Made by a program: the position numbers and the translations under genes
Shown here: positions 1-64,000 of the stretch, piece after piece
Layout: each line of letters opens with the position of its first letter
How positions within the stretch are numbered: the stretch's first letter is position 1
Notes under the pieces: model-generated
The model's input: the letters and a program-made list of their open reading frames with translations, nothing else
What the model was told of the DNA's origin: nothing
Database searches by the model: none
Assembly: GCF_963675165.1 (NCBI RefSeq)
Contig: NC_087383.1
Coordinates: 1,828,979 to 1,892,978 of the forward strand
DNA from: Halichondria panicea
Lineage: Eukaryota > Porifera > Demospongiae > Suberitida > Halichondriidae
DNA length: 64,000 nt
Reading direction: 5' to 3'

Positions 1-175
1 CCAAGCTGTAAACGTAACATGAGAGCAGAGGTTTTTACAGTAGAGGCTGGCCAGATGTGAAGTAATTATTAAACAACCACACCCTCTCACAGCTAAAGGG
101 AGTGGTCCACTGCAGGGAACTAGTAAGCAAACTCTGGCAAGTAAACAAACTAGATGTACGTACATGTACGTTGGA
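1..175. other. EFR3-NLR head-to-head spacer, left part cut by window edge
   Basis: This stretch matches the spacer between EFR3-1 and NLR4 (about 35905-36102): both contain GAGCAGAGGTTTTTAC, then TTATTAAACAACCACACC and CTCACAGCTAAAGGGAGTGG, and end just before the NLR start codon. It therefore probably holds the NLR1 promoter, and a further - strand EFR3 copy is expected just left of the window. No TATA box or other defined core promoter element is obvious. Confidence 0.6.
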
Positions 176-3100
176 ATGGCCGCTAAAGAGCAAAATCAAG
201 GTAATCTAAGTCCTTGAATGATTCAGTTAGATTAGTACACACAATTACACATGACACATGCCCTAGCTAGCTCGCTCGGGATCTAGATCTTGGTTCTACT
301 ATACTGACATCAGCACTAGATCTATACCTATATCATCTATGGTTCTACACCACTTTCACCTTTGGTAGTATAACATCTATTGTACGTATGACGTGCATAG
401 ACAGATATTAGAGTCCACTGACTCACTGCTGCAAAATTATTACTATTTTTAATAGTGAATTCCCTCAGAGCTCACAATTGATGATCTGAAGACAGAATTG
501 AAACTGACTGATGAGCAGCTCAATACCGCAATAAAGGAACCAGATCTACCCGAGTTAGCAGCATGTTTCGATAACACTGATGACTATCTTGAAAAGCTGG
601 AGCTATCACCTGGACAGAAAACTGACGTCAGCGAAGTGAAGGCTAAAACACGTCTAAATCGCACTCAAGCCGGAATGAAACTTGCCCTAGAATACTGGCA
701 GAACAAGAACCAACTACAAGCCACCTTCCAAGCTCTGCTACTCATCATACTCTCTCAGCTCAAAGGAGACGTTGCTGTTCAAGTGTGCAAGTATTTGTCT
801 GACAAATGTGAGTCTGTCATGTGAGAGTGTGGTCATTGTGGTACCATACGTTGTGGGAGTGATTGCAACCGAATAAGGTAATTGCTATTGTTACACATAC
901 AATTCTGTATTAACTATCACCAGGAATGGTACTCACTTATTGTTTTGTTTCCCCAGACTCCACCACCTCGTGTCCCCCCTCCCGAGAGAGGGTCTTGCTG
1001 AACCACAAGTTGTCCTCGTACAGGGACTACCTACAAAGTCGCTACAGAACACAAGTATCCACATCATCCACACAATGGCCTCCTGTTCCAACAAACAAAG
1101 TCTTCAAACTGGCCATGATTCAGAAGGAGAAAATACAGAGAGGAAGAATCGACGATGAATTTGTTAGGCTATCAATCACAGGAAAAATCGACGATATTTT
1201 ACTTCAAAAAACTCCGGTTAACTTGACAAACATTTTCTCTGAGATTGGGGATAGACGAAACTTTGTGTTGATTGAAGGAGCTCCCGGCTCTGGCAAGAGC
1301 ACCCTTGCTCTACACATCTGTCAGGAGTGGGCAAAGGGGAAACTGTTCCAAAAGTTCGATATTGCAATCCTCGTGAAACTGAGAGATCCACTTGTTAGAG
1401 AAGCGAAGACAATTGCTGACGTACTTCCCTGCATTGATACGGCCGTGGCTAACAAGACAGAGGCAGTTATAAAATCACTGTATGGCAAAGGTGTACTGTG
1501 GGTGCTAGACGGATGGGACGAGCTTCCTTTTGACCTCCCTAGAGACTCAATCATCAACAAACTAATCCGACCAGACATGTCACAAAAAGGAGCCCTACAC
1601 GAATCAGCTGTGATTGTAACATCTCGACCGTCATCTTCAGCTGAGCTCCACCCACTAGTCTCGTCCAGGGTGGAGGTGTTGGGGTTCACTCCACATCAAC
1701 TAGAACAGTATTTTACCGAGTGTCTGAATGGTGACTCACAAGCTGTGCAGACTCTACTGGAGAGAATTCGAGAGAACCCAGTGGTAGAAGGTAGCTGCTA
1801 CCTCCCCCTCAATGCTTCCATTGTCGTTAATTGCTTCCTTTCTGACAACCACTCCCTCCCAACATCCAACCACGGGATATTCACATCAGTGGTCCAGAGC
1901 TCTCTCAAGAGATACCTAAAGGAGAAGTTGAGGAAGACCACTCCAGTGGGAGACATCACATCCCCAGACTCACTGCCCTCGGAAATCAGAACACAGACCG
2001 TACAAATGTGTCAACTTGCATATCATGGGATCGAACAAAATAAAGTGACATTTACTGACAGTGATTTGGCCGCACTTCACATTACGAAGGAGATTTCAAA
2101 CGTTGGATTATTACAAACTGTTCCCAGCATCATTAGCGATGGTGATCTGGTTTACTACTGCTTTCTCCACCTGTCTATTCAAGAGCTACTAGCAGCAATC
2201 CACATCTCTCTCATGCCTCCCAAGCAACAAATTTCTGTATTCCAGAAGCTCTTCGGGAATCCTCGATTCAGTGCAGTCTTCCAGTTTTATGCTGGTATCA
2301 CCAAACTGAGTACTAGTAGACCAATCCTCAGCTTGCTACCTCGATTCTTGTGTCCAGTTCCAGCCACTGTTTTTGATCTGGTCAGAAAGGTTGTCAAAAA
2401 TGAGAAAGAGAAAGAGTATGGTGAGCCGAAGTCCCTTTTGTTGTCCCTCATCAATTGTTTGTACGAAGCTGAAGACTCGTCACTGTGTGTGTTTGTGGCT
2501 AATCTTCTTAATCACAATCTACATCTTGATAACACTGCAATGAATCCTATTGACTGCCTCTCTGTTGGATATTTCGCATCAGTTTGTTCCAACACCAGTA
2601 ATGGATTCACACTTAGTCTCAGAAGTTGCTCTATTAGTGACCAAGGCTGCAAATTTCTGGCCCGAGGACTTTCCAAGTGTCCCAACTCTAATAATGATAT
2701 TCCTACAGAAGGGATACACATCGCTGAGATTATCGAGAACACTAGTTCAATATCTAAATTGGTTTTGTCTAATAATGCCATTGGTAACAGTGGACTTGGC
2801 ACACTCTGTGCGGCCTTGTCCACTAACACATCATTAAAGAGCCTGGACCTGCAAAAGTGCTCACTAACAATATCAGACGACAATGGAGCTGCCCTCTATC
2901 AACTTCTGAATACAAACAATTCCCTCGAACATCTTAATTTGTCTGGTAACACAGTGACTAGCTGTCGTCACATTGCTGCTGGACTTGCAGTCAATAAGAC
3001 TTTGAGAAGATTGGACTTGGGTTTCTGTGAACTGACTGATCAGAGTATCGAGGAGCTATCAACTGGACTGATCAACAAGATTAAAACACTGTACATATGG

Positions 3101-3277
3101 GGTAATACCTCAATAACAGAAGATGGAATGAAGACGCTTGCCAGACATCTAACCACCCACTGCTCTGAACTGACACGATTGTTGATACCCGACCACCTAA
3201 GATTCTGTATCTGGACAGTATTCAGGGATGCTAACAAAGAGAGGAAGAGAAATGGACTACCCGAGATTTATGTGTGA
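176..3277 (+). CDS. NLR1: Death-NACHT-LRR receptor (NOD-like), complete
   Basis: Three coding exons: 176-200 (MAAKEQNQ plus one base), 469-807 and 957-3277, joined by GT-AG introns that are both phase 1. They give 894 residues. Exon 2 encodes a Death-like helical domain (about residues 9-120; LPELAACFD, YLEKLELSPGQ, ALEYWQNKN). Exon 3 encodes a NACHT module: Walker A GAPGSGKS at about 229-236, Walker B VLWVLDGWDEL at about 301-311, sensor VIVTSRP near 340, and a winged-helix type motif YCFLHLSIQELLAA near 520-535. Ribonuclease-inhibitor-type LRRs follow from about residue 670 (LVLSNNAIG, LDLQKCSL, LNLSGNTV, LDLGFCEL). This is the architecture of sponge NLRs, expected to be cytosolic pattern receptors that signal by Death-domain contacts. 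No signal peptide or membrane segment is seen. Ligand and partner are unknown. The internal ATG at 926 lies in intron 2 and is not used in this model. Confidence 0.9.
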
Positions 3278-3929
3278 TAATTGTTGTTTACCCGAGATTA
3301 ATTATGTTTATTAATTGATTGATTATTAATTGTGTATTCATTAGATTATTAATTTATAATTAATTGATTATTATTAATAATTAATGTTTAGTTATAATTA
3401 TATTATGATTATTGTTGTTATTAATTAATTAATAAATGTTAATTAATTTGTTGTGTTATGCATCTAATCTCTATCATTGGTCAATATAATTATAGCACAT
3501 GTACAGATGGTGACGAGTGAATTCAATGCTTCCTACTGACACGGAGAGCATGTCATGCACTAGCTGTATGTATGTAACTGAATACACTATTGTAATAATG
3601 CTATAATCTCCACCTAGCTAGCCTCCTTCACAGGCTTTCAAGAGAAGTGCGGCCTGGGCCGGGATCGAGGCTAATCTCGACATGATCTACTTTTGACAAT
3701 AATTATATTACTAGGGCAATTTACAAAACAGTTAGTGTACAGAAGACTAGAAATATGTCGGCACATTACATAACAATTACCTAAAAACAAATCAGTTGGA
3801 ATTGGTCAATATAGCACAGTAATAATGATGGTTTAAATTCTACAGTGTCACAGAGAGCACATGCACTGTACGTATAAAACTGTCAATGAATGTAGTGGAA
3901 ATCCAATTTAACGCTCTGTCGATTTTTGT
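3278..3929. other. NLR 3' flank with polyadenylation signal, shared by NLR1, NLR3 and NLR4
   Basis: AT-rich 3' region of TTAATTAAT-type runs. AATAAA at 3431-3436 is followed by a GT-rich stretch (TTTGTTGTGTTATG), a plausible polyA signal; the same signal occurs at 26800-26805 and 39695-39700 after NLR3 and NLR4. The remainder (to about 3900) is nearly identical in the three copies. It includes a repeat end, GGCCGGGATCGAGGCTAA near 3658, that resembles in reverse orientation the repeat at 20478-20520. No gene is seen. Confidence 0.65.
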
Positions 3930-5490
3930 TTATAGGAAGATGAGCAGATTAACGTTCACTTTGGCCCTTCCAAACATCTTCATGATTGCCAGGCCCTCAT
4001 ATTGCAGCTGAAGGAGGTCCTGTGTGGGGAGAAGAGAGGGCAGTGAAACACTTCAACTGGTATAAGACAAAGAATGCATGTATTTGTAAGACAAATGAAT
4101 ACATGTACTTACATACACAGTACAAGCATACCAACACTATACCTGACACAAGGCAGTAAACTTCTTAAACACTTTACGTACCTACCAAATTAATTCTACC
4201 TGTACACACACCCTCACCTGGAGGACCAGCTCCACCTTCTCTATCTGCTTGACGTGATCTCAAACACAATACTTTCGAACCTGAACCTGGGCGAGTAAGA
4301 AATAATGTTCACATAATTATAGCATAACGTTGCACATAAGATCAAGGCCGTAAGCAAGCGGTCAGGCTGGTCAGGTTTTGGCCTAATCACTTTTTGCAGC
4401 TCTGTAGGTAATGGTCGTAAATATTGTGAGTGATAATGCGCATGCATGCTGTTTTGGTGAGGAAAAGTGATGACCTTTTCTGAGGTAAAAATTCACCACT
4501 GTACAAAAGTTCCAATAGCAGAAAAGCAGCTGACCTTTAATTGCAAGTTGGCCTGACCACTTTAAAGTTGCTTGCTACGCCCCTGCATGAAGATTGGGGC
4601 ATAAAAATAAGTCAATAGCCTCACACTGGAGGAATTGTTAAAGTCTAGATTAGTAGTATAGTCTGAGCTTCAGTCAAACAGTGGACAAAGTACGTACCAG
4701 AGCAATTAATGGCACATGTGATGATGATCATGTTGTTTAATAGAAGTATGCTTGTATAACGGCTACTCAAGTATACGGAGACTCACAGAGTGGGTGGAGC
4801 ATATCTCCATGAACGCTGATGTATGGATGATTGGCTTGGTCACGTCAGAGTACTTGTCGCTACCCAGCCTTCTGTCCAGGGGGTCCACTGTCGATGCTCG
4901 CAAGAACTCTCTGTGGGGGGTACAATGGGTGTATGTATATTCATACCCTCTGCATGGCAACGAAAATAGGTAATGTGCAATTTAGATCATACGATACTTT
5001 AGTAGAAGGTAGAAACACACATGGCATCATCACATGACCATCATTCGTACATACACACTTTCAACTATTTGACTACAAATTCAGTTTTGGTTTTCACATT
5101 TCTTATACCTAAACTTCTTGAAGACGTCCGAGTGTACGGGTTCATTACTGACAGGGCAGCACTCTCAGCCTCAAACTGTGCAAAGGAACAGGAAAAACAC
5201 GATAAACTCTTAAACCAACAGACAATAATCATGGAAAGTTAATAATTTTTTGCTGATTTGGCGTTTTTTACCAACAAATAATATCTAGTCCAGTACTAAT
5301 TTAATGTACATAGATGCAGTGCATAATGTAGGCCATAATCTGTACAGGTATGCTGTACCACTTTTATTACCTGTTGTTTGTAGCACTCAAATATCTACCC
5401 CATCGGCACACTGCTCTGCTCCAACTCCTCACAGCGATCCAGTGCCTTCTTGAGCTCTTCCTCCATCACAAGTCTCTCTTGCACAGCAGA
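3930..5490 (-). pseudogene. CCX-1, 3' half of an unidentified coiled-coil gene
   Basis: Reading the - strand, five exon-like blocks have AG/GT borders in order: 5490-5383 (SAVQERLVMEEELKKALD, charged heptad-like coiled coil, then a TAG), 5175-5109 (FEAESAALSVMNPYTRTS), 4910-4787 (EFLRASTVDPLDRRLG, then DVTKPIIHTSAFMEIC), about 4255-4211 (QIEKVELVLQ, upstream part degenerate), and the last exon 4019-3930 (DLLQLQYEGLAIMKMFG, then VNVNLLIFL and stop). The same blocks in the same order recur in at least four other places in the window, so they belong to one gene. I do not recognise the protein family. This copy has a stop in the coiled-coil exon and a 1-bp loss shortening the last exon compared with the copy at 27261. 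The 5' exons lie at 10429-11971. Confidence 0.45.
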
Positions 5491-6740
5491 CTGGGTAATA
5501 GATTGCATGGTGGTCATGTACACACACACAGGTATACAGATACAACCATCACAGCATCGTGGTAGTGGTACAGTAGTTATAATAAAGGTACAGTAGACTC
5601 TCGCTATTCCGACTCTCTGAAGTAAGGCCTGAAATGTGGCCAACTCGCTATTCTGTATACCTATCTGTATATTTTGCATTTTTGCGAACTCAAATTGCAT
5701 GGTGGTCGATCATGTACACACACACACACAGGTAATACAACCACCATGTGGTAGTGGTACAGCTGTTTGCTCACTGCATTACCACAAAACAACAAAATAC
5801 CATACAATGTTGCTATGCAAACAACATGTGGTCCTAAGCAATGATGGCTTCTAGCACTTGTATGTTAAATGGGTACTTTTTGAGGGTTACAAAAATGTCT
5901 AATCTGCGAGACCCTCAAAAATTACCCGCTATAAGGTGGCCATCAATATTATAGTAAATGCTCTCACGATCTACTCTTAGTGGTATAATTTTTATATGGA
6001 AACTAACATACAAATGAAAGCACCGCGGGTGCTGATGCCTCGGTGGAGATGCCAAAGCTACATAAAATAAAGCTACTAGAGTCTAATAGCTTTTATACAC
6101 ATGACATGATGAACAATTAATTTTGCTGCATGCAAACTCAAGGAGTGGGTAATGATCGACCATGATTGTTGTTAAAAACAATCGATGCCAAAAGTTCAAG
6201 TCTAAAATTAATGGCTGCATTAGCAGAGCCTTGCAGCTCTCTTCTCACTCTTGCAGCTACCAATAGCTAGCGTTCTAGTGCAGAGCTAACTACTAAGTAG
6301 AGTAGCAACACTCGGTAAACAAGTTTGGCTACGTGCTCTTCTGAAAAGGCTGCAATGGCATTCCAAGTAAGCAAAACTAGGCATAACTCGAGAACGAAGC
6401 ATTATTTTGCAAATCCACGAATTAAAATCCAAGTAAACATGACTAGAAGCCTATAGAAACTCTTACTTGCACTTGATTCACCCTTGAGCAGCTGTAGCAG
6501 TCTACACAGACAGACACACACACACACACACACACACAGACAACTACCGTATACCTCGCTTGCGCATGCGCACCGAGGCATAATTATGGTGAGGATCTGA
6601 AATGGAGAATGGGCGGGGACTAGCTTGCATATACCAGCAGATATGATATACATGTAGCTACTAACCGTCCACTGAATGTATGGAAAGCAGTGTGAAGGCT
6701 GAAGAAACTGTTAGTACGAAGTACTGCAAAGGACATCAAA
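5491..6740. other. Repeat-rich spacer with MITE remnants and CA runs
   Basis: No gene is seen. Contents: CA repeats at 5521-5532, 5717-5731 and 6513-6537; the left end only of a pogo-like MITE starting at 5591 (CAGTAGACTCTCGCTATTCC), whose right end is absent; and around 5866-5935 the right part of a repeat family ending ACCCGCTATAAGG. The 5700-5850 block recurs at 29090-29240, 41970-42120 and 42930-43080. From 6130 to 6700 the sequence appears unique within the window. Confidence 0.5.
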
Positions 6741-8024
6741 CAGTGCATGTACATAGTGGGGACCATAGGCAGTGCATGTAAATAGTGGGGCCATAGGCAG
6801 TGCATGTACACAGTGGGACCATAGGCAGTGCACGTACACAGTGGGACCATAGGCAGTGCACGTACACAGTGGGACCATAGGCAGTGCACGTACACAGTGG
6901 GACCATAGGCAGTGCACGTACACAGTGGGAACATAGGCAGTGCATGTACACAGTGGGAACATAGGCAGTGCATGTACACAGTGGGGCCATAGGCAGTGCA
7001 TGTACACAGTGGGGCCATAGGCAGTGCATGTACACAGTGGGGCCATAGGCAGTGCATGTACACAGTGGGGCCATAGGCAGTGCATGTACATAGTGGGGCC
7101 ATAGGCAGTGCACGTACATAGTGGGACCATAGGCAGTCCATGTACATAGTGGGACCATAGGCAGTGCATGTACATAGTGGGACCATAAGCAGTGCATGTA
7201 CATAGTGGGACCATAGGCAGTGCATGTACATAGTGGGACCATAAGCAGTGCATGTACATAGTGGGACCATAGGCAGTGCATGTACATAGTGGGGCCATAG
7301 GCAGTGCATGTACACAGTGGGACCATAAGCAGTGCATGTACATAGTGGGGCCATAGGCAGTGCATGTACATAGTGGGACCATAGGCAGTGCATGTACATA
7401 GTGGGACCATAGGCAGTGCATGTACATAGAGGGACCATAGGCAGTGCATGTACATAGTGGGACCATAGGCAGTGCATGTACATAGTGGGACCATAGGCAG
7501 TGCATGTACATAGTGGGACCATAGGCAGTGCATGTACATAGTGGGACCATAAGCAGTGCATGTACATAGTGGGACCATAGGCAGTGCATGTACATAGTGG
7601 GACCATAGGCAGTGCATGTACATAGTGGGACCATAAGCAGTGCATGTACATAGTGGGACCATAGGCAGTGCATGTACATAGTGGGACCATAGGCAGTGCA
7701 TGTACATAGTGGGACCATAAGCAGTGCATGTACATAGTGGGACCATAGGCAGTGCATGTACATAGTGGGACCATAAGCAGTGCATGTACATAGTGGGACC
7801 ATAGGCAGTGCATGTACATAGTGGGACCATAGGCAGTGCATGTACATAGTGGGACCATAAGCAGTGCATGTACATAGTGGGACCATAGGCAGTGCATGTA
7901 CATAGTGGGACCATAGGCAGTGCATGTACATAGTGGGACCATAGGCAGTGCATGTACATAGTGGGATCATAGGCAGTGCATGTACATAGTGGGACCATAG
8001 GCAGTGCATGTACATAGTGGGACC
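6741..8024. repeat. 28-bp minisatellite array A (about 46 units)
   Basis: A tandem array whose + strand unit reads GGCAGTGCATGTACATAG followed by TGGGACCATA, 28 bp in total. The left end (6780-7080) is rich in TACACAG and CACGTAC variants and in GGGGCC; the centre and right end are more homogeneous, with scattered AAGC/AGGC alternation. Since 28 is not divisible by 3 and the unit lacks - strand stops, all three - strand frames stay open for more than 400 codons. These are reading-frame artefacts. The array lies between the two halves of CCX-1, probably in an intron. Confidence 0.95.
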
Positions 8025-8654
8025 TTTACAGGTCAAATAATTGTTGTAAATATTACAACAAAGGAGCATGCTATTAACTTGTCAATATTGATCAATGTTG
8101 ATATTGGATTGTGTGGTAGATTGTGAGAGCTTTGAAGTACTAGTTTTGCTGAGCTGCTTGACACTTGAAACTGGATTGGCTCTGGAAGCACTATTGACTT
8201 TGTACTCTTTTTTTTTTGCAGGTGATCTTAACTGCTTATTCTCCTGTTCAGCCATTGTCTGTTGGCTACTGCTTCCATCAACACCACCTTTAAAGATGCT
8301 AAGTTTAATATTACTTTCTCCAGACACAACTCATCTCTTGTGTGTCCTACTGTGTCCCTTTACCGGTCAAATTGAAGGTTTAGACCAGCTACAGCTTTTA
8401 AAGGCCACACATACTTCCATCGAGGCAAGCAGCAAGGCATAATCGACTGGTTAGTGTGTGTGTGTGTGACGTGAGTGTGCACAACCATTGTCCCACGCCC
8501 ATCTTCTAAGCTAGTCTGGCCACGCCCTCCCCAAAGAAGTCTTCATTGGGGGGCGGCGATCAAATCAAGCTAAGTTGGTGGGTTGGGCTGACCACAAATT
8601 CAAATTCAAACTAAAGTGATGACCCTTTTCCCGATTAAACGATTGACCGATAAA
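8025..8654. other. Spacer between minisatellite arrays A and B
   Basis: Non-repetitive DNA apart from a TG run (8455-8468). On the - strand, 8082-8327 gives an 81-residue Ser/Lys-rich open frame (MSGESNIKLSIFKGG start; second Met MAEQENKQLRSPAKKK). Its low-complexity, hydrophilic make-up is compatible with a small exon of the CCX intron region or with chance. No homologue is recognised, and I do not call it a gene. Confidence 0.35.
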
Positions 8655-9502
8655 TGCATGTACATAGTGGGACCATAGGCAGTGCATGTACGTAGTGGGA
8701 GCATAGGCAGTGCATGTACGTAGTGGGAGCATAGGCAGTGCATGTACGTAGTGGGACCATAGGCAGTGCATGTACATAGTGGGACCATAGGCAGTGCATG
8801 TACATAGTGGGACCATAGGCAGTGCATGTACATAGTGGGACCATAAGCAGTGCATGTAAATAGTGGGACCATAGGCAGTGCATGTACATAGTGGGACCAT
8901 AGTGGGACCATAAGCAGTGCGTGTACATAGTGGGACCATAGGCAGTGCGTGTACATGTGGGACCATAGGCAGTGCGTGTACATAGTTCCATAGGCAGTGC
9001 ATGTACATAGTGGGACCATAGGCAGTGCATGTACATAGTGGGACCATAAGCAGTGCATGTACATAGTGGGACCATAGGCAGTGCATGTACATAGTGGGAC
9101 CATAGGCAGTGCGTGTACATAGTGGGGCCATAAGCAGTGCATGTACATAGTGGGAACATAGGCAGTGCATGTACATAGTGGGACCATATAGGCAGTGCGT
9201 GTACACAGTGGGACCATAGGCAGTGCATGTACACAGTGGGACCATAAGCAGTGCATGTACATAGTGGGACCATATAGGCAGTGCGTGTACACAGTGGGAC
9301 CATAGGCAGTGCATGTACACAGTGGGACCATAAGCAGTGCACGTACATAGTGGGACCATAAGCAGTGCACGTACATAGTGGGACCATAAGCAGTGCACGT
9401 ACATAGTGGGACCATAAGCAGTGCACGTACATAGTGGGACCATAAGCAGTGCACGTACATAGTGGGACCATAGGCAGTGCATGTACATAGTGGGGCCATA
9501 AG
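8655..9502. repeat. 28-bp minisatellite array B (about 30 units)
   Basis: Same unit as array A, with more variants: GTGCGTGTAC, GTGCACGTAC, CATATAGGC insertions (9186, 9272) and partial units (8890-8912, 8978-8990). The right end (9340-9470) is a homogenised run of the GCACGTACATAG/AAGC variant. The flank 3' of the array (AAATGTTTTTTCAGG, then AACCCCCCCAAATGTTCAAC) is the same as the flank of array D at 54668, so the two arrays occupy homologous positions in duplicated segments. Confidence 0.95.
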
Positions 9503-10428
9503 CTCTGTACACACACTAGAGGTCAATTTGAGTACCTTTTCTACTTTGCTTAAAAAAATGTTTTTTCAGGTCTGCGCCCCGAACCCCCCCAAATGTTCAA
9601 CAGCGTACGGCCGTCGTCATTTCCCCCGTAGCTAAAATCCTGCTTGAAACCCTGACAATAGTGAGTATTTGTGACATACCGTATAAGTAGAGGTTGTATG
9701 GTGAAAATGTTCGTATATTTCGTACTGTAGAGCATCATACACTGTACGAAAAATAAAACTACAAAACTATTCTACAGCAATAGGCTCAACGTGGCTGTAT
9801 GAATATTTAAAATACGAAATATTTCCAGTCCTACAGTATTATAAACTCTTTAACCACAACTTTGGTAAACATAATATTATTTCTTACCTAAACTTCTTGA
9901 AGGCATGAGTGAGTGTTCGGATTCATTACTGACAGGGCATCATTCTCAGTCTCAACTCACATCAACCTCCAGCATGGGGTGGGTCGATCACAGTGACATA
10001 ACACACACAAACTGTGCAAAGATGATAAATCGGCATTACGGTAACTTAAACCAACAGATGATAAATGGACTAAAATCATGAAAACTCATGAAAACTCACT
10101 AATAATAACGAGTGTTGCAAACTGCGATGTGCTAATGCATGCCTCTCACTTATAGTTTCGATTAGGGGGGGAGGGGCTAAATGAGGCTCTTTATACTGCT
10201 AATCACAGGGGCCCCTCTTTCCGTATTCCCCCAAAACCTATAATCGCAGTCACGTGACCCCTAACCTCTAGCGTGAGAGATATGAATGGGCACGTACATG
10301 TAACATCTGCTTAACCGATACCTCGCGGATATGAGACAATAAATCTACTGCAACCTGTAAGACTAGTCTGATATACATGTACCACAGAAACAGTGTGCTT
10401 GTGTACATGCTAATTTAAAACTACTCAC
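9503..10428. other. Duplicated repeat-rich segment, matches 54669-55630
   Basis: No gene is seen. It contains the right end of a CAGGGTTTC-family element (CTTGAAACCCTG at 9643-9654) without its left end, and an AT-rich block near 9660-9860. A degenerate CCX exon (cf. FEAE exon) is at about 9895-9960. The stretch aligns over nearly its whole length with 54669-55630, which marks one border of the segmental duplication. Confidence 0.5.
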
Positions 10429-11971
10429 ATCTGCCTTGCTGTTGGCCAGTTCCAATTCTCACTCCAGCTTAGCCATGACACCCAGGTCCATGATTTGAGA
10501 CCTCTCGAGTAGCTTCTCCTCCAGCTCCCTCAGCAGGTCATCCTCTAGACATTGAATGGTCTCACTCTTCTCCTCAACCTGACAGGGGAACATCAATAAG
10601 TTGCTGCCAGGTGGAGAATACTCGACATACAACAGTGACGTGCATGTACACTCAACTACTGAATCTGGCAATGAAATTTAACGGTATTCTCCCACTTTGA
10701 AATAAAGGTCAGCTTAAACTTGGACTGTAGTAGCAAATAGTAGATCGATTTTGATTAAAGGCCAGTGAATATTCTAACCACTGCACATGTGTATCTCTCA
10801 CCTCTGTGGGTGGTGTAGGAACGAGGGAGGCCCTCTGATACTGTCTAGAGGACTGGACTTCTTCTCACTGCCAATCTAGGAGGTATGAAAACAAAATATG
10901 CATTTGGTAAAGATCTGCTCCCAAACAACATTGCAATTGATCCACATTTACAGGTAAAGGGTCATTAAAGTAAAATATGACATTTGAGCACAAACATTCC
11001 TCCTGTCACCTCCTGCTCATTCAGGAACTTCATGAACCTGGTAGGAGTGAAGTGCATCTTGAAGGACTCGTCACATGATCTTGGAGCAAAAGATACAGAC
11101 TTGGTTGAGGATTTGAGTGGGGCTAAAGTGAGAGAGGAGGTTGTGGGGGGAGGGGCCTCAGATCAGGACTGGTGGGACGTAGTGTCACGTGAAAGAAGAC
11201 TCGGACACATGGTCCTCCGTCTGGACAGCTGCTGTGAGGAGAATGAGAATTGTAAGGTACTGGAATTGAACTGTGCACAAGCACGAAATACATGTACTAT
11301 TTTATTCGCACCATGCACATAACTAACTAAAAATGCTCACCAATAAAACACCACACACCACTTGGTGTACAACATTTTAACGAATCTAAAAGTATACAAA
11401 TGAACATCTGCTCCTCTGCTCCTCTAGATAACCTGCCCAACCCTCCACATACACACTGGCTGGATCATGCATAAAGAAAATGGCATCTATTTTCACAGCG
11501 TTTGACCATCAAACGTATCAGAGAATAATCTCACGCCCATTATTGCTGATTTGCTTGAAATGCCCACCACCATCTTAGCAATGTACCAGCAAGGGGCTTT
11601 TGTTGTGAGCATCAATGGTAGGCCATGGCATTCAGTTGCTATTGATGAGTCACATGAAATGCAGGTACTCTCTGATAAGAAGATCTTAATTGGACTGTTT
11701 GTGTCTGAAATGGGAGGCTTACTACAACTTCATATCAGCTAAAGCCTACAAGGTGTTAGGGCCTTCTAAAAATATGATTTCCTCTACCAACTCAATCAAA
11801 ACTATATAAGAAACAATTTTACTTTTCCCTAGTGAGATCTCAGCTCTCTCAACTCTGGCGACCAATTACTGCTCAAATACATTCATTCTTAAAGTGATTG
11901 AGCTCACCTTTGGTAGCGCTGACTTATCACAGCTGTTGGTCCAGAACTCTGAGCTTCCCCTCGAGGTGCAA
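10429..11971 (-). pseudogene. CCX-1, 5' exons (decayed)
   Basis: Exon-like blocks on the - strand, from the 5' side: 11971-11900 (after acceptor CACTTGCAG; LHLEGKLRVL), a block ending at 11010 (SVSFAPRSCDESFKMHF, then TPTRFMKFLNEQE before GTGACA), a block near 10860-10803 (QYQRASLVPTPPTE before GTGAG), and 10578-10429 (VEEKSETIQCLEDDLLRELE, then EEKLLERSQIMD: strongly charged, heptad-like, coiled coil). In the last block this copy reads GAG TGA where the 44246-44407 copy reads through, and 11971-11900 lacks bases kept at 45735-45807. The copy is therefore probably non-functional. Family not recognised. Confidence 0.4.
11455..11742 (+). pseudogene. Decayed protein fragment, shared with 45290-45570
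   Basis: A + strand protein-like segment: FTAFDHQTYQRI, then MPTTILAMYQQGAFVVS and GRPWHSVAIDESHEM, ending HIS-stop at 11742. The frame breaks near 11520-11545. The copy at 45290-45570 reads through that spot but has a different frame break just upstream (CAGAGAGAATAA). WHSVAIDESHEM-like segments recall proteins encoded by repeated, probably mobile, gene families of invertebrate genomes, but I cannot name the family. Confidence 0.4.
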
Positions 11972-11989
11972 CTGCAAGTGACAGAAGAT

Positions 11990-12583
11990 TTAAGTTGAGG
12001 TTGAGAAAAGAGTTTCATGCAATAAAGTTAGAAGACACTGAATAAGCAGATTACCAGATAAAGTACAGCATAATTATGTTCCGGACAGGAAATTGTCCGG
12101 GTATAATTGGAACAGATTTTTATAGCGCATGCGAAGTGTCCGGGAATAATTAGCATGCAGCTGCATACGAGTGAGCTAAGTTTAATAGAACAGGGTACGA
12201 CTGAATAGTTGCACTATTATAGCTATCTAAAACTAGATACTCAAAGCTATCTAACTGCAGCACTCTAAGTATTACTGGCTGGTTATGACTGTAACTCAAC
12301 TTTTCAAGGTATTGTCCGGACAAATGTAATATTAAAGCACAAGAGTGTCCGTTGTATTAGAACAACGAAAATTGGCAGGCAAGAGTGTCAGGGATAATTA
12401 GAAGTTTCTGAGGCGATAAATTAGAAGATATACGGTACCTCAGAAACAGACATGCAAGTTCGTTGTCTAAGGACATAATTATTGCAGTGCTTATAACTAT
12501 GGCTAATACAAGGGTGCTCAGTTAAAGTCGACCATACATACTTGATCCATATTATACATGTACCCTGGGAGCAGTACAATAAG
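11990..12583. other. Spacer with repeated TGTCCGG motifs
   Basis: No gene is seen. The motif GTCCGG followed by ATAATT recurs (12097, 12138), with a short palindrome CCGGACA...TGTCCGG at 12081-12100 and related motifs at 12308, 12346 and 12388. It looks like ends of one or more degenerate small transposons. The same block is at about 45890-46310. Confidence 0.4.
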
Positions 12584-12783
12584 TCAAGAGCTCATAGTAA
12601 AAAAGAGAGAGTATCGAACGCATCGCTATCTTGCATCAGATATATTCGGAAAGTAACGTGACACCCTGTCTGAAACACGTCATCAATTAAATTGATCAGT
12701 TACAAAGCAGGAAGTTACGCTACTTTCCAAATACATCTTATGCTACGTTGGATACTCTCTCTCTCTTATTATGGGACTCTTGT
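12584..12783. mobile_element. Foldback (MITE-like) inverted-repeat element
   Basis: Two imperfect arms of about 95 bp face each other. The left begins TCAAGAGCTCATAGTAAA with AGAGAGAGTATCGAACG inside. The right, in reverse complement, reads AAGAGTCCCATAATAAGAG and GAGAGTATCCAACG. Both contain GGAAAGTA(A/G)CGT(G/A)AC near the centre. There is no coding capacity. A copy lies at about 46410-46609 within the duplicated segment. No target duplication could be assigned. Confidence 0.5.
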
Positions 12784-13484
12784 TATTAGCGGCCTCTCAA
12801 AAAATTGGCTAAGAATAATTACATGTACACAGCTGTAGGTACACACTTGCCCAACCCACTCACCAGAGAGGACACACCTTCGAGGTTAGGTAAATTTATG
12901 ACCTCTAAAAGTAGCGACAGCTGCGTTGACAATTAATTTTTAATGCCGCGTCCTAAATGGAGGTAAATGTAGGCACACCCTAGTAAAGTAGTAAAGATTC
13001 TAACTCACTGGAAAATACGTTTTTAAGTGGCTATAGAAATCGAGGCAAGTAGACTGAGTAGAGTTACATGTACCTCCAATTAGATGAGACCCTCTAAATA
13101 ATGGACACCAGGTCTTCAACATGATTTTCAACCTCCAAAAGAAGCGATCTCTGGCTTCAATAAGTTTTAAAAAGTGTTGCTTTAATTAAAGGTCTTACGG
13201 TAATCACATTTCTTACTTGAATACGTCGGGTTCATTACTGACAGGCAGCATTCTCAGCCTCAAACTGTGCAAAGGAACAGAAAACATGATCCACGACGTA
13301 CCTTACAAGGTAACATAAACCAAGAGATGAACCAGACAATCATCTATGGCTAATAAATTGACTCACCATCTTTCCATTGGGAGAATGCTGTAATACTTTA
13401 GCAATGGAGCCAGGTTTTGTCTCTAGCTCTAGCTAGCTCTGTGGGTGAAAACAATATGTCTTTGGTGGGTGTGGTGGTGAATGT
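12784..13484. other. Upstream region of NLR2 pseudogene
   Basis: No gene is seen. A degenerate CCX exon on the - strand (FEAENAA, then stop) is at about 13225-13275. The stretch is almost identical to 46610-47309 and partly to 23040-23600, the upstream regions of NLR5 and NLR3. Confidence 0.45.
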
Positions 13485-13534
13485 AAAAAGTGGGTGTATC
13501 TCAATCTTAGATATCTGAGATACACCCACTTTTT
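13485..13534. promoter_or_regulatory. Perfect 19-bp hairpin upstream of NLR2 (conserved at NLR3 and NLR5)
   Basis: Left arm 13485-13503 (AAAAAGTGGGTGTATCTCA) and right arm 13516-13534 are perfect reverse complements with a 12-nt loop. It lies 92-141 bp before the NLR2 start codon. The same hairpin is at 23610-23659 (NLR3) and 47310-47357 (NLR5) at similar distances. It may be a regulatory site or the footprint of a small foldback element fixed before the copies split. Confidence 0.5.
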
Positions 13535-13625
13535 TTGCAAGTCATGCAAAAACAACAACACTCAATAATATATTTCAGAGAAATCTAGAGCTAGCTAGCT
13601 GCAAGGCACAGATTTATTTACTGGA

Positions 13626-14576
13626 ATGGCCACTAAAGAGCAGAACCAAGGTATAAAGACTGTCATGTTTCCTATAAAGGATAAACCCAATGATTGCTAA
13701 AGCATAAAACCCTCATTGGTGATTGCTAACCTTGTGTGCTTGCTATCTATTTTCAGAGCTCACAATTGACGATCTGAAGACAGAAATGAAACTGACTGAT
13801 GAGCAGCTCAATACAGTAATAAAGGAACCAGATCTACCCGAGTTAGCAGCATGTTTCGACAATGTTCACAAAGGCTATCTTGAAAAATTGGAGCTCTCAC
13901 CTGGAGAGCAAACTGACGTGAGGACTAGAGCATATGTAGATGGCACTCTGGCAGAAATGTTGCTGTCTACTTAATTGCTATTGTTACACATACAATTCTC
14001 TATTAACTATCACCAGGAATGGTACTCACCTATTGTTTTGTTTCCCCAGACTCCACCACCTCGTGTCCTCCCTCCCGAGAGAGGGTCCTGCTGAACCACA
14101 AGCTGTCCTCGTACAGGGACTACCTACAAAGTCGCTACAGAATGCAAGTATCCACATCAGCCACACAATGGCCTCCCGTCCCAACAAAGACAATTTTCAA
14201 ACTAGCCATGATTCAGAAGGAGGAAATACAGAGAGGAAGAATCGACGATGAATTTGTTAGGCTAACAATTACGGGGAAAATTGACGATATTTTACTTCAA
14301 AAAACTCCGGTTAACTTAACTAACATTTTCCCTGAGATTGAGGATACACGAAACTTTGTGTTGATTGAAGGAGCTCCCGGCTCTGGCAAGAGCACCCTTG
14401 CTCTACACATCTGTCAGGAGTGGGCAAAGGGGAAACTGTTCCAACAGTTCGATATTGCAATCCTGGTGAGACTGAGAGATCCCCTCGTTAGAGAAGCAAA
14501 AACAATAGAAGATCTTCTCCCTTGTAGGAATTCAACACTGGCATGCCAAATAGGGGCAACAATTATAATTAATTGA
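13626..14576 (+). pseudogene. NLR2 pseudogene (Death exon deleted, truncated in NACHT)
   Basis: Exon 1 (13626-13650, MATKEQNQ) and the start of exon 2 (from 13757) are as in NLR3. In exon 2 the sequence jumps from ATGTTGCTG directly to TCTACTTAATTGC at about 13957-13970, which in NLR3 lies in intron 2. The second half of the Death domain and the exon-2 splice donor are thus deleted, and the frame ends at 13974. The NACHT exon (from 14050) is open through Walker A GAPGSGKS (about 14374-14397) and ends at 14576, before Walker B, after LLPCRNSTLACQIG. Everything downstream (rest of NACHT, all LRRs) is missing. No full receptor can be made. NLR5 at 47451 has the same two lesions. Confidence 0.85.
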
Positions 14577-14984
14577 TTGATTATTAATTGAGATTGATTG
14601 TTATTCATACAGTTTTGACAATTGATTTTAATTAATTCTGCCATAATGCATTCAATGACAATTTAAATGCATAGAGAAAAGCAGTGAAGTATTATATACT
14701 AGTATATATAATTATGTTAGACACTATAAAAACAAATATTGTTAATTAATTACAACTTGTCAATAGCACAGCAATAACAAAGGCTTCTCCTTGGTAATAA
14801 TGAACAATAACAGACACACACACACAGTCAGCTTTACCGTATCCCTCGATGGCTACGCCTCGAGGCATAACAAGGGCTTCTCCTGGTAATAATGATAAAT
14901 GCTCACATGCACAGTAAATTGTCAATGAACATATGCAAGCAATTTGCTAGTGAAAATCCAATTTAACGCTGTGATGCCTTTTGT
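14577..14984. other. AT-rich spacer after NLR2 pseudogene
   Basis: Nothing gene-like is seen. It has TTAATTGATTGATTATT runs resembling NLR 3' flanks and a CA run at 14815-14824. AACAAAGGCTTCTCCTTGGT is repeated at 14778 and 14869. Confidence 0.4.
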
Positions 14985-16084
14985 TCATATAATTATGATG
15001 AAGATGAGCAGATTAACATTCACTTTGGCCCTTCCAAACATCTTCATGATTGCCAGGCCCTCGTATTGCAGCTGAAGGAGGTCCTGTGTGGGGAGAAGAG
15101 AGGGCAGTAAAACACTTTAACTGGTATAAGACAAAGAATGCATGTATTCTACATAACACAAAATCATATTAGTACTCCCTTTATTGCTCCCCTCACCTGG
15201 AAGACCTTCTCTATCTGCCTGCCCAGGAAACGACCAGACACCTCAAACTTGCTCACATCCACTGAAAACACAACATTTCTGAACCTGGGGGAGTGTTAAC
15301 ATAGCGCTCAACGTTACACATAGAGGCATAAAATAAGTCAATAGCCTCACACTGAAATAGATTAGTAGTAGAATCTGGACAAAGTACGTACAAGAGCAAT
15401 AATATTAAGAGCACATGTCGATGATTATCATGTTGTTTGATCATAGTAGAGGGATTCCCAGAATAGTACATCAATGACAAGAGACATACGAAGCTCTTAA
15501 CATCAATACCGTGACACACCAATGTATGCAGGAATTGAAAGCATAATTATATTCTATTTAGTATATAGACAGCCCGTATTAAAGATCTAAGCACACAACA
15601 CAAGTATGTTAGTATCTGCTATGCACTCCAGTACGTAGGTGGAGACTCACAGAGTGGGTGGGGCATATCTCCATGGACACTGATGCAGATGATTTGATTT
15701 GATCACGTCAGAGTACGCGTCGATACCCAGCTATCTGTCCAGGGAGTCCACTGTCGATGCTCGCAGAAAGAACCCTCTGTGGGGGGGGGGGGGGGGGAAC
15801 AGTGAGAGACATAATTATTATGATTCAGTTCCGGGAATAAATGTCATATAATTGACTCACATTTTTTCCAGCCGAGGTAAATGGAACACAGCTATAGGTT
15901 ACGTCTCTGTGGGGCATGGAAAAATTGATTGACTTAAATTGTGTATCAGGTTTTAAGCAACTAATAAGGATTATCACTTATTGAGCGCACAATTCCCCGC
16001 CCACACACACCTGGTCAGTAGACAGCTGATTGCCTATCCACAACATTGAAGGATTTTATCGCAGCTATGTACTTCATTGTACAG
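14985..16084 (-). pseudogene. CCX-5, 3' exons with the best-preserved penultimate exon
   Basis: On the - strand: 16084-16005 (LYNEVHSCDKIL after acceptor CTTGCAG; frame broken by a stop later in the exon), about 15910-15866 (RDVTYSCVP), about 15778-15646 (related to the EFLRASTVDPLDRRL exon but broken, after a C/G tract at 15782-15798), about 15262-15200 (VDVSKFEVSGRFLGRQIE after TTTTCAG, the intact form of an exon degenerate elsewhere), and the last exon from about 15085 (DLLQLQYEGLAIMKMFG) to a stop near 14985. Family not recognised. Several exons carry stops, so this is probably a pseudogene. Confidence 0.45.
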
Positions 16085-16213
16085 CTGCAAGGGGAGTGAC
16101 GTGTGATACAGTGTGATTCAATGAAAGTCAGTACAACACAGTTAGTGTATGTTTACCAAAGAGGTACATGAGATTGTTCTGACAAATCATTCTTGTACTC
16201 TCTAATACACTAA

Positions 16214-16387
16214 CAGGGTTTCATCTAGGATAACAAGTTGGGGGGGGGGATTTGGGAGTGCGTAAGCGCAAGTGTTTGGCTATGCCCACTTAAAAAAAGT
16301 TGATTTAATACTAATGTGATGATGTCATTATTCTACAAGATTTGGGGGGGGGGGAAGAACCACCCCCCCCTACTAGATGAAACCCTG
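16214..16387. mobile_element. 174-bp MITE with CAGGGTTTC termini
   Basis: Termini CAGGGTTTCATCTAGGATAA and ...TAGATGAAACCCTG are inverted repeats. The element is flanked by the 5-bp direct repeat ACTAA (16209-16213 and 16388-16392). The interior has G and C tracts next to the ends. A 261-bp relative occupies the same site at 21285-21545. A left end without its right end is near 50390. Confidence 0.65.
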
Positions 16388-17045
16388 ACTAACTGATACA
16401 GTACCAAAGATGCAACCTTTTACATGGCAAAATTAAAAACGGCCATTGTCAAAGTAATGTAGACGCAATCGGCATCATGTATAAATTGTGTATTTGGCCT
16501 GGCCTAAGCCATATTCAGTACATACTATATAGCAGGTCATTTTCGTAGGTTATAACATTCGAAACAAACAACGTCTACACACAGTAAGTGCAGTAGTAGT
16601 AGATCTAAGAGGTAGTCTAATGCTCAAGAATGATGGAACATCTTATATACATATAGTAGTCATCTGCAGAATTGTGTAGAGGAGATGTTTCACCATCTTT
16701 GAGCATTAGTTTACCTCTTAGATCTACTACTACTGCACTGCACTATACTGCACTTACTGTGTATATAGCTAGTAGGTATCTTCAAGACCAGCTAGCTCAC
16801 TGACAGTTGACAAACTAATGCTCAAAGATGGTGGAACATCTCTACACAATTCTACTACTACTGCATGCACTTACTGTGTATATAGTAGGTATCTTCAAGA
16901 CCAGCTAGCTCACTGATGTCGATAGTTGACAAACACTCTCTGGGACAAAAACCATTGTGTAGCTCTTACTTCAATATTTTACAAACTTCCTTTATTTAGA
17001 ATAATAGCGCATGCATTGCAGAATGCAGGAGGCTGCAAAATAATT
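16388..17045. repeat. Inverted and direct repeat cluster
   Basis: An inverted repeat of about 55 bp (16589-16643 and 16683-16737) contains GTAGTAGTAGATCTAAGAGG and ATGCTCAA(G)GA on one side and their reverse complements on the other. Two direct copies of a segment, starting TGCACTTACTGTGTATATAG and running through ATCTTCAAGACCAGCTAGCT, lie at about 16749-16808 and 16867-16918. No gene is seen. Confidence 0.55.
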
Positions 17046-18516
17046 ATGGTGGGCCGTTTGTTTCAAAATTCAAATGTTACATTTTCATTCAAATCACAAT
17101 ACATTCATTCAAGATGTGCAATTTTCATTCAAGAGCATTCAAGATTATTCATTCAAGATTCAAGATTTTGATGGATGCATAAACATGCATAATTTCAGAT
17201 GACTTTAGCCACACTTTGTGGTTTTATTGCATGGTGTAGTTGTTTTAATTAACAGGAAATGGGGTTCACAATAATCAACTCCCTCCCTCAGTAGTGGTAA
17301 GGTGATTCCCAAACCAGAAACATGACATTGATTGACGAAAATTAACAAGAGGTCAGGGGTTCGTTGCCGACCTTCGAGTTTTGAGCATTAAGCAAAGGAC
17401 ATCTTATAAATGTTGTGTTTTAATGACTGTATATGCATGCATGGCATGCATATCTTGAATAATTATTGTCGACTTGAATGCATTAAAATCTTGAATGACA
17501 ATTGCATGGTCTTGAATGGTCAGTGGATCTTTGGATCAATTTAAATTTATTTTGGGCAGAATTTCAAATCGATAGAAATTTATGTATTTTTTGATTTTGA
17601 ATATTTTGAAACTGCAAGAGTACATGCAAATGAGTGCATTCTATTTTCAATTCTTGAGGTCCTGAGTTTCGTGCAGAAAAAAGCAGTTTCATATTTTGCA
17701 CCCACAGGGGTTAGCTTATAATGACCTTTGTACTCTAAGAAGCTGTGCACTTTATAGTCTGTTATAAAATCAGTATTATGTGCACCTAGCTTGTATGCGT
17801 ACAGGTTATGTTAACAGTTGTATCCCACCCTGATTGACAATGACAATTACACCCCTGTCTGTATAGGTGTTCCAAGTACCATGGCCAATAGATGAGTGTT
17901 CCCAGCATACAGACGGTACTATACATATAATCATACAGTTGTTCGATTGCACACACACACACACAATAATATCATAATTTAATTGATCCTTCAACATTGA
18001 AATGTTTAATAATATTAATTATGTACAGTTAAGGAAGTACATTATTATATTATACATAGCAGAGTCGTGCAGTTGGCTAGCCTCGAGGAAGTGATTGGGA
18101 TATCAAGGCTAGCAGTTGGCAAGGTTATATTCTGGCTATATTTAGCATTGCATTGGAGCATGGCTTCTCAAGAGTACAAAGGTCATTTTAAGCAAACCCT
18201 GTGGATGCTATAAGCGCTAGTGATGGTCAAAAATTGAAAATGCTTTTTCTGCACGAAACTCAGGACCAATTCTTCCTCAAGAAATTAAAAGTAGAATGCA
18301 CTCATTTGCATGTACTCTTGCAGTTTCAAAATATTCAAAATCAAAAAATATATAAATTTCTATCGATTTGAAATTCTGCCCAAAACAAATTTAAATTGAT
18401 CCAAAGATCCACTGACCTTGAATGAATACTGTATATGCATCTTGAATGAATGTATTGTAATCTGAATGAAAATATAACATTAATTTTGAATTTTGAAACA
18501 AACGGCCCACCATACA
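17046..18516. mobile_element. Long inverted-repeat element (about 1.47 kb)
   Basis: The outer ends are inverted: TGGGCCGTTTGTTTC at 17047 against GAAACAAACGGCCCA ending near 18511. A second, longer pair of matching arms (about 17525-17743 and 18165-18425) shares GATCAATTTAAATTTATTTT, TTTCAAATCGATAGAAATTT, CTGCAAGAGTACATGCAAAT and AATGACCTTTGTACTCT with their complements. The left arm carries about 400 bp of extra sequence (17110-17520) full of CATTCAAGA repeats. The central 420 bp has no significant ORF, so the element is presumably non-autonomous. Part of the right arm is also at 48527-48790. No clear target duplication was found. Confidence 0.5.
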
Positions 18517-18811
18517 CCATAGCAAAAACACATTGATTTTACAATGTAAAAGGGTGGGCCAGCTCAGCACAATTCAAATAGCAATCAAAATTCCAGGCTC
18601 TTAAACGAATAGGACTATTATATCATTCAATGACAATTTAGAGAAAAGTAGCGAAGTACATAGTATGTTAGAACATTAGGTCGTTAATTAATCAATTGCA
18701 ACGTGTCAATAGTACATGCAGATGATATAAATAATTGAAGAATGCTCACATGCAATTGTCAATGAATACATGCAATTTGCTAATGAAATCCAATTTAACA
18801 CTCTGAGGATT
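18517..18811. other. Spacer before CCX-2
   Basis: No gene is seen. It is nearly identical to 48785-49075. Confidence 0.4.
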
Positions 18812-20485
18812 TTAAAAGTTCATGAGGAAGATGAGCAGATTAACATTCACTTTGGCCCTCCCAAACATCTTCATGATTGCCAGGCCCTCGTATTGCAGCT
18901 GAAGGAGGTCCTGTGTGGGGAGAAGAGAGGGAAGTGAAACACTTCAACTGGTGTATAAGACAAAGAATGCATGTATTTGTAAGACAAATGAATACATGTA
19001 CTTACATACACCGTACAAGCATACCAACACTATACCTGACACAAGGCAGTAAACTTCTTGAACACTTTACGTACCTACCATCTACCTGTACACACACCCT
19101 CACCTGGAGGACCAGCTCCACCTTCTCTATCTGCCTGATGTGATCTCAAACACAACATTTCCGAATCTGAACCTGGGCGAGTAAGAAATAATGTTCACAT
19201 AATTATAGCATAACTTTGATAAGATCAAGGTCGTAGCAAGAGGTCAGGCTGGTCAGATTTTGGCCTAACCACTTTTTGCAGCTGGGTATAGTAATGGTCG
19301 TAAATATTGTAAGTGATAATGCGCATGCTGTTTTGGTGAGGAAAAGTGATGGCCTTTTTCTTAGGTAAAAAATTCACCACTGTATGCAAAAGTTCCAATA
19401 GTACAAAAACAGTTGACCTTTAATTGTAAGTTGGCCTGACCACTTTAAAGTTGCTTGCTATGCCCCTCCATGAAGATTGGGGCATAAAAATAAGTTAATA
19501 TAGCCTCACACTGGAGGAATTGTTAAAGTCTAGATTAGTAGTAGAGTCTGAGCTTCAGTCAAACAGTGGACAAAGTACATACCAGAGCAATTAATGGCAC
19601 ATGTGATGATTATCATGTTGTTTAATAGAAGTATGCTAGTATAACGGCTACTCAAGTATACGGAGACTCACAGAGTGGGTGGAGCATATCTCCATGAACG
19701 CTGATGTATGGATGATTGGCTTGGTCACGTCAGAGTACTTGTTGATACCCAGCCTTCTGTCCAGGGGGTCCACTGTCGATGCTCGCAAGAACTCTCTGTG
19801 GGGGGTACAATGAGTGTATGTATATTCATACCCTCTGCATGGCAACGAAAATAGCTAATTTGCAATTTAGATCATACGATACTTTAGTAGAAGGTAGAAA
19901 CACACATGACCATCATCACATGACCATCATTCGTACATACACACTTTCAACTATTTGACCACAAATTCAGTTCTGGTAATCATATTTCTTACTTGATTTC
20001 TTGAAGGCTTCCTGAATGCACGGGTTCATTACTGACAGGGCGGCATTCTCAGCCTCAAACAGCGCGAAGGTATACAGAAAAACATGATCAACTCTAAACC
20101 AACAGATAACCGGACAATTCATGGAAAGTTACGAAAGGGTCAAATTTTCTGCTGATTTGGCATTTTTTTACCAAAAATTAATGATTATGGTTAAATTGAA
20201 AAACAGTCTAGTCCAGTAATGTACATAGATGCAGTGCATAATGTATGCCATAATCTGTACAGGTATACTGTATCACTTTTATCACCTGTTGTTTGTAGCA
20301 CTCGAGTATACCCCATCGGCACACTGCTCTGCTCCAACTCCTCACAGCGATCCAGTGCCTTCTTGAGCTCTTCCTCCATCACAAGTCTCTCTTGCACAGC
20401 AGACTGGGTAATAGATTGCATGGTGGTCATGTACACACACAGGTATACAGATACAACCATCACAACATCGTAGTGGTTAGCCTCG

Positions 20486-20519
20486 ATTCCAGGCCGCGAA
20501 GAGAAAGGCGGCCTGGAAT
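20486..20519. repeat. Short GC-rich hairpin
   Basis: ATTCCAGGCCGC (20486-20497) is followed by a 10-nt loop and GCGGCCTGGAAT (20508-20519), a perfect 12-bp stem. It is part of a repeat starting GGTTAGCCTCGATTCC that resembles the reverse complement of the repeat near 3650-3690. Confidence 0.6.
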
Positions 20520-21284
20520 ACCTTGTATGCACATGCGCGTACATTACCCCAAAAAGGGGGTAATCCGTGCATTTGTGGATACTGTCAGTAAAATAAACCG
20601 TATACTATTTGTATTTTGAAGTTACGGTCCGTTACATAAAAGTATTGTGCAAATAAAAAATTATGACTGAGTTCTTACGCCTTTTATTGTATCAAGCCAA
20701 GTCTCTACTTAACGACACTGTAAGGGCATATCTCATGGACACTGATGCAGATGATTGGTTTGATCACGTCAGAGTACGCATCGATACCCAGCTATCTGTC
20801 CGGGGGGTCCACAGTCGATGCTTGCAGGAAGAACCCTCTGTGGGGGGTACAATGAGAGTCATAATTATTATTATGATTCAGTTCCGGGAATAAATGTCAT
20901 AGAAAGTCACTAATTGACTCACCTTTTTTCCAGCCGAGGCAAATGGAGCACAGCTATAGGTTACGTCTCTGTGGGGCATGCAAAAATTGATTGACTTAAA
21001 TTGTGTATCAGGTTTTAAGCAACTAATAAGGATTATCACTTATTGAGCGCACAATCCATTCTACCCCCCGCCCACACACACCTGGTCAGTAGACAGCTGA
21101 TTGCCCATCCACAACATCGAAGGATTTTATCGCAGCCATGTACTTCATTGTATAGCTGCAAGGGGAGTGACGTGTGATACAGTGTGATTCAATGAAAGTC
21201 AGTACAACACAGTTAGTGTATGTTTACCAAAGAGGTACATGAGATTGTTCTGACAAATCATTCTTGTACTCTCTAATACACTAA

Positions 21285-21545
21285 CAGGGTTTCGTCTAGG
21301 ATAACAAGTTGGGGGGGGGGGGGGGAGATTTGGGAGTGCGTAAGCACGTCGCAACATGTTTGGCTACGCCCACTTTTGTTTTAAAAAAAAGTTGATTACA
21401 ACATGCTTAACCTAACGCATCACAGTAGAGATATCTACCTTTAGTTAACTAATGTGGTGACATGTAGTACTAATGTGATGATGTCATTATTCTACAACAT
21501 GGGGTGGGGAAGAACCACCCCCCCCCCCCAATAGATGAAACCCTG
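21285..21545. mobile_element. 261-bp MITE with CAGGGTTTC termini
   Basis: Same family and same insertion context as 16214-16387 (ACTAA at both sides), with termini CAGGGTTTCGTCTAGGATAA and ATAGATGAAACCCTG. It is larger than the 16214 copy because of extra central sequence (about 21370-21470). Confidence 0.65.
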
Positions 21546-22150
21546 ACTAACTGATACAGTACCAGAAATGCAACTTTTATATGGGAAAAAAAAAAGGACA
21601 ATAGTCTCTAGACACAATCGGCATCATATATTGTGTATTTTGCCTAAGCCTTAATCAGTACATACTGTATAGCAGGTCATTTTCGTGGGATAAAAAATCC
21701 GAGACAAAAACGTAGGCGTGGTGCAGCAGTGATTTCGTGTGTAAAAATTCCCTTTGCTTCACTGCATTGCACGCGTTCCGGTCAACCATGCCTACGTTTT
21801 CGTGAGTGATAAATATTCGTCAAGGTTTAGTTTGCCCACAGAAACTATACCCAGGACGCTATACGTACGGTACGGTATACTGTACCACTTTATCACCTGT
21901 TTCAAGTACTCTTCCTTCTCCCGTTACTTTGTAGCACTCGAATATGTCCACCCCGTCCACTGCAGGCACACTGCTCTGCTCCAACTCCTTACAGCGATCC
22001 AGTGCCTTCTTGAGCTCTTCCTCCATCACAAGTCTCTCTTGCACAGCAGACTGGGTAATAGATTGCATGGTGGTCATGTACACACACACAGGTATACAGA
22101 TACAACCATCACAGCATCGTGGTAGTGGTACAGTAGTTATAATAAAGGTA

Positions 22151-22591
22151 CAGTAGACTCTCGCTATTCCGACTCTCTGAAGTACGGCCTGAAATGTGGC
22201 CAACTCGCTATTCTGTATACTTGCTGCCCCAAACTAGTAATTTTATACGTATACATTTTGGGTGTGGTTTAGCAGAAAAACTGTGTGTGGGGGGAGTGGT
22301 TGGGGTGTACAATGAGAGGTAGGAAGCGGGATGCTCATGAACACTACAATGAAAGTTATAAAAAAGGTAAACCGTTTTGTGAGCAAACACAGCTGTGGGA
22401 TTACATTGTAATAGAGAGGAAATGATTCATTATCTTTATTTATTATCCTCGAGACAAAACCGCAAAATTAGTCATTAATATTCGAGGTAGGTTGATTATA
22501 AGCCGCGGCTATTTTCTGAAATGCAAACTACCGCGCTATTCCGGCCAAGTTGCACTGTCCCAAGGGTGGCCGGATTAACGAGAGTCTACTG
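22151..22591. mobile_element. 441-bp pogo/Tigger-like MITE
   Basis: Flanked by TA on both sides. The left end CAGTAGACTCTCGCTATTCC and the right end (reverse complement) CAGTAGACTCTCGTTAATCC form terminal inverted repeats. CAGTA...CTCGTTAATCCGG-type ends with TA target sites are typical of the pogo/Tigger branch of Tc1/mariner. There is no transposase frame. Copies lie at 30479-30913 and 43756-44200; a left end alone is at 5591. Confidence 0.7.
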
Positions 22592-23008
22592 TACATGTAT
22601 TAATTATACAGTATTCACCGAGTGTATACATGTACATGCTAAACTCACATCTGCCTTGCTGTTGGCCAGTTCCAATTCTCTCACCAGCTCAGCCATGACA
22701 CCTGGGTCCATGATTTGAGACCTCTCGAGCAGCTTCTCTTCCAACTCCCTCAGCAGGTCATCCTCTATAGACATCGAATGGTCTCACTCTTTTCCTCAAC
22801 CTGACAGGGGAACATCAATAAGTTGCTACCAGGTGGAGAATACTCGACATACAACAGTGACGTGCATGTACAGTCAGCTCTCTCAACTCTGGCAATCAAT
22901 ACTGCTCAAATACATTCTTAAAGTGATTGAGCTCACCTTTGGTAGCGCTGACTTATCACAGCTGTTGGTCCAATTCTCCAGAACTCTAAGCTTCCCCTCG
23001 AGGTGCAA

Positions 23009-23609
23009 CTGCAAGTGACAGAAGATTTAATTGAGAAAATAGCTTCAATATACAGCTACGTTGACAATTATGTTTTAATGTCGCGTCCTAAATGATATAG
23101 CCACACCCTAGCATCGTTTTTGGAAAACACGTTCTAGAAATTGAGGCAAGTATAGACTGAGTAGAGCTATCCATAATCAGATACGACATCAGGTTTTTAA
23201 CATAATTTTTCAACCTCCAAAAGAAGCGACATCTGGCTTCGTAATTATTAAAAAAAGTGTTGCTTTAATTAAAGGTCTTACGGTAATCATATTTCTTACT
23301 TGAAAACTTGAATACGTCGGGTTCATTACTGACAGGACAGCATTCTCAGCCTCAAACTGTGCAAATTAAAGAACAGAAAACATGATCCACGACCTTACAA
23401 CATAACTTAAACCTGTAGATTTAATAACCAGACAATACTATTGATGAGCAAGACAATAATCTATGGCTAATCAATCGACTCACCCTCTTTCCATTCGGAG
23501 AATGCTGTAACACTTTAGCAATGCAATGGAGCTAAAAGCTAGCTAGCCAGGTTTCATCATAGATAAACTATGGTTTCACTCAAATGTCTTTGGTGGGTGT
23601 GGTAAATGT
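23009..23609. other. Upstream region of NLR3
   Basis: No gene is seen. A degenerate FEAE-type CCX exon is near 23310-23365 (- strand). It is related to the NLR2 and NLR5 upstream regions. Confidence 0.4.
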
Positions 23610-23659
23610 AAAAAGTGGGTGTATCTCAATCTTAGATATCTGAGATACACCCACTTTTT
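23610..23659. promoter_or_regulatory. Perfect 19-bp hairpin upstream of NLR3
   Basis: Left arm 23610-23628 and right arm 23641-23659 are perfect complements (AAAAAGTGGGTGTATCTCA) with the same 12-nt loop as at NLR2. It ends 71 bp before the NLR3 start codon. Function unknown. Confidence 0.5.
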
Positions 23660-23730
23660 TTGCAAGTCATGCAAAAACAACAACACATTTCTGAGAGAGC
23701 TAGCTGCAAGGCACAGATTTATTTGCTGGA

Positions 23731-26679
23731 ATGGCCACTAAAGAGCAGAACCAAGGTATAAAGACTGTCATGTTTCCTATAAAGGACAAACCCAATGATT
23801 GCTAAAGCATAAAACCCTCATTGGTGATTGCTAACCTTGTGTGCTTGCTATCTATTTTCAGAGCTCACTATTGACGATCTGAAGACAGAAATGAAACTGA
23901 CTGATGAGCAGCTCAATACAGCAATAAAGGAACCAGATCTACCCGAGTTAGCAGCATGTTTCGACAATGTTCACAAAGGCTATCTTGAAAAATTGGAGCT
24001 CTCACCTGGAGAGCAAACTGACGTGAGGACTAGAGCATATGTAGATGGCACTCTGGCAGGAATGTTGCTGGCTTTGAAATTCTGGATTCTGACCAACGAA
24101 CTAGACGCCACTTTCCAAGCTCTTTTACTCATCATACTCTCCCTGCTCAAAGAAGACGTTGCTGTTCGAGTGTGCAAGTACTTGTCTGACAAATGTGAGT
24201 CTGTCATGTGAGAGTGTGGTCATTGTGGTACCATACGTTGTGGGAGTGATTGCAACCAAATAAGGGACTCTTCAACTTAATTGCTATTATTACACATATT
24301 CTGTATTAACTATCACCAGGAATGGTACTCACCTATTGTTTTGTTTCCCCAGACTCCACCACCTCGTGTCCCCCCTCCCGAGAGAGGGTCCTGCTGAACC
24401 ACAAGCTGTCCTCGTACAGGGACTACCTACAAAGTTGCTACAGAATACAAGTATCCACGTCAGCCACACAATGGCCTCCTGTCTCAACAAAGAAAATTTT
24501 TAAACTGGCCATGATTCAGAAGGAGGAAATACAGAGAGGAAGAATCGATGATGAATTTGTTAAACTAACAATTACGGGGAAAATTGATGACATTTTACTT
24601 TTAAAGACTCCTGTTAACTTGACTAACATTTTCTCTGAGATTGGGGATAGACGAAACTTTGTGTTGATTGAAGGAGCTCCCGGCTGTGGCAAGAGCACCC
24701 TTGCTCTACACATTTGTCAGGAGTGGGCAAAGGGGAAACTGTTCCAAGAGTTCGATATTGCAATCCTCGTGAGACTGAGAGATCCACTTGTCAGAGAAGC
24801 AAAAACAATTTCTGACATACTTCCCTGCATCGATACGGCCGTTGCTAATGAGACAGAGGGAGTAATAAAATCACTGTATGGAAAAGGTGTACTGTGGGTG
24901 CTGGACGGATGGGACGAGCTTCCTTCTGACCTCCCTAGGGATTTAATCATCAACAAACTAATCCGACTAGACATGTCACAAAAAGGAGCCCTACACGAAT
25001 CAGCTGTGATTGTAACATCTCGACCGTCATCTTCGGCTGAGCTCCACCCACTAGTGTCGTCCAGGGTGGAGGTTTTGGGGTTCACTCCGCATCAACTAGA
25101 ACAGTATTTTACCGAGTGTCTGAATGGTGACTCACAAGCTGTGCAGACTCTACTGGAGAGAATTCGAGAGAACCCAGTGGTAGAAGGTAGCTGCTACCTC
25201 CCCCTCAATGCTTCCATTGTCGTTAATTGCTTCCTTTCTGATAACCACTCACTCCCCACATCCAACCACGGGATATTCACATCACTTGTCCAAAGCTCTC
25301 TCAAGAGATACCTCCAGGAGAAGTTGGGGAAAACCACTCCAGTGGGAGACATCACATCCCCAGACTCACTGCCCTCGGAAATCAGAACAGAGACCGTACA
25401 AATGTGTCAACTTGCATATCATGGGATTGAACAAAACAAAGCAACATTTACTGACGGTGATTTGGCCGCTCTTCGCATTCCGAAGGAGATTTCAAACGTT
25501 GGATTATTACAAACTGTTCCCAGTATCATTAGCAATGGTCATCTGGTTTACTACTGCTTTCTCCACTTGTCTATTCAAGAGCTACTAGCAGCAATCCACA
25601 TCACTCTCATGTCTCCCAAGCAACAAATTTCTGTATTCCAGAAGCTGTTTGGTAGTCCTCGATTCAGTGCAGTCTTCCAGTTTTATGCTGGCATCACCAA
25701 ACTGAGAACTAGTAGACCAATCCTCAGCTTGCTACCTCGATTCTTGTGTCCAGTTCCAGCCACTGTTTTTGATCTGGTTAGAAAGATTGTCAAAAAAAAA
25801 GAGAAGAAGTATAGGATCCTTTTGTTGTCCCTCATCAACTGTTTGTACGAAGCTGAAGACTCGCAACTGTGTGTGTTTGTGGCTAATCTTCTTAATCACA
25901 ATCTAGATCTTAATAACACTACAATGAATCCTATTGACTGCCTCTCTGTTGGATATTTCGTATCAGCTTGTTCCAACACCAGTAATGGATTTACACTTAA
26001 CCTCAGTAGTTGCTCTATTGGTGACCAAGGCTGCAAATTTCTGGCCCGAGGACTCTCCAAGTGTCCCAACTCTAATAATGATATTCCTACAGAAGGGATA
26101 CACCACTTTGCTGAGATTATCGATAACACTAGTTCAATATCTAACTTGGATTTGTCTAATAATGCCATTGGTAACAGTGGACTTAGCACACTCTGTGAGG
26201 CCTTGTCCACTAACATATCATTAAAGAGCCTGGACCTGCGCAAGTGCTCACTAACAATATCAGACGACAATGGAGCTGCCCTCTATCAACTTTTAAATAC
26301 AAACAATTCCCTCAAATATCTTAATTTGTCATGTAACACAGTGACTAGCTGTCGTCACATTGCTGCTGTACTTGCAGTCAATAAGACTCTGAGAAGATTG
26401 GACTTGTATTCCTGTGAACTGACTGATCAGAGTATCGAGGAGCTATCAACTGGACTGATCAACAAGATTGAAGAACTGCACATATGGTGTAATGACTCAA
26501 TAACAGAAGATGGAATGAAGACGCTTGCCAGACATCTAACCACCCACTGCTCTAAACTGACACGATTGTTCATACCCGACCACCTAAGATCCTGTATCAA
26601 GACAGTATTCAGGGACGCTAACAAAGAGAGGAAGAGAAATGGACTACCCGAGATTAATGTGTATGCATTTGATTATTAA
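23731..26679 (+). CDS. NLR3: Death-NACHT-LRR receptor, complete
   Basis: Exons 23731-23755, 23862-24194 and 24353-26679, both introns phase 1, give 894 residues. The Death domain (about 9-118) is of a second type (NVHKGYLEKLELSPGEQTDV, then LALKFWILTNELD), differing from NLR1, NLR4 and NLR6 in the central helices. The NACHT module has Walker A GAPGCGKS at about 227-234 (Cys in place of the usual Ser, still a valid P-loop), Walker B VLWVLDGWDEL at about 299-309, VIVTSRP and FLHLSIQELLAA. The linker before the LRRs is shorter (KKKEKKYRILLL). The LRRs show LNLSSCSIG, LDLSNNAIG, LDLRKCSL, LNLSCNTV and LDLYSCEL. The C-terminus extends to YAFDY. An AATAAA signal is at 26800. It presumably acts as a cytosolic receptor; no ligand is known. 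Confidence 0.9.
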
Positions 26680-27260
26680 TTTATAATTAATTGATTGATT
26701 ATTATTAATATAATTAATGTTTATAATTAATGATGTTTAGTAAATTATAATTATGTTTAGTTATAATTATATTATGATTATTGTTGTTATTAATTAATTA
26801 ATAAATGTTAATTAATTTGTTGTGTTATGCATCTAATCTCTATCATTGGTCAATATAATTATAGCACATGTACAGATGGTGACGAGTGAATTCAATGCTT
26901 CCTACTGACACGGAGAGCATGTCATGCACTAGCTGTATGTATGTAACTGAATACACAATTGTAATAATGCTATAATCTCCACCTAGCTAGCCTCCTTCAC
27001 AGGCTTTCAAGAGAAGTGTGGCCTGGGCCGGGATCGAGGCTAATCTCGACATGATCTACTTTTGACAATAATTATATTACTAGGGCAATTTACAAAACAG
27101 TTAGTGTACAGAAGACTAGAAATATGTCGGCACATTACATAACAATTACCTAAAAACAAATCAGTTGGAATTGGTCAATATAGCACAGTAATAATGATGG
27201 TTTAAATTCAATGCTCCCTACAGTGTCACAGAGAGCACATGCACTGTACGTATAAAACTG
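26680..27260. other. NLR3 3' flank
   Basis: AT-rich 3' region with AATAAA at 26800-26805, then sequence nearly identical to 3440-3920 and 39700-40200. No gene is seen. Confidence 0.6.
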
Positions 27261-29878
27261 TCAATGAATGTAGTGGAAATCCAATTTAACGCTCTGTCGA
27301 TTTTTGTTTATGAGGAAGATGAGCAGATTAATGTTCACTTTGGCCCTTTCAAACATCTTCATGATTTCCAGGCCCTCGTATTGCAGCTGAAGGAGGTCCT
27401 GTGTGGGGAGAAGAGAGGGCAGTGAACACTTCAACTGGTGTAAGACAAAGAATGCATGTATTTGTAAGACAAATGAATACATGTACTTACATACACCGTA
27501 CAAGCATACCAACACTATACCTGACACAAGGCAGTAAACTTCTTAAACACTTTACGTACCTACCAAATTAATTCTACCTGTACACACACCCTCACCTGGA
27601 GGACCAGCTCCACCTTCTCTATCTGCTTGACGTGATCTCAAACACAATACTTTCGAACCTGAACCTGGGCGAGTAAGAAATAATGTTCACATAATTATAG
27701 CATAACGTTGCACATCAGATCAAGGTCGTAGCAAGCGGTCAGGCTGGTCAGGTTTTGGCCTAACCACTTTAGCAGCTGGGTAGGTATATTGGTCGTAAAT
27801 ATTGTAAGTGATAATGCGCATGCTGTTTTGGTGAGGAAAAGTGATGACCTTTTTCTTAGGTAAAAAATTCACCACTGTATGCAAAAGTTCCAATAGTAGA
27901 AAAGCAGCTGACCTTTAATCAAGTTGGCCTGACCACTTTAAAGTTGCTTGCTACGCCCCTGCATGAAGATTGGGGCATAAAAATAAGTTAATAGCCTCAC
28001 ACTGGAGGAATTGTTAAAGTCTAGATTAGTAGTAGAGTCTGAGCTTCAGTCAAACAGTGGACAAAGTACGTACCAGAGCAATTAATGGCACATGTGATGA
28101 TTATCATGTTGTTTAATAGAAGTATGCTAGTATAACGGCTACTCAAGTATACGGAGACTCACAGAGTGGGTGGAGCATATCTCCATGAACGCCGATGTAT
28201 GGATGATTGGCTTGGTCACGTCAGAGTACTTGTTGATACCCAGCCTTCTGTCCAGGGGGTCCACTGTCGATGCTCGCAAGAACTCTCTGTGGGGGGTACA
28301 ATGAGTGTATTCATACCCTCTGCATGGCAACCAAATAGCTAATGTGCAATTTAGATCATACGATACTTTAGTAGAAGGTAGAAACACACATGGCATCATC
28401 ACATGACCATCATTCGTATATACACACTTTCAACTATTTGACTACAAATTCAGTTTTGGTTATCACATTTCTTATACCTAAACTTCATGAAGGCGTCCGA
28501 GTGTACGGGTTCATTACTGACAGGGCAGCACTCTCAGCCTCAAACTGTGCAAAGGAACAGGAAAAACACGATAAACTCTTAAATCAACAGATATAACCAG
28601 ACAATAATCATGGAAAGTTAATAATTTTCTGCTGATTTGGCGTTTTTTACCAACAAATAATTATCTAGTCCAGTACTAGTTTAATGTACATAGATGCAGT
28701 GCATAATGTAGGCCATAATCTGTACAGGTATACTGTACCACTTTTATCACCTGTTGTTCGTAGCACTCAAATATCTACCCCATCGGCATACTGCTCTGAT
28801 CCAACTCCTCACAGCGATCCAGTGCCTTCTTGAGCTCTTCCTCCATCACAAGTCTCTCTTGCACAGCAGACTGGGTAATAGATTGCATGGTGGTCATGTA
28901 CACACACACAGGTATACAGATACAACCATCACAACATCGTGGTAGTGGTACAGTAGTTATGTACATGTATTAATGAAAGCACCGCGGGTGCTGATGCCTC
29001 GGTGGGGTGCAAAGCTACATAACATAAAGCTACACACATTATCATGATGAATATTTTTGCATTTTTGCTGCATGCAAACTCAAATTGCATGGTGGTCGAT
29101 CATGTACACACACACACACACAGGTAATACAACCACCATGTGGTAGTGGTACAGCTGTTTGCTCACTGCATTACCACAAAACAACAAAATACCATACAAT
29201 GTTGCTATGCAAACAACATGTGGTCCTAAGCAATGATGGCTTCTAGCACTTGTAGGTACTTTTTGAGAGTTACAAAAATGGCTAATCTGCGAGACCCTCA
29301 AAAATTACCCACTATAAGGTGGCATCAATATTAACTGATACAGTACCAGAAATGCAACTTTTATATGGGGAAAAAAAAGGACAATAGTCTCTAGACACAA
29401 TCGGCATCATGTATTGTGTATTTTGCCTAAGCCTTAATCTGTATAGCAGGTCATTTTCTTGGGATAAAAAATCCGAGACAAAAACGTAGGCGTGGTGCAG
29501 CAGTGATTTTGTGTGTAAAAATTCCCTTTGCTTCACTGCATTGCATGCGTTCCGGTCAACCATGCCTACGTTTTCGTGAGTGATAAATATTCGTCAAGGT
29601 TTAGCTTGCCCACGGAAACTCTACCCAGGACGCTATACGTACGGTACGGTATACTGTACCACTGTATCACCTGTTTCAAGTACTCTTCCTTCTCACGTTA
29701 CTTTGTAGCACTCGAATATGTCCACCCCGTCCACTGCTCTGCTCCAACTCCTCACAGCGATCCAGTGCCTTCTTGAGCTCTTCCTCCATCACAAGTCTCT
29801 CTTGCACAGCAGACTGGGTAATAGATTGCATGGTGGTCATGTACACACACACAGGTATACAGATACAACCATCACAAC

Positions 29879-30438
29879 TAGGGATGCGGCGATTATGCGA
29901 GCATAATTTTGAGAATAATAGGTAGCTTGGAGCATTAGGAATTATGCGGAAATAAACGGTAGAGTGGGTGGGAATAATTATTATGCCACGTGGCTAACAT
30001 TCTAAATAAAGCACAATTACCATTGTTATTGTACTCTGATCTGATCTCTGGGCTAGGCTGAGTAGTAGCTAGCTAGCCTTACTGGTAAAGACAGACCATA
30101 GACAGTATAGTAGACTACTAGTACTTTATATGGAATCTGAAGAAAATCAAGAGATTAGATTACTGAACCTACTGAAGCCAATTCCAGTTCCAACAAGTAG
30201 AGACATATCGATGTTGGATCAACTCAAGGCACTTTGTTTGGTGATCAGCAAGACAATGCTCTTCAGGACTATGTACATTATTGTAGAGACTTCCTTGTGT
30301 TGCAATTTATCAAAAGATGATTTTTATTGTGATTTTAATGAAGAATAATGATTTTTTTTATGAGAATAATAGGCTATAGCTTGGGAATTGGAGAATAGAA
30401 TAATGGGTAAAATTTGGAGCATAATAGCCTCAAGCCTA
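29879..30438. mobile_element. 560-bp hAT-like non-autonomous element
   Basis: Flanked by the 8-bp direct repeat ATCACAAC (29871-29878 and 30439-30446). It interrupts a sequence that is continuous in the other copies (ACCATCACAACATCGTGG). Ends: TAGGGATGCGGCGATTATGC and, in reverse complement, TAGGCTTGAGGCTATTATGC. An 8-bp duplication is typical of hAT elements. The 72-residue frame at 30130-30348 inside resembles nothing I know. Confidence 0.7.
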
Positions 30439-30478
30439 ATCACAACATTGTGGTAGTGGTACAGTAGTAATAAAGGTA

Positions 30479-30913
30479 CAGTAGACTCTCGCTATTCCGA
30501 CTCTCTGAAGTACGGCCTGAAATGTGGCCAACTCACTACTCTGTATACCTGCTGCCCCAAACTAGTAATTTTATACATAATTATACATTTTGGGTGTGGT
30601 TTAGCAGAAAAACTGTGTGTGGGGGGAGTGGTTGGGGTGTACAATGAGAGGTAGGAAGCGGGATGCTCATGAACACTACAATGAAAGTTATAAAAAGGTA
30701 AACCGTTTTGTGAGCAAACACAGCTGTGGGATTACATTGTAATAGAGAGGAAATGATTCATTTATTATCCTCGAGACAAAACCGCAAAATTAGTCATTAA
30801 TATTCGAGGTAGGTTGATTTTAAGCCGCGGCTATTTTCTGAAATGCAAACTACCGCGCTCTTCTGGCCAAGTTGCACTGTCCCAAGGGTGGCCGGATTAA
30901 CGAGAGTCTACTG
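30479..30913. mobile_element. 435-bp pogo/Tigger-like MITE
   Basis: Same family as 22151-22591, flanked by TA, with both CAGTAGACTCTCG ends present. Confidence 0.7.
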
Positions 30914-31120
30914 TACATGTATTAATTATACAGTATTCACCGAGTGTATACATGTACATGCTAAACTCACATCTGCCTTGCTGTTGGCCAGTTCCAATTC
31001 TCTCACCAGCTCAGCTATGACATCTGGGTCCATGATTTGAGACCTCTCGAGCAGCTTCTCCTCCAGCTCCCTCAGCAGGTCATCCTCTAGACATTGAATG
31101 GTCTCACTCTTTTCCTCAAC

Positions 31121-31725
31121 CTGACAGGGGAACATCAATAAGTTGCTGCCAGGTGGAGAATACTCGACATACAATAGTGACGTGCATGTACACTCAACTA
31201 CAGAAAATCTGGCAATGAAATTTAACGGTATTCTCCCACTTTGAGTTTGTGTGCTTGTGTACATGCTAATTTAAAATTACTCACATCTGCATAGTTCCAA
31301 TTTTCACTCCAGCTCAGCCATGACACCCGGGTCCATGATTTGATATCTCTTGAGCAGCTTCTCCTCCATGTCTAGATGACTGCACTTCTAGAAGGTAAAA
31401 GGAAAACAAAATAATGCATTTGGTAAAGATCTACTCTCATGCAAACAACATTGTAATTAGTATTGAGAGCAAATACATGTGATGATCATTACCAAATTTA
31501 CTGGTAAAGGGTCAAACTGTTAGCAAGAGAGTTCATAATAGACGAACTCTTGCTGTTAGTATGTAAAATTGCCAGCTATGGACCCCAACTAGTACCTACA
31601 TGCAAATTTTAGGGGGGGGAATTGGAGCTAGGGGGAATATCCCCATTCCCCCCCTGTATGACACACTGCTCACCCTTTAGAAGACTGCCCCCCCCCCCCA
31701 TACACACACACTCACCCTTCTAGAA
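31121..31725. other. Junction region between CCX-3 and EFR3-1
   Basis: A further degenerate CCX exon (EEKLLKRYQIMDPGVMAELE) is on the - strand at about 31375-31290; the same block is at 55640-55730. G and C tracts lie at 31612-31622, 31650-31656 and 31688-31699. The missing 3' end of EFR3-1 would be expected here but is not seen. Confidence 0.45.
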
Positions 31726-34700
31726 GAATGTCCCACAATAGCCTTCGGAGCTGTCTCCTTCCTCTTAGCAATCACTCCATCGATGTGCGTCTTGAGTACC
31801 TCGTTTCGACTAATCTTGGACGCTAGATACAGCACACCCGCCACTGTAGCATGTAGCAGCACTCTGTGATGTGCCTCAAGACCTTTCTCCTTCACAGCAA
31901 GCTCTTGCAGCTGGTGTAGGAACACCAGTATATCTGAGAGCCTTTGATATAAGAATTCCAGTGTCAGGAGAAATACGAGTTGGTAGAAAGCGAGTGTGTT
32001 AGCAGGGCTAGTGCAGAGAGTTTTGGCCAGTTCCAGGAGATTGGTGAAGAGAGAGTTGACTGTTTTAGAGAGGAATCCTTTCTAAACCACACCCTCCAGA
32101 CTCACCCAATCACTGCACAAGGGGAGGGTATAAATACACGTACATGTAGCTGTATGCACTGCACATGACATACATGTACATGTAGTGAAAGCTAAGACAA
32201 AAGCTCATATGGACCTGTGTAACTAACAAATAAAATATAGTGTGTCAAATGCACACTGAACATAGCAAGGTACACACACACACACACATCCACATACGTG
32301 TTGAGAGGAATCTTGTCCTTGTTGGCATGGTGATGTACGAGACGATGCCAGAGTAGGGCCACATCCAACTGTGTGCTGGGCTCTCGTATGAGGAGCAATT
32401 GGACGAGGGAGGCAAACAGTTGCCCTGGGAACGCCGTCTCCAGCACTGATGCGTGACAAGTGTCAGCCACCGCCCTCAAACACTTGACCAGGGAGGTAGT
32501 CAACATGGGGCTGCATAATAAAGGAGAGAATACAATTATGGAAGCTTAAACACTTAGTAATGCACGCAGTCTATTGTGCATGGTCACATAATTATAAGCA
32601 CGTCATCCTCTATAATCTACTCAAAGGTTACTGCTATAAACAGGATTCACGAAGGCACCAGAATCAGAGAAGACGTACATGTACAAACAGTGTTTATGAC
32701 AGGAAACTAAACACATACATGTACACAAACAGCTACATAAAGCAATAGCTTTAAAATACAATTCTCACCTGTTTTGAGTGTCCTGAGGTGCCAGAGGATG
32801 TACAGACAGTCCAGTGGTGGCTCCGCTATCAAGACCCCCTGAGGCCACGGGTACATAAGAGTTGATTTTCCCCAGTATATCTGGCTTGTGATAGTCGGGA
32901 AGGACTCCTGCAAACTCCCCCACAGTGATAGTGATGGATTGCTGAAAGGTCAGAGAGGACGTGAGGTCGGAGGGGCCTTCTGAAACAGTTTCTATGGAGA
33001 TACGGAGGTGGCGGACCAGTGTACGGAATATATCCAGTACAGACGGACCTGCATGAGTGGACACAAGCTAAGTAATGTAAATACATGTATGCAGATTTAA
33101 AGTGTGGAATTAAACCGTGTCAAAACATACATGTACAGTCATGCAGAAACTTAATAACAGCTATGAAAGGATCTGCGTATGAAGAATAAATGCGTATACC
33201 CTTCTTTAGAAAATGGCCCAAAAATAGTGTGTGCAACCATACAAGTACTTTACCATGGAGACTCACCTAGAGAGCTGTCTGCTGCCACGGCAACACACTT
33301 AGAGAGTGTGCTGAGGATCCCTTGTTTGGTCTCCCAGGACTCCTTCACCTTGGCATCCAGGTGGTCCACCAGCGACTGGACGGCCTTGTACCGATCCTGT
33401 CTCTGTGGGGGTACGTGTATAGTGGATAATGTACACTGGGGGGCTGTGGGGATACGTGTTAGATACTGTACACTGGGGGGCTGTGGGGGATAAGATAATG
33501 GCTGTGGGGGGATAAGATAATGTACACTGGGGGGCTGTGTGTTAGATACTGTACACTGGGGGGCTGTGGGGGATAAGATAATGTACACTGGGGTGCTGTG
33601 GGGGGATAAGATAATGTACACTGGGGGGCTGTGGGGGGATAAGATAATGTACACTGGGGGGTACATGTCTACACTGTAAGTAGACACTGGAGGGAACAAT
33701 TGAAATGCTTGAATAAACAATCCTGTTCAGAAAGTGACGGACCTGAAAGCTATCAATGTTACACAACAGAATAAAGCAGAGAGCAACGAAATACTGTTGA
33801 TCACAGTCCGTTATATGGACAGTCAAGTCAGAATTTACAGTCGATCGTATGACCACAAGTATTTTTATCAAGCTATGATGCACTATACACTATAATGGTG
33901 AGAACACTTGGCCACCAGTGCATGTATATACGTGTACCTGCATGGCTTCCACGACGATGACGTACACACCAGCTGTGAATTCCTTGTCTGATATCCATAA
34001 TTTGTTTAGGTCAAAGTGTCTACAAGGGGAGCAATGGAGTGTTACTATATACACAGGAAATGAGACAATGGTTGTCATGGTACTAGACCTGCTGAGACAA
34101 CATTGCACAATAGGTCATAGCACTTTACTAACATCAGGAGTTCAATAAGAATCCTAATGCACTCCTGCTGAATGCAGTTCGATTTAAGTTACACCTATTA
34201 GGGAAACCACCTTGCCTACAAGTACAGTGTTGCAACACATACGTACGCACAATGTATACATATACATTAGGGAAACCACCTTGCCTACAAGTAGCACCTA
34301 CGCACACGAGGCATTGACTGACTTACTGCAGTATTGGCTTGAGGACACTGTCGATGTGAGAGAGTCCGGCAAAAATGATGAGCTCAGTGAGACTATCCTG
34401 AGAGTACCCTCCCAGACTGTCTCCCTCCTCCACAACAGGCTGGATCTCACCAGACTCTCTGTCAGAGTGGGAGGGGGGTTACTATGGGCACACACGGCAT
34501 ACTCATACACATTGCCTAAGGCCACCAATGGGTAATGGTGCGTGTACGTCGCTCATTGAAGCTACAGTATGTATGATTGTGTATTAGCCAGTGCTCCAGG
34601 AGCAGCAACTTGTAGATACTATTAATGTTATTACATAATTATAGTATACCTTGACTGGGCGACACTGTGACTGTGCATATTGAAGAGGAAGGGCGGCACT

Positions 34701-35856
34701 ATCTTGTTCATGTGATCTAGGTCCCAAATGTTCATCTGGAGGTTGTCTTGCCGACCAATCTTCTTTATCACTCCCCTCAGCCGTTGCAACCCAGCCATCT
34801 GCGTCCTGTGTGAGGTGTAGTGGGGAGGGGTGGAGTTGGTGATGAAAGCAATGTGATCACAAGTTATGCATGTGGCAGAGCACCCTAAGGGCGGTACAGT
34901 TAAAATATGACACCTAACACTTCGAACTGTGGCCACTCAAACTCATTTCATTTCAAAACAGTGAATGTGCTCATACTCGTGATATTTGTCGGCGTCGTCG
35001 ACATTCTTGGTGAGGCTAAGAGAGGCAAAGCGGTGGATGAGGAAGTCGTACTGTCTGTGGTAGGGGGTGTTCCCTTCCTCTCGCTCGGCAAACTTCACAA
35101 ACTGTGTGTGTGGAGGAAGGGTCGTCAATGTGTTGTATACACAATACACTATTACAAAATGAAAAGTATATGTACATGCAATCTAATCATGAAGATACAC
35201 GTTCACTCTCTGCACTCACCCACCAACACACTCTACTCACACACACACACACCACACACCCACTCCCTACTCACCGAATTGGTGGCCATGATATGCAGTT
35301 CTGTGTTGCTTGTTTCCAGCATATTATGCAGTATATCCAGGTAGCTATCCACAATCAACTGGAGCTTTCGTGAGTCACAGGCTGACAGCAGCTTCTCCGT
35401 CACTTGCAGAGCCACACTCACATGCCTGGGGGAGGGAGGGGCATGAAAATGGTATTTTATACCACGTTTGTGAGAAAGCCATTGGATACTATTGTTGTAT
35501 CATAGATATAACATTTAAAGTTCCCAGCCACATAATTATATATATACACCATTTTTTGTTTCGGAGGTACGGGGATGGTCGATAACTTTCCCCTAGCTAT
35601 ACATGACATGTCGACATTGTACAGGTACGTCTCTGAAATAGTCGTCTAACCCATTTCTCTCTCTTTGCAGGCTCCGACGCAGTCTCAGAGCGAGGTACTC
35701 TCCAATATTGTCCAGATGGTCAGGGGAGGTTTGAGCAAAGAAGAGCAGCTTGTCCATATTAGCAGACACAGGTGTGGGTGTTTGAGGGTCCTCTGGGAAG
35801 AGCCCATCAACCAGCCGTTTGTAGCGAGGTTTGGGGCAGCAGAAGCACGTCGCCAT
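31726..35856 (-). CDS. EFR3: EFR3-1: EFR3 homologue (PI4KIIIalpha membrane scaffold), C-terminal end missing
   Basis: Exons on the - strand: 35856-35651, 35425-35275, 35101-34977, 34805-34650, 34458-34327, 34019-33938, 33402-33267, 33048-32769, 32510-32298 and 32081-31726. The first nine join in frame at GT-AG sites; the ninth-tenth junction is uncertain. The start MATCFCCPKPRYKRLVDGLF resembles EFR3 N-termini, including the Cys cluster that is palmitoylated for membrane anchoring. Further matches in order: TNS/FVKFAEREE, YHRQYDFLIHRF, GLQRLRGVIKK, HMNKIVPPFLFNM, HFDLNKLW, DHLDAK, GPSVLDIFRTLVRHLRISIE, LPDYHKPDIL. EFR3 proteins recruit TTC7/FAM126/PI4KIIIalpha to the plasma membrane to make PI4P. 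About 600 of the usual roughly 800 residues are found. The C-terminal exons are absent, so the gene may be truncated. Confidence 0.85.
33411..33665. repeat. G-rich minisatellite in EFR3-1 intron
   Basis: Repeats of GTACACTGGGGGGCTGTG followed by GGGGGATAAGATAAT or GTTAGATACT, with a period of about 40-47 bp, lie in the intron between the exons at 34019-33938 and 33402-33267. The homologous intron of EFR3-2 has a three-fold larger array. Proline-rich open frames on the - strand are artefacts of the repeat. Confidence 0.85.
34198..34293. repeat. Short direct repeat
   Basis: TTAGGGAAACCACCTTGCCT... occurs at 34198-34224 and 34267-34293 in an EFR3-1 intron. It is absent from the equivalent intron of EFR3-2. 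Confidence 0.6.
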
Positions 35857-36102
35857 AGTTAGATCTAGTTCTGTGTCTTGATTGATTGTAGACCTAGCAT
35901 TTATTTGTAAAACGTAGAGCAGAGGTTTTTACTTTCATAATTATGTGAAGTCTAATTATTAAACAACCACACCCTCTCACAGCTAAAGGGAGTGGTCCAC
36001 AGCAGGAACCTCTGTACAAGATACACCCCTTTTTGTGAACTAGCCAAGCCAAGCAAGTAAACAAACTCTGGCAAGTAAATATCTATAGATGTACATGTCG
36101 GA
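35857..36102. promoter_or_regulatory. Bidirectional spacer between EFR3-1 and NLR4
   Basis: Only 246 bp separate the divergent start codons of EFR3-1 (35856) and NLR4 (36103). The NLR4 half matches 1-175. No TATA box is obvious. GATACACCCC at 36019-36028 is a fragment of the hairpin seen at NLR2, NLR3 and NLR5. Shared promoter use is an inference. Confidence 0.5.
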
Positions 36103-39100
36103 ATGGCTGCTAAAGAACCAAATCAAGGTATTCTAAGTTAGATTCTAACACACATGACGCATGCCCTAGCAGAGCGAGGTACTCTCCAATATTATCCAGA
36201 TGCATGGTTAGGGGAGGTTTGAGCAAGAGCAGCTTGTCCATATTAGCAAACACAGGTGTGGGTGTCTGAGGGTCTGTACTAGCTAGCAGAACATAACCAC
36301 CACCATAATTGCCCTAGCTCGCTCGGGATCTGGATCTGGGTTCTACACTTTTGGTTGATAGCAATTATCATATGTACATACATACATAATTATTGATTAA
36401 TTTACAGCGCCACATCGGATAATTTTTGGGCCCTAAAAGAAGCGCCACCGTTGCTGTAATTATTCTTTTTCTGGCGCTCATAAAAAGGCTTGTTTGAGAC
36501 ATCAATTAAGACAATCATCCTGCATCTTTGACTTCCTTCACACTTTCAGCAGTTGTCTGACACATAGCTAATGTTGTTCACGAGTCAGCTCTCAACGGTG
36601 CAGCTAGAAACTGAACTAGACCATGCCCATTTTCTCTATACTAGCTGTAGAACATAAGCGCCACCATAATTTAGGCGCCAGCTGGGCTAAACGCAATTTG
36701 TTGTGTTTTGTGTTTTGTACTGCCACAACTACGGTAGTCCACTGACTCACTGATATAAAATCTATTTTTAATGGTGAATTCCCTCAGAGCTCACAATTGA
36801 TGATCTGAAGACAGAAATGAAACTGACTGATGAGCAGCTCAATACAGCAATAAAGGAACCAGATCTACCCGAGTTAGCAGCATGTTTCGATAACACTGAT
36901 GACTATCTTGAAAAGCTGGAGCTGTCACCTGGACAGAAAACGGACGTCAGCGAAGTGAAGGCTAAAACACGTCTAAACCGCACTCAAGCCGGAATGAAAC
37001 TTGCCCTAGAATACTGGAAGAACAAGAACCAACTACAAGCCACCTTTCAAGCTCTGCTACTCATCACACTCTCCCTGCTCAAAGGAGACGTTGCTGTTCA
37101 AGTGTGCAAGTACTTGTCTGACAAATGTGAGTCTGTCATGTGAGAGTGTGGTCATTGTGGTACCATACGTTGTGGGAGTGATTGCAACCAAATAAGGGAC
37201 TTTCAACTTAATTGCTATTGTTACACATACAATTCTCTATTAACTATCACCAGGAATGGTACTCACCTATTGTTTTGTTTCCCCAGACTCCACCACCTCG
37301 TGTCCCGCCTCCCGAGAGAGGGTCCTGCTGAACCACAAGCTGTCCTCGTACAGGGACTACCTACAAAGTCGCTACAGAGCACGAGTATCCACATTAGCCA
37401 CACAATGGCCTCCTGTCCCAACAAACAAAGTCTTCAAACTGGCCATGATTCAGAAGGAAAAAATACAGAGAGGAAGAATCGATGATGAATTTGTTAGACT
37501 ATCAATCTCAGGAAAAATTGATGATATTTTGCTTCAAAAAACTCCACTTGACTTGACTAACATTTTCTCTGAGATTGGAAATAGACAGAACTTTGTGTTG
37601 ATTGAAGGAGCTCCCGGCTCTGGCAAGAGCACCCTTGCTCTACACATCTGTCAGGAGTGGGCAAAGAGGAAACTGTTCCAAGAGTTCGATATTGCAATCC
37701 TTGTGAGACTGAGAGATCCCCTCGTTAGAGAAGCCATTACAATTTCTGACTTACTTCCCTGCACAAACAAAGCGATGGCTAATGAAACAGAGACTGTGAT
37801 TATGTCATTGTATGGCAAAGGTGTACTGTGGGTGCTAGACGGATGGGACGAACTTCCTTCTGACCTCCCTAGAGACTCAATCATCAACAAACTAGTTCGA
37901 CCAGACATGTCACGAGAAAGTCCGCTACACGAATCAGCTGTGATTGTAACATCTCGACCGTCATCTTCGGCTGAGCTCCACCCACTAGTATCGTCCAGGG
38001 TGGAGGTGTTGGGGTTCACACCACATAAACTAGAACAGTATTTCACCGAGTGTCTGAAAGGTGACTCACAAGCTGTGCAGACTCTACTGGAGAGAATTCG
38101 AGAGAACCCAGTGGTAGAAGGTAGCTGCTACCTCCCCCTCAATGCTTCCATTGTCGTTAATTGCTTCCTTTCTGACAACCACTCCCTCCCCACATCCAAC
38201 CACGGGATATTCACATCGGTTATCCAGAGCTCTCTCAAGAGATACCTCCAGGAGAAGTTGGGGAAGACCACTCCAGTGGGAAACATCACATCCCCAGACT
38301 CACTGCCCTCGGAAATCAGAACGCAGACCGTACAAATGTGTCAACTTGCATATCATGGGATCGAAAAAAACAAAGCGACATTTACTGACAGTGATTTGGC
38401 CGCTCTTCGCATTACGAAGGAAATTTCAAACGTTGGATTATTACAAACTGTTCCAAGTATCATTAGCGATGGTCATCTGGTTTACTACTGCTTTCTCCAC
38501 CTGTCTATTCAAGAGCTACTAGCAGCAATCTACATCTCTCTCATGTCTCCCAAGCAACAAATTTCTGTATTCCAGAAGCTGTTTGGTAGTCCTCGATTCA
38601 GTGCAGTCTTCCAGTTTTATGCTGGTATCACCAAACTAAGAACTAGTAGACCAATCCTCAGCTTGCTACCTCGATTCTTGTGTCCAGTTCCAGCCACTGT
38701 TTTTGATCTGGTCAGAAAGATTGTCAAAAATGAGATAAAGAAAGAGTATATTGAGCCGAAGCCCCTTTTGTTGTCCCTCATCAATTGTTTGTACGAAGCT
38801 GAAGACTCGCGACTGTGTGTGTTTGTGGCTAATCTTCTTAATCACAATCTAGATCTTCATTACACTACAATGAATCCTATTGACTGCCTCTCTGTTGGAT
38901 ATTTCGTATCAGCTTGTTCCAACACCAGTAATACATTCATGCTTAGCCTCCACAGTTGCTCTATTGGTGACCAAGGCTGCAAATTTCTGGCCCGAGGACT
39001 CTCCAAGTGTCCCAACTCTAATAATGATATTCCTACAGCAGGGATACACATCGCTGAGATTATCGAGAACACTAATTCAATATCTAAATTGGATTTGTCT

Positions 39101-39616
39101 GATAATACCATTGGTAACAATGGACTTTGCGAACTCTGTGCGGCCTTGTCCACTAACACATCATTAAAGAGCCTGAACCTGTACAATTGCTCACTAACAA
39201 TATCAGACGACAATGGAGCTGCCCTCTATCAACTTCTAAATACAAACAATTCCCTCGAATATCTTAATTTGTCTGGTAACACAGTGACTAGCTGTCGTCA
39301 CATTGCTGCTGGACTTGCAGTCAATAAGACTCTGAGAACATTGTACTTGTTTATCTGTGAACTGACTGATCAGTGTATCGAGGAGCTATCAACTGGACTG
39401 ATCAACAAGATTGAAACACTGCAAATATGGGGTAATGCCTCAATAACAGAAGATGGAATGAAGACGCTTGCCAGACATCTAACCACCCACTGCTCTGAAC
39501 TGACACTATTGTACATACCCGACCACCTAACATCCTGTATCGAGACAGTATTCAGGGACACTAACAAAGAGAGGAAGAGAAATGGACTACCCGAGATTAA
39601 TGTGTTAGATTATTAA
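36103..39616 (+). CDS. NLR4: Death-NACHT-LRR receptor, complete
   Basis: Exons 36103-36127 (MAAKEPNQ), 36788-37126 and 37287-39616, phase-1 introns, give 897 residues. The Death domain (about 9-120) is of the NLR1 type (NTDDYLEKLELSPGQKTD). The NACHT module has Walker A GAPGSGKS at about 229-236, Walker B VLWVLDGWDEL at about 301-311 and VIVTSRP, with the distinctive stretch SDLLPCTNKAMANE that NLR6 shares. LRR strands read LSLHSCSIG, LDLSDNTIG, LNLYNCSL, LNLSGNTV, LYLFICEL and LQIWGNAS. Intron 1 is unusually long (660 bp) and carries an EFR3 fragment (36166-36277). An AATAAA signal is at 39695. It presumably acts as a cytosolic immune receptor. It lies head-to-head with EFR3-1. Confidence 0.9.
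36166..36277 (-). pseudogene. EFR3 exon 1 fragment inside NLR4 intron 1
   Basis: AGAGCGAGGTACTCTCCAAT, TTTGAGCAAGAGCAGCTTGT and ACACAGGTGTGGGTGT match, with small gaps, EFR3-1 exon 1 at about 35685-35790. It lies in the same orientation as EFR3-1 but within NLR4. It is too short and gapped to code. Confidence 0.75.
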
Positions 39617-40205
39617 TTTATAATTAATTGATTATTATTAATAATTAATGTTTAGTTATAATTATATTATGATTATTGTTGTTATTAATTAATTAATAAA
39701 TGTTAATTAATTTGTTGTGTTATGCATCTAATCTCTATCATTGGTCAATATAATTATAGCACATGTACAGATGGTGACGAGTGAATTCAATGCTTCCTAC
39801 TGACACGGAGAGCATGTCATGCACTAGCTGTATGTATGTAACTGAATACACTATTGTAATAATGCTATAATCTCCACCTAGCTAGCCTTCTTCACAGGCT
39901 TTCAAGAGAAGTGCGGCCTGGGCCGGGATCGAGGCTAATCTCGACATGATTTACTTTTGACAATAATTATATTATTACTAGGACAATTTACAAAACAGTT
40001 AGTGTACAGAAGACTAGAAATATGTCGGCACATTACATAACAATTACCTAAAAACAAATCAGTTGGAATTGGTCAATATAGCACAGTAATAATGATGGTT
40101 TAAATTCAATGCTCCCTACAGTGTCACAGAGAGCACATGCACTGTACGTATAAAACTGTCAATGAATGTAGTGGAAATCCAATTTAACGCTCTGTCGATT
40201 TTTGT
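39617..40205. other. NLR4 3' flank
   Basis: AT-rich, with AATAAA at 39695-39700, then the block shared with NLR1 and NLR3. No gene is seen. Confidence 0.6.
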
Positions 40206-41599
40206 TTATAGGAAGATGAGCAGATTAACGTTCACTTTGGCCCTTCCAAACATCTTCATGATTGCCAGGCCCTCGTATTGCAGCTGAAGGAGGTCCTGTG
40301 TGGGGAGAAGAGAGGGCAGTGAAACACTTCAACTGGTATAAGACAAAGAATGCATGTATTTGTAAGACAAATGAATGCATGTACTTACATACACCGTACA
40401 AGCATACCAACACTATACCTGACACAAGGCTGTAAACTTCTTGAACACTTTACGTACCTACCAAATTAATTCTACCTGTACACACACCCTCACCTGGAGG
40501 ACCAGCTCCACCTTCTCTATCTGCTTGACGTGATCTCAAACACAATACTTTCGAACCTGAACCTGGGCGAGTAAGAAATAATGTTCACATAATTATAGCA
40601 TAACGTTGCACATAAGATCAAGGCCGTAAGCAAGCGGTCAGGCTGGTCAGGTTTTGGCCTAATCACTTTTTGCAGCTGGGTAGGTAATGGTCGTAAATAT
40701 TGTGAGTGATAATGCGCATGCATGCTGTTTTGGTGAGGAAAAGTGATGACCTTTTCTGAGGTAAAAATTCACCACTGTACAAAAGTTCCAATAGCAGAAA
40801 AGCAGCTGACCTTTAATTGCAAGTTGGCCTGACCACTTTAAAGTTGCTTGCTACGCCCCTGCATGAAGATTGGGGCATAAAAATAAGTCAATAGCCTCAC
40901 ACTGGAGGAATTGTTAAAGTCTAGATTAGTAGTATAGTCTGAGCTTCAGTCAAACAGTGGACAAAGTACGTACCAGAGCAATTAATGGCACATGTGATGA
41001 TGATCATGTTGTTTAATAGAAGTATGCTAGTATAACGGCTACTCAAGTATACGGAGACTCACAGAGTGGGTGGAGCATATCTCCATGAACGCTGATGTAT
41101 GGATGATTGGCTTGGTCACGTCAGAGTACTTGTCGCTACCCAGCCTTCTGTCCAGGGGGTCCACTGTCGATGCTCGCAAGAACTCTCTGTGGGGGGTACA
41201 ATGGGTGTATGTATATTCATACCCTCTGCATGGCAACGAAAATAGGTAATGTGCAATTTAGATCATACGATACTTTAGTAGAAGGTAGAAACACACACAT
41301 GGCATCATCACATGACCATCATTCGTACATACACACTTTCAACTATTTGACTACAAATTCAGTTTTGGTTATTGAAGGCGTCCGAGTGTACGGGTTCATT
41401 ACTGACAGGGCAGCACTCTCAGCCTCAAACTGTGCAAAGGAACAGGAAAAACACGATAAACTCTTAAACCAACAGACAATAATCATGGAAAGTTAATAAT
41501 TTTCTGCTGATTTGGCGTTTTTTACCAACAAATAATATCTAGTCCAGTACTAATTTAATGTACATAGATGCAGTGCATAATGTAGGCCATAATCTGTAC

Positions 41600-43740
41600 A
41601 GGTATACTGTACCACTTTTATCACCTGTTGTTTGTAGCACTCAAATATCTACCCCATCGGCACACTGCTCTGCTCCAACTCCTCACAGCGATCCAGTGCC
41701 TTCTTGAGCTCTTCCTCCATCACAAGTCTCTCTTGCACAGCAGACTGGGTAATAGATTGCATGGTGGTCATGTACACACACAGGTATACAGATACAACCA
41801 TCATAGCATCGTGGTAGTAGTACAGTAGTTATATAATTGCAGGTACATGTATTAATGAAAGCACCGCGGGTACTGATGCCTCGGTGGAGGTGCAAAGCTA
41901 CATAACATAAAGCTACACACATTATCATGATGAATATTTTTGCATTTTTGCTGCATGCAAACTCAAATTGCATGGTGGTCGATCATGTACACACACACAC
42001 ACAGGTAATACAACCACCATGTGGTAGTGGTACAGCTGTTTGCTCACTGCATTACCACAAAACAACAAAATACCATACAATGTTGCTATGCAAACAACAT
42101 GTGGTCCTAAGCAATGATGGCTTCTAGCACTTGTAGGTACTTTTTGAGAGTTACAAAAATGGCTAATCTGCGAGACCCTCAAAAATTACCCACTATAAGG
42201 TGGCATCAATATTAACTGATACAGTACCCGAAATGCAACTTTTATATGGGGAAAAAAAGGACAATAGTCTCTAGACACAATCGGCATCATGTATTGTGTA
42301 TTTTGCCTAAGCCATAATCAGTACATACTGTATAGCAGGTCATTTTCGTGGGATAAAAAATCCGAGACAAAATCGTAGGCGTGGTGCAGCAGTGATTTTG
42401 TGTGTAAAAATTCCCTTTGCTTCACTGCATTGCATGCGTTCCGGTCAACCATGCCTACGTTTTCGTGAGTGATAAATATTCGTCAAGGTTTAGCTTGCCC
42501 ACGGAAACTCTACCCAGGACGCTATACGTACGGTACGGTATACTGTACCACTGTATCACCTGTTTCAAGTACTCTTCCTTCTCACGTTACTTTGTAGCAC
42601 TCGAATATGTCCACCCCGTCCACTGCTCTGCTCCAACTCCTTACAGCGATCCAGTGCCTTCTTGAGCTCTTCCTTCATCACAAGTCTCTCTTGCACAGCA
42701 GACTGGGTAATAGATTGCATGGTGGTCATGTACACACACACAGGTATACAGATACAACCATCACAACATCGTGGTAGTGGTACAGTAGTTATATAATTGC
42801 AGGTACATGTATTAATGAAAGCACCGCGGGTGCTGATGCCTCGGTGAAGGTGCAAAGCTACATAACATAAAGCTACACACATTATCATGATGAATATTTT
42901 TGCATTTTTGCTGCATGCAAACTCGAATTGCATGGTGGTCGATCATGTACACACACACACACAGGTAATACAACCACCATGTGGTAGTGGTACAGCTGTT
43001 TGCTCACTGCATTACCACAAAACAACAAAATACCATACAATGTTGCTATGCAAACAACATGTGGTCCTAAGCAATGATGGCTTCTAGCACTTGTAGGTAC
43101 TTTTTGAGAGTTACAAAAATGGCTAATCTGCGAGACCCTCAAAAATTACCCACTATAAGGTGGCATCAATATTAACTGATACAGTACCAGAAATGCAACT
43201 TTTATATGGGGAAAAAAAAAGGACAATAGTCTCTAGACACAATCGGCATCATGTATTGTGTATTTTGCCTAAGCCTTAATCTGTATAGCAGGTCATTTTC
43301 GTGGGATAAAAAATCCGAGACAAAAACGTAGGCGTGGTGCAGCAGTGATTTTGTGTGTAAAAATTCCCTTTGCTTCACTGCATTGCATGCGTTCCGGTCA
43401 ACCATGCCTACGTTTTCGTGAGTGATAAATATTCGTCAAGGTTTAGCTTGCCCACGGAAACTCTACCCAGGACGCTATACGTACGGTACAGTATACTGTA
43501 CCACTGTATCACCTGTTTCAAGTACTCTTCCTTCTCACGTTACTTTGTAGCACTCGAATATGTCCACCCCATCCACTGCTCTGCTCCAACTCCTTACAGC
43601 GATCTAGTGCCTTCTTGACCTCTTCCTCCATCACAAGTCTCTCTTGCACAGCAGACTGGGTAATAGATTGCATGGTGGTCATGTACACACACACAGGTAT
43701 ACAGATACAACCATCACAACATCGTGGTAGTGGTACAGTA
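41600..43740. repeat. Tandem triplication of a segment of about 958 bp with a CCX exon
   Basis: The coiled-coil exon (CTTGAGCTCTTCC(T/C)(T/C)CATC) occurs at about 41703, 42661 and 43619, and the segment starting ATTAACTGATACAGTACC at 42211 and 43171 (960 bp apart). ATGCATGCGTTCCGGTCAAC near 42430 and 43386 confirms the period. The first copy differs upstream (CTACCCCATCGGCAC instead of GTCCACCCCGTCCAC). Confidence 0.8.
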
Positions 43741-43755
43741 GTTATAATAAAGGTA

Positions 43756-44200
43756 CAGTAGACTCTCGCTATTCCGACTCTCTGAAGTACGGCCTGAAAT
43801 GTGGCCAACTCGCTATTCTGTATACTTGCTGCCCCAAACTAGTAATTTTATACGTATACATTTTGGGTGTGGTTTAGCAGAAAAACTGTGTGTGGGGGGA
43901 ATGGTTGGGGTGTACAATGAGAGGTAGGAAGCGGGATGCTCATGAACACTACAATGAAAGTTATAAAAAAGGTAAACCGTTTTGTGAGCAAACACTGCTG
44001 TAGGATTACATTGTAATAGAGAGGAAATGATCGATTCATTATCTTTATTTATTATCCTCGAGACAAAACCGCAAAATTAGTCATTAATATTCGAGGTAGG
44101 TTGATTTTAAGCCGCAGCTATTTTCTGAAATGCAAACTACCGCGCTCTTCTGGCCAAGTTGCACTGTCCCAAGGGTGGCCGGATTAACGAGAGTCTACTG
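43756..44200. mobile_element. 445-bp pogo/Tigger-like MITE
   Basis: Same family and same relative site as 22151-22591 and 30479-30913 (TA flanks, CAGTAGACTCTCG ends). Its presence at the same site in three CCX copies means insertion preceded the segmental duplications. Confidence 0.7.
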
Positions 44201-45289
44201 TACATGTATTAATTATACAGTATTCACCGAGTGTATACATGTACATGCTAAACTCACATCTGCCTTGCTATTGGCCAGTTCCAATTCTCTCACCAGCTCA
44301 GCCATGACACCCGGGTCCATGATTTGAGACCTCTCGAGCAGCTTCTCCTCCAACTCCCTCAGCAGGTCATCCTCTAGACATTGAATGGTCTCACTTTTCT
44401 CCTCAACCTGACAAGGGAACATCAATAAGTTGCTGCCAGGTGGAGAATACTCGACATACAATAGTGACGTGCATGTACACTCAACTACTGAAAATCTGGC
44501 AATGAAATTTAACGGTATTCTCCCACTTTGAAATAAAGGTCAGCTTAAAGTTGGACTGTAGTTAGCAAATAGTAGATCGATTTTGATTAAAGGCCAGTGA
44601 ATATTCTAACCACTGCACATGTGTATCTCTCACCTCTGTGGGTGGTATAGGAACGAGGGAGGCCCTCTGATACTGTCTAGAGGACTGGACTTCTTCTCAC
44701 TGCCAATCTAGGAGGTATGAAAACAAAATATGCATTTGGTAAAGATCTGCTCCCAAACAACATTGCAATTGATCCACATTTACAGGTAAAGGGTCATTAA
44801 AGTAAAATATGAAATTTGAGCACAAACATTCCTCCTGTCACCTCCTGCTCATTCAGGAACTTCATGAACCTGGTAGGAGTGAAGTGCATCTTGAAGGACT
44901 CGTCACATGATCTTGGAGCAAAAGATACGGACTTGGTTGAGGATTTGAGTGGGGCTAAAGTGAGAGAGGAGGTTGTGGGGGGAGGGGCCTCAGATCAGGA
45001 CTGGTGGGACGTAGTGTCATGTGAAAGAAGACTCGGACACATGGTCCTCCGTCTGGACAGCTGCTGTGAGGAGAATAAGAATTGTAAGGCACTGGAATTG
45101 AACTGTGCACAAGCACGAAATACATGTACTATTTTATTTGTACTACAAAACTAACTAAAAATGCTCACCAATAAAACACCACACACCACTTGGTGTACAA
45201 CATTTTAACGAATCTAAAAGTATACAAATGAACATCTTCTCCTCTGCTCCTCTAGATAACCTGCCCAACCCTCCACATACACACTGGCT

Positions 45290-45570
45290 GGATCATGCAT
45301 AAAGAAAATGGCATCTATTTTCACAGCGTTTGACCATCAAACATATCAGAGAGAATAATCTCACGCCATATTGCTGATTTGCTTGAAATGCCCACCACCA
45401 TCTTAGCAATGTACCAGCAAGGGGCTTTTGTTGTGAGCATCAATGGTAGGCCATGGCATTCAGTTGCTATTGATGAGTCACATGAAATGCAGGTACTCTC
45501 TGATAAGAAGATCTTAATTGGACTGTTTGTGTCTGAAATGGGAGGCTCACTACAACTTCATATCAGCTAA
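45290..45570 (+). pseudogene. Decayed protein fragment, twin of 11455-11742
   Basis: Here RHIADLLEMPTTILAMYQQG and GRPWHSVAIDESHEM are in one frame to a stop at 45570, but the upstream FTAFDHQTYQR part is out of frame. The two copies have different lesions. Confidence 0.4.
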
Positions 45571-45807
45571 AGCCTACAAGGTGTTAGGGCCTTCTGAAAA
45601 TATGATTTCTTCTACCAACTCGATCAAAACTATATAAGAAACAATTTTACTTTTCCCTAGTGAGATCTCAGCTCTCTCAACTCTGGCGACCAATTACTGC
45701 TCAAATACATTTATTCTTAAAGTGATTGAGCTCACCTTTGGTAGCGCTGACTTATCACAGCTGTTGGTCCAATTCTCCAGAACTCTGAGCTTCCCCTCGA
45801 GGTGCAA

Positions 45808-47309
45808 CTGCAAGTGACAGAAGATTTAAGTTGAGGTTGAGAAAAGAATAAAGTTAGAAGACACTGAATAAGCAGATTACCAGATAAAGTACAGCATAAT
45901 TATGTTCTGGACAGGAAATTGTCCGGGTATAATTGGAACAGATTTTTATAGCGCATGCGAAGTGTCCGGGAATAATTAGCATGCAGCTGCATACGAGTGA
46001 GCTAAGTTTAATAGAACAGGGTACGACTGAATAGTTGCACTATTATAGCTATTTAAAACTAGATACTCAAAGCTATCTAACTGCAGCACTCTAAGTATTA
46101 CTGGCTGGTTATGACTGTAACTCAACTTTTCAAGGTATTGTCCGGACAAATGTAATATTAAAGCACAAGAGTGTCCGTTGTATTAGAACAACGAAAATTG
46201 GCAGGCAAGAGTGTCAGGGATAATTAGAAGTTTCTGAGGCGATAAATTAGAAGATATACGGTACCTCAGAAACAGACATGCAAGTTCGTTGTCTAAGGAC
46301 ATAATTATTGCAGTGCTTATAACTATGGCTAATACAAGGGTGCTCAGTTAAAGTCGACCATACATACTTGATCCATATTATACATGTACCCTGGGAGCAG
46401 TACAATAAGTCAAGAGCTCATAGTAAAAAAGAGAGAGTATCGAACGCATCGCTATCTTGCATCAGATATATTCGGAAAGTAACGTGACACCCTGTCTGAA
46501 ACACGTCATCAATTAAATTGATCAGTTACAAAGCAGGAAGTTACGCTACTTTCCAAATACATCTTATGCTACGTTGGATACTCTCTCTCTCTTATTATGG
46601 GACTCTTGTTATTAGCGGCCTCTCAAAAAATTGGCTAAGAATAATTACATGTACACAGCTGTAGGTACACACTTGCCCAACCCACTCACCAGAGAGGACA
46701 CCTTCGAGGTTAGGTAAATTTATGACCTCTAAAAGTAGCGACAGCTGCGTTGACAATTAATTTTTAATGCCGCGTCCTAAATGGAGGTAAATGTAGGCAC
46801 ACCCTAGTAAAGTATAGTAAAGATTCTAACTCACTGGAAAATACGTTTTTAAGTGGCTATAGAAATCGAGGCAAGTAGACTGAGTAGAGTTACATGTACC
46901 TCCAATTAGATGAGACCCTCTAAATAATGGACACCAGGTCTTCAACATGATTTTCAACCTCCAAAGAAGCGATCTCTGGCTTCAATAAGTTTTAAAAAGT
47001 GTTGCTTTAATTAAAGGTCTTACGGTAATCACATTTCTTACTTGAATACGTCGGGTTCATTACTGACAGGCAGCATTCTCAGCCTCAAACTGTGCAAAGG
47101 AACAGAAAACATGATCCACGACGTACCTTACAAGGTAACATAAACCAAGAGATGAACCAGACAATCATCAATGGCTAATAAATTGACTCACCATCTTTCC
47201 ATTCTGAGAATGCTGTAATACTTTAGCAATGGAGCCAGGTTTTGTCTCTAGCTCTAGCTAGCTCTGTGGGTGAAAACAATATGTCTTTGGTGGGTGTGGT
47301 GGTGAATAT
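45808..47309. other. Upstream region of NLR5, twin of 11972-13484
   Basis: Contains the TGTCCGG-motif block (45900-46310), the foldback element (about 46410-46609) and a degenerate FEAE exon near 47060. It is almost identical to the NLR2 upstream region. No gene is seen. Confidence 0.5.
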
Positions 47310-47357
47310 AAAAGTGGGTGTATCTCAATCTTAGATATCTGAGATACACCCACTTTT
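47310..47357. promoter_or_regulatory. Perfect 18-bp hairpin upstream of NLR5
   Basis: Left arm 47310-47327, right arm 47340-47357, 12-nt loop. It is one base shorter than the NLR2 and NLR3 copies because one A is lost. Confidence 0.5.
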
Positions 47358-47450
47358 TTTGCAAGTCATGCAAAAACAACAACACTCAATAATATATTTC
47401 AGAGAAATCTAGAGCTAGCTAGCTGCATAACACAGATTTATTTACTGGAA

Positions 47451-48400
47451 TGGCCACTAAAGAGCAGAACCAAGGTATAAAGACTGTCATGTTTCCTATA
47501 AAGGATAAACCCAATGATTGCTAAAGCATAAAACCCTCATTGGTGATTGCTAACCTTGTGTGCTTGCTATCTATTTTCAGAGCTCACAATTGACGATCTG
47601 AAGACAGAAATGAAACTGACTGATGAGCAGCTCAATACAGTAATATAGGAACCAGATCTACCCGAGTTAGCAGCATGTTTCGACAATGTTCACAAAGGCT
47701 ATCTTGAAAAATTGGAGCTCTCACCTGGAGAGCAAACTGACGTGAGGACTAGAGCATATGTAGATGGCACTCTGGCAGGAATGTTGCTGTCTACTTAATT
47801 GCTATTGTTACACATACAATTCTCTATTAACTATCACCAGGAATGGTACTCACCTATTGTTTTGTTTCCCCAGACTCCACCACCTCGTGTCCTCCCTCCC
47901 GAGAGAGGGTCCTGCTGAACCACAAGCTGTCCTCGTACAGGGACTACCTACAAAGTCGCTACAGAATGCAAGTATCCACATCAGCCACACAATGGCCTCC
48001 CGTCCCAACAAAGACAATTTTCAAACTAGCCATGATTCAGAAGGAGGAAATACAGAGAGGAAGAATCGACGATGAATTTGTTAGGCTAACAATTACGGGG
48101 AAAATTGACGATATTTTACTTCAAAAAACTCCGGTTAACTTAACTAACATTTTCCCTGAGATTGAGGATACACGAAACTTTGTGTTGATTGAAGGAGCTC
48201 CCGGCTCTGGCAAGAGCACCCTTGCTCTACACATCTGTCAGGAGTGGGCAAAGGGGAAACTGTTCCAACAGTTCGATATTGCAATCCTGGTGAGACTGAG
48301 AGATCCCCTCGTTAGAGAAGCAAAAACAATAGAAGATCTTCTCCCTTGTAGGAATTCAACACTGGCATGCCAAATAGGGGCAACAATTATAATTAGTTGA
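47451..48400 (+). pseudogene. NLR5 pseudogene (twin of NLR2, plus a stop codon)
   Basis: Exon 1 is at about 47451-47475 and exon 2 starts at 47581. A TAG at 47646-47648 (ATATAGGAA, where NLR2 and NLR3 read ATAAAGGAA) stops the Death domain. The GTTGCTG/TCTACTTAATT deletion junction is the same as in NLR2, so the exon-2 donor is also gone. The NACHT exon is open through Walker A GAPGSGKS (about 48198-48221) and ends at 48400 before Walker B. Downstream the copies diverge within about 30 bp. It cannot encode a receptor. Confidence 0.85.
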
Positions 48401-49075
48401 TTGATTATTAACACAAAGCAATTTGCTAGTGAAAATCCAATTTAACGCTCTGATGCCTTTTGTTCATATAATTATGAGGAAGATGAGCAAATTAACCTTC
48501 ACTTTAGCCCTCCCAAACATCTTCTAAACTCAGGACCAATTCTTCCTCAAGAAATTAAAAGTAGAATGCACTCATTTGCATGTACTCTTGCAGTTTCAAA
48601 ATATTCAAAATCAAAAAATATATAAATTTCTATCGATTTGAAATTCTGCCCAAAACAAATTTAAATTGATCCAAAGATCCACTAACCTTGAATGAATACT
48701 GTATATGCATCTTGAATGAATGTATTGTAATCTGAATGAAAATATAACATTAATTTTGAATTTTGAAACAAACGGCCCACCATACACCATAGCAAAAACA
48801 CATTGATTTTTACAATGTAAAAGGGTGGGCCAGCTCAGCACAATTCAAATAGCAATCAAAATTCCAGGCTCTTAAACGAATAGGACTATTATATCATTCA
48901 ATGACAATTTAGAGAAAAGTAGCGAAGTACATAGTATGTTAGAACATTAGGTCGTTAATTAATCAATTGCAACGTGTCAATAGTACATGCAGATGATATA
49001 AATAATTGAAGAATGCTCACATGCAATTGTCAATGAATACATGCAATTTGTTAATGGCAATCCAATTTAACACTC
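48401..49075. other. Spacer with partial copy of the long inverted-repeat element
   Basis: 48420-48525 is a fragment of the last CCX exon region (GAAGATGAGCAAATTAACC). At about 48527 it jumps into the right arm of the 17046-18516 element (AGGACCAATTCTTCCTCAAG to CGGCCCACCATACACC). The left arm is missing, so a deletion joined the two. No gene is seen. Confidence 0.5.
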
Positions 49076-50258
49076 TGAGGATTTTAAAAGTTCATGAGGA
49101 AGATGAGCAGATTAACATTCACTTTGGCCCTCCCAAACATCTTCATGATTGCCAGGCCCTCGTATTGCAGCTGAAGGAGGTCCTGTGTGGGGAGAAGAGA
49201 GGGAAGTGAAACACTTTAACTGGTGTATAAGACAAAGAATGCATGTATTTGTAAGACAAATGAATACATGTACTTACATACACCGTACAAGCATACCAAC
49301 ACTATACCTGACACAAGGCAGTAAACTTCTTGAACACTTTACGTACCTACCATCTACCTGTACACACACCCTCACCTGGAGGACCAGCTCCACCTTCTCT
49401 ATCTGCCTGATGTGATCTCCAACACAACATTTCCGAATCTGAACCTGGGCGAGTAAGAAATAATGTTCACATAATTATAGCATAACGTTGCACATAAGAT
49501 CAAGGCCGTAGCAAGTGGTCAGGCTGGTCAGGTTTTGGCCTAACCACTTTTTGCAGCTGGGTAGGTAATAGCGTAAATATTGTAAGTGATAATGCGCATG
49601 CTGTTTTGGTGAGGAAAAGTGATGACCTTTTTCCCAGAATAGTACATCAATGACAAGAGACATACGAAGCTCTTAGCATCAATACCGTGACACACCAATG
49701 TACGCACGAATTGAAAGCACAAATTCTATTTAGTACATTGACAGCCCATATTAAAGATCTAAGCACACAACACAAGTACGTTAGTATGACTATCTGCTAT
49801 GCACTCTCCAGTACGTAGGTGGAGACTCACAGAGTGGGTGGGGCATATCTCCATGGACACTGATGCAGATGATTGGTTTGGTCACGTCAGAGTACGCATC
49901 GATACCCAGCTATCTGTCCGGGGGGTCCACAGTCGATGCTTGCAGGAAGAACCCTCTGTGGGGGGTACAGTGAGAGTCATAATTATTATTATGATTCAGT
50001 TCCGGGAATAAATGTCATAGAAAGTCACTAATTGACTCACCTTTTTTCCAGCCAAGGTAAATGGAACACAGCTATAGGTTACGTCTCTGTGGGGCATGTG
50101 AAATTGTGTATCAGGTTTTAAGCAACTAATAAGGATTATCACTTATTGAGCGCACAATCCATTCTACCCCCCGCCCACACACACCTGGTCAGTAGACAGC
50201 TGATTGCCTATCCACAACATCGAAGGATTTTATCGCAGCTATGTACTTCATTGTACAG
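49076..50258 (-). pseudogene. CCX-6, 3' exons (decayed)
   Basis: Blocks on the - strand: 50258-50185 (LYNEVHSCDKIL, later frame broken), about 50083-50040 (RDVTYSCVPFTLAGKK), about 49950-49835 (EFLRAST type with stop), about 49425-49375 (RQIEKVELVLQ) and the last exon about 49175-49076. It is similar to CCX-5 and the middle of CCX-2. Family not recognised. Confidence 0.4.
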
Positions 50259-51947
50259 CTGCAAGGGGAGTGACGTGTGATACAGTGTGATTCAATGAAA
50301 GTCAGTACAACACAGTTAGTGTATGTTTACCAAAGAGGTACATGAGATTGTTCTGACAAATCATTATTGTACTCTCTAATACACTAACAGGGTTTCCTCT
50401 AGGATAACAAGTTGGGGGGGGGGGAGATTTGGGAGTGCGTAGGCGCGTCACAAAATGTTTGGCTATATGCCCACTTTTGTTTAAATGATTACATCATGCT
50501 TAACTTAATGCTAATGTGATGACATGTAGTACTAATGTGATGATGTCATTAGTTATTAGATTCGCTAAATAATAACTTAGGTACTTTACTGGATACCCAA
50601 TTGAAACAAAATTAAAATTCCTCACAATTCACCACAACCACAGACAAGTACAATCTATGAATTAGATTATTTTACACCACAACTGTCAAAGATAAAAATC
50701 ACAAATGTACCTAAGTCATTTTGAAACATACCTTGTAACTCCCCCCCCCCCCCCCTGTACGAGTTATATGTTTGTGTTAAGCACACTTAACAGTGTACTC
50801 TAAAAGCTACATTTTGATAGTACAAACTTGGGTATGATGTAAACACTACTGACGTTTTGGCAGGATTAGTGGAACATATATTTATGATCCATTCCCCCCT
50901 TAAGCCGTGGCTATTTTAAAATACCTCGCTATTCTGGCCAAGCTTCACTGTGCCAGATTAACAAGAGTCTAGTGTACATGTATTAACGAGTGCTGCAAGC
51001 TGCGCTGTGCTAATGCCTCTCGTCATGTTTCGCTTTCTCTCAAACTATGAGAGTGTTAGAGAGTTGAAGAGGTAATTACATAATGTATTACTGTTGACAG
51101 AATTGAATTACAAATAGAATAGGAGAGGAGCTGAATGTAAACAGAAGCCTATCTGATGGCTTGATGAATAATCAATCTTCAAAGATAGAAGTAACTGTTA
51201 TTTATATGGCCTGTAGCCAAACAGTGGGAGCAAACCTTTGTCAAAGGCACAATCTGTACAGAATAGTAATAGAGAATTTGGATCATGAGGCTTATTTAAA
51301 CACAACAGCAATATTTGAGAAAAGACTGTTGTTACATGCATCTATTGTTACCAGACTTGTGTACTCTATTGTTATCTATTCTATAATCATTGTTGTGCTT
51401 GTGGCTTCTTACCACTAGAATCCCAAGAAAAAGTAGATCAGGATCTGGATTATCTCACACGTGGGGATGAGCATGCATGCGCATTAAATCTACACAAGAA
51501 TAATGGGTGTCTGCAAAGAGAACAAATGGCTACTATAGTTTATAGCATAGATAGAGCAAAGAGGGATTGGCAACAAAATCGACCTCGAATAACCATCCGT
51601 GTTACTCGAGGCTGTCTACTTCAACATAGGAAGACAGCCTCGAGTAAAGCACAGGCTGGGAATGGTTGAGGAGACAACTGATTGTCTTACTGTCAGTATA
51701 ACAATCCTGCTGCTGATTTTAGACTTCATTTCCATGCTTGAGGCTATATGTGATCCAGACACTACTTAGTTAGACAATCTTAGCTACATTATATTATAGG
51801 TGCTATTGGTACATAGCCATAAAAAAACGGTGAAAAAGCGCTATGTACCGCTAGCTCTTTCTCAAAAAAGTGTTTCGCGGCGTTACGGTGGGGGACAACA
51901 CGCATCGTTTCAGGATAAGCCACACCCCCTGCACAAAAGTCCACACA
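50259..51947. other. Non-coding region with MITE ends
   Basis: Contains the left end of a CAGGGTTTC MITE (from about 50390) without a right end, a C tract at 50742-50755, a degenerate right end of a pogo-like MITE (about 50905-50973) and a perfect hairpin at 51602-51647. The + strand frame 51161-51418 (85 residues, hydrophobic C-terminus) resembles nothing known to me. No gene is called. Confidence 0.4.
51602..51647. repeat. Perfect 16-bp hairpin
   Basis: TTACTCGAGGCTGTCT (51602-51617), a 14-nt loop, and AGACAGCCTCGAGTAA (51632-51647). There is no T tract after it. It could be a small foldback or a structured RNA element. Confidence 0.6.
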
Positions 51948-52648
51948 TAAGCAGTGCATGTACATAGTGGGACCATAGGCAGTGCATGTACATAGTGGGG
52001 CCATAGGCAGTGCATGTACATAGTGGGACCATAGGCAGTGCATGTACATAGTGGGACCATAGGCAGTGCATGTACATAGTGGGACCATAAGCAGTGCATG
52101 TACATAGTGGGACCATAAGCAGTGCATGTACATAGTGGGACCATAAGCAGTGCATGTACATAGTGGGACCAAAGGCAGTGCATGTACATAGTGCAGTGCA
52201 TGTACATAGCGGGACCATAGGCAGTGCATGTACATAGTGGGACCATAGGCAGTGCATGTACATAGTGGGACCATAAGCAGTGCATGTACATAGTGGGACC
52301 ATAAGCAGTGCATGTACATAGTGGGACCATAAGCAGTGCATGTACATAGTGGGACCATAGGCAGTGCATGTACATAGTGCAGTGCATGTACATAGTAGGA
52401 CCACATGTACATAGTGGGACCATAGGCAGTGCATGTACATAGTGGGACCATAGGCAGTGCATGTACATAGTGGGACCATAAGCAGTGCATGTACATAGTG
52501 GGACCATAGGCAGTGCATGTACATAGTGGGACCATAGGCAGTGCATGTACATAGTGGGACCATAGGCAGTGCATGTACATAGTGGGACCATAGGCAGTGC
52601 ATGTACATAGTGGGACCATAGGCAGTGCATGTACATAGTGGGACCATA
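51948..52648. repeat. 28-bp minisatellite array C (about 25 units)
   Basis: Same unit as arrays A and B, mostly the TACATAG variant, with two shortened junction units (TAGTGCAGTGCATG at 52190 and 52376). It is interrupted on the right by the TIR element 52650-54000 and continues as array D. Confidence 0.95.
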
Positions 52649-52649
52649 T

Positions 52650-54000
52650 GTGACAGGGCCTAGGAAAACACCCCTTAACGCGGGTGTACCCAAGTTTATT
52701 TTTATTGTTGAATCGGATAAAGCGTTCTCTAAGCTTCAAAATGATACCAAGATCGACCTCCTAGCTATTTTCTATCCGGAGATATGTTCGAGGGAACGCT
52801 ACGAAGTATTGCAACGCCCTCTTGAGTAAATGACGCTCAAACGTCATGAATAATTGAAGTTCAATTATTGATTTCCGGGCACTTCCGTATACTCATAAAG
52901 CTTAGTAAAAGATTTTCTGGAGAAGACGAGTTAGTTAGATGAAGGCTAGGCATTCTAGGACTCTCTAGCTAGCTAGTATAGCTATGTAGCTGGATTGCTT
53001 GGCATCTAGGAAGGATCTTCTAAGAAATAAAAAGACAAAGACTCCCGTCGCTCCAATGGTAAGCTTTCATGTCTTGTTATCAGCTTGTACTTACTTTCTG
53101 TGTCATGTATCAGTCTTATAATAGATCGCTCACTTATATGGAGCCTACAAAAAGTGTCTCTGTTCTTCATAAAGCTTAAAGGAAGCCTGTCTGATCTATT
53201 ATAGGTGGCCTTTCACTTAGTATTCGTCTATATGCTAGATCCAACTTATTATTAGCCTTACAAGAAGCTTTCCTCCTTTAATTTAGTATTGGTATCACTG
53301 CCATTGTGCTTAGTATTAGCAGGCCTGATGGGATGAGTGATCACATCTTGGAGAGCCCAGGAAACCCTGTGAAATTGTCCTATAACATTTATATGGATGG
53401 TTCCCCCAGGTCGTTGCGAGTGTCGGAGGCCTGAGAAACAATAGTCTATTGGCTAGAATGTAAGTGATGTGTCTATCTTAACTTACTACTTATCTGTAGG
53501 TAGTTATGGAGGGTTTATGAAGACAAGTGGCACGGGATGCATACATCTAAAGAAACAAGAGTGGATCTACGCCAAGCTAGCTAGCTAGATAGCTGCTCTT
53601 TCTAATGAATTTCTGTTGCTAAATTATGTTTGTTAAGAAGTGGAGCTATAATATACCTGGCTCCTCTTGATGATTGTACTGGGCTGATGAAATAGTCCTG
53701 TACAAGTTGTAATCTTTTTTTGTTAAAAATAATTAACAATAATAGGGAAATTCCCTCACGTAAACAGTAAATTTCATTGTAAAAAATGAACGTTCGGTGA
53801 GTTTCTTCAACGTCCGCGCTTGACCTGTTTAAAGCTTCGTAGAGAGCCAAATTTTTACAGGTAGGTAGAGGAAGGGCTGAAGTTAGCACCTGTGAAAAAA
53901 AAATTTTTTGCCCATGTTTTTCATTTCTACTAAATAATATTGACCTATAGCCTAATTTAATTAGTGCCGCGTTAAGGGGGGTTTTCCTAGGCCCTGTCAC
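52650..54000. mobile_element. 1351-bp TIR transposon inserted in the minisatellite
   Basis: The left end GTGACAGGGCCTAGGAAAAC continues to TTAACGCGG. The right end is its reverse complement for about 34 bp with one mismatch. ATAT flanks both sides (52646-52649 and 54001-54004); since CATATAGG variants exist in array B, this fits a 4-bp target duplication (TA is the alternative reading). The interior has no transposase-like ORF, so the element is non-autonomous. It contains short internal repeats of the type CTATTATAGGTGGCC and TAGCTAGCTAG. The superfamily is not assigned. Confidence 0.8.
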
Positions 54001-54004
54001 ATAT

Positions 54005-54668
54005 AGGCAGTGCGTGTACATAGTGGGACCATAGGCAGTGCATGTACATAGTGGGACCATAGGCAGTGCATGTACATAGTGGGACCATAGGCAGTGCATG
54101 TACATAGTGGGACCATAGGCAGTGCGTGTACATAGTGGGACCATAGGCAGTGCGTGTACATAGTGGGACCATAGGCAGTGCGTGTACATAGAGGGACCAT
54201 AGGCAGTGCGTGTACATAGTGGGACCATAGGCAGTGCATGTACACAGTGGGACCATAGGCAGTGCGTGTACACAGTGGGACCACAGGCAGTGCGTGTACA
54301 CAGTGGGACCACAGGCAGTGCGTGTACACAGTGGGACCACAGGCAGTGCGTGTACACAGTGGGACCACAGGCAGTGCGTGTACACAGTGGGACCACAGGC
54401 AGTGCGTGTACACAGTGGGACCACAGGCAGTGCGTGTACACAGTGGGACCACAGGCAGTGCGTGTACACAGTGGGACCACAGGCAGTGCGTGTACACAGT
54501 GGGACCATAGGCAGTGCGTGTACACAGTGGGACCATAGGCAGTGTGTGTACACAGTGGGACCATAGGCAGTGCGTGTACACAGCGGGACCATAGGCAGTG
54601 CATGTACACAGTGGGACCATAAGCAGTGCATGTACATAGTGGGACCATAAGCAGTGCATGTACATAGT
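54005..54668. repeat. 28-bp minisatellite array D (about 24 units)
   Basis: Same unit. The centre (54275-54510) is a homogenised run of a GGCAGTGCGTGTACACAG / TGGGACCACA variant. Because TACACAG replaces TACATAG, + strand frames are also open here (110 codons). These are artefacts. The right flank equals that of array B. Confidence 0.95.
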
Positions 54669-56154
54669 GAAAATGTTTTTTCAGGTGAGTTGAAGGTGTA
54701 CAATGCAGTAAGAACTAGACTGAATAGTTGTAAGCACAAAACCTCCAAATTGCACCTTAGACAATCATTCCGCCAAATTTTTCCAGTGGCTGCCCCCCGA
54801 ACCCCCCCAAATGTTCAACAGCGTATGGCCGTCGTCATTTCCCCCCTTAGCTATAATCCTGCTTGAAACCCTGACAATAGTGAGTATTTGTGACATACCG
54901 TATAAGTAGAGGTTGTATGGTGAAAATGTTCGTATATTTCGTACTGTAGAGCATCATACACTGTACGAAAAATAAAACTACAAAACTATTCTACAGCAAT
55001 AGGCTCAACGTGGCTGTATGAATATTTAAAATACGAAATATTTCTAGTCCTACAGTATTATAAACTCTTTAACCACAACTTTGGTAAACATAATATTATT
55101 TCTTACCTAAACTTCTTGAAGGCATGAGTGAGTGTTCGGGTTCATTACTGACAGGGCATCATTCTCAGTCTCAACTCACATCAACCTCCAGCATGGGGTG
55201 GGTCGATCACAGTGACATAACACACACAAACTGTGCAAAGGAACAGGAAAACATGATAAACCGGCATTACGGTAACTTAAACCAACAGATGATAAATGGA
55301 CTAAAATCATGAAAACTCACTAATAATAACGAGTGTTGCAAACTGCGATGTGCTAATTATAGTTTCGATTAGGGGGGGAGGGGCTAAATGAGGCTCTTTA
55401 TACTGCTAATCACAGGGGCCCCTCTTTCCGTATTCCCCCAAAACCTAATCGCAGTCACGTGACCCCTAACCTCTAGCGTGACAGATATGAATGGGCACGT
55501 ACATGTAACATCTGCTTAACCGGTACCTCGCGGATATGACACAACAAATCTACTGCAACCTGTAAGACTAGTCTGATATACATGTACCACAGAAACAGTG
55601 CGCTTGTGTACATGCTAATTTAAAACTACTCACATCTGCATAGTTCCAATTTTCACTCCAGCTCAGCCATGACACCCGGGTCCATGATTTGATATCTCTT
55701 GAGCAGCTTCTCCTCCATGTCTAGATGACTGCACTTCTAGAAGGTAAAAGGAAAACAAAATAATGCATTTGGTAAATATCTACTCTCATGCAAACAACAT
55801 TGTAATTAGTATTGAGAGAAAATACATGTGATGATCATTACCAAATTTACTGGTAAAGGGTCAAACTGTTAGCAAGAGAGTTCATAATAGACGAACTCTG
55901 CTAATAAAGGAGAGAGTACAATTATGGAAGCTTAAACACTTAGTAATGCACGCAGTCTATTGTGCATGGTCACATAATTATACGCAGATCATCCTCTATA
56001 ATCTACTCAAAGGTTACTGCTATAAACAGGATTCACGAAGGCACCAGAATCAGAGAACACGTACATGTACAAACAGTGTTTATGACAGGAAACTAAACAC
56101 ATACATGTACACAAATAGCTACATGAAGCAAAAGCTGTATAATATCATTCTCAC
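54669..56154. other. Duplicated segment with CCX fragments and EFR3-2 truncation point
   Basis: 54669-55630 matches 9542-10428, and 55630-55895 matches 31275-31549, including the EEKLLKRYQIMD coiled-coil fragment (- strand, about 55730-55640). At about 55902 (GACGAACTCTGC/TAATAAAGG) the sequence jumps to the equivalent of 32515, removing the last two EFR3 exons. No intact gene is seen. Confidence 0.55.
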
Positions 56155-56504
56155 CTGTTTTGAGTGTCCTGAGGTGCCAGAGGATGTACAGACAGTCCAG
56201 TGGTGGCTCCGCTATCAAGACCCCCTGAGGCCACGGGTACATAAGAGTTGATGAGCCCCAGTATATCTGGCTTATGATAGTCGGGAAGGACTCCTGCAAA
56301 CTCCCCCACAGTGATAGTGATGGATTGCTGAAAGGTCAGAGAGGACGTGAGGTCAGAGGGGCCTTCTGAAACGGTTTCTATTGAGATACGGAGGTGGCGG
56401 ACCAGTGTACGGAATATATCCAGTACAGACGGACCTGCACGAGTGGACACAAGCTAAGTAATGTAAATACATGTATGCAGATTAAAGCGTGGAATTAAAC
56501 CATA

Positions 56505-57338
56505 CTACCATATTACTAGAATGTTTTGCGAGCATCAAACATTTACGAATTTTGCGAAGGGTTGATCAATTCGCAACAATAATATCCGCAAAACCTAAAA
56601 ATTATTACTAGTAAATACACACGATCCTTGCCAGAACGCAATAGTTAGATCGCAAAGGGTCAAATTTTCTGTTGATTTGGCTCATTCGAAAAGGTTTTTC
56701 ACCAGCAAAATATTCTAGTAATACGGTACCAGGAGCACATTACAGAAGGAGCGTCTGACCTCGGAAATCGCATCTCGTGGAAGTTTGCAAAGCATGACCT
56801 TATATGCAAAACCACTAAGTGGGTCTGCGGGCGAGTGCTAATTGAGCTGACGGTGCACTTTTACCAAGCATAGGTCAATAAAAGTGAAAAGCTACAGCTA
56901 GCTAGCTAGCTATAGGCCTAGTAGTAAGCTCTCTCTTCTAACAATCCCAGTAAGACTCCCTACTGCAAAAACAAAACGCCTAGTATGTGTTAGTCTAAGT
57001 CTAGCAAACTTTCTCTGTACAAAGTGACTGGATATGCTCGTATTTTAGAACTTTCTGTACCTTACCGATGACAGCCTCTTCCATGATGTATACCAACATC
57101 CATCAAAGATCTAGCTATTCATTTTAGCTCTTTCTGGATCAACCTAGCTCTCCTGCTGCTGAATTACAAACAAAATCCATTTATAATGATATTCACAGGC
57201 TGACCGCGGTCCGTACTTTATGTACACAGTACTTACACACTTTTCTTATAAGGCAATGCGGCGTTTAGCACACGAGATGCGATTTCCGAACCCATGCACA
57301 GTTAGACGCTCCTTCTGTAATGTGCTCCTGACGGTACG
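56505..57338. mobile_element. TA-flanked MITE (about 226 bp) split by a second element
   Basis: Left end CTACCATATTACTAGAATGT and right end (reverse complement) CGTACCGTATTACTAGAATA, both followed by TTTTGC and flanked by TA (56503-56504, 57339-57340). EFR3-1 has no insertion here (TTAAACCGTGTCAAAAC). A Tc1/mariner-type MITE is likely. It is interrupted by 56730-57330. Confidence 0.75.
56730..57330. mobile_element. 601-bp TIR element nested inside the MITE
   Basis: Flanked by the 7-bp direct repeat ACGGTAC (56723-56729 and 57331-57337). The ends CAGGAGCACATTACAGAAGG (continuing AGCGTCT) and their reverse complement form terminal inverted repeats of about 27 bp; an inner pair GGAAATCGCATCTCGTG also matches. 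No coding capacity. Confidence 0.8.
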
Positions 57339-57629
57339 TAGTGTCAAAACATACAATGTCATGTACAAACTTTAATAACAGCTATGAAAGCATCTACGTA
57401 TGAAGAATAAATGCGTATAGCCTTCTTTAGAAAATGGCCCAAAAGTAGTGTTGCAACCATACAAGTACTCTACCATGGAGACTCACCTAGAGAGCTGTCT
57501 GCTGCCACGGCAACACACTTAGAGAGTGTGCCGAGGATCCCTTGTTTGGTCTCCCAGGACTCCTTCATCTTGGCATCCAGGTGGTCCACCAGCGACTGGA
57601 CGGCCTTGTACCGATCCTGTCTCTGTGGG

Positions 57630-58450
57630 GGTACATGTAAGTGGATAATGTTACCCTAGGAGGCTGTGGGGGTACATGTACAGTGGATAATGTACACTGG
57701 GGGGCTGTGGGGGGTACATGATAGATAATGTAAACTGGGGGGCGTGGGGGTACATGTACAGTGGATAATGAACACTGGGGGGCTGTGGGGGTACATGTAA
57801 GTGGATAATGTACACTGGGGGGCTGTGGGGCGTGGGGGTACATGTACAGTGGATAATGTACACTGGGGGGCTGTGGGGCGTGGGGGTACATGTACAGTGG
57901 ATAATGAACACTGGGGGGCTGTGGGGGAACATGTAAGTGGATAATGTACACTGGGGGGCTGTGGGGGTACATGTACAGTGGATACTGTACACTGGGGGCT
58001 GTGGGGGGTACATGATAGATACTGTACACTTGGAGGCTGTAGGGGGTACATGTGTGTGGATACTGTACACTGGGGGGCTGTGGGGGGTACATGTGTGTGG
58101 ATACTGTACACTGGGGGGATGTGGGTTGTACATGTGTGTGGATACTGTACACTGGGGGGCGTGGGGGGTACATGATAGATACTGTACAAGGGGGGGGTGT
58201 GTGGGGGTACATGATAGATACTGTACACTGGGGGGCTGTGGGGGGTACATGATAGATACTGTACACTGGGGGGCTGTGGGGGTACATGATAGATACTGTA
58301 CACTGGGGGCTGTGGGGGGTACATGTGAGTAGAAAGTACAATACACATGTACACGGGGGGGGGGGTGTGGGGGGTACATGTGAGTAGAAAGTACAATACA
58401 CATGTACACGGGAGGGTGTGGGGGGTACATGTGAGTGGAAAGTACAATAC
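57630..58450. repeat. Expanded G-rich minisatellite in EFR3-2 intron
   Basis: Units of GGATAATGTACACTGGGG followed by GGCTGTGGGGGTACATG, about 45 bp, cover about 820 bp versus 255 bp in EFR3-1. The right end changes to longer units (GTGAGTAGAAAGTACAATAC). Pro-rich - strand frames of about 300 codons (57565-58582) are artefacts. Confidence 0.9.
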
Positions 58451-58467
58451 ACATGTACATGTAGGTA

Positions 58468-58636
58468 CCGTATAGCGGGTAGTTTTCGTGGAGTAAAAAA
58501 TTCGTTCAACTCGGAAAACGGTGGTTTTTGTGAGTAAAAATTTGTTTAGTCTCGTTGCCTGCACTGCATTCCGGTAAGCCACGCCTACGTTAAAATTTCG
58601 TGGAGGTCAGCTTGCCCACGAAAATTACCTGCTATA
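58468..58636. mobile_element. MITE with TATAGCGGGTAGTTTTCGTGG ends
   Basis: TATAGCGGGTAGTTTTCGTG at 58471 and CACGAAAATTACCTGCTATA at about 58616-58635 are inverted. Relatives with GTATAGCAGGTCATTTTCGTGG are at about 21668, 29442, 42331 and 43284, next to CCX exons. Confidence 0.55.
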
Positions 58637-60362
58637 ATTACCCGCTGTCTTCGTGGGGGATACACATGTCTACTGGAGGGAACAATTGATCAAGAATAAA
58701 TCAAGAGTATGTTGGACCTGAAAGCTATCAATGTTACATAACAGAACAAAGCAAAAAGCAACGAAAAACTTGTAGAGACTATTCATTTTATTACATAATT
58801 ATAGTATACCTTGACTTACTGCAGTATTGGCTTGAGGACACTGTCGATGTGAGAGAGTCCGGCAAAAGTGATGAGCTCAGTGAGACTATCCTGAGAGTAC
58901 CCTCCCAGACTGTCCCCCTCCTCCACAACAGGCTGGATCTCACCAGACTCTCTGTCAGAGTGGGAGCGAGGTTACTATTGGCACACACTGTATAATTATC
59001 TAAGGCCATCAATAGGTAAGTTTGATACAGACTGAGGCTATCAACATTTACTCATTGAAGTATGTGTATTAGCCAGTGCTTCAGGAGTAGAACTGAAGAA
59101 AATTGTAGTGACTTTCCTAGACAGTATACCTTGACTGGGCGACACTGTGACTGTGCATATTGAAGAGGAATGGCAGCACTATCTTGTTCATGTGATCTAG
59201 GTCCCAAATGTTCATCTGGAGGTTGTCTTGCCGACCAATCTTCTTTATCACTCCCCTCAGCCCTTGCAACCCAGCCATCCGCGTCCTGTGTGAGGTGTAG
59301 TGGGGAGGGGTGGAGTTGGTGATGAAAGCAATGTTATCACAAGTTATGCATGTGGCAGAGCACCCTAAGGGCGGTACAGTTAAAATATGACACCTAACAC
59401 TTCGACCTGTGGCCACTCAAACTCATTTCAAGTGCACATACTCGTGATATTTATCGGCGTCGTCCACATTCTTGGTGAGGCTAAGAGAGGCAAAGCGGTG
59501 GATGAGGAAGTCGTACTGTCTGTGGTAGGGGGTGTTCCCTTCCTCTCGCTCGGCAAACTTCACAAACTGTGTGTGTGGAGGAAGGGTCGTCAATGTGTTG
59601 TATACACAATACACTATTAACAAAATGAAAAGTATATGTACATGCAATCTAATCGTGAAGATACACGTTCACTCTCTGCACTCACCCACCCACCCACACA
59701 CTCTACTCACACACCCACTCCCACACCCACACACATCACACTCCCCCCTACTCACCGAATTGGTGGCCAGTTCTGTGTTGCTAGTTTCCAGCATATTATG
59801 CAGTATATCCAGGTAGCTATCCACAATCAACTGGAGCTTTCGTGAGTCACAGGCTGACAGCAGCTTCTCCGTCACTTGCAGAGCCACTCACATGCCTGGG
59901 GGGAGGGAGAGGCATGAAAATGGTATTTTGTACCACGTTTGTGAGAAAGCCATTGGTTGTATCATAGATATAACATTTAAAGTTCCCAGCCACATAAGAT
60001 ACATCATTTTCTGTTCCGGAGGTACAGGGATGGTCGATAAATTTCACTAGCTATACATGACATGTCGATATTGTATACTGTACAGGTATGTCTCTGAAAT
60101 AGTCGTCTAACCCGTTTCTCTCTCTTTTGCAGGCTCTGACGCAGTCTCAGAGCGAGGTACTCTCCAATATTGTCCAGATGGTCAGGGGAGGTTTGAACAA
60201 AGAAGAGCAGCTTGTCTATATTAGCAGACACAGGTGTGGGTGTTTGAGGGTCCTCTGAGAAGAGCCCATCAACCAGCCGTTTGTAGCGAGGTTTGGGGCA
60301 GCAGAAGCACGTCGCCATAGTTAGATCTAGTTCTGTGTCTTGATTGATTGTAGACCTAGCAT

Positions 60363-61022
60363 TTATTTGTAAAACGTAGAGCAGAGGTTTTTATGTAATA
60401 TGTTGGCAACCCTGCGCTTTCTTCTGGGTTTCTCACCCGTATCGTTTGAGGTACCCCCGAACGAGTCGGGTAAGAACTCAGCTAGTTCGATAAATTCCCC
60501 ATTTTCCGATTTTTTAGATAGTTTGTCGGGAATGGGGATGGCATTCTGGCCTACATTGACCGTATATGGAATAATGCTTGGTATCGTCGGTAATGTGGGG
60601 AGGCTCATGCGGGTTTGAGTACGGGGGGCACTAGTGGATACGAGGGGAACATGTGCTAGTGAGGTACTTGACATACCTGCCGTTCCGGTGCTGACAACAG
60701 GGCCTGAGGTGGGACTCCGTGGGGTACCCGAGCCGGAAGCAGAGATGGTTGGGATCGAGGGTGGGACTGATGGTGAGACTGATGAGGGGACGGCTGTGGG
60801 GTGGTGTTGTTGGACTGCTGCCTGAATCCGCTGGTCCATTGCGGTGATGATCGTTGGTAACACCGCGCCGAGGGCTGCCTGGACAGAATTGGCAATCATG
60901 GTGTTGAAAGTTGTCGGAGTTGTCGTCGGGTTGGTGGAACTGATGGGCGGTGTTCCAGTTGAGGATGTGCTCGAGGAGGTAGTGGTCATCTTCATATAGA
61001 GAATTATAGGATAGATCAGCAA
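60363..61022 (-). pseudogene. Gag-like retroelement ORF remnant
   Basis: A 219-residue open frame with a likely start at the internal Met (about 60995). It is Ser/Thr/Pro-rich in the first 130 residues, then carries a conserved-looking IPIPDKLSKKSENGEFIELA segment and LPDSF, and ends in a basic stretch KPRRKRRVANIL fused to EFR3 upstream sequence. This layout recalls the N-terminal part of gag-like proteins encoded by sponge and other invertebrate retroelements, though the family is not certain. No zinc knuckle, protease or polymerase follows, so it is a truncated piece. It lies between EFR3-2 and NLR6, where the other copies have only a short spacer. Confidence 0.45.
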
Positions 61023-61184
61023 GAGAAATCTTGAGAATTATGGGATAGACCCAGAAGAGAAGTTTTCTATTCTTTCACTGACTGCCTGACCACGTGTTTC
61101 TTGCGCATGCCCGTGTTGGTTGCAATTGGTACTCCATTATATTTCTGAGAGAGCTAGCTGCAAGGCACAGATTTATTTGCTGGA
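61023..61184. promoter_or_regulatory. NLR6 upstream region, recombinant
   Basis: From ATTTCTGAGAGAGCTAGCTG (61141) it equals the NLR3 upstream sequence. Left of that it is unrelated, and the hairpin present at NLR2, NLR3 and NLR5 is absent. Confidence 0.5.
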
Positions 61185-64000
61185 ATGGCCACTAAAGAGC
61201 AGAACCAAGGTATAAAGACTGTCATGTTTCCTATAAAGGATAAACCCAATGATTGCTAAAGCATAAAACTCTCATTGGTGATTGCTAACCTTGTGTGCTT
61301 GCTTATCTATTCTCAGAGCTCACAATTGACGATCTGAAGACAGAAATGAAACTGACTGATGAGCAGCTCAATACAGCAATAAAGGAACCAGATCTACCCG
61401 AGTTAGCAGCATGTTTCGATAACACTGATGATTATCTTGAAAAGCTGGAGCTGTCGCCTGGACAGAAAACTGACGTCAGCGAAGTGAAGGCTAAAACACG
61501 TCTAAACCGCACTCAAGCCGGAATAAAACTTGCCCTAGAATACTGGCAGAACAAGAACCAACTACAAGCCACCTTCCAAGCTCTGCTACTCATCATACTC
61601 TCCCTGCTCAAAGGAGACGTTGCTGTTCAAGTGTGCAAGTACTTGTCTGACAAATGTGAGTCTGTTATGTGAGAGTGTGGTCATTGTGGTACCATACGTT
61701 GTGGGAGTGATTGCAACCAAATAAGGGACTTTCAACTTAATTGCTATTGTTACACATACAATTCTCTATTTACTATCACCAGGAATGGTACTCACCTATT
61801 GTTTTGTTTCTCCAGACTCCACCACCTCGTGTCCCCACTCTCAAGAGAGGGTCCTGCTGAACCACAAGCTGTCCTCGTACAGGGACTACCTACAAAGTCG
61901 CTACAGAGAACCAGACTCCACATCAGCCACACAATGGCCTCCCGTCTCAACAAACAAAGTCTTTAAACTGGCCATGATTCAGAAAGAGAAAATACAGAGA
62001 GGAAAAATCGACGATGAATTTGTTAAACTAACAATCACAGGAAAAATTGACGATATTTTACTTAAAAAAACTCCGGTTAACTTGACGAACATTTTCTCTG
62101 AGATTGGAGATAGAAGACACTTTGTGTTGATTGAAGGAGCTCCCGGCTCTGGCAAGAGCACCCTTGCTCTACACATTTGTCAGGAGTGGGCAAAGGGGAA
62201 ACTGTTCCAAGAATTCGATATTGCAATCCTTGTCAGACTGAGAGATCCCCTCGTTAGAGAAGCCATTACAATTTCTGACTTACTTCCCTGCACAAACAAA
62301 GCGATGGCTAATGAAATAGAGACTGCAATTATGTCATTGTACGGCAAAGGTGTACTGTGGGTGCTGGACGGATGGGACGAACTTTCTTCTGACCTCCCTA
62401 GAGACTCAATCATCAACAAACTAATTCGACCAGGCACGTCACAAGAACGTCCGCTACACAAATCCACCATGATTATAACATCTCGACCATCATCTTCGGC
62501 TGAGCTCCACCCACTAGTCTCGTCCAGGGTGGAAGTGTTGGGGTTCAATCCACATGAACTAGAACAGTATTTCACTGAGTGTCTGAAAGGTGACTCACAA
62601 GCTGTGCAGACTCTACTGGAGAGAATTCGAGAGAACCCAGTGGTAGAAGGTAGCTGCTACCTCCCCCTCAATGCTTCCATTGTCGTTAATTGCTTCCTTT
62701 CTGACAACCACTCCCTCCCAACATCCAACCACGGGATATTCACATCAGTGGTCCAGAGCTCTCTCAAGAGATACCTCAAGGAGAAGTTGAGGAAGACCAC
62801 TCCAGTGGGAGACATCACATCCCCAGACTCACTGCCCTCGGAAATCAGAACACAGACCGTACAAATGTGTCAACTTGCATATCATGGGATCGAACAAAAT
62901 AAAGTGACATTTACTGACAGTGATTTGGCCGCACTTCACATTACGAAGGAGATTTCAAACGTTGGATTATTACAAACTGTTCCCAGCATCATTAGCGATG
63001 GTGATCTGGTTTACTACTGCTTTCTCCACCTGTCTATTCAAGAGCTACTAGCAGCAATCCACATCTCTCTCATGCCTCCCAAGCAACAAATTTCTGTATT
63101 CCAGAAGCTCTTCGGGAATCCTCGATTCAGTGCAGTCTTCCAGTTTTATGCTGGTATCACCAAACTGAGTACTAGTAGACCAATCCTCAGCTTGCTACCT
63201 CGATTCTTGTGTCCAGTTCCAGCCACTGTTTTTGATCTGGTCAGAAAGGTTGTCAAAAATGAGAAAGAGAAAAAGTATGGTGAGCCGAAGTCCCTTTTGT
63301 TGTCCCTCATCAATTGTTTGTACGAAGCTGAAGACTCGCAACTGTGTTTGTTTGTGGCTAATCTTCTTAATCACAATCTACATCTTTATCGCACTACAAT
63401 GAATCCTATCGACTGCCTCTCTGTTGGATATTTTGCATCAGTTTGTTCCAATAGCAGTAATGGATTCACACTTAGCCTCAGAAATTGCTCTATTGGTGAC
63501 CAAGGCTGCAAATTTCTGGCCCGAGGACTCTCCAAGTGTCCGAACTCTAATAATGATATTCCTACAGAAGGGATACACATCGCTGAGATTATCGAGAACA
63601 CTATTTCAATATCTGAATTGAATTTGTGTAATAATGCCATTGGCAACAGTGGACTTAGCACACTCTGTGAGGCCTTGTCAACTAACACATCATTAAAGAC
63701 ACTGAACCTGGCTAATTGCTCACTAACAATATCAGACGACAATGGAGCTGCCCTCTATCAACTTCTGAATACAAACAATTCCCTCGAATATCTTAGTTTG
63801 TCTCATAACACAGTGACTAGCTGTCGTCACATTGCTGCTGGACTTGCAGTTAATAAGACTCTGAGAACATTGAACTTGGGTAACTGTGAACTGACTGATC
63901 AGAGTATCGAGGAGCTATCAACTGGACTCATAAACAAGATTAAAGAACTGTTCATATGGGATAATGACTCAATAACAGAAGATGGAATGAAGACGCTTGC
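61185..64000 (+). CDS. NLR6: Death-NACHT-LRR receptor, 3' end beyond window
   Basis: Exons 61185-61209 (MATKEQNQ), 61317-61655 and 61816 to the window edge, open throughout (about 849 residues; about 45 missing). The Death domain is of the NLR1/NLR4 type although exon 1 and intron 1 are of the NLR2/NLR3/NLR5 type. The NACHT module has Walker A GAPGSGKS at about 229-236, Walker B VLWVLDGWDEL (followed by SSDLP), and IITSRP in place of VTSRP. The first NACHT half resembles NLR4 (SDLLPCTNKAMANE), while about 62700-63300 is almost identical to NLR1. LRR strands read LSLRNCSIG, LNLCNNAIG, LNLANCSL, LSLSHNTV, LNLGNCEL and LFIWDNDS. It is a mosaic gene, probably functional if the unseen end is intact. 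Confidence 0.88.

What the first reader, a model, noticed from the sequence alone, without database searches (positions are those of the whole stretch)
2590..3215. NLR copies differ mainly at the variable beta-strand positions of their LRRs
Aligning the four open copies repeat by repeat: LSLRSC / LNLSSC / LSLHSC / LSLRNC; LDLQKC / LDLRKC / LNLYNC / LNLANC; LDLGFC / LDLYSC / LYLFIC / LNLGNC; LYIWGN / LHIWCN / LQIWGN / LFIWDN. The replacements fall on the x positions of LxLxx[C/N], while residues between the strands (SLTISDDNGAALYQL, TVTSCRHIAA) are invariant. In other LRR proteins these positions form the concave ligand face. This suggests selection for recognition diversity on a fixed scaffold, as in vertebrate and plant receptors.
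Basis: partly seen in the sequence, partly recalled or inferred. Interest (0 to 1): 0.8.

Follow-up and report, generated by a model that had tools for sequence, protein, structure and literature searches.

The report
NLR receptors diversified at LRR surface
An unnamed animal carries dozens of near-identical copies of an immune-type receptor gene whose protein changes have been strongly favoured at the predicted inner binding face of the leucine-rich repeats, so each copy probably senses something different while the rest of the protein stays much the same.

Summary
The own genome holds at least 57 paralogues of this NACHT-LRR gene, 56 of them on one contig. In the alignment the 15 most variable of 756 columns all belong to 32 preset x positions (8 LRR strands, offsets -1, +1, +3, +4). 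Codon-model dN/dS at x is 7.1-8.4 on four trees, against 0.76-0.79 for the other LRR codons and 0.40-0.41 for the NACHT part. With a separate tree per repeat it is 4.6-21.4 in eight of eight blocks. The synonymous rate at x is 1.5-1.7 times that of its neighbours and mean third-base diversity fits simulation, so targeted hypermutation is not needed. N-terminal and LRR modules have different histories, which points to ectopic exchange between copies. Best reading: a germline receptor repertoire made by duplication, module exchange and strong diversifying selection on the concave LRR face, as in plant hvNLRs. Ligand and function were not tested. In two older subfamilies the signal is weak (C13, omega 1.69) or absent (C14, 0.67).

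The parts
176..200 (+). Predicted first coding exon of copy 1 (MAAKEQNQ)
   Evidence: In-frame three-exon model of 894 aa with GT/AG splice sites; no transcript evidence.
469..807 (+). Predicted second exon of copy 1, Death-domain candidate
   Evidence: Open and in frame with the next exon; Pfam Death only E=0.086, 13.4 bits against cut-off 22.6, so not established.
957..3277 (+). Third exon of copy 1: NACHT, winged-helix/HD2-like part and LRRs
   Evidence: ORF 914-3277; NACHT E=3.9e-19, LRR_6 E=1.9e-11.
2516..2533 (+). LRR strand 1, residues 535-540, x sites 535,537,539,540
   Evidence: Strand at model 518-520, i.e. residues 535-537; 537, 539, 540 beta>alpha P<0.001.
2609..2626 (+). LRR strand 2, residues 566-571, x sites 566,568,570,571
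   Evidence: Strand at model 548-551, residues 565-568; 568, 570, 571 significant.
2756..2773 (+). LRR strand 3, residues 615-620, x sites 615,617,619,620
   Evidence: Strand at model 596-600, residues 613-617; 615, 617, 620 significant.
2840..2857 (+). LRR strand 4, residues 643-648, x sites 643,645,647,648
   Evidence: Strand at model 626-628; residue 647 is the most variable column, 3.16 bits; all four significant.
2930..2947 (+). LRR strand 5, residues 673-678, x sites 673,675,677,678
   Evidence: Strand at model 656-658; 678: 3.03 bits; 673, 675, 678 significant.
3008..3025 (+). LRR strand 6, residues 699-704, x sites 699,701,703,704
   Evidence: Strand at model 682-684; block omega_x 21.4; all four significant.
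3086..3103 (+). LRR strand 7, residues 725-730, x sites 725,727,729,730
   Evidence: Strand at model 708-710; block omega_x 8.6; all four significant.
3176..3193 (+). LRR strand 8, residues 755-760, x sites 755,757,759,760
   Evidence: Strand at model 738-740; block omega_x 14.9; 755, 757, 760 significant.
24310..26679 (+). Copy 2 (L013), NACHT-LRR exon
   Evidence: tblastn 89.8% identity to copy 1; Pfam NACHT and LRR_6.
37244..39616 (+). Copy 3 (L023), NACHT-LRR exon
   Evidence: tblastn 89.1% identity to copy 1; Pfam NACHT and LRR_6.
61773..64000 (+). Copy 4 (L008), NACHT-LRR exon, cut by the window end
   Evidence: tblastn 90.7% identity over residues 1-742; continues in the genome.
14007..14576 (+). 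Truncated N-terminal module without LRRs
   Evidence: Matches residues 1-179 of copy 1 only.
47831..48400 (+). Truncated N-terminal module without LRRs
   Evidence: Matches residues 1-186 of copy 1 only.

Best explanation
This is a large, young family of clustered NACHT-LRR receptor genes (at least 57 copies) that works as a germline-encoded repertoire. Shown: the NACHT part and, on average, the LRR scaffold are under purifying selection, while amino-acid changes at the beta-strand x positions have been fixed about 7-8 times faster than synonymous changes at the same codons. Shown: N-terminal modules and LRR modules have different histories, so modules or tracts have moved between copies. Inferred: the x residues form the concave ligand face; each copy binds a different ligand or ligand variant; binding drives NACHT oligomerisation and signalling through the N-terminal domain; exchange between copies, followed by selection for new surfaces, keeps producing new specificities.
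For: 57 paralogues, 56 with no stop in the matched stretch and one (L042) with a single in-frame TGA. The 15 most variable of 756 columns are all x. MG94 partition fits on trees from the whole gene, the LRRs, the NACHT part and the LRR non-x codons give omega_x 7.07, 7.90, 8.07 and 8.37 with 2dlnL 261-299 against omega=1; other LRR codons 0.76-0.79; N part 0.40-0.41. Eight repeat blocks with their own trees give omega_x 4.6-21.4, 2dlnL 41-166. 53 of 53 copies have different x profiles (duplicates dropped first), median 20 of 32 x residues different per pair, range 1-29; x is richer than the other LRR codons in N, S, D, Y, R and W. Exchange: the LRR codons fit the NACHT tree far worse than their own tree (summed lnL -11039 against -8459). 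Among the 53 copies, all 21 pairs whose N part differs at 8 or fewer of 1512 nt still differ at 6-29 of 660 LRR non-x nt and at 9-24 of 32 x codons; in 8 of the 11 of these pairs with flanks held the 5' flank is over 99% identical and the 3' flank is not. Fold: LRR part on ribonuclease inhibitor 4per Z 23.6, rmsd 4.4, 271 aligned; 1dfj Z 22.1, rmsd 2.8, 252 aligned; NLRP1 LRR 4im6 Z 19.3, rmsd 2.3, 185 aligned; NOD2 5irn Z 23.8, rmsd 16.7, 400 aligned.
Against: No ligand, expression, activation or population data. Recombination breaks the single-tree assumption, so per-site values are rough: the test also flags 11-26 N-part sites, and an earlier Bayesian score flagged 31-58 of them and was set aside. 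Scaffold constraint is uneven: block omega for non-x codons runs from 0.29 to 1.74. The 21 pairs leave out three near-identical pairs dropped beforehand, whose x sites are identical: L033/L034 (identical coding sequence), L016/L017 (1 non-x, 0 x) and L056/L057 (4 non-x, 0 x); L053/L054 has 9 LRR non-x and only 2 x differences. So very recent duplicates show no burst at x. LRR non-x differences in the 21 pairs involve alleles shared with other copies in 337 of 451 cases (75%), only a little above all pairs (65%). In two older subfamilies x is mildly elevated (C13 omega 1.69, 2dlnL 9.7) or not (C14 omega 0.67, 2dlnL 1.5). Pfam Death, HD2 and WH scores are below cut-off.
Confidence: 0.85

Rival explanations
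1. Targeted mutagenesis (a diversity-generating-retroelement-like, deaminase or other hypermutation process) introduces changes at the x codons, and selection plays a smaller part.
For: At many x codons bases 1 and 2 take three or four letters while base 3 is nearly fixed (for example residue 703 NNT in 55 of 56, 704 NNC in 55 of 56). In block 640-710, 32 pairs with 0 of 177 scaffold differences still differ at a mean 12.7 of 36 x nt. x sites are near linkage equilibrium even 3-9 nt apart (r2 0.032, chance 0.019) where LRR non-x sites have r2 0.231. 5-7 of 32 x sites have lower third-base diversity than 95% of simulations.
Against: The synonymous rate at x is only 1.5-1.7 times that of the other LRR codons; block by block it is higher at x in three of eight blocks and lower in five. 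Mean third-base diversity at x (0.162) lies within the range simulated under the ordinary code with selection alone (0.147-0.221 and 0.158-0.251). At residue 725 the third A is fixed in 56 of 56 while the second base, mostly C, varies, against adenine-specific mutagenesis. In block 560-625 x differences do rise with scaffold differences, from 2.0 to 6.4 of 24 nt. Recent duplicates show no x burst.
Confidence: 0.06
2. Relaxed constraint: the x residues are simply solvent-exposed and drift freely.
For: x residues are predicted to be surface residues between conserved leucines.
Against: Drift predicts omega at or below 1; observed 7.1-8.4 with 2dlnL 261-299. Nonsynonymous difference at x (pN 0.373) is several times the intron-region difference (mean 0.078, median 0.052) and the four-fold diversity of the gene (0.057-0.113).
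Confidence: 0.03
3. Selection is real but is not for sensing microbes: the faces serve self/non-self (allo)recognition or keep paralogues from cross-pairing.
For: The 53 copies compared have distinct x profiles. Nothing in the sequence names a ligand. Fungal NLRs with diversified repeat faces are linked to non-self recognition (PMC4986451, passages).
Against: No test here favours it over microbial recognition; the family size and NLR architecture are usual for microbial sensing (recalled).
Confidence: 0.25
4. The signal is an artefact of recombination among paralogues or of assembly (haplotigs, duplicated contig pieces).
For: Trees of NACHT and LRR conflict strongly. L033/L034 have identical coding sequence and L016/L017 align over 5,349 nt with one mismatch, which might be assembly duplicates.
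Against: One of each such pair was dropped before the rate fits. Block-wise trees and tree-free pairwise counts also give omega or pN/pS well above 1 at x. Assembly error would not be expected to choose bases 1 and 2 of x codons (inference).
Confidence: 0.04

Closest known systems
Plant highly variable NLRs (hvNLRs; Arabidopsis RPP13, RPP1, RPP8)
   Same: NLR with entropy spikes at LRR strand positions on a conserved scaffold; 10 or more columns above 1.5 bits (42 here; definition seen in passages of PMC8226289). RPP8: amino-acid diversity highest at LRR X sites, and gene conversion between paralogues (passages of PMC6771003).
   Different: Here the variation is among paralogues within one animal genome, not alleles across individuals; NACHT is the matched NTPase family and the LRRs match ribonuclease inhibitor.
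Zebrafish NLR-B30.2 family (nearly 400 proteins)
   Same: Huge clustered animal NACHT family shaped by gene conversion and positive selection (passages of PMC4852459, abstract included).
   Different: That paper places positive selection in B30.2 and calls its LRRs not particularly variable; here the LRR face is the hot spot and the reading frame ends shortly after the LRRs.
Sponge NLR expansions (Amphimedon AqNLRs; Dysidea avara)
   Same: Large NACHT-LRR expansions, partly with Death or CARD domains (Dysidea: passages and section 3.5 of PMC12909245).
   Different: The word selection does not occur in the Dysidea main text. The Amphimedon papers were not seen; only a sentence citing AqNLR polymorphism (PMC6899969, passage). 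Whether the present genome is a sponge was not tested.
Fungal NLRs with WD, ANK or TPR repeats (Podospora HNWD)
   Same: A few positions per repeat under diversifying selection on an otherwise conserved repeat, with exchange between family members (passages of PMC4986451).
   Different: LRRs instead of WD, ANK or TPR repeats.
Lamprey variable lymphocyte receptors
   Same: LRR strand x positions carry the diversity (recalled).
   Different: VLRs are assembled in somatic cells and have no NACHT (recalled); here germline NACHT-LRR genes.

Membership tests
Animal NLR (NACHT-LRR) | NACHT domain over the curated cut-off | tested here: met
   69.5-77.2 bits against 26.7 in four of four window copies.
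Animal NLR (NACHT-LRR) | C-terminal LRRs | tested here: met
   LRR_6 24.8-48.2 bits against 23.4 in four of four; fold match of the LRR part.
Animal NLR (NACHT-LRR) | Winged-helix and HD2 modules of animal NLRs | tested here: inconclusive
   NLRC4_HD2 22.9-28.5 bits against 33.1 and NOD2_WH 19.4-22.2 against 23.1, in the expected place but below cut-off.
Animal NLR (NACHT-LRR) | N-terminal death-fold domain | tested here: inconclusive
   Death E=0.086, 13.4 bits against 22.6 in copy 1, the only copy tested.
hvNLR (plant definition) | 10 or more alignment positions above 1.5 bits | tested here: met
   42 of 756 columns above 1.5 bits, 24 of them x, but counted on paralogues.
hvNLR (plant definition) | Variation among alleles within the species | not testable with these tools
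   One genome only.
Diversity-generating retroelement target | Adenine-specific change, so that the third base of an A-ending variable codon is also hit (recalled) | tested here: not met
   Residue 725: third A in 56 of 56 while bases 1 and 2 vary.
Variable lymphocyte receptor | LRR receptor without a NACHT domain (recalled) | tested here: not met
   NACHT in four of four window copies.
Variable lymphocyte receptor | Somatic assembly from LRR cassettes (recalled) | not testable with these tools
   No somatic sequence data; germline frames are open in 56 of 57 copies.

The most novel reading that the evidence does not exclude
An invertebrate has evolved an anticipatory, antibody-like germline repertoire on an NLR scaffold: dozens of receptors whose concave LRR face evolves at ten or more times the synonymous rate of the scaffold around it and is reshuffled by fine-scale gene conversion, so that each individual probably carries its own private set of intracellular specificities.
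Probability: 0.35. Interest if true: 0.82.

Novelty: new variant of a known kind. Interest (0 to 1): 0.66.

Why it matters
Animals without antibodies must tell many microbes (or neighbours) apart with germline genes. This family gives a clear, testable case in which an animal NLR seems to do it on the LRR face, as plant resistance genes do, on a scaffold so conserved that the variable residues stand out codon by codon. With 57 natural variants differing most at about 30 residues, it is a ready-made panel for asking what animal NLR LRRs bind. In the listings of my searches of the open library (at most 20 titles with abstract starts each) I saw no dN/dS study of the LRR face of a sponge or other non-vertebrate animal NLR. 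The library lacks most subscription papers, the main Amphimedon NLR papers among them, so this is weak evidence of novelty.

Tried and rejected
DGR-like or hypermutation reading: suggested by nearly fixed third bases and by saturated x codons on identical scaffolds; rejected on synonymous rates, the simulation and residue 725. The simulation used rates from unconverged fits and was repeated.

First ML run started the optimiser at zero and was not fully converged (omega_x 3.9-13.8); replaced. The C13/C14 fit had the same fault and is replaced. Scripts 35 and 70 stopped with errors (thread setting; no motif found). The Bayesian per-site score flagged 31-58 N-part sites and was dropped in favour, which still flags 11, 26 and 12 N-part sites on its three trees (the 26 with the LRR non-x tree, many in the 165-188 block).

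Generality: C13 (14 copies) and C14 right cluster (10 copies), picked by me from the NACHT list and not all copies there. Simple counts gave x pN/pS 1.00 (0.78-1.24) for C13 with 32 x codons and 0.73 (0.27-1.94) for C14 with 16; the fits used 28 C13 codons because I left out one doubtful motif by hand. The C14 left cluster (8 copies) has no recognisable LxLxx[NC] motif and gave no test.

Donor cassettes: a DNA search with the LRR stretch (41 rows, 40 of 84 candidates scored) showed one full place not among the 57 (C7:3934484-3934784) and one partial fragment behind L005; no array of stand-alone cassettes was seen in that capped list. The RT search (150 of 616 candidates scored) says nothing for or against. 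Longest shared runs of x residues between copies are only a little above shuffled, so no clear donor was found. The AlphaFold2 N-terminal part is of low confidence (mean pLDDT of the whole model 55.2) and not used. Searches for AqNLR gave one relevant paper of five.

Rows dropped before counts: pairwise counts 54 of 57 (without L034, L017, L057); ML, LD, profile and pair-list counts 53 of 57 (also without L042); run counts 52 (also without L054). The dropped duplicates would have added pairs with 0 x differences. Entropy used all 57, searches used 56 (start of L054 not found). Columns kept 756 of 764.
Full report
What was checked. The window lies at G000:C7:1828979-1892978 of a 131-Mb genome in 39 contigs. 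Four open NACHT-LRR exons lie in it on the + strand: 914-3277, 24310-26679, 37244-39616 and 61773 to the end. Copy 1 can be read as three exons (176-200, 469-807, 957-3277) giving an open 894-residue protein. Pfam finds NACHT and LRR_6 over cut-off in all four; winged-helix and HD2 models score below cut-off, and the N-terminal exon of copy 1 gives only a weak Death match.

Scale. A protein search of the own genome found 57 places, 47 in one piece and 10 in two pieces because of extra LRR sequence, 56 of them on C7 between 1.80 and 4.19 Mb and one on C1. The count is a lower bound: only 57 of 333 first-look candidates were scored, and another full LRR match lies at C7:3934484. 56 of the 57 show no stop in the matched stretch; L042 has one in-frame TGA.

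Where the variation sits. For the rate tests I set x positions by motif, as offsets -1, +1, +3 and +4 around the first L of the LxL in eight repeats (copy-1 residues 536, 567, 616, 644, 674, 700, 726, 756), 32 codons. I had already seen the entropy table when I fixed this list, but the offsets are those of the LRR motif and none was added or dropped for its variability. Mean entropy over 57 copies is 1.96 bits at x, 0.22 in the other LRR columns and 0.25 in the N part; the 15 most variable of 756 columns are all x, against 0.6 expected by share. Moving the same comb along the sequence loses the peak in entropy and pN, although pN/pS stays at 2.4-3.1 for shifts +2, +3 and +5, which share x sites and have lower pS. 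In the AlphaFold2 model, built on an alignment of 53 copies, the eight LRR strands cover offsets -1 to +1 of the eight motifs; pLDDT is 79-93 from strand 4 on and 66-85 around strands 1-3, and the N part is of low confidence. In the structure comparison the LRR part aligns with ribonuclease inhibitor (1dfj, Z 22.1, rmsd 2.8, 252 aligned; 4per, Z 23.6, rmsd 4.4, 271 aligned) and the NLRP1 LRR (4im6, Z 19.3, rmsd 2.3, 185 aligned), and the whole model with NOD2 (5irn, Z 23.8, rmsd 16.7, 400 aligned). By sequence the LRRs match ribonuclease inhibitor best (E 8.5e-20). That strand residues of such LRRs line the concave face is established knowledge of the fold, not a result of these calls.

Selection. 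Tree-free counts: pN/pS 2.95 (bootstrap 2.01-4.77) at x, 0.58 in the other LRR codons, 0.36 in the N part. Codon-model fits on four trees: omega_x 7.07, 7.90, 8.07, 8.37; other LRR codons 0.76-0.79; N part 0.40-0.41; 2dlnL against omega=1 at x 261-299. The nonsynonymous rate at x is 10.9-14.0 times the synonymous rate of the other LRR codons (from the rates). With a tree for each repeat, omega_x is 4.6-21.4 in eight of eight blocks, with 2dlnL 41-166 against beta_x = alpha; the other codons of the blocks range from 0.29 to 1.74, so scaffold constraint is uneven and in the last block not seen. Per site, 27 of 32 x codons pass P<0.001 on each of three trees; the five that do not are 535, 566, 619, 677 and 759. 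Of the 220 other LRR sites 14-16 pass, 706, 732 and 763 among them, and so do 11-26 N-part sites, which I read with caution because the trees conflict.

Mutation or selection? At many x codons bases 1 and 2 take three or four letters while base 3 hardly moves, which at first looks like adenine-directed mutagenesis of AAY codons. Several results speak against a mutator. The synonymous rate at x is 1.5-1.7 times that of the other LRR codons, higher at x in three of eight blocks and lower in five; four-fold diversity at x (0.089) lies between that of the other LRR codons (0.057) and the N part (0.113). Simulated codon evolution under selection alone gives the observed mean third-base diversity (0.162; simulated ranges 0.147-0.221 and 0.158-0.251), although 5-7 of 32 sites are lower and 1-5 higher than 95% of simulations. 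Residue 725 keeps its third A in 56 of 56 copies while bases 1 and 2 vary.

Exchange between copies. NACHT and LRR have different histories: the LRR codons lose about 2,580 log-likelihood units on the NACHT tree compared with a tree made from the LRRs themselves. Among the 53 copies, 21 pairs have N parts that differ at 8 or fewer of 1512 nt, yet their LRRs differ at 6-29 of 660 non-x nt and at 9-24 of 32 x codons. Flanks are held for 11 of these pairs: in eight the 5' flank is over 99% identical and the 3' flank is short, much less alike or not found; in L010/L021 and L007/L018 both flanks are 98.5% or more alike and the LRR differs; in L020/L025 the 3' flank is the more alike. Linkage among LRR non-x sites falls to r2 0.048 within 31-60 nt, against 0.198 at that distance in the N part; x sites are near equilibrium even 3-9 nt apart, as expected if they change repeatedly. 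In block 640-710, 32 pairs without any scaffold difference still differ at a mean 7.9 of 12 x codons, whereas in block 560-625 x differences rise with scaffold differences. The near-identical pairs that I had dropped, L016/L017, L033/L034 and L056/L057, show no x difference, and L053/L054 shows 2. So part of the extreme ratio in close pairs probably comes from exchange rather than from a burst of substitution.

How general is it? In C13 (14 copies) omega_x is 1.69 (2dlnL 9.7) against 0.66 for the rest; in C14 right (10 copies) 0.67 against 0.59. These groups are older (pS 0.17-0.43), so saturation may hide the effect, or the strong regime may be special to the C7 family.

Reading. I take this as a germline receptor repertoire: duplication supplies copies, ectopic exchange recombines N-terminal and LRR modules, and diversifying selection renews the concave face while the scaffold is largely conserved. 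Selection, position and module exchange are shown; ligand binding, signalling and immune role are inferred. It meets the numerical definition of plant hvNLRs (passages of PMC8226289), although on paralogues. It resembles RPP8 in gene conversion and X-site excess (passages of PMC6771003) and contrasts with zebrafish NLRs, where selection was placed in B30.2 and the LRRs were called not particularly variable (passages of PMC4852459). I did not identify the organism.

Noticed in passing
window 6741-9500, 51946-52648, 54003-54669: Arrays of a 28-base unit (CAGTGCATGTACATAGTGGGACCATAGG) between NLR copies; their minus strand stays open in several frames for up to 456 residues, which looks like an effect of the repeat, not a gene.
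   Followed up: no
window 10423-14587 and 44252-48411: Two stretches of about 4.2 kb, 98.2% identical, each ending in a truncated N-terminal NLR module without LRRs.
   Followed up: partly
window 1406-1477 (residues 165-188 of copy 1): A block inside NACHT with very high synonymous difference (pS 0.52), as if old sequence classes had been kept or imported; pN/pS 0.46.
   Followed up: partly
window 3341-3700 and 39605-39964: 3' flanks of copies 1 and 3 are 99.4% identical although the stretch with the genes is 92.5% identical, another sign of exchange.
   Followed up: partly
L048-L057: Ten of 57 copies carry extra LRR sequence (about two more repeats), so repeat number varies too.
   Followed up: partly
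G000:C7:2833805-2833934 (in L005): A partial LRR fragment directly behind a complete copy, perhaps a scar of unequal exchange.
   Followed up: no
G000:C7:2600121 and 2899822 (L016, L017); 2140124 and 2340019 (L033, L034): Near-identical copies 200-300 kb apart; L016/L017 align over 5,349 nt with one mismatch: very recent duplication or assembly duplicates.
   Followed up: no
window 57623-58330: A G-rich tandem array of about 40-base units, also open on the minus strand.
   Followed up: no
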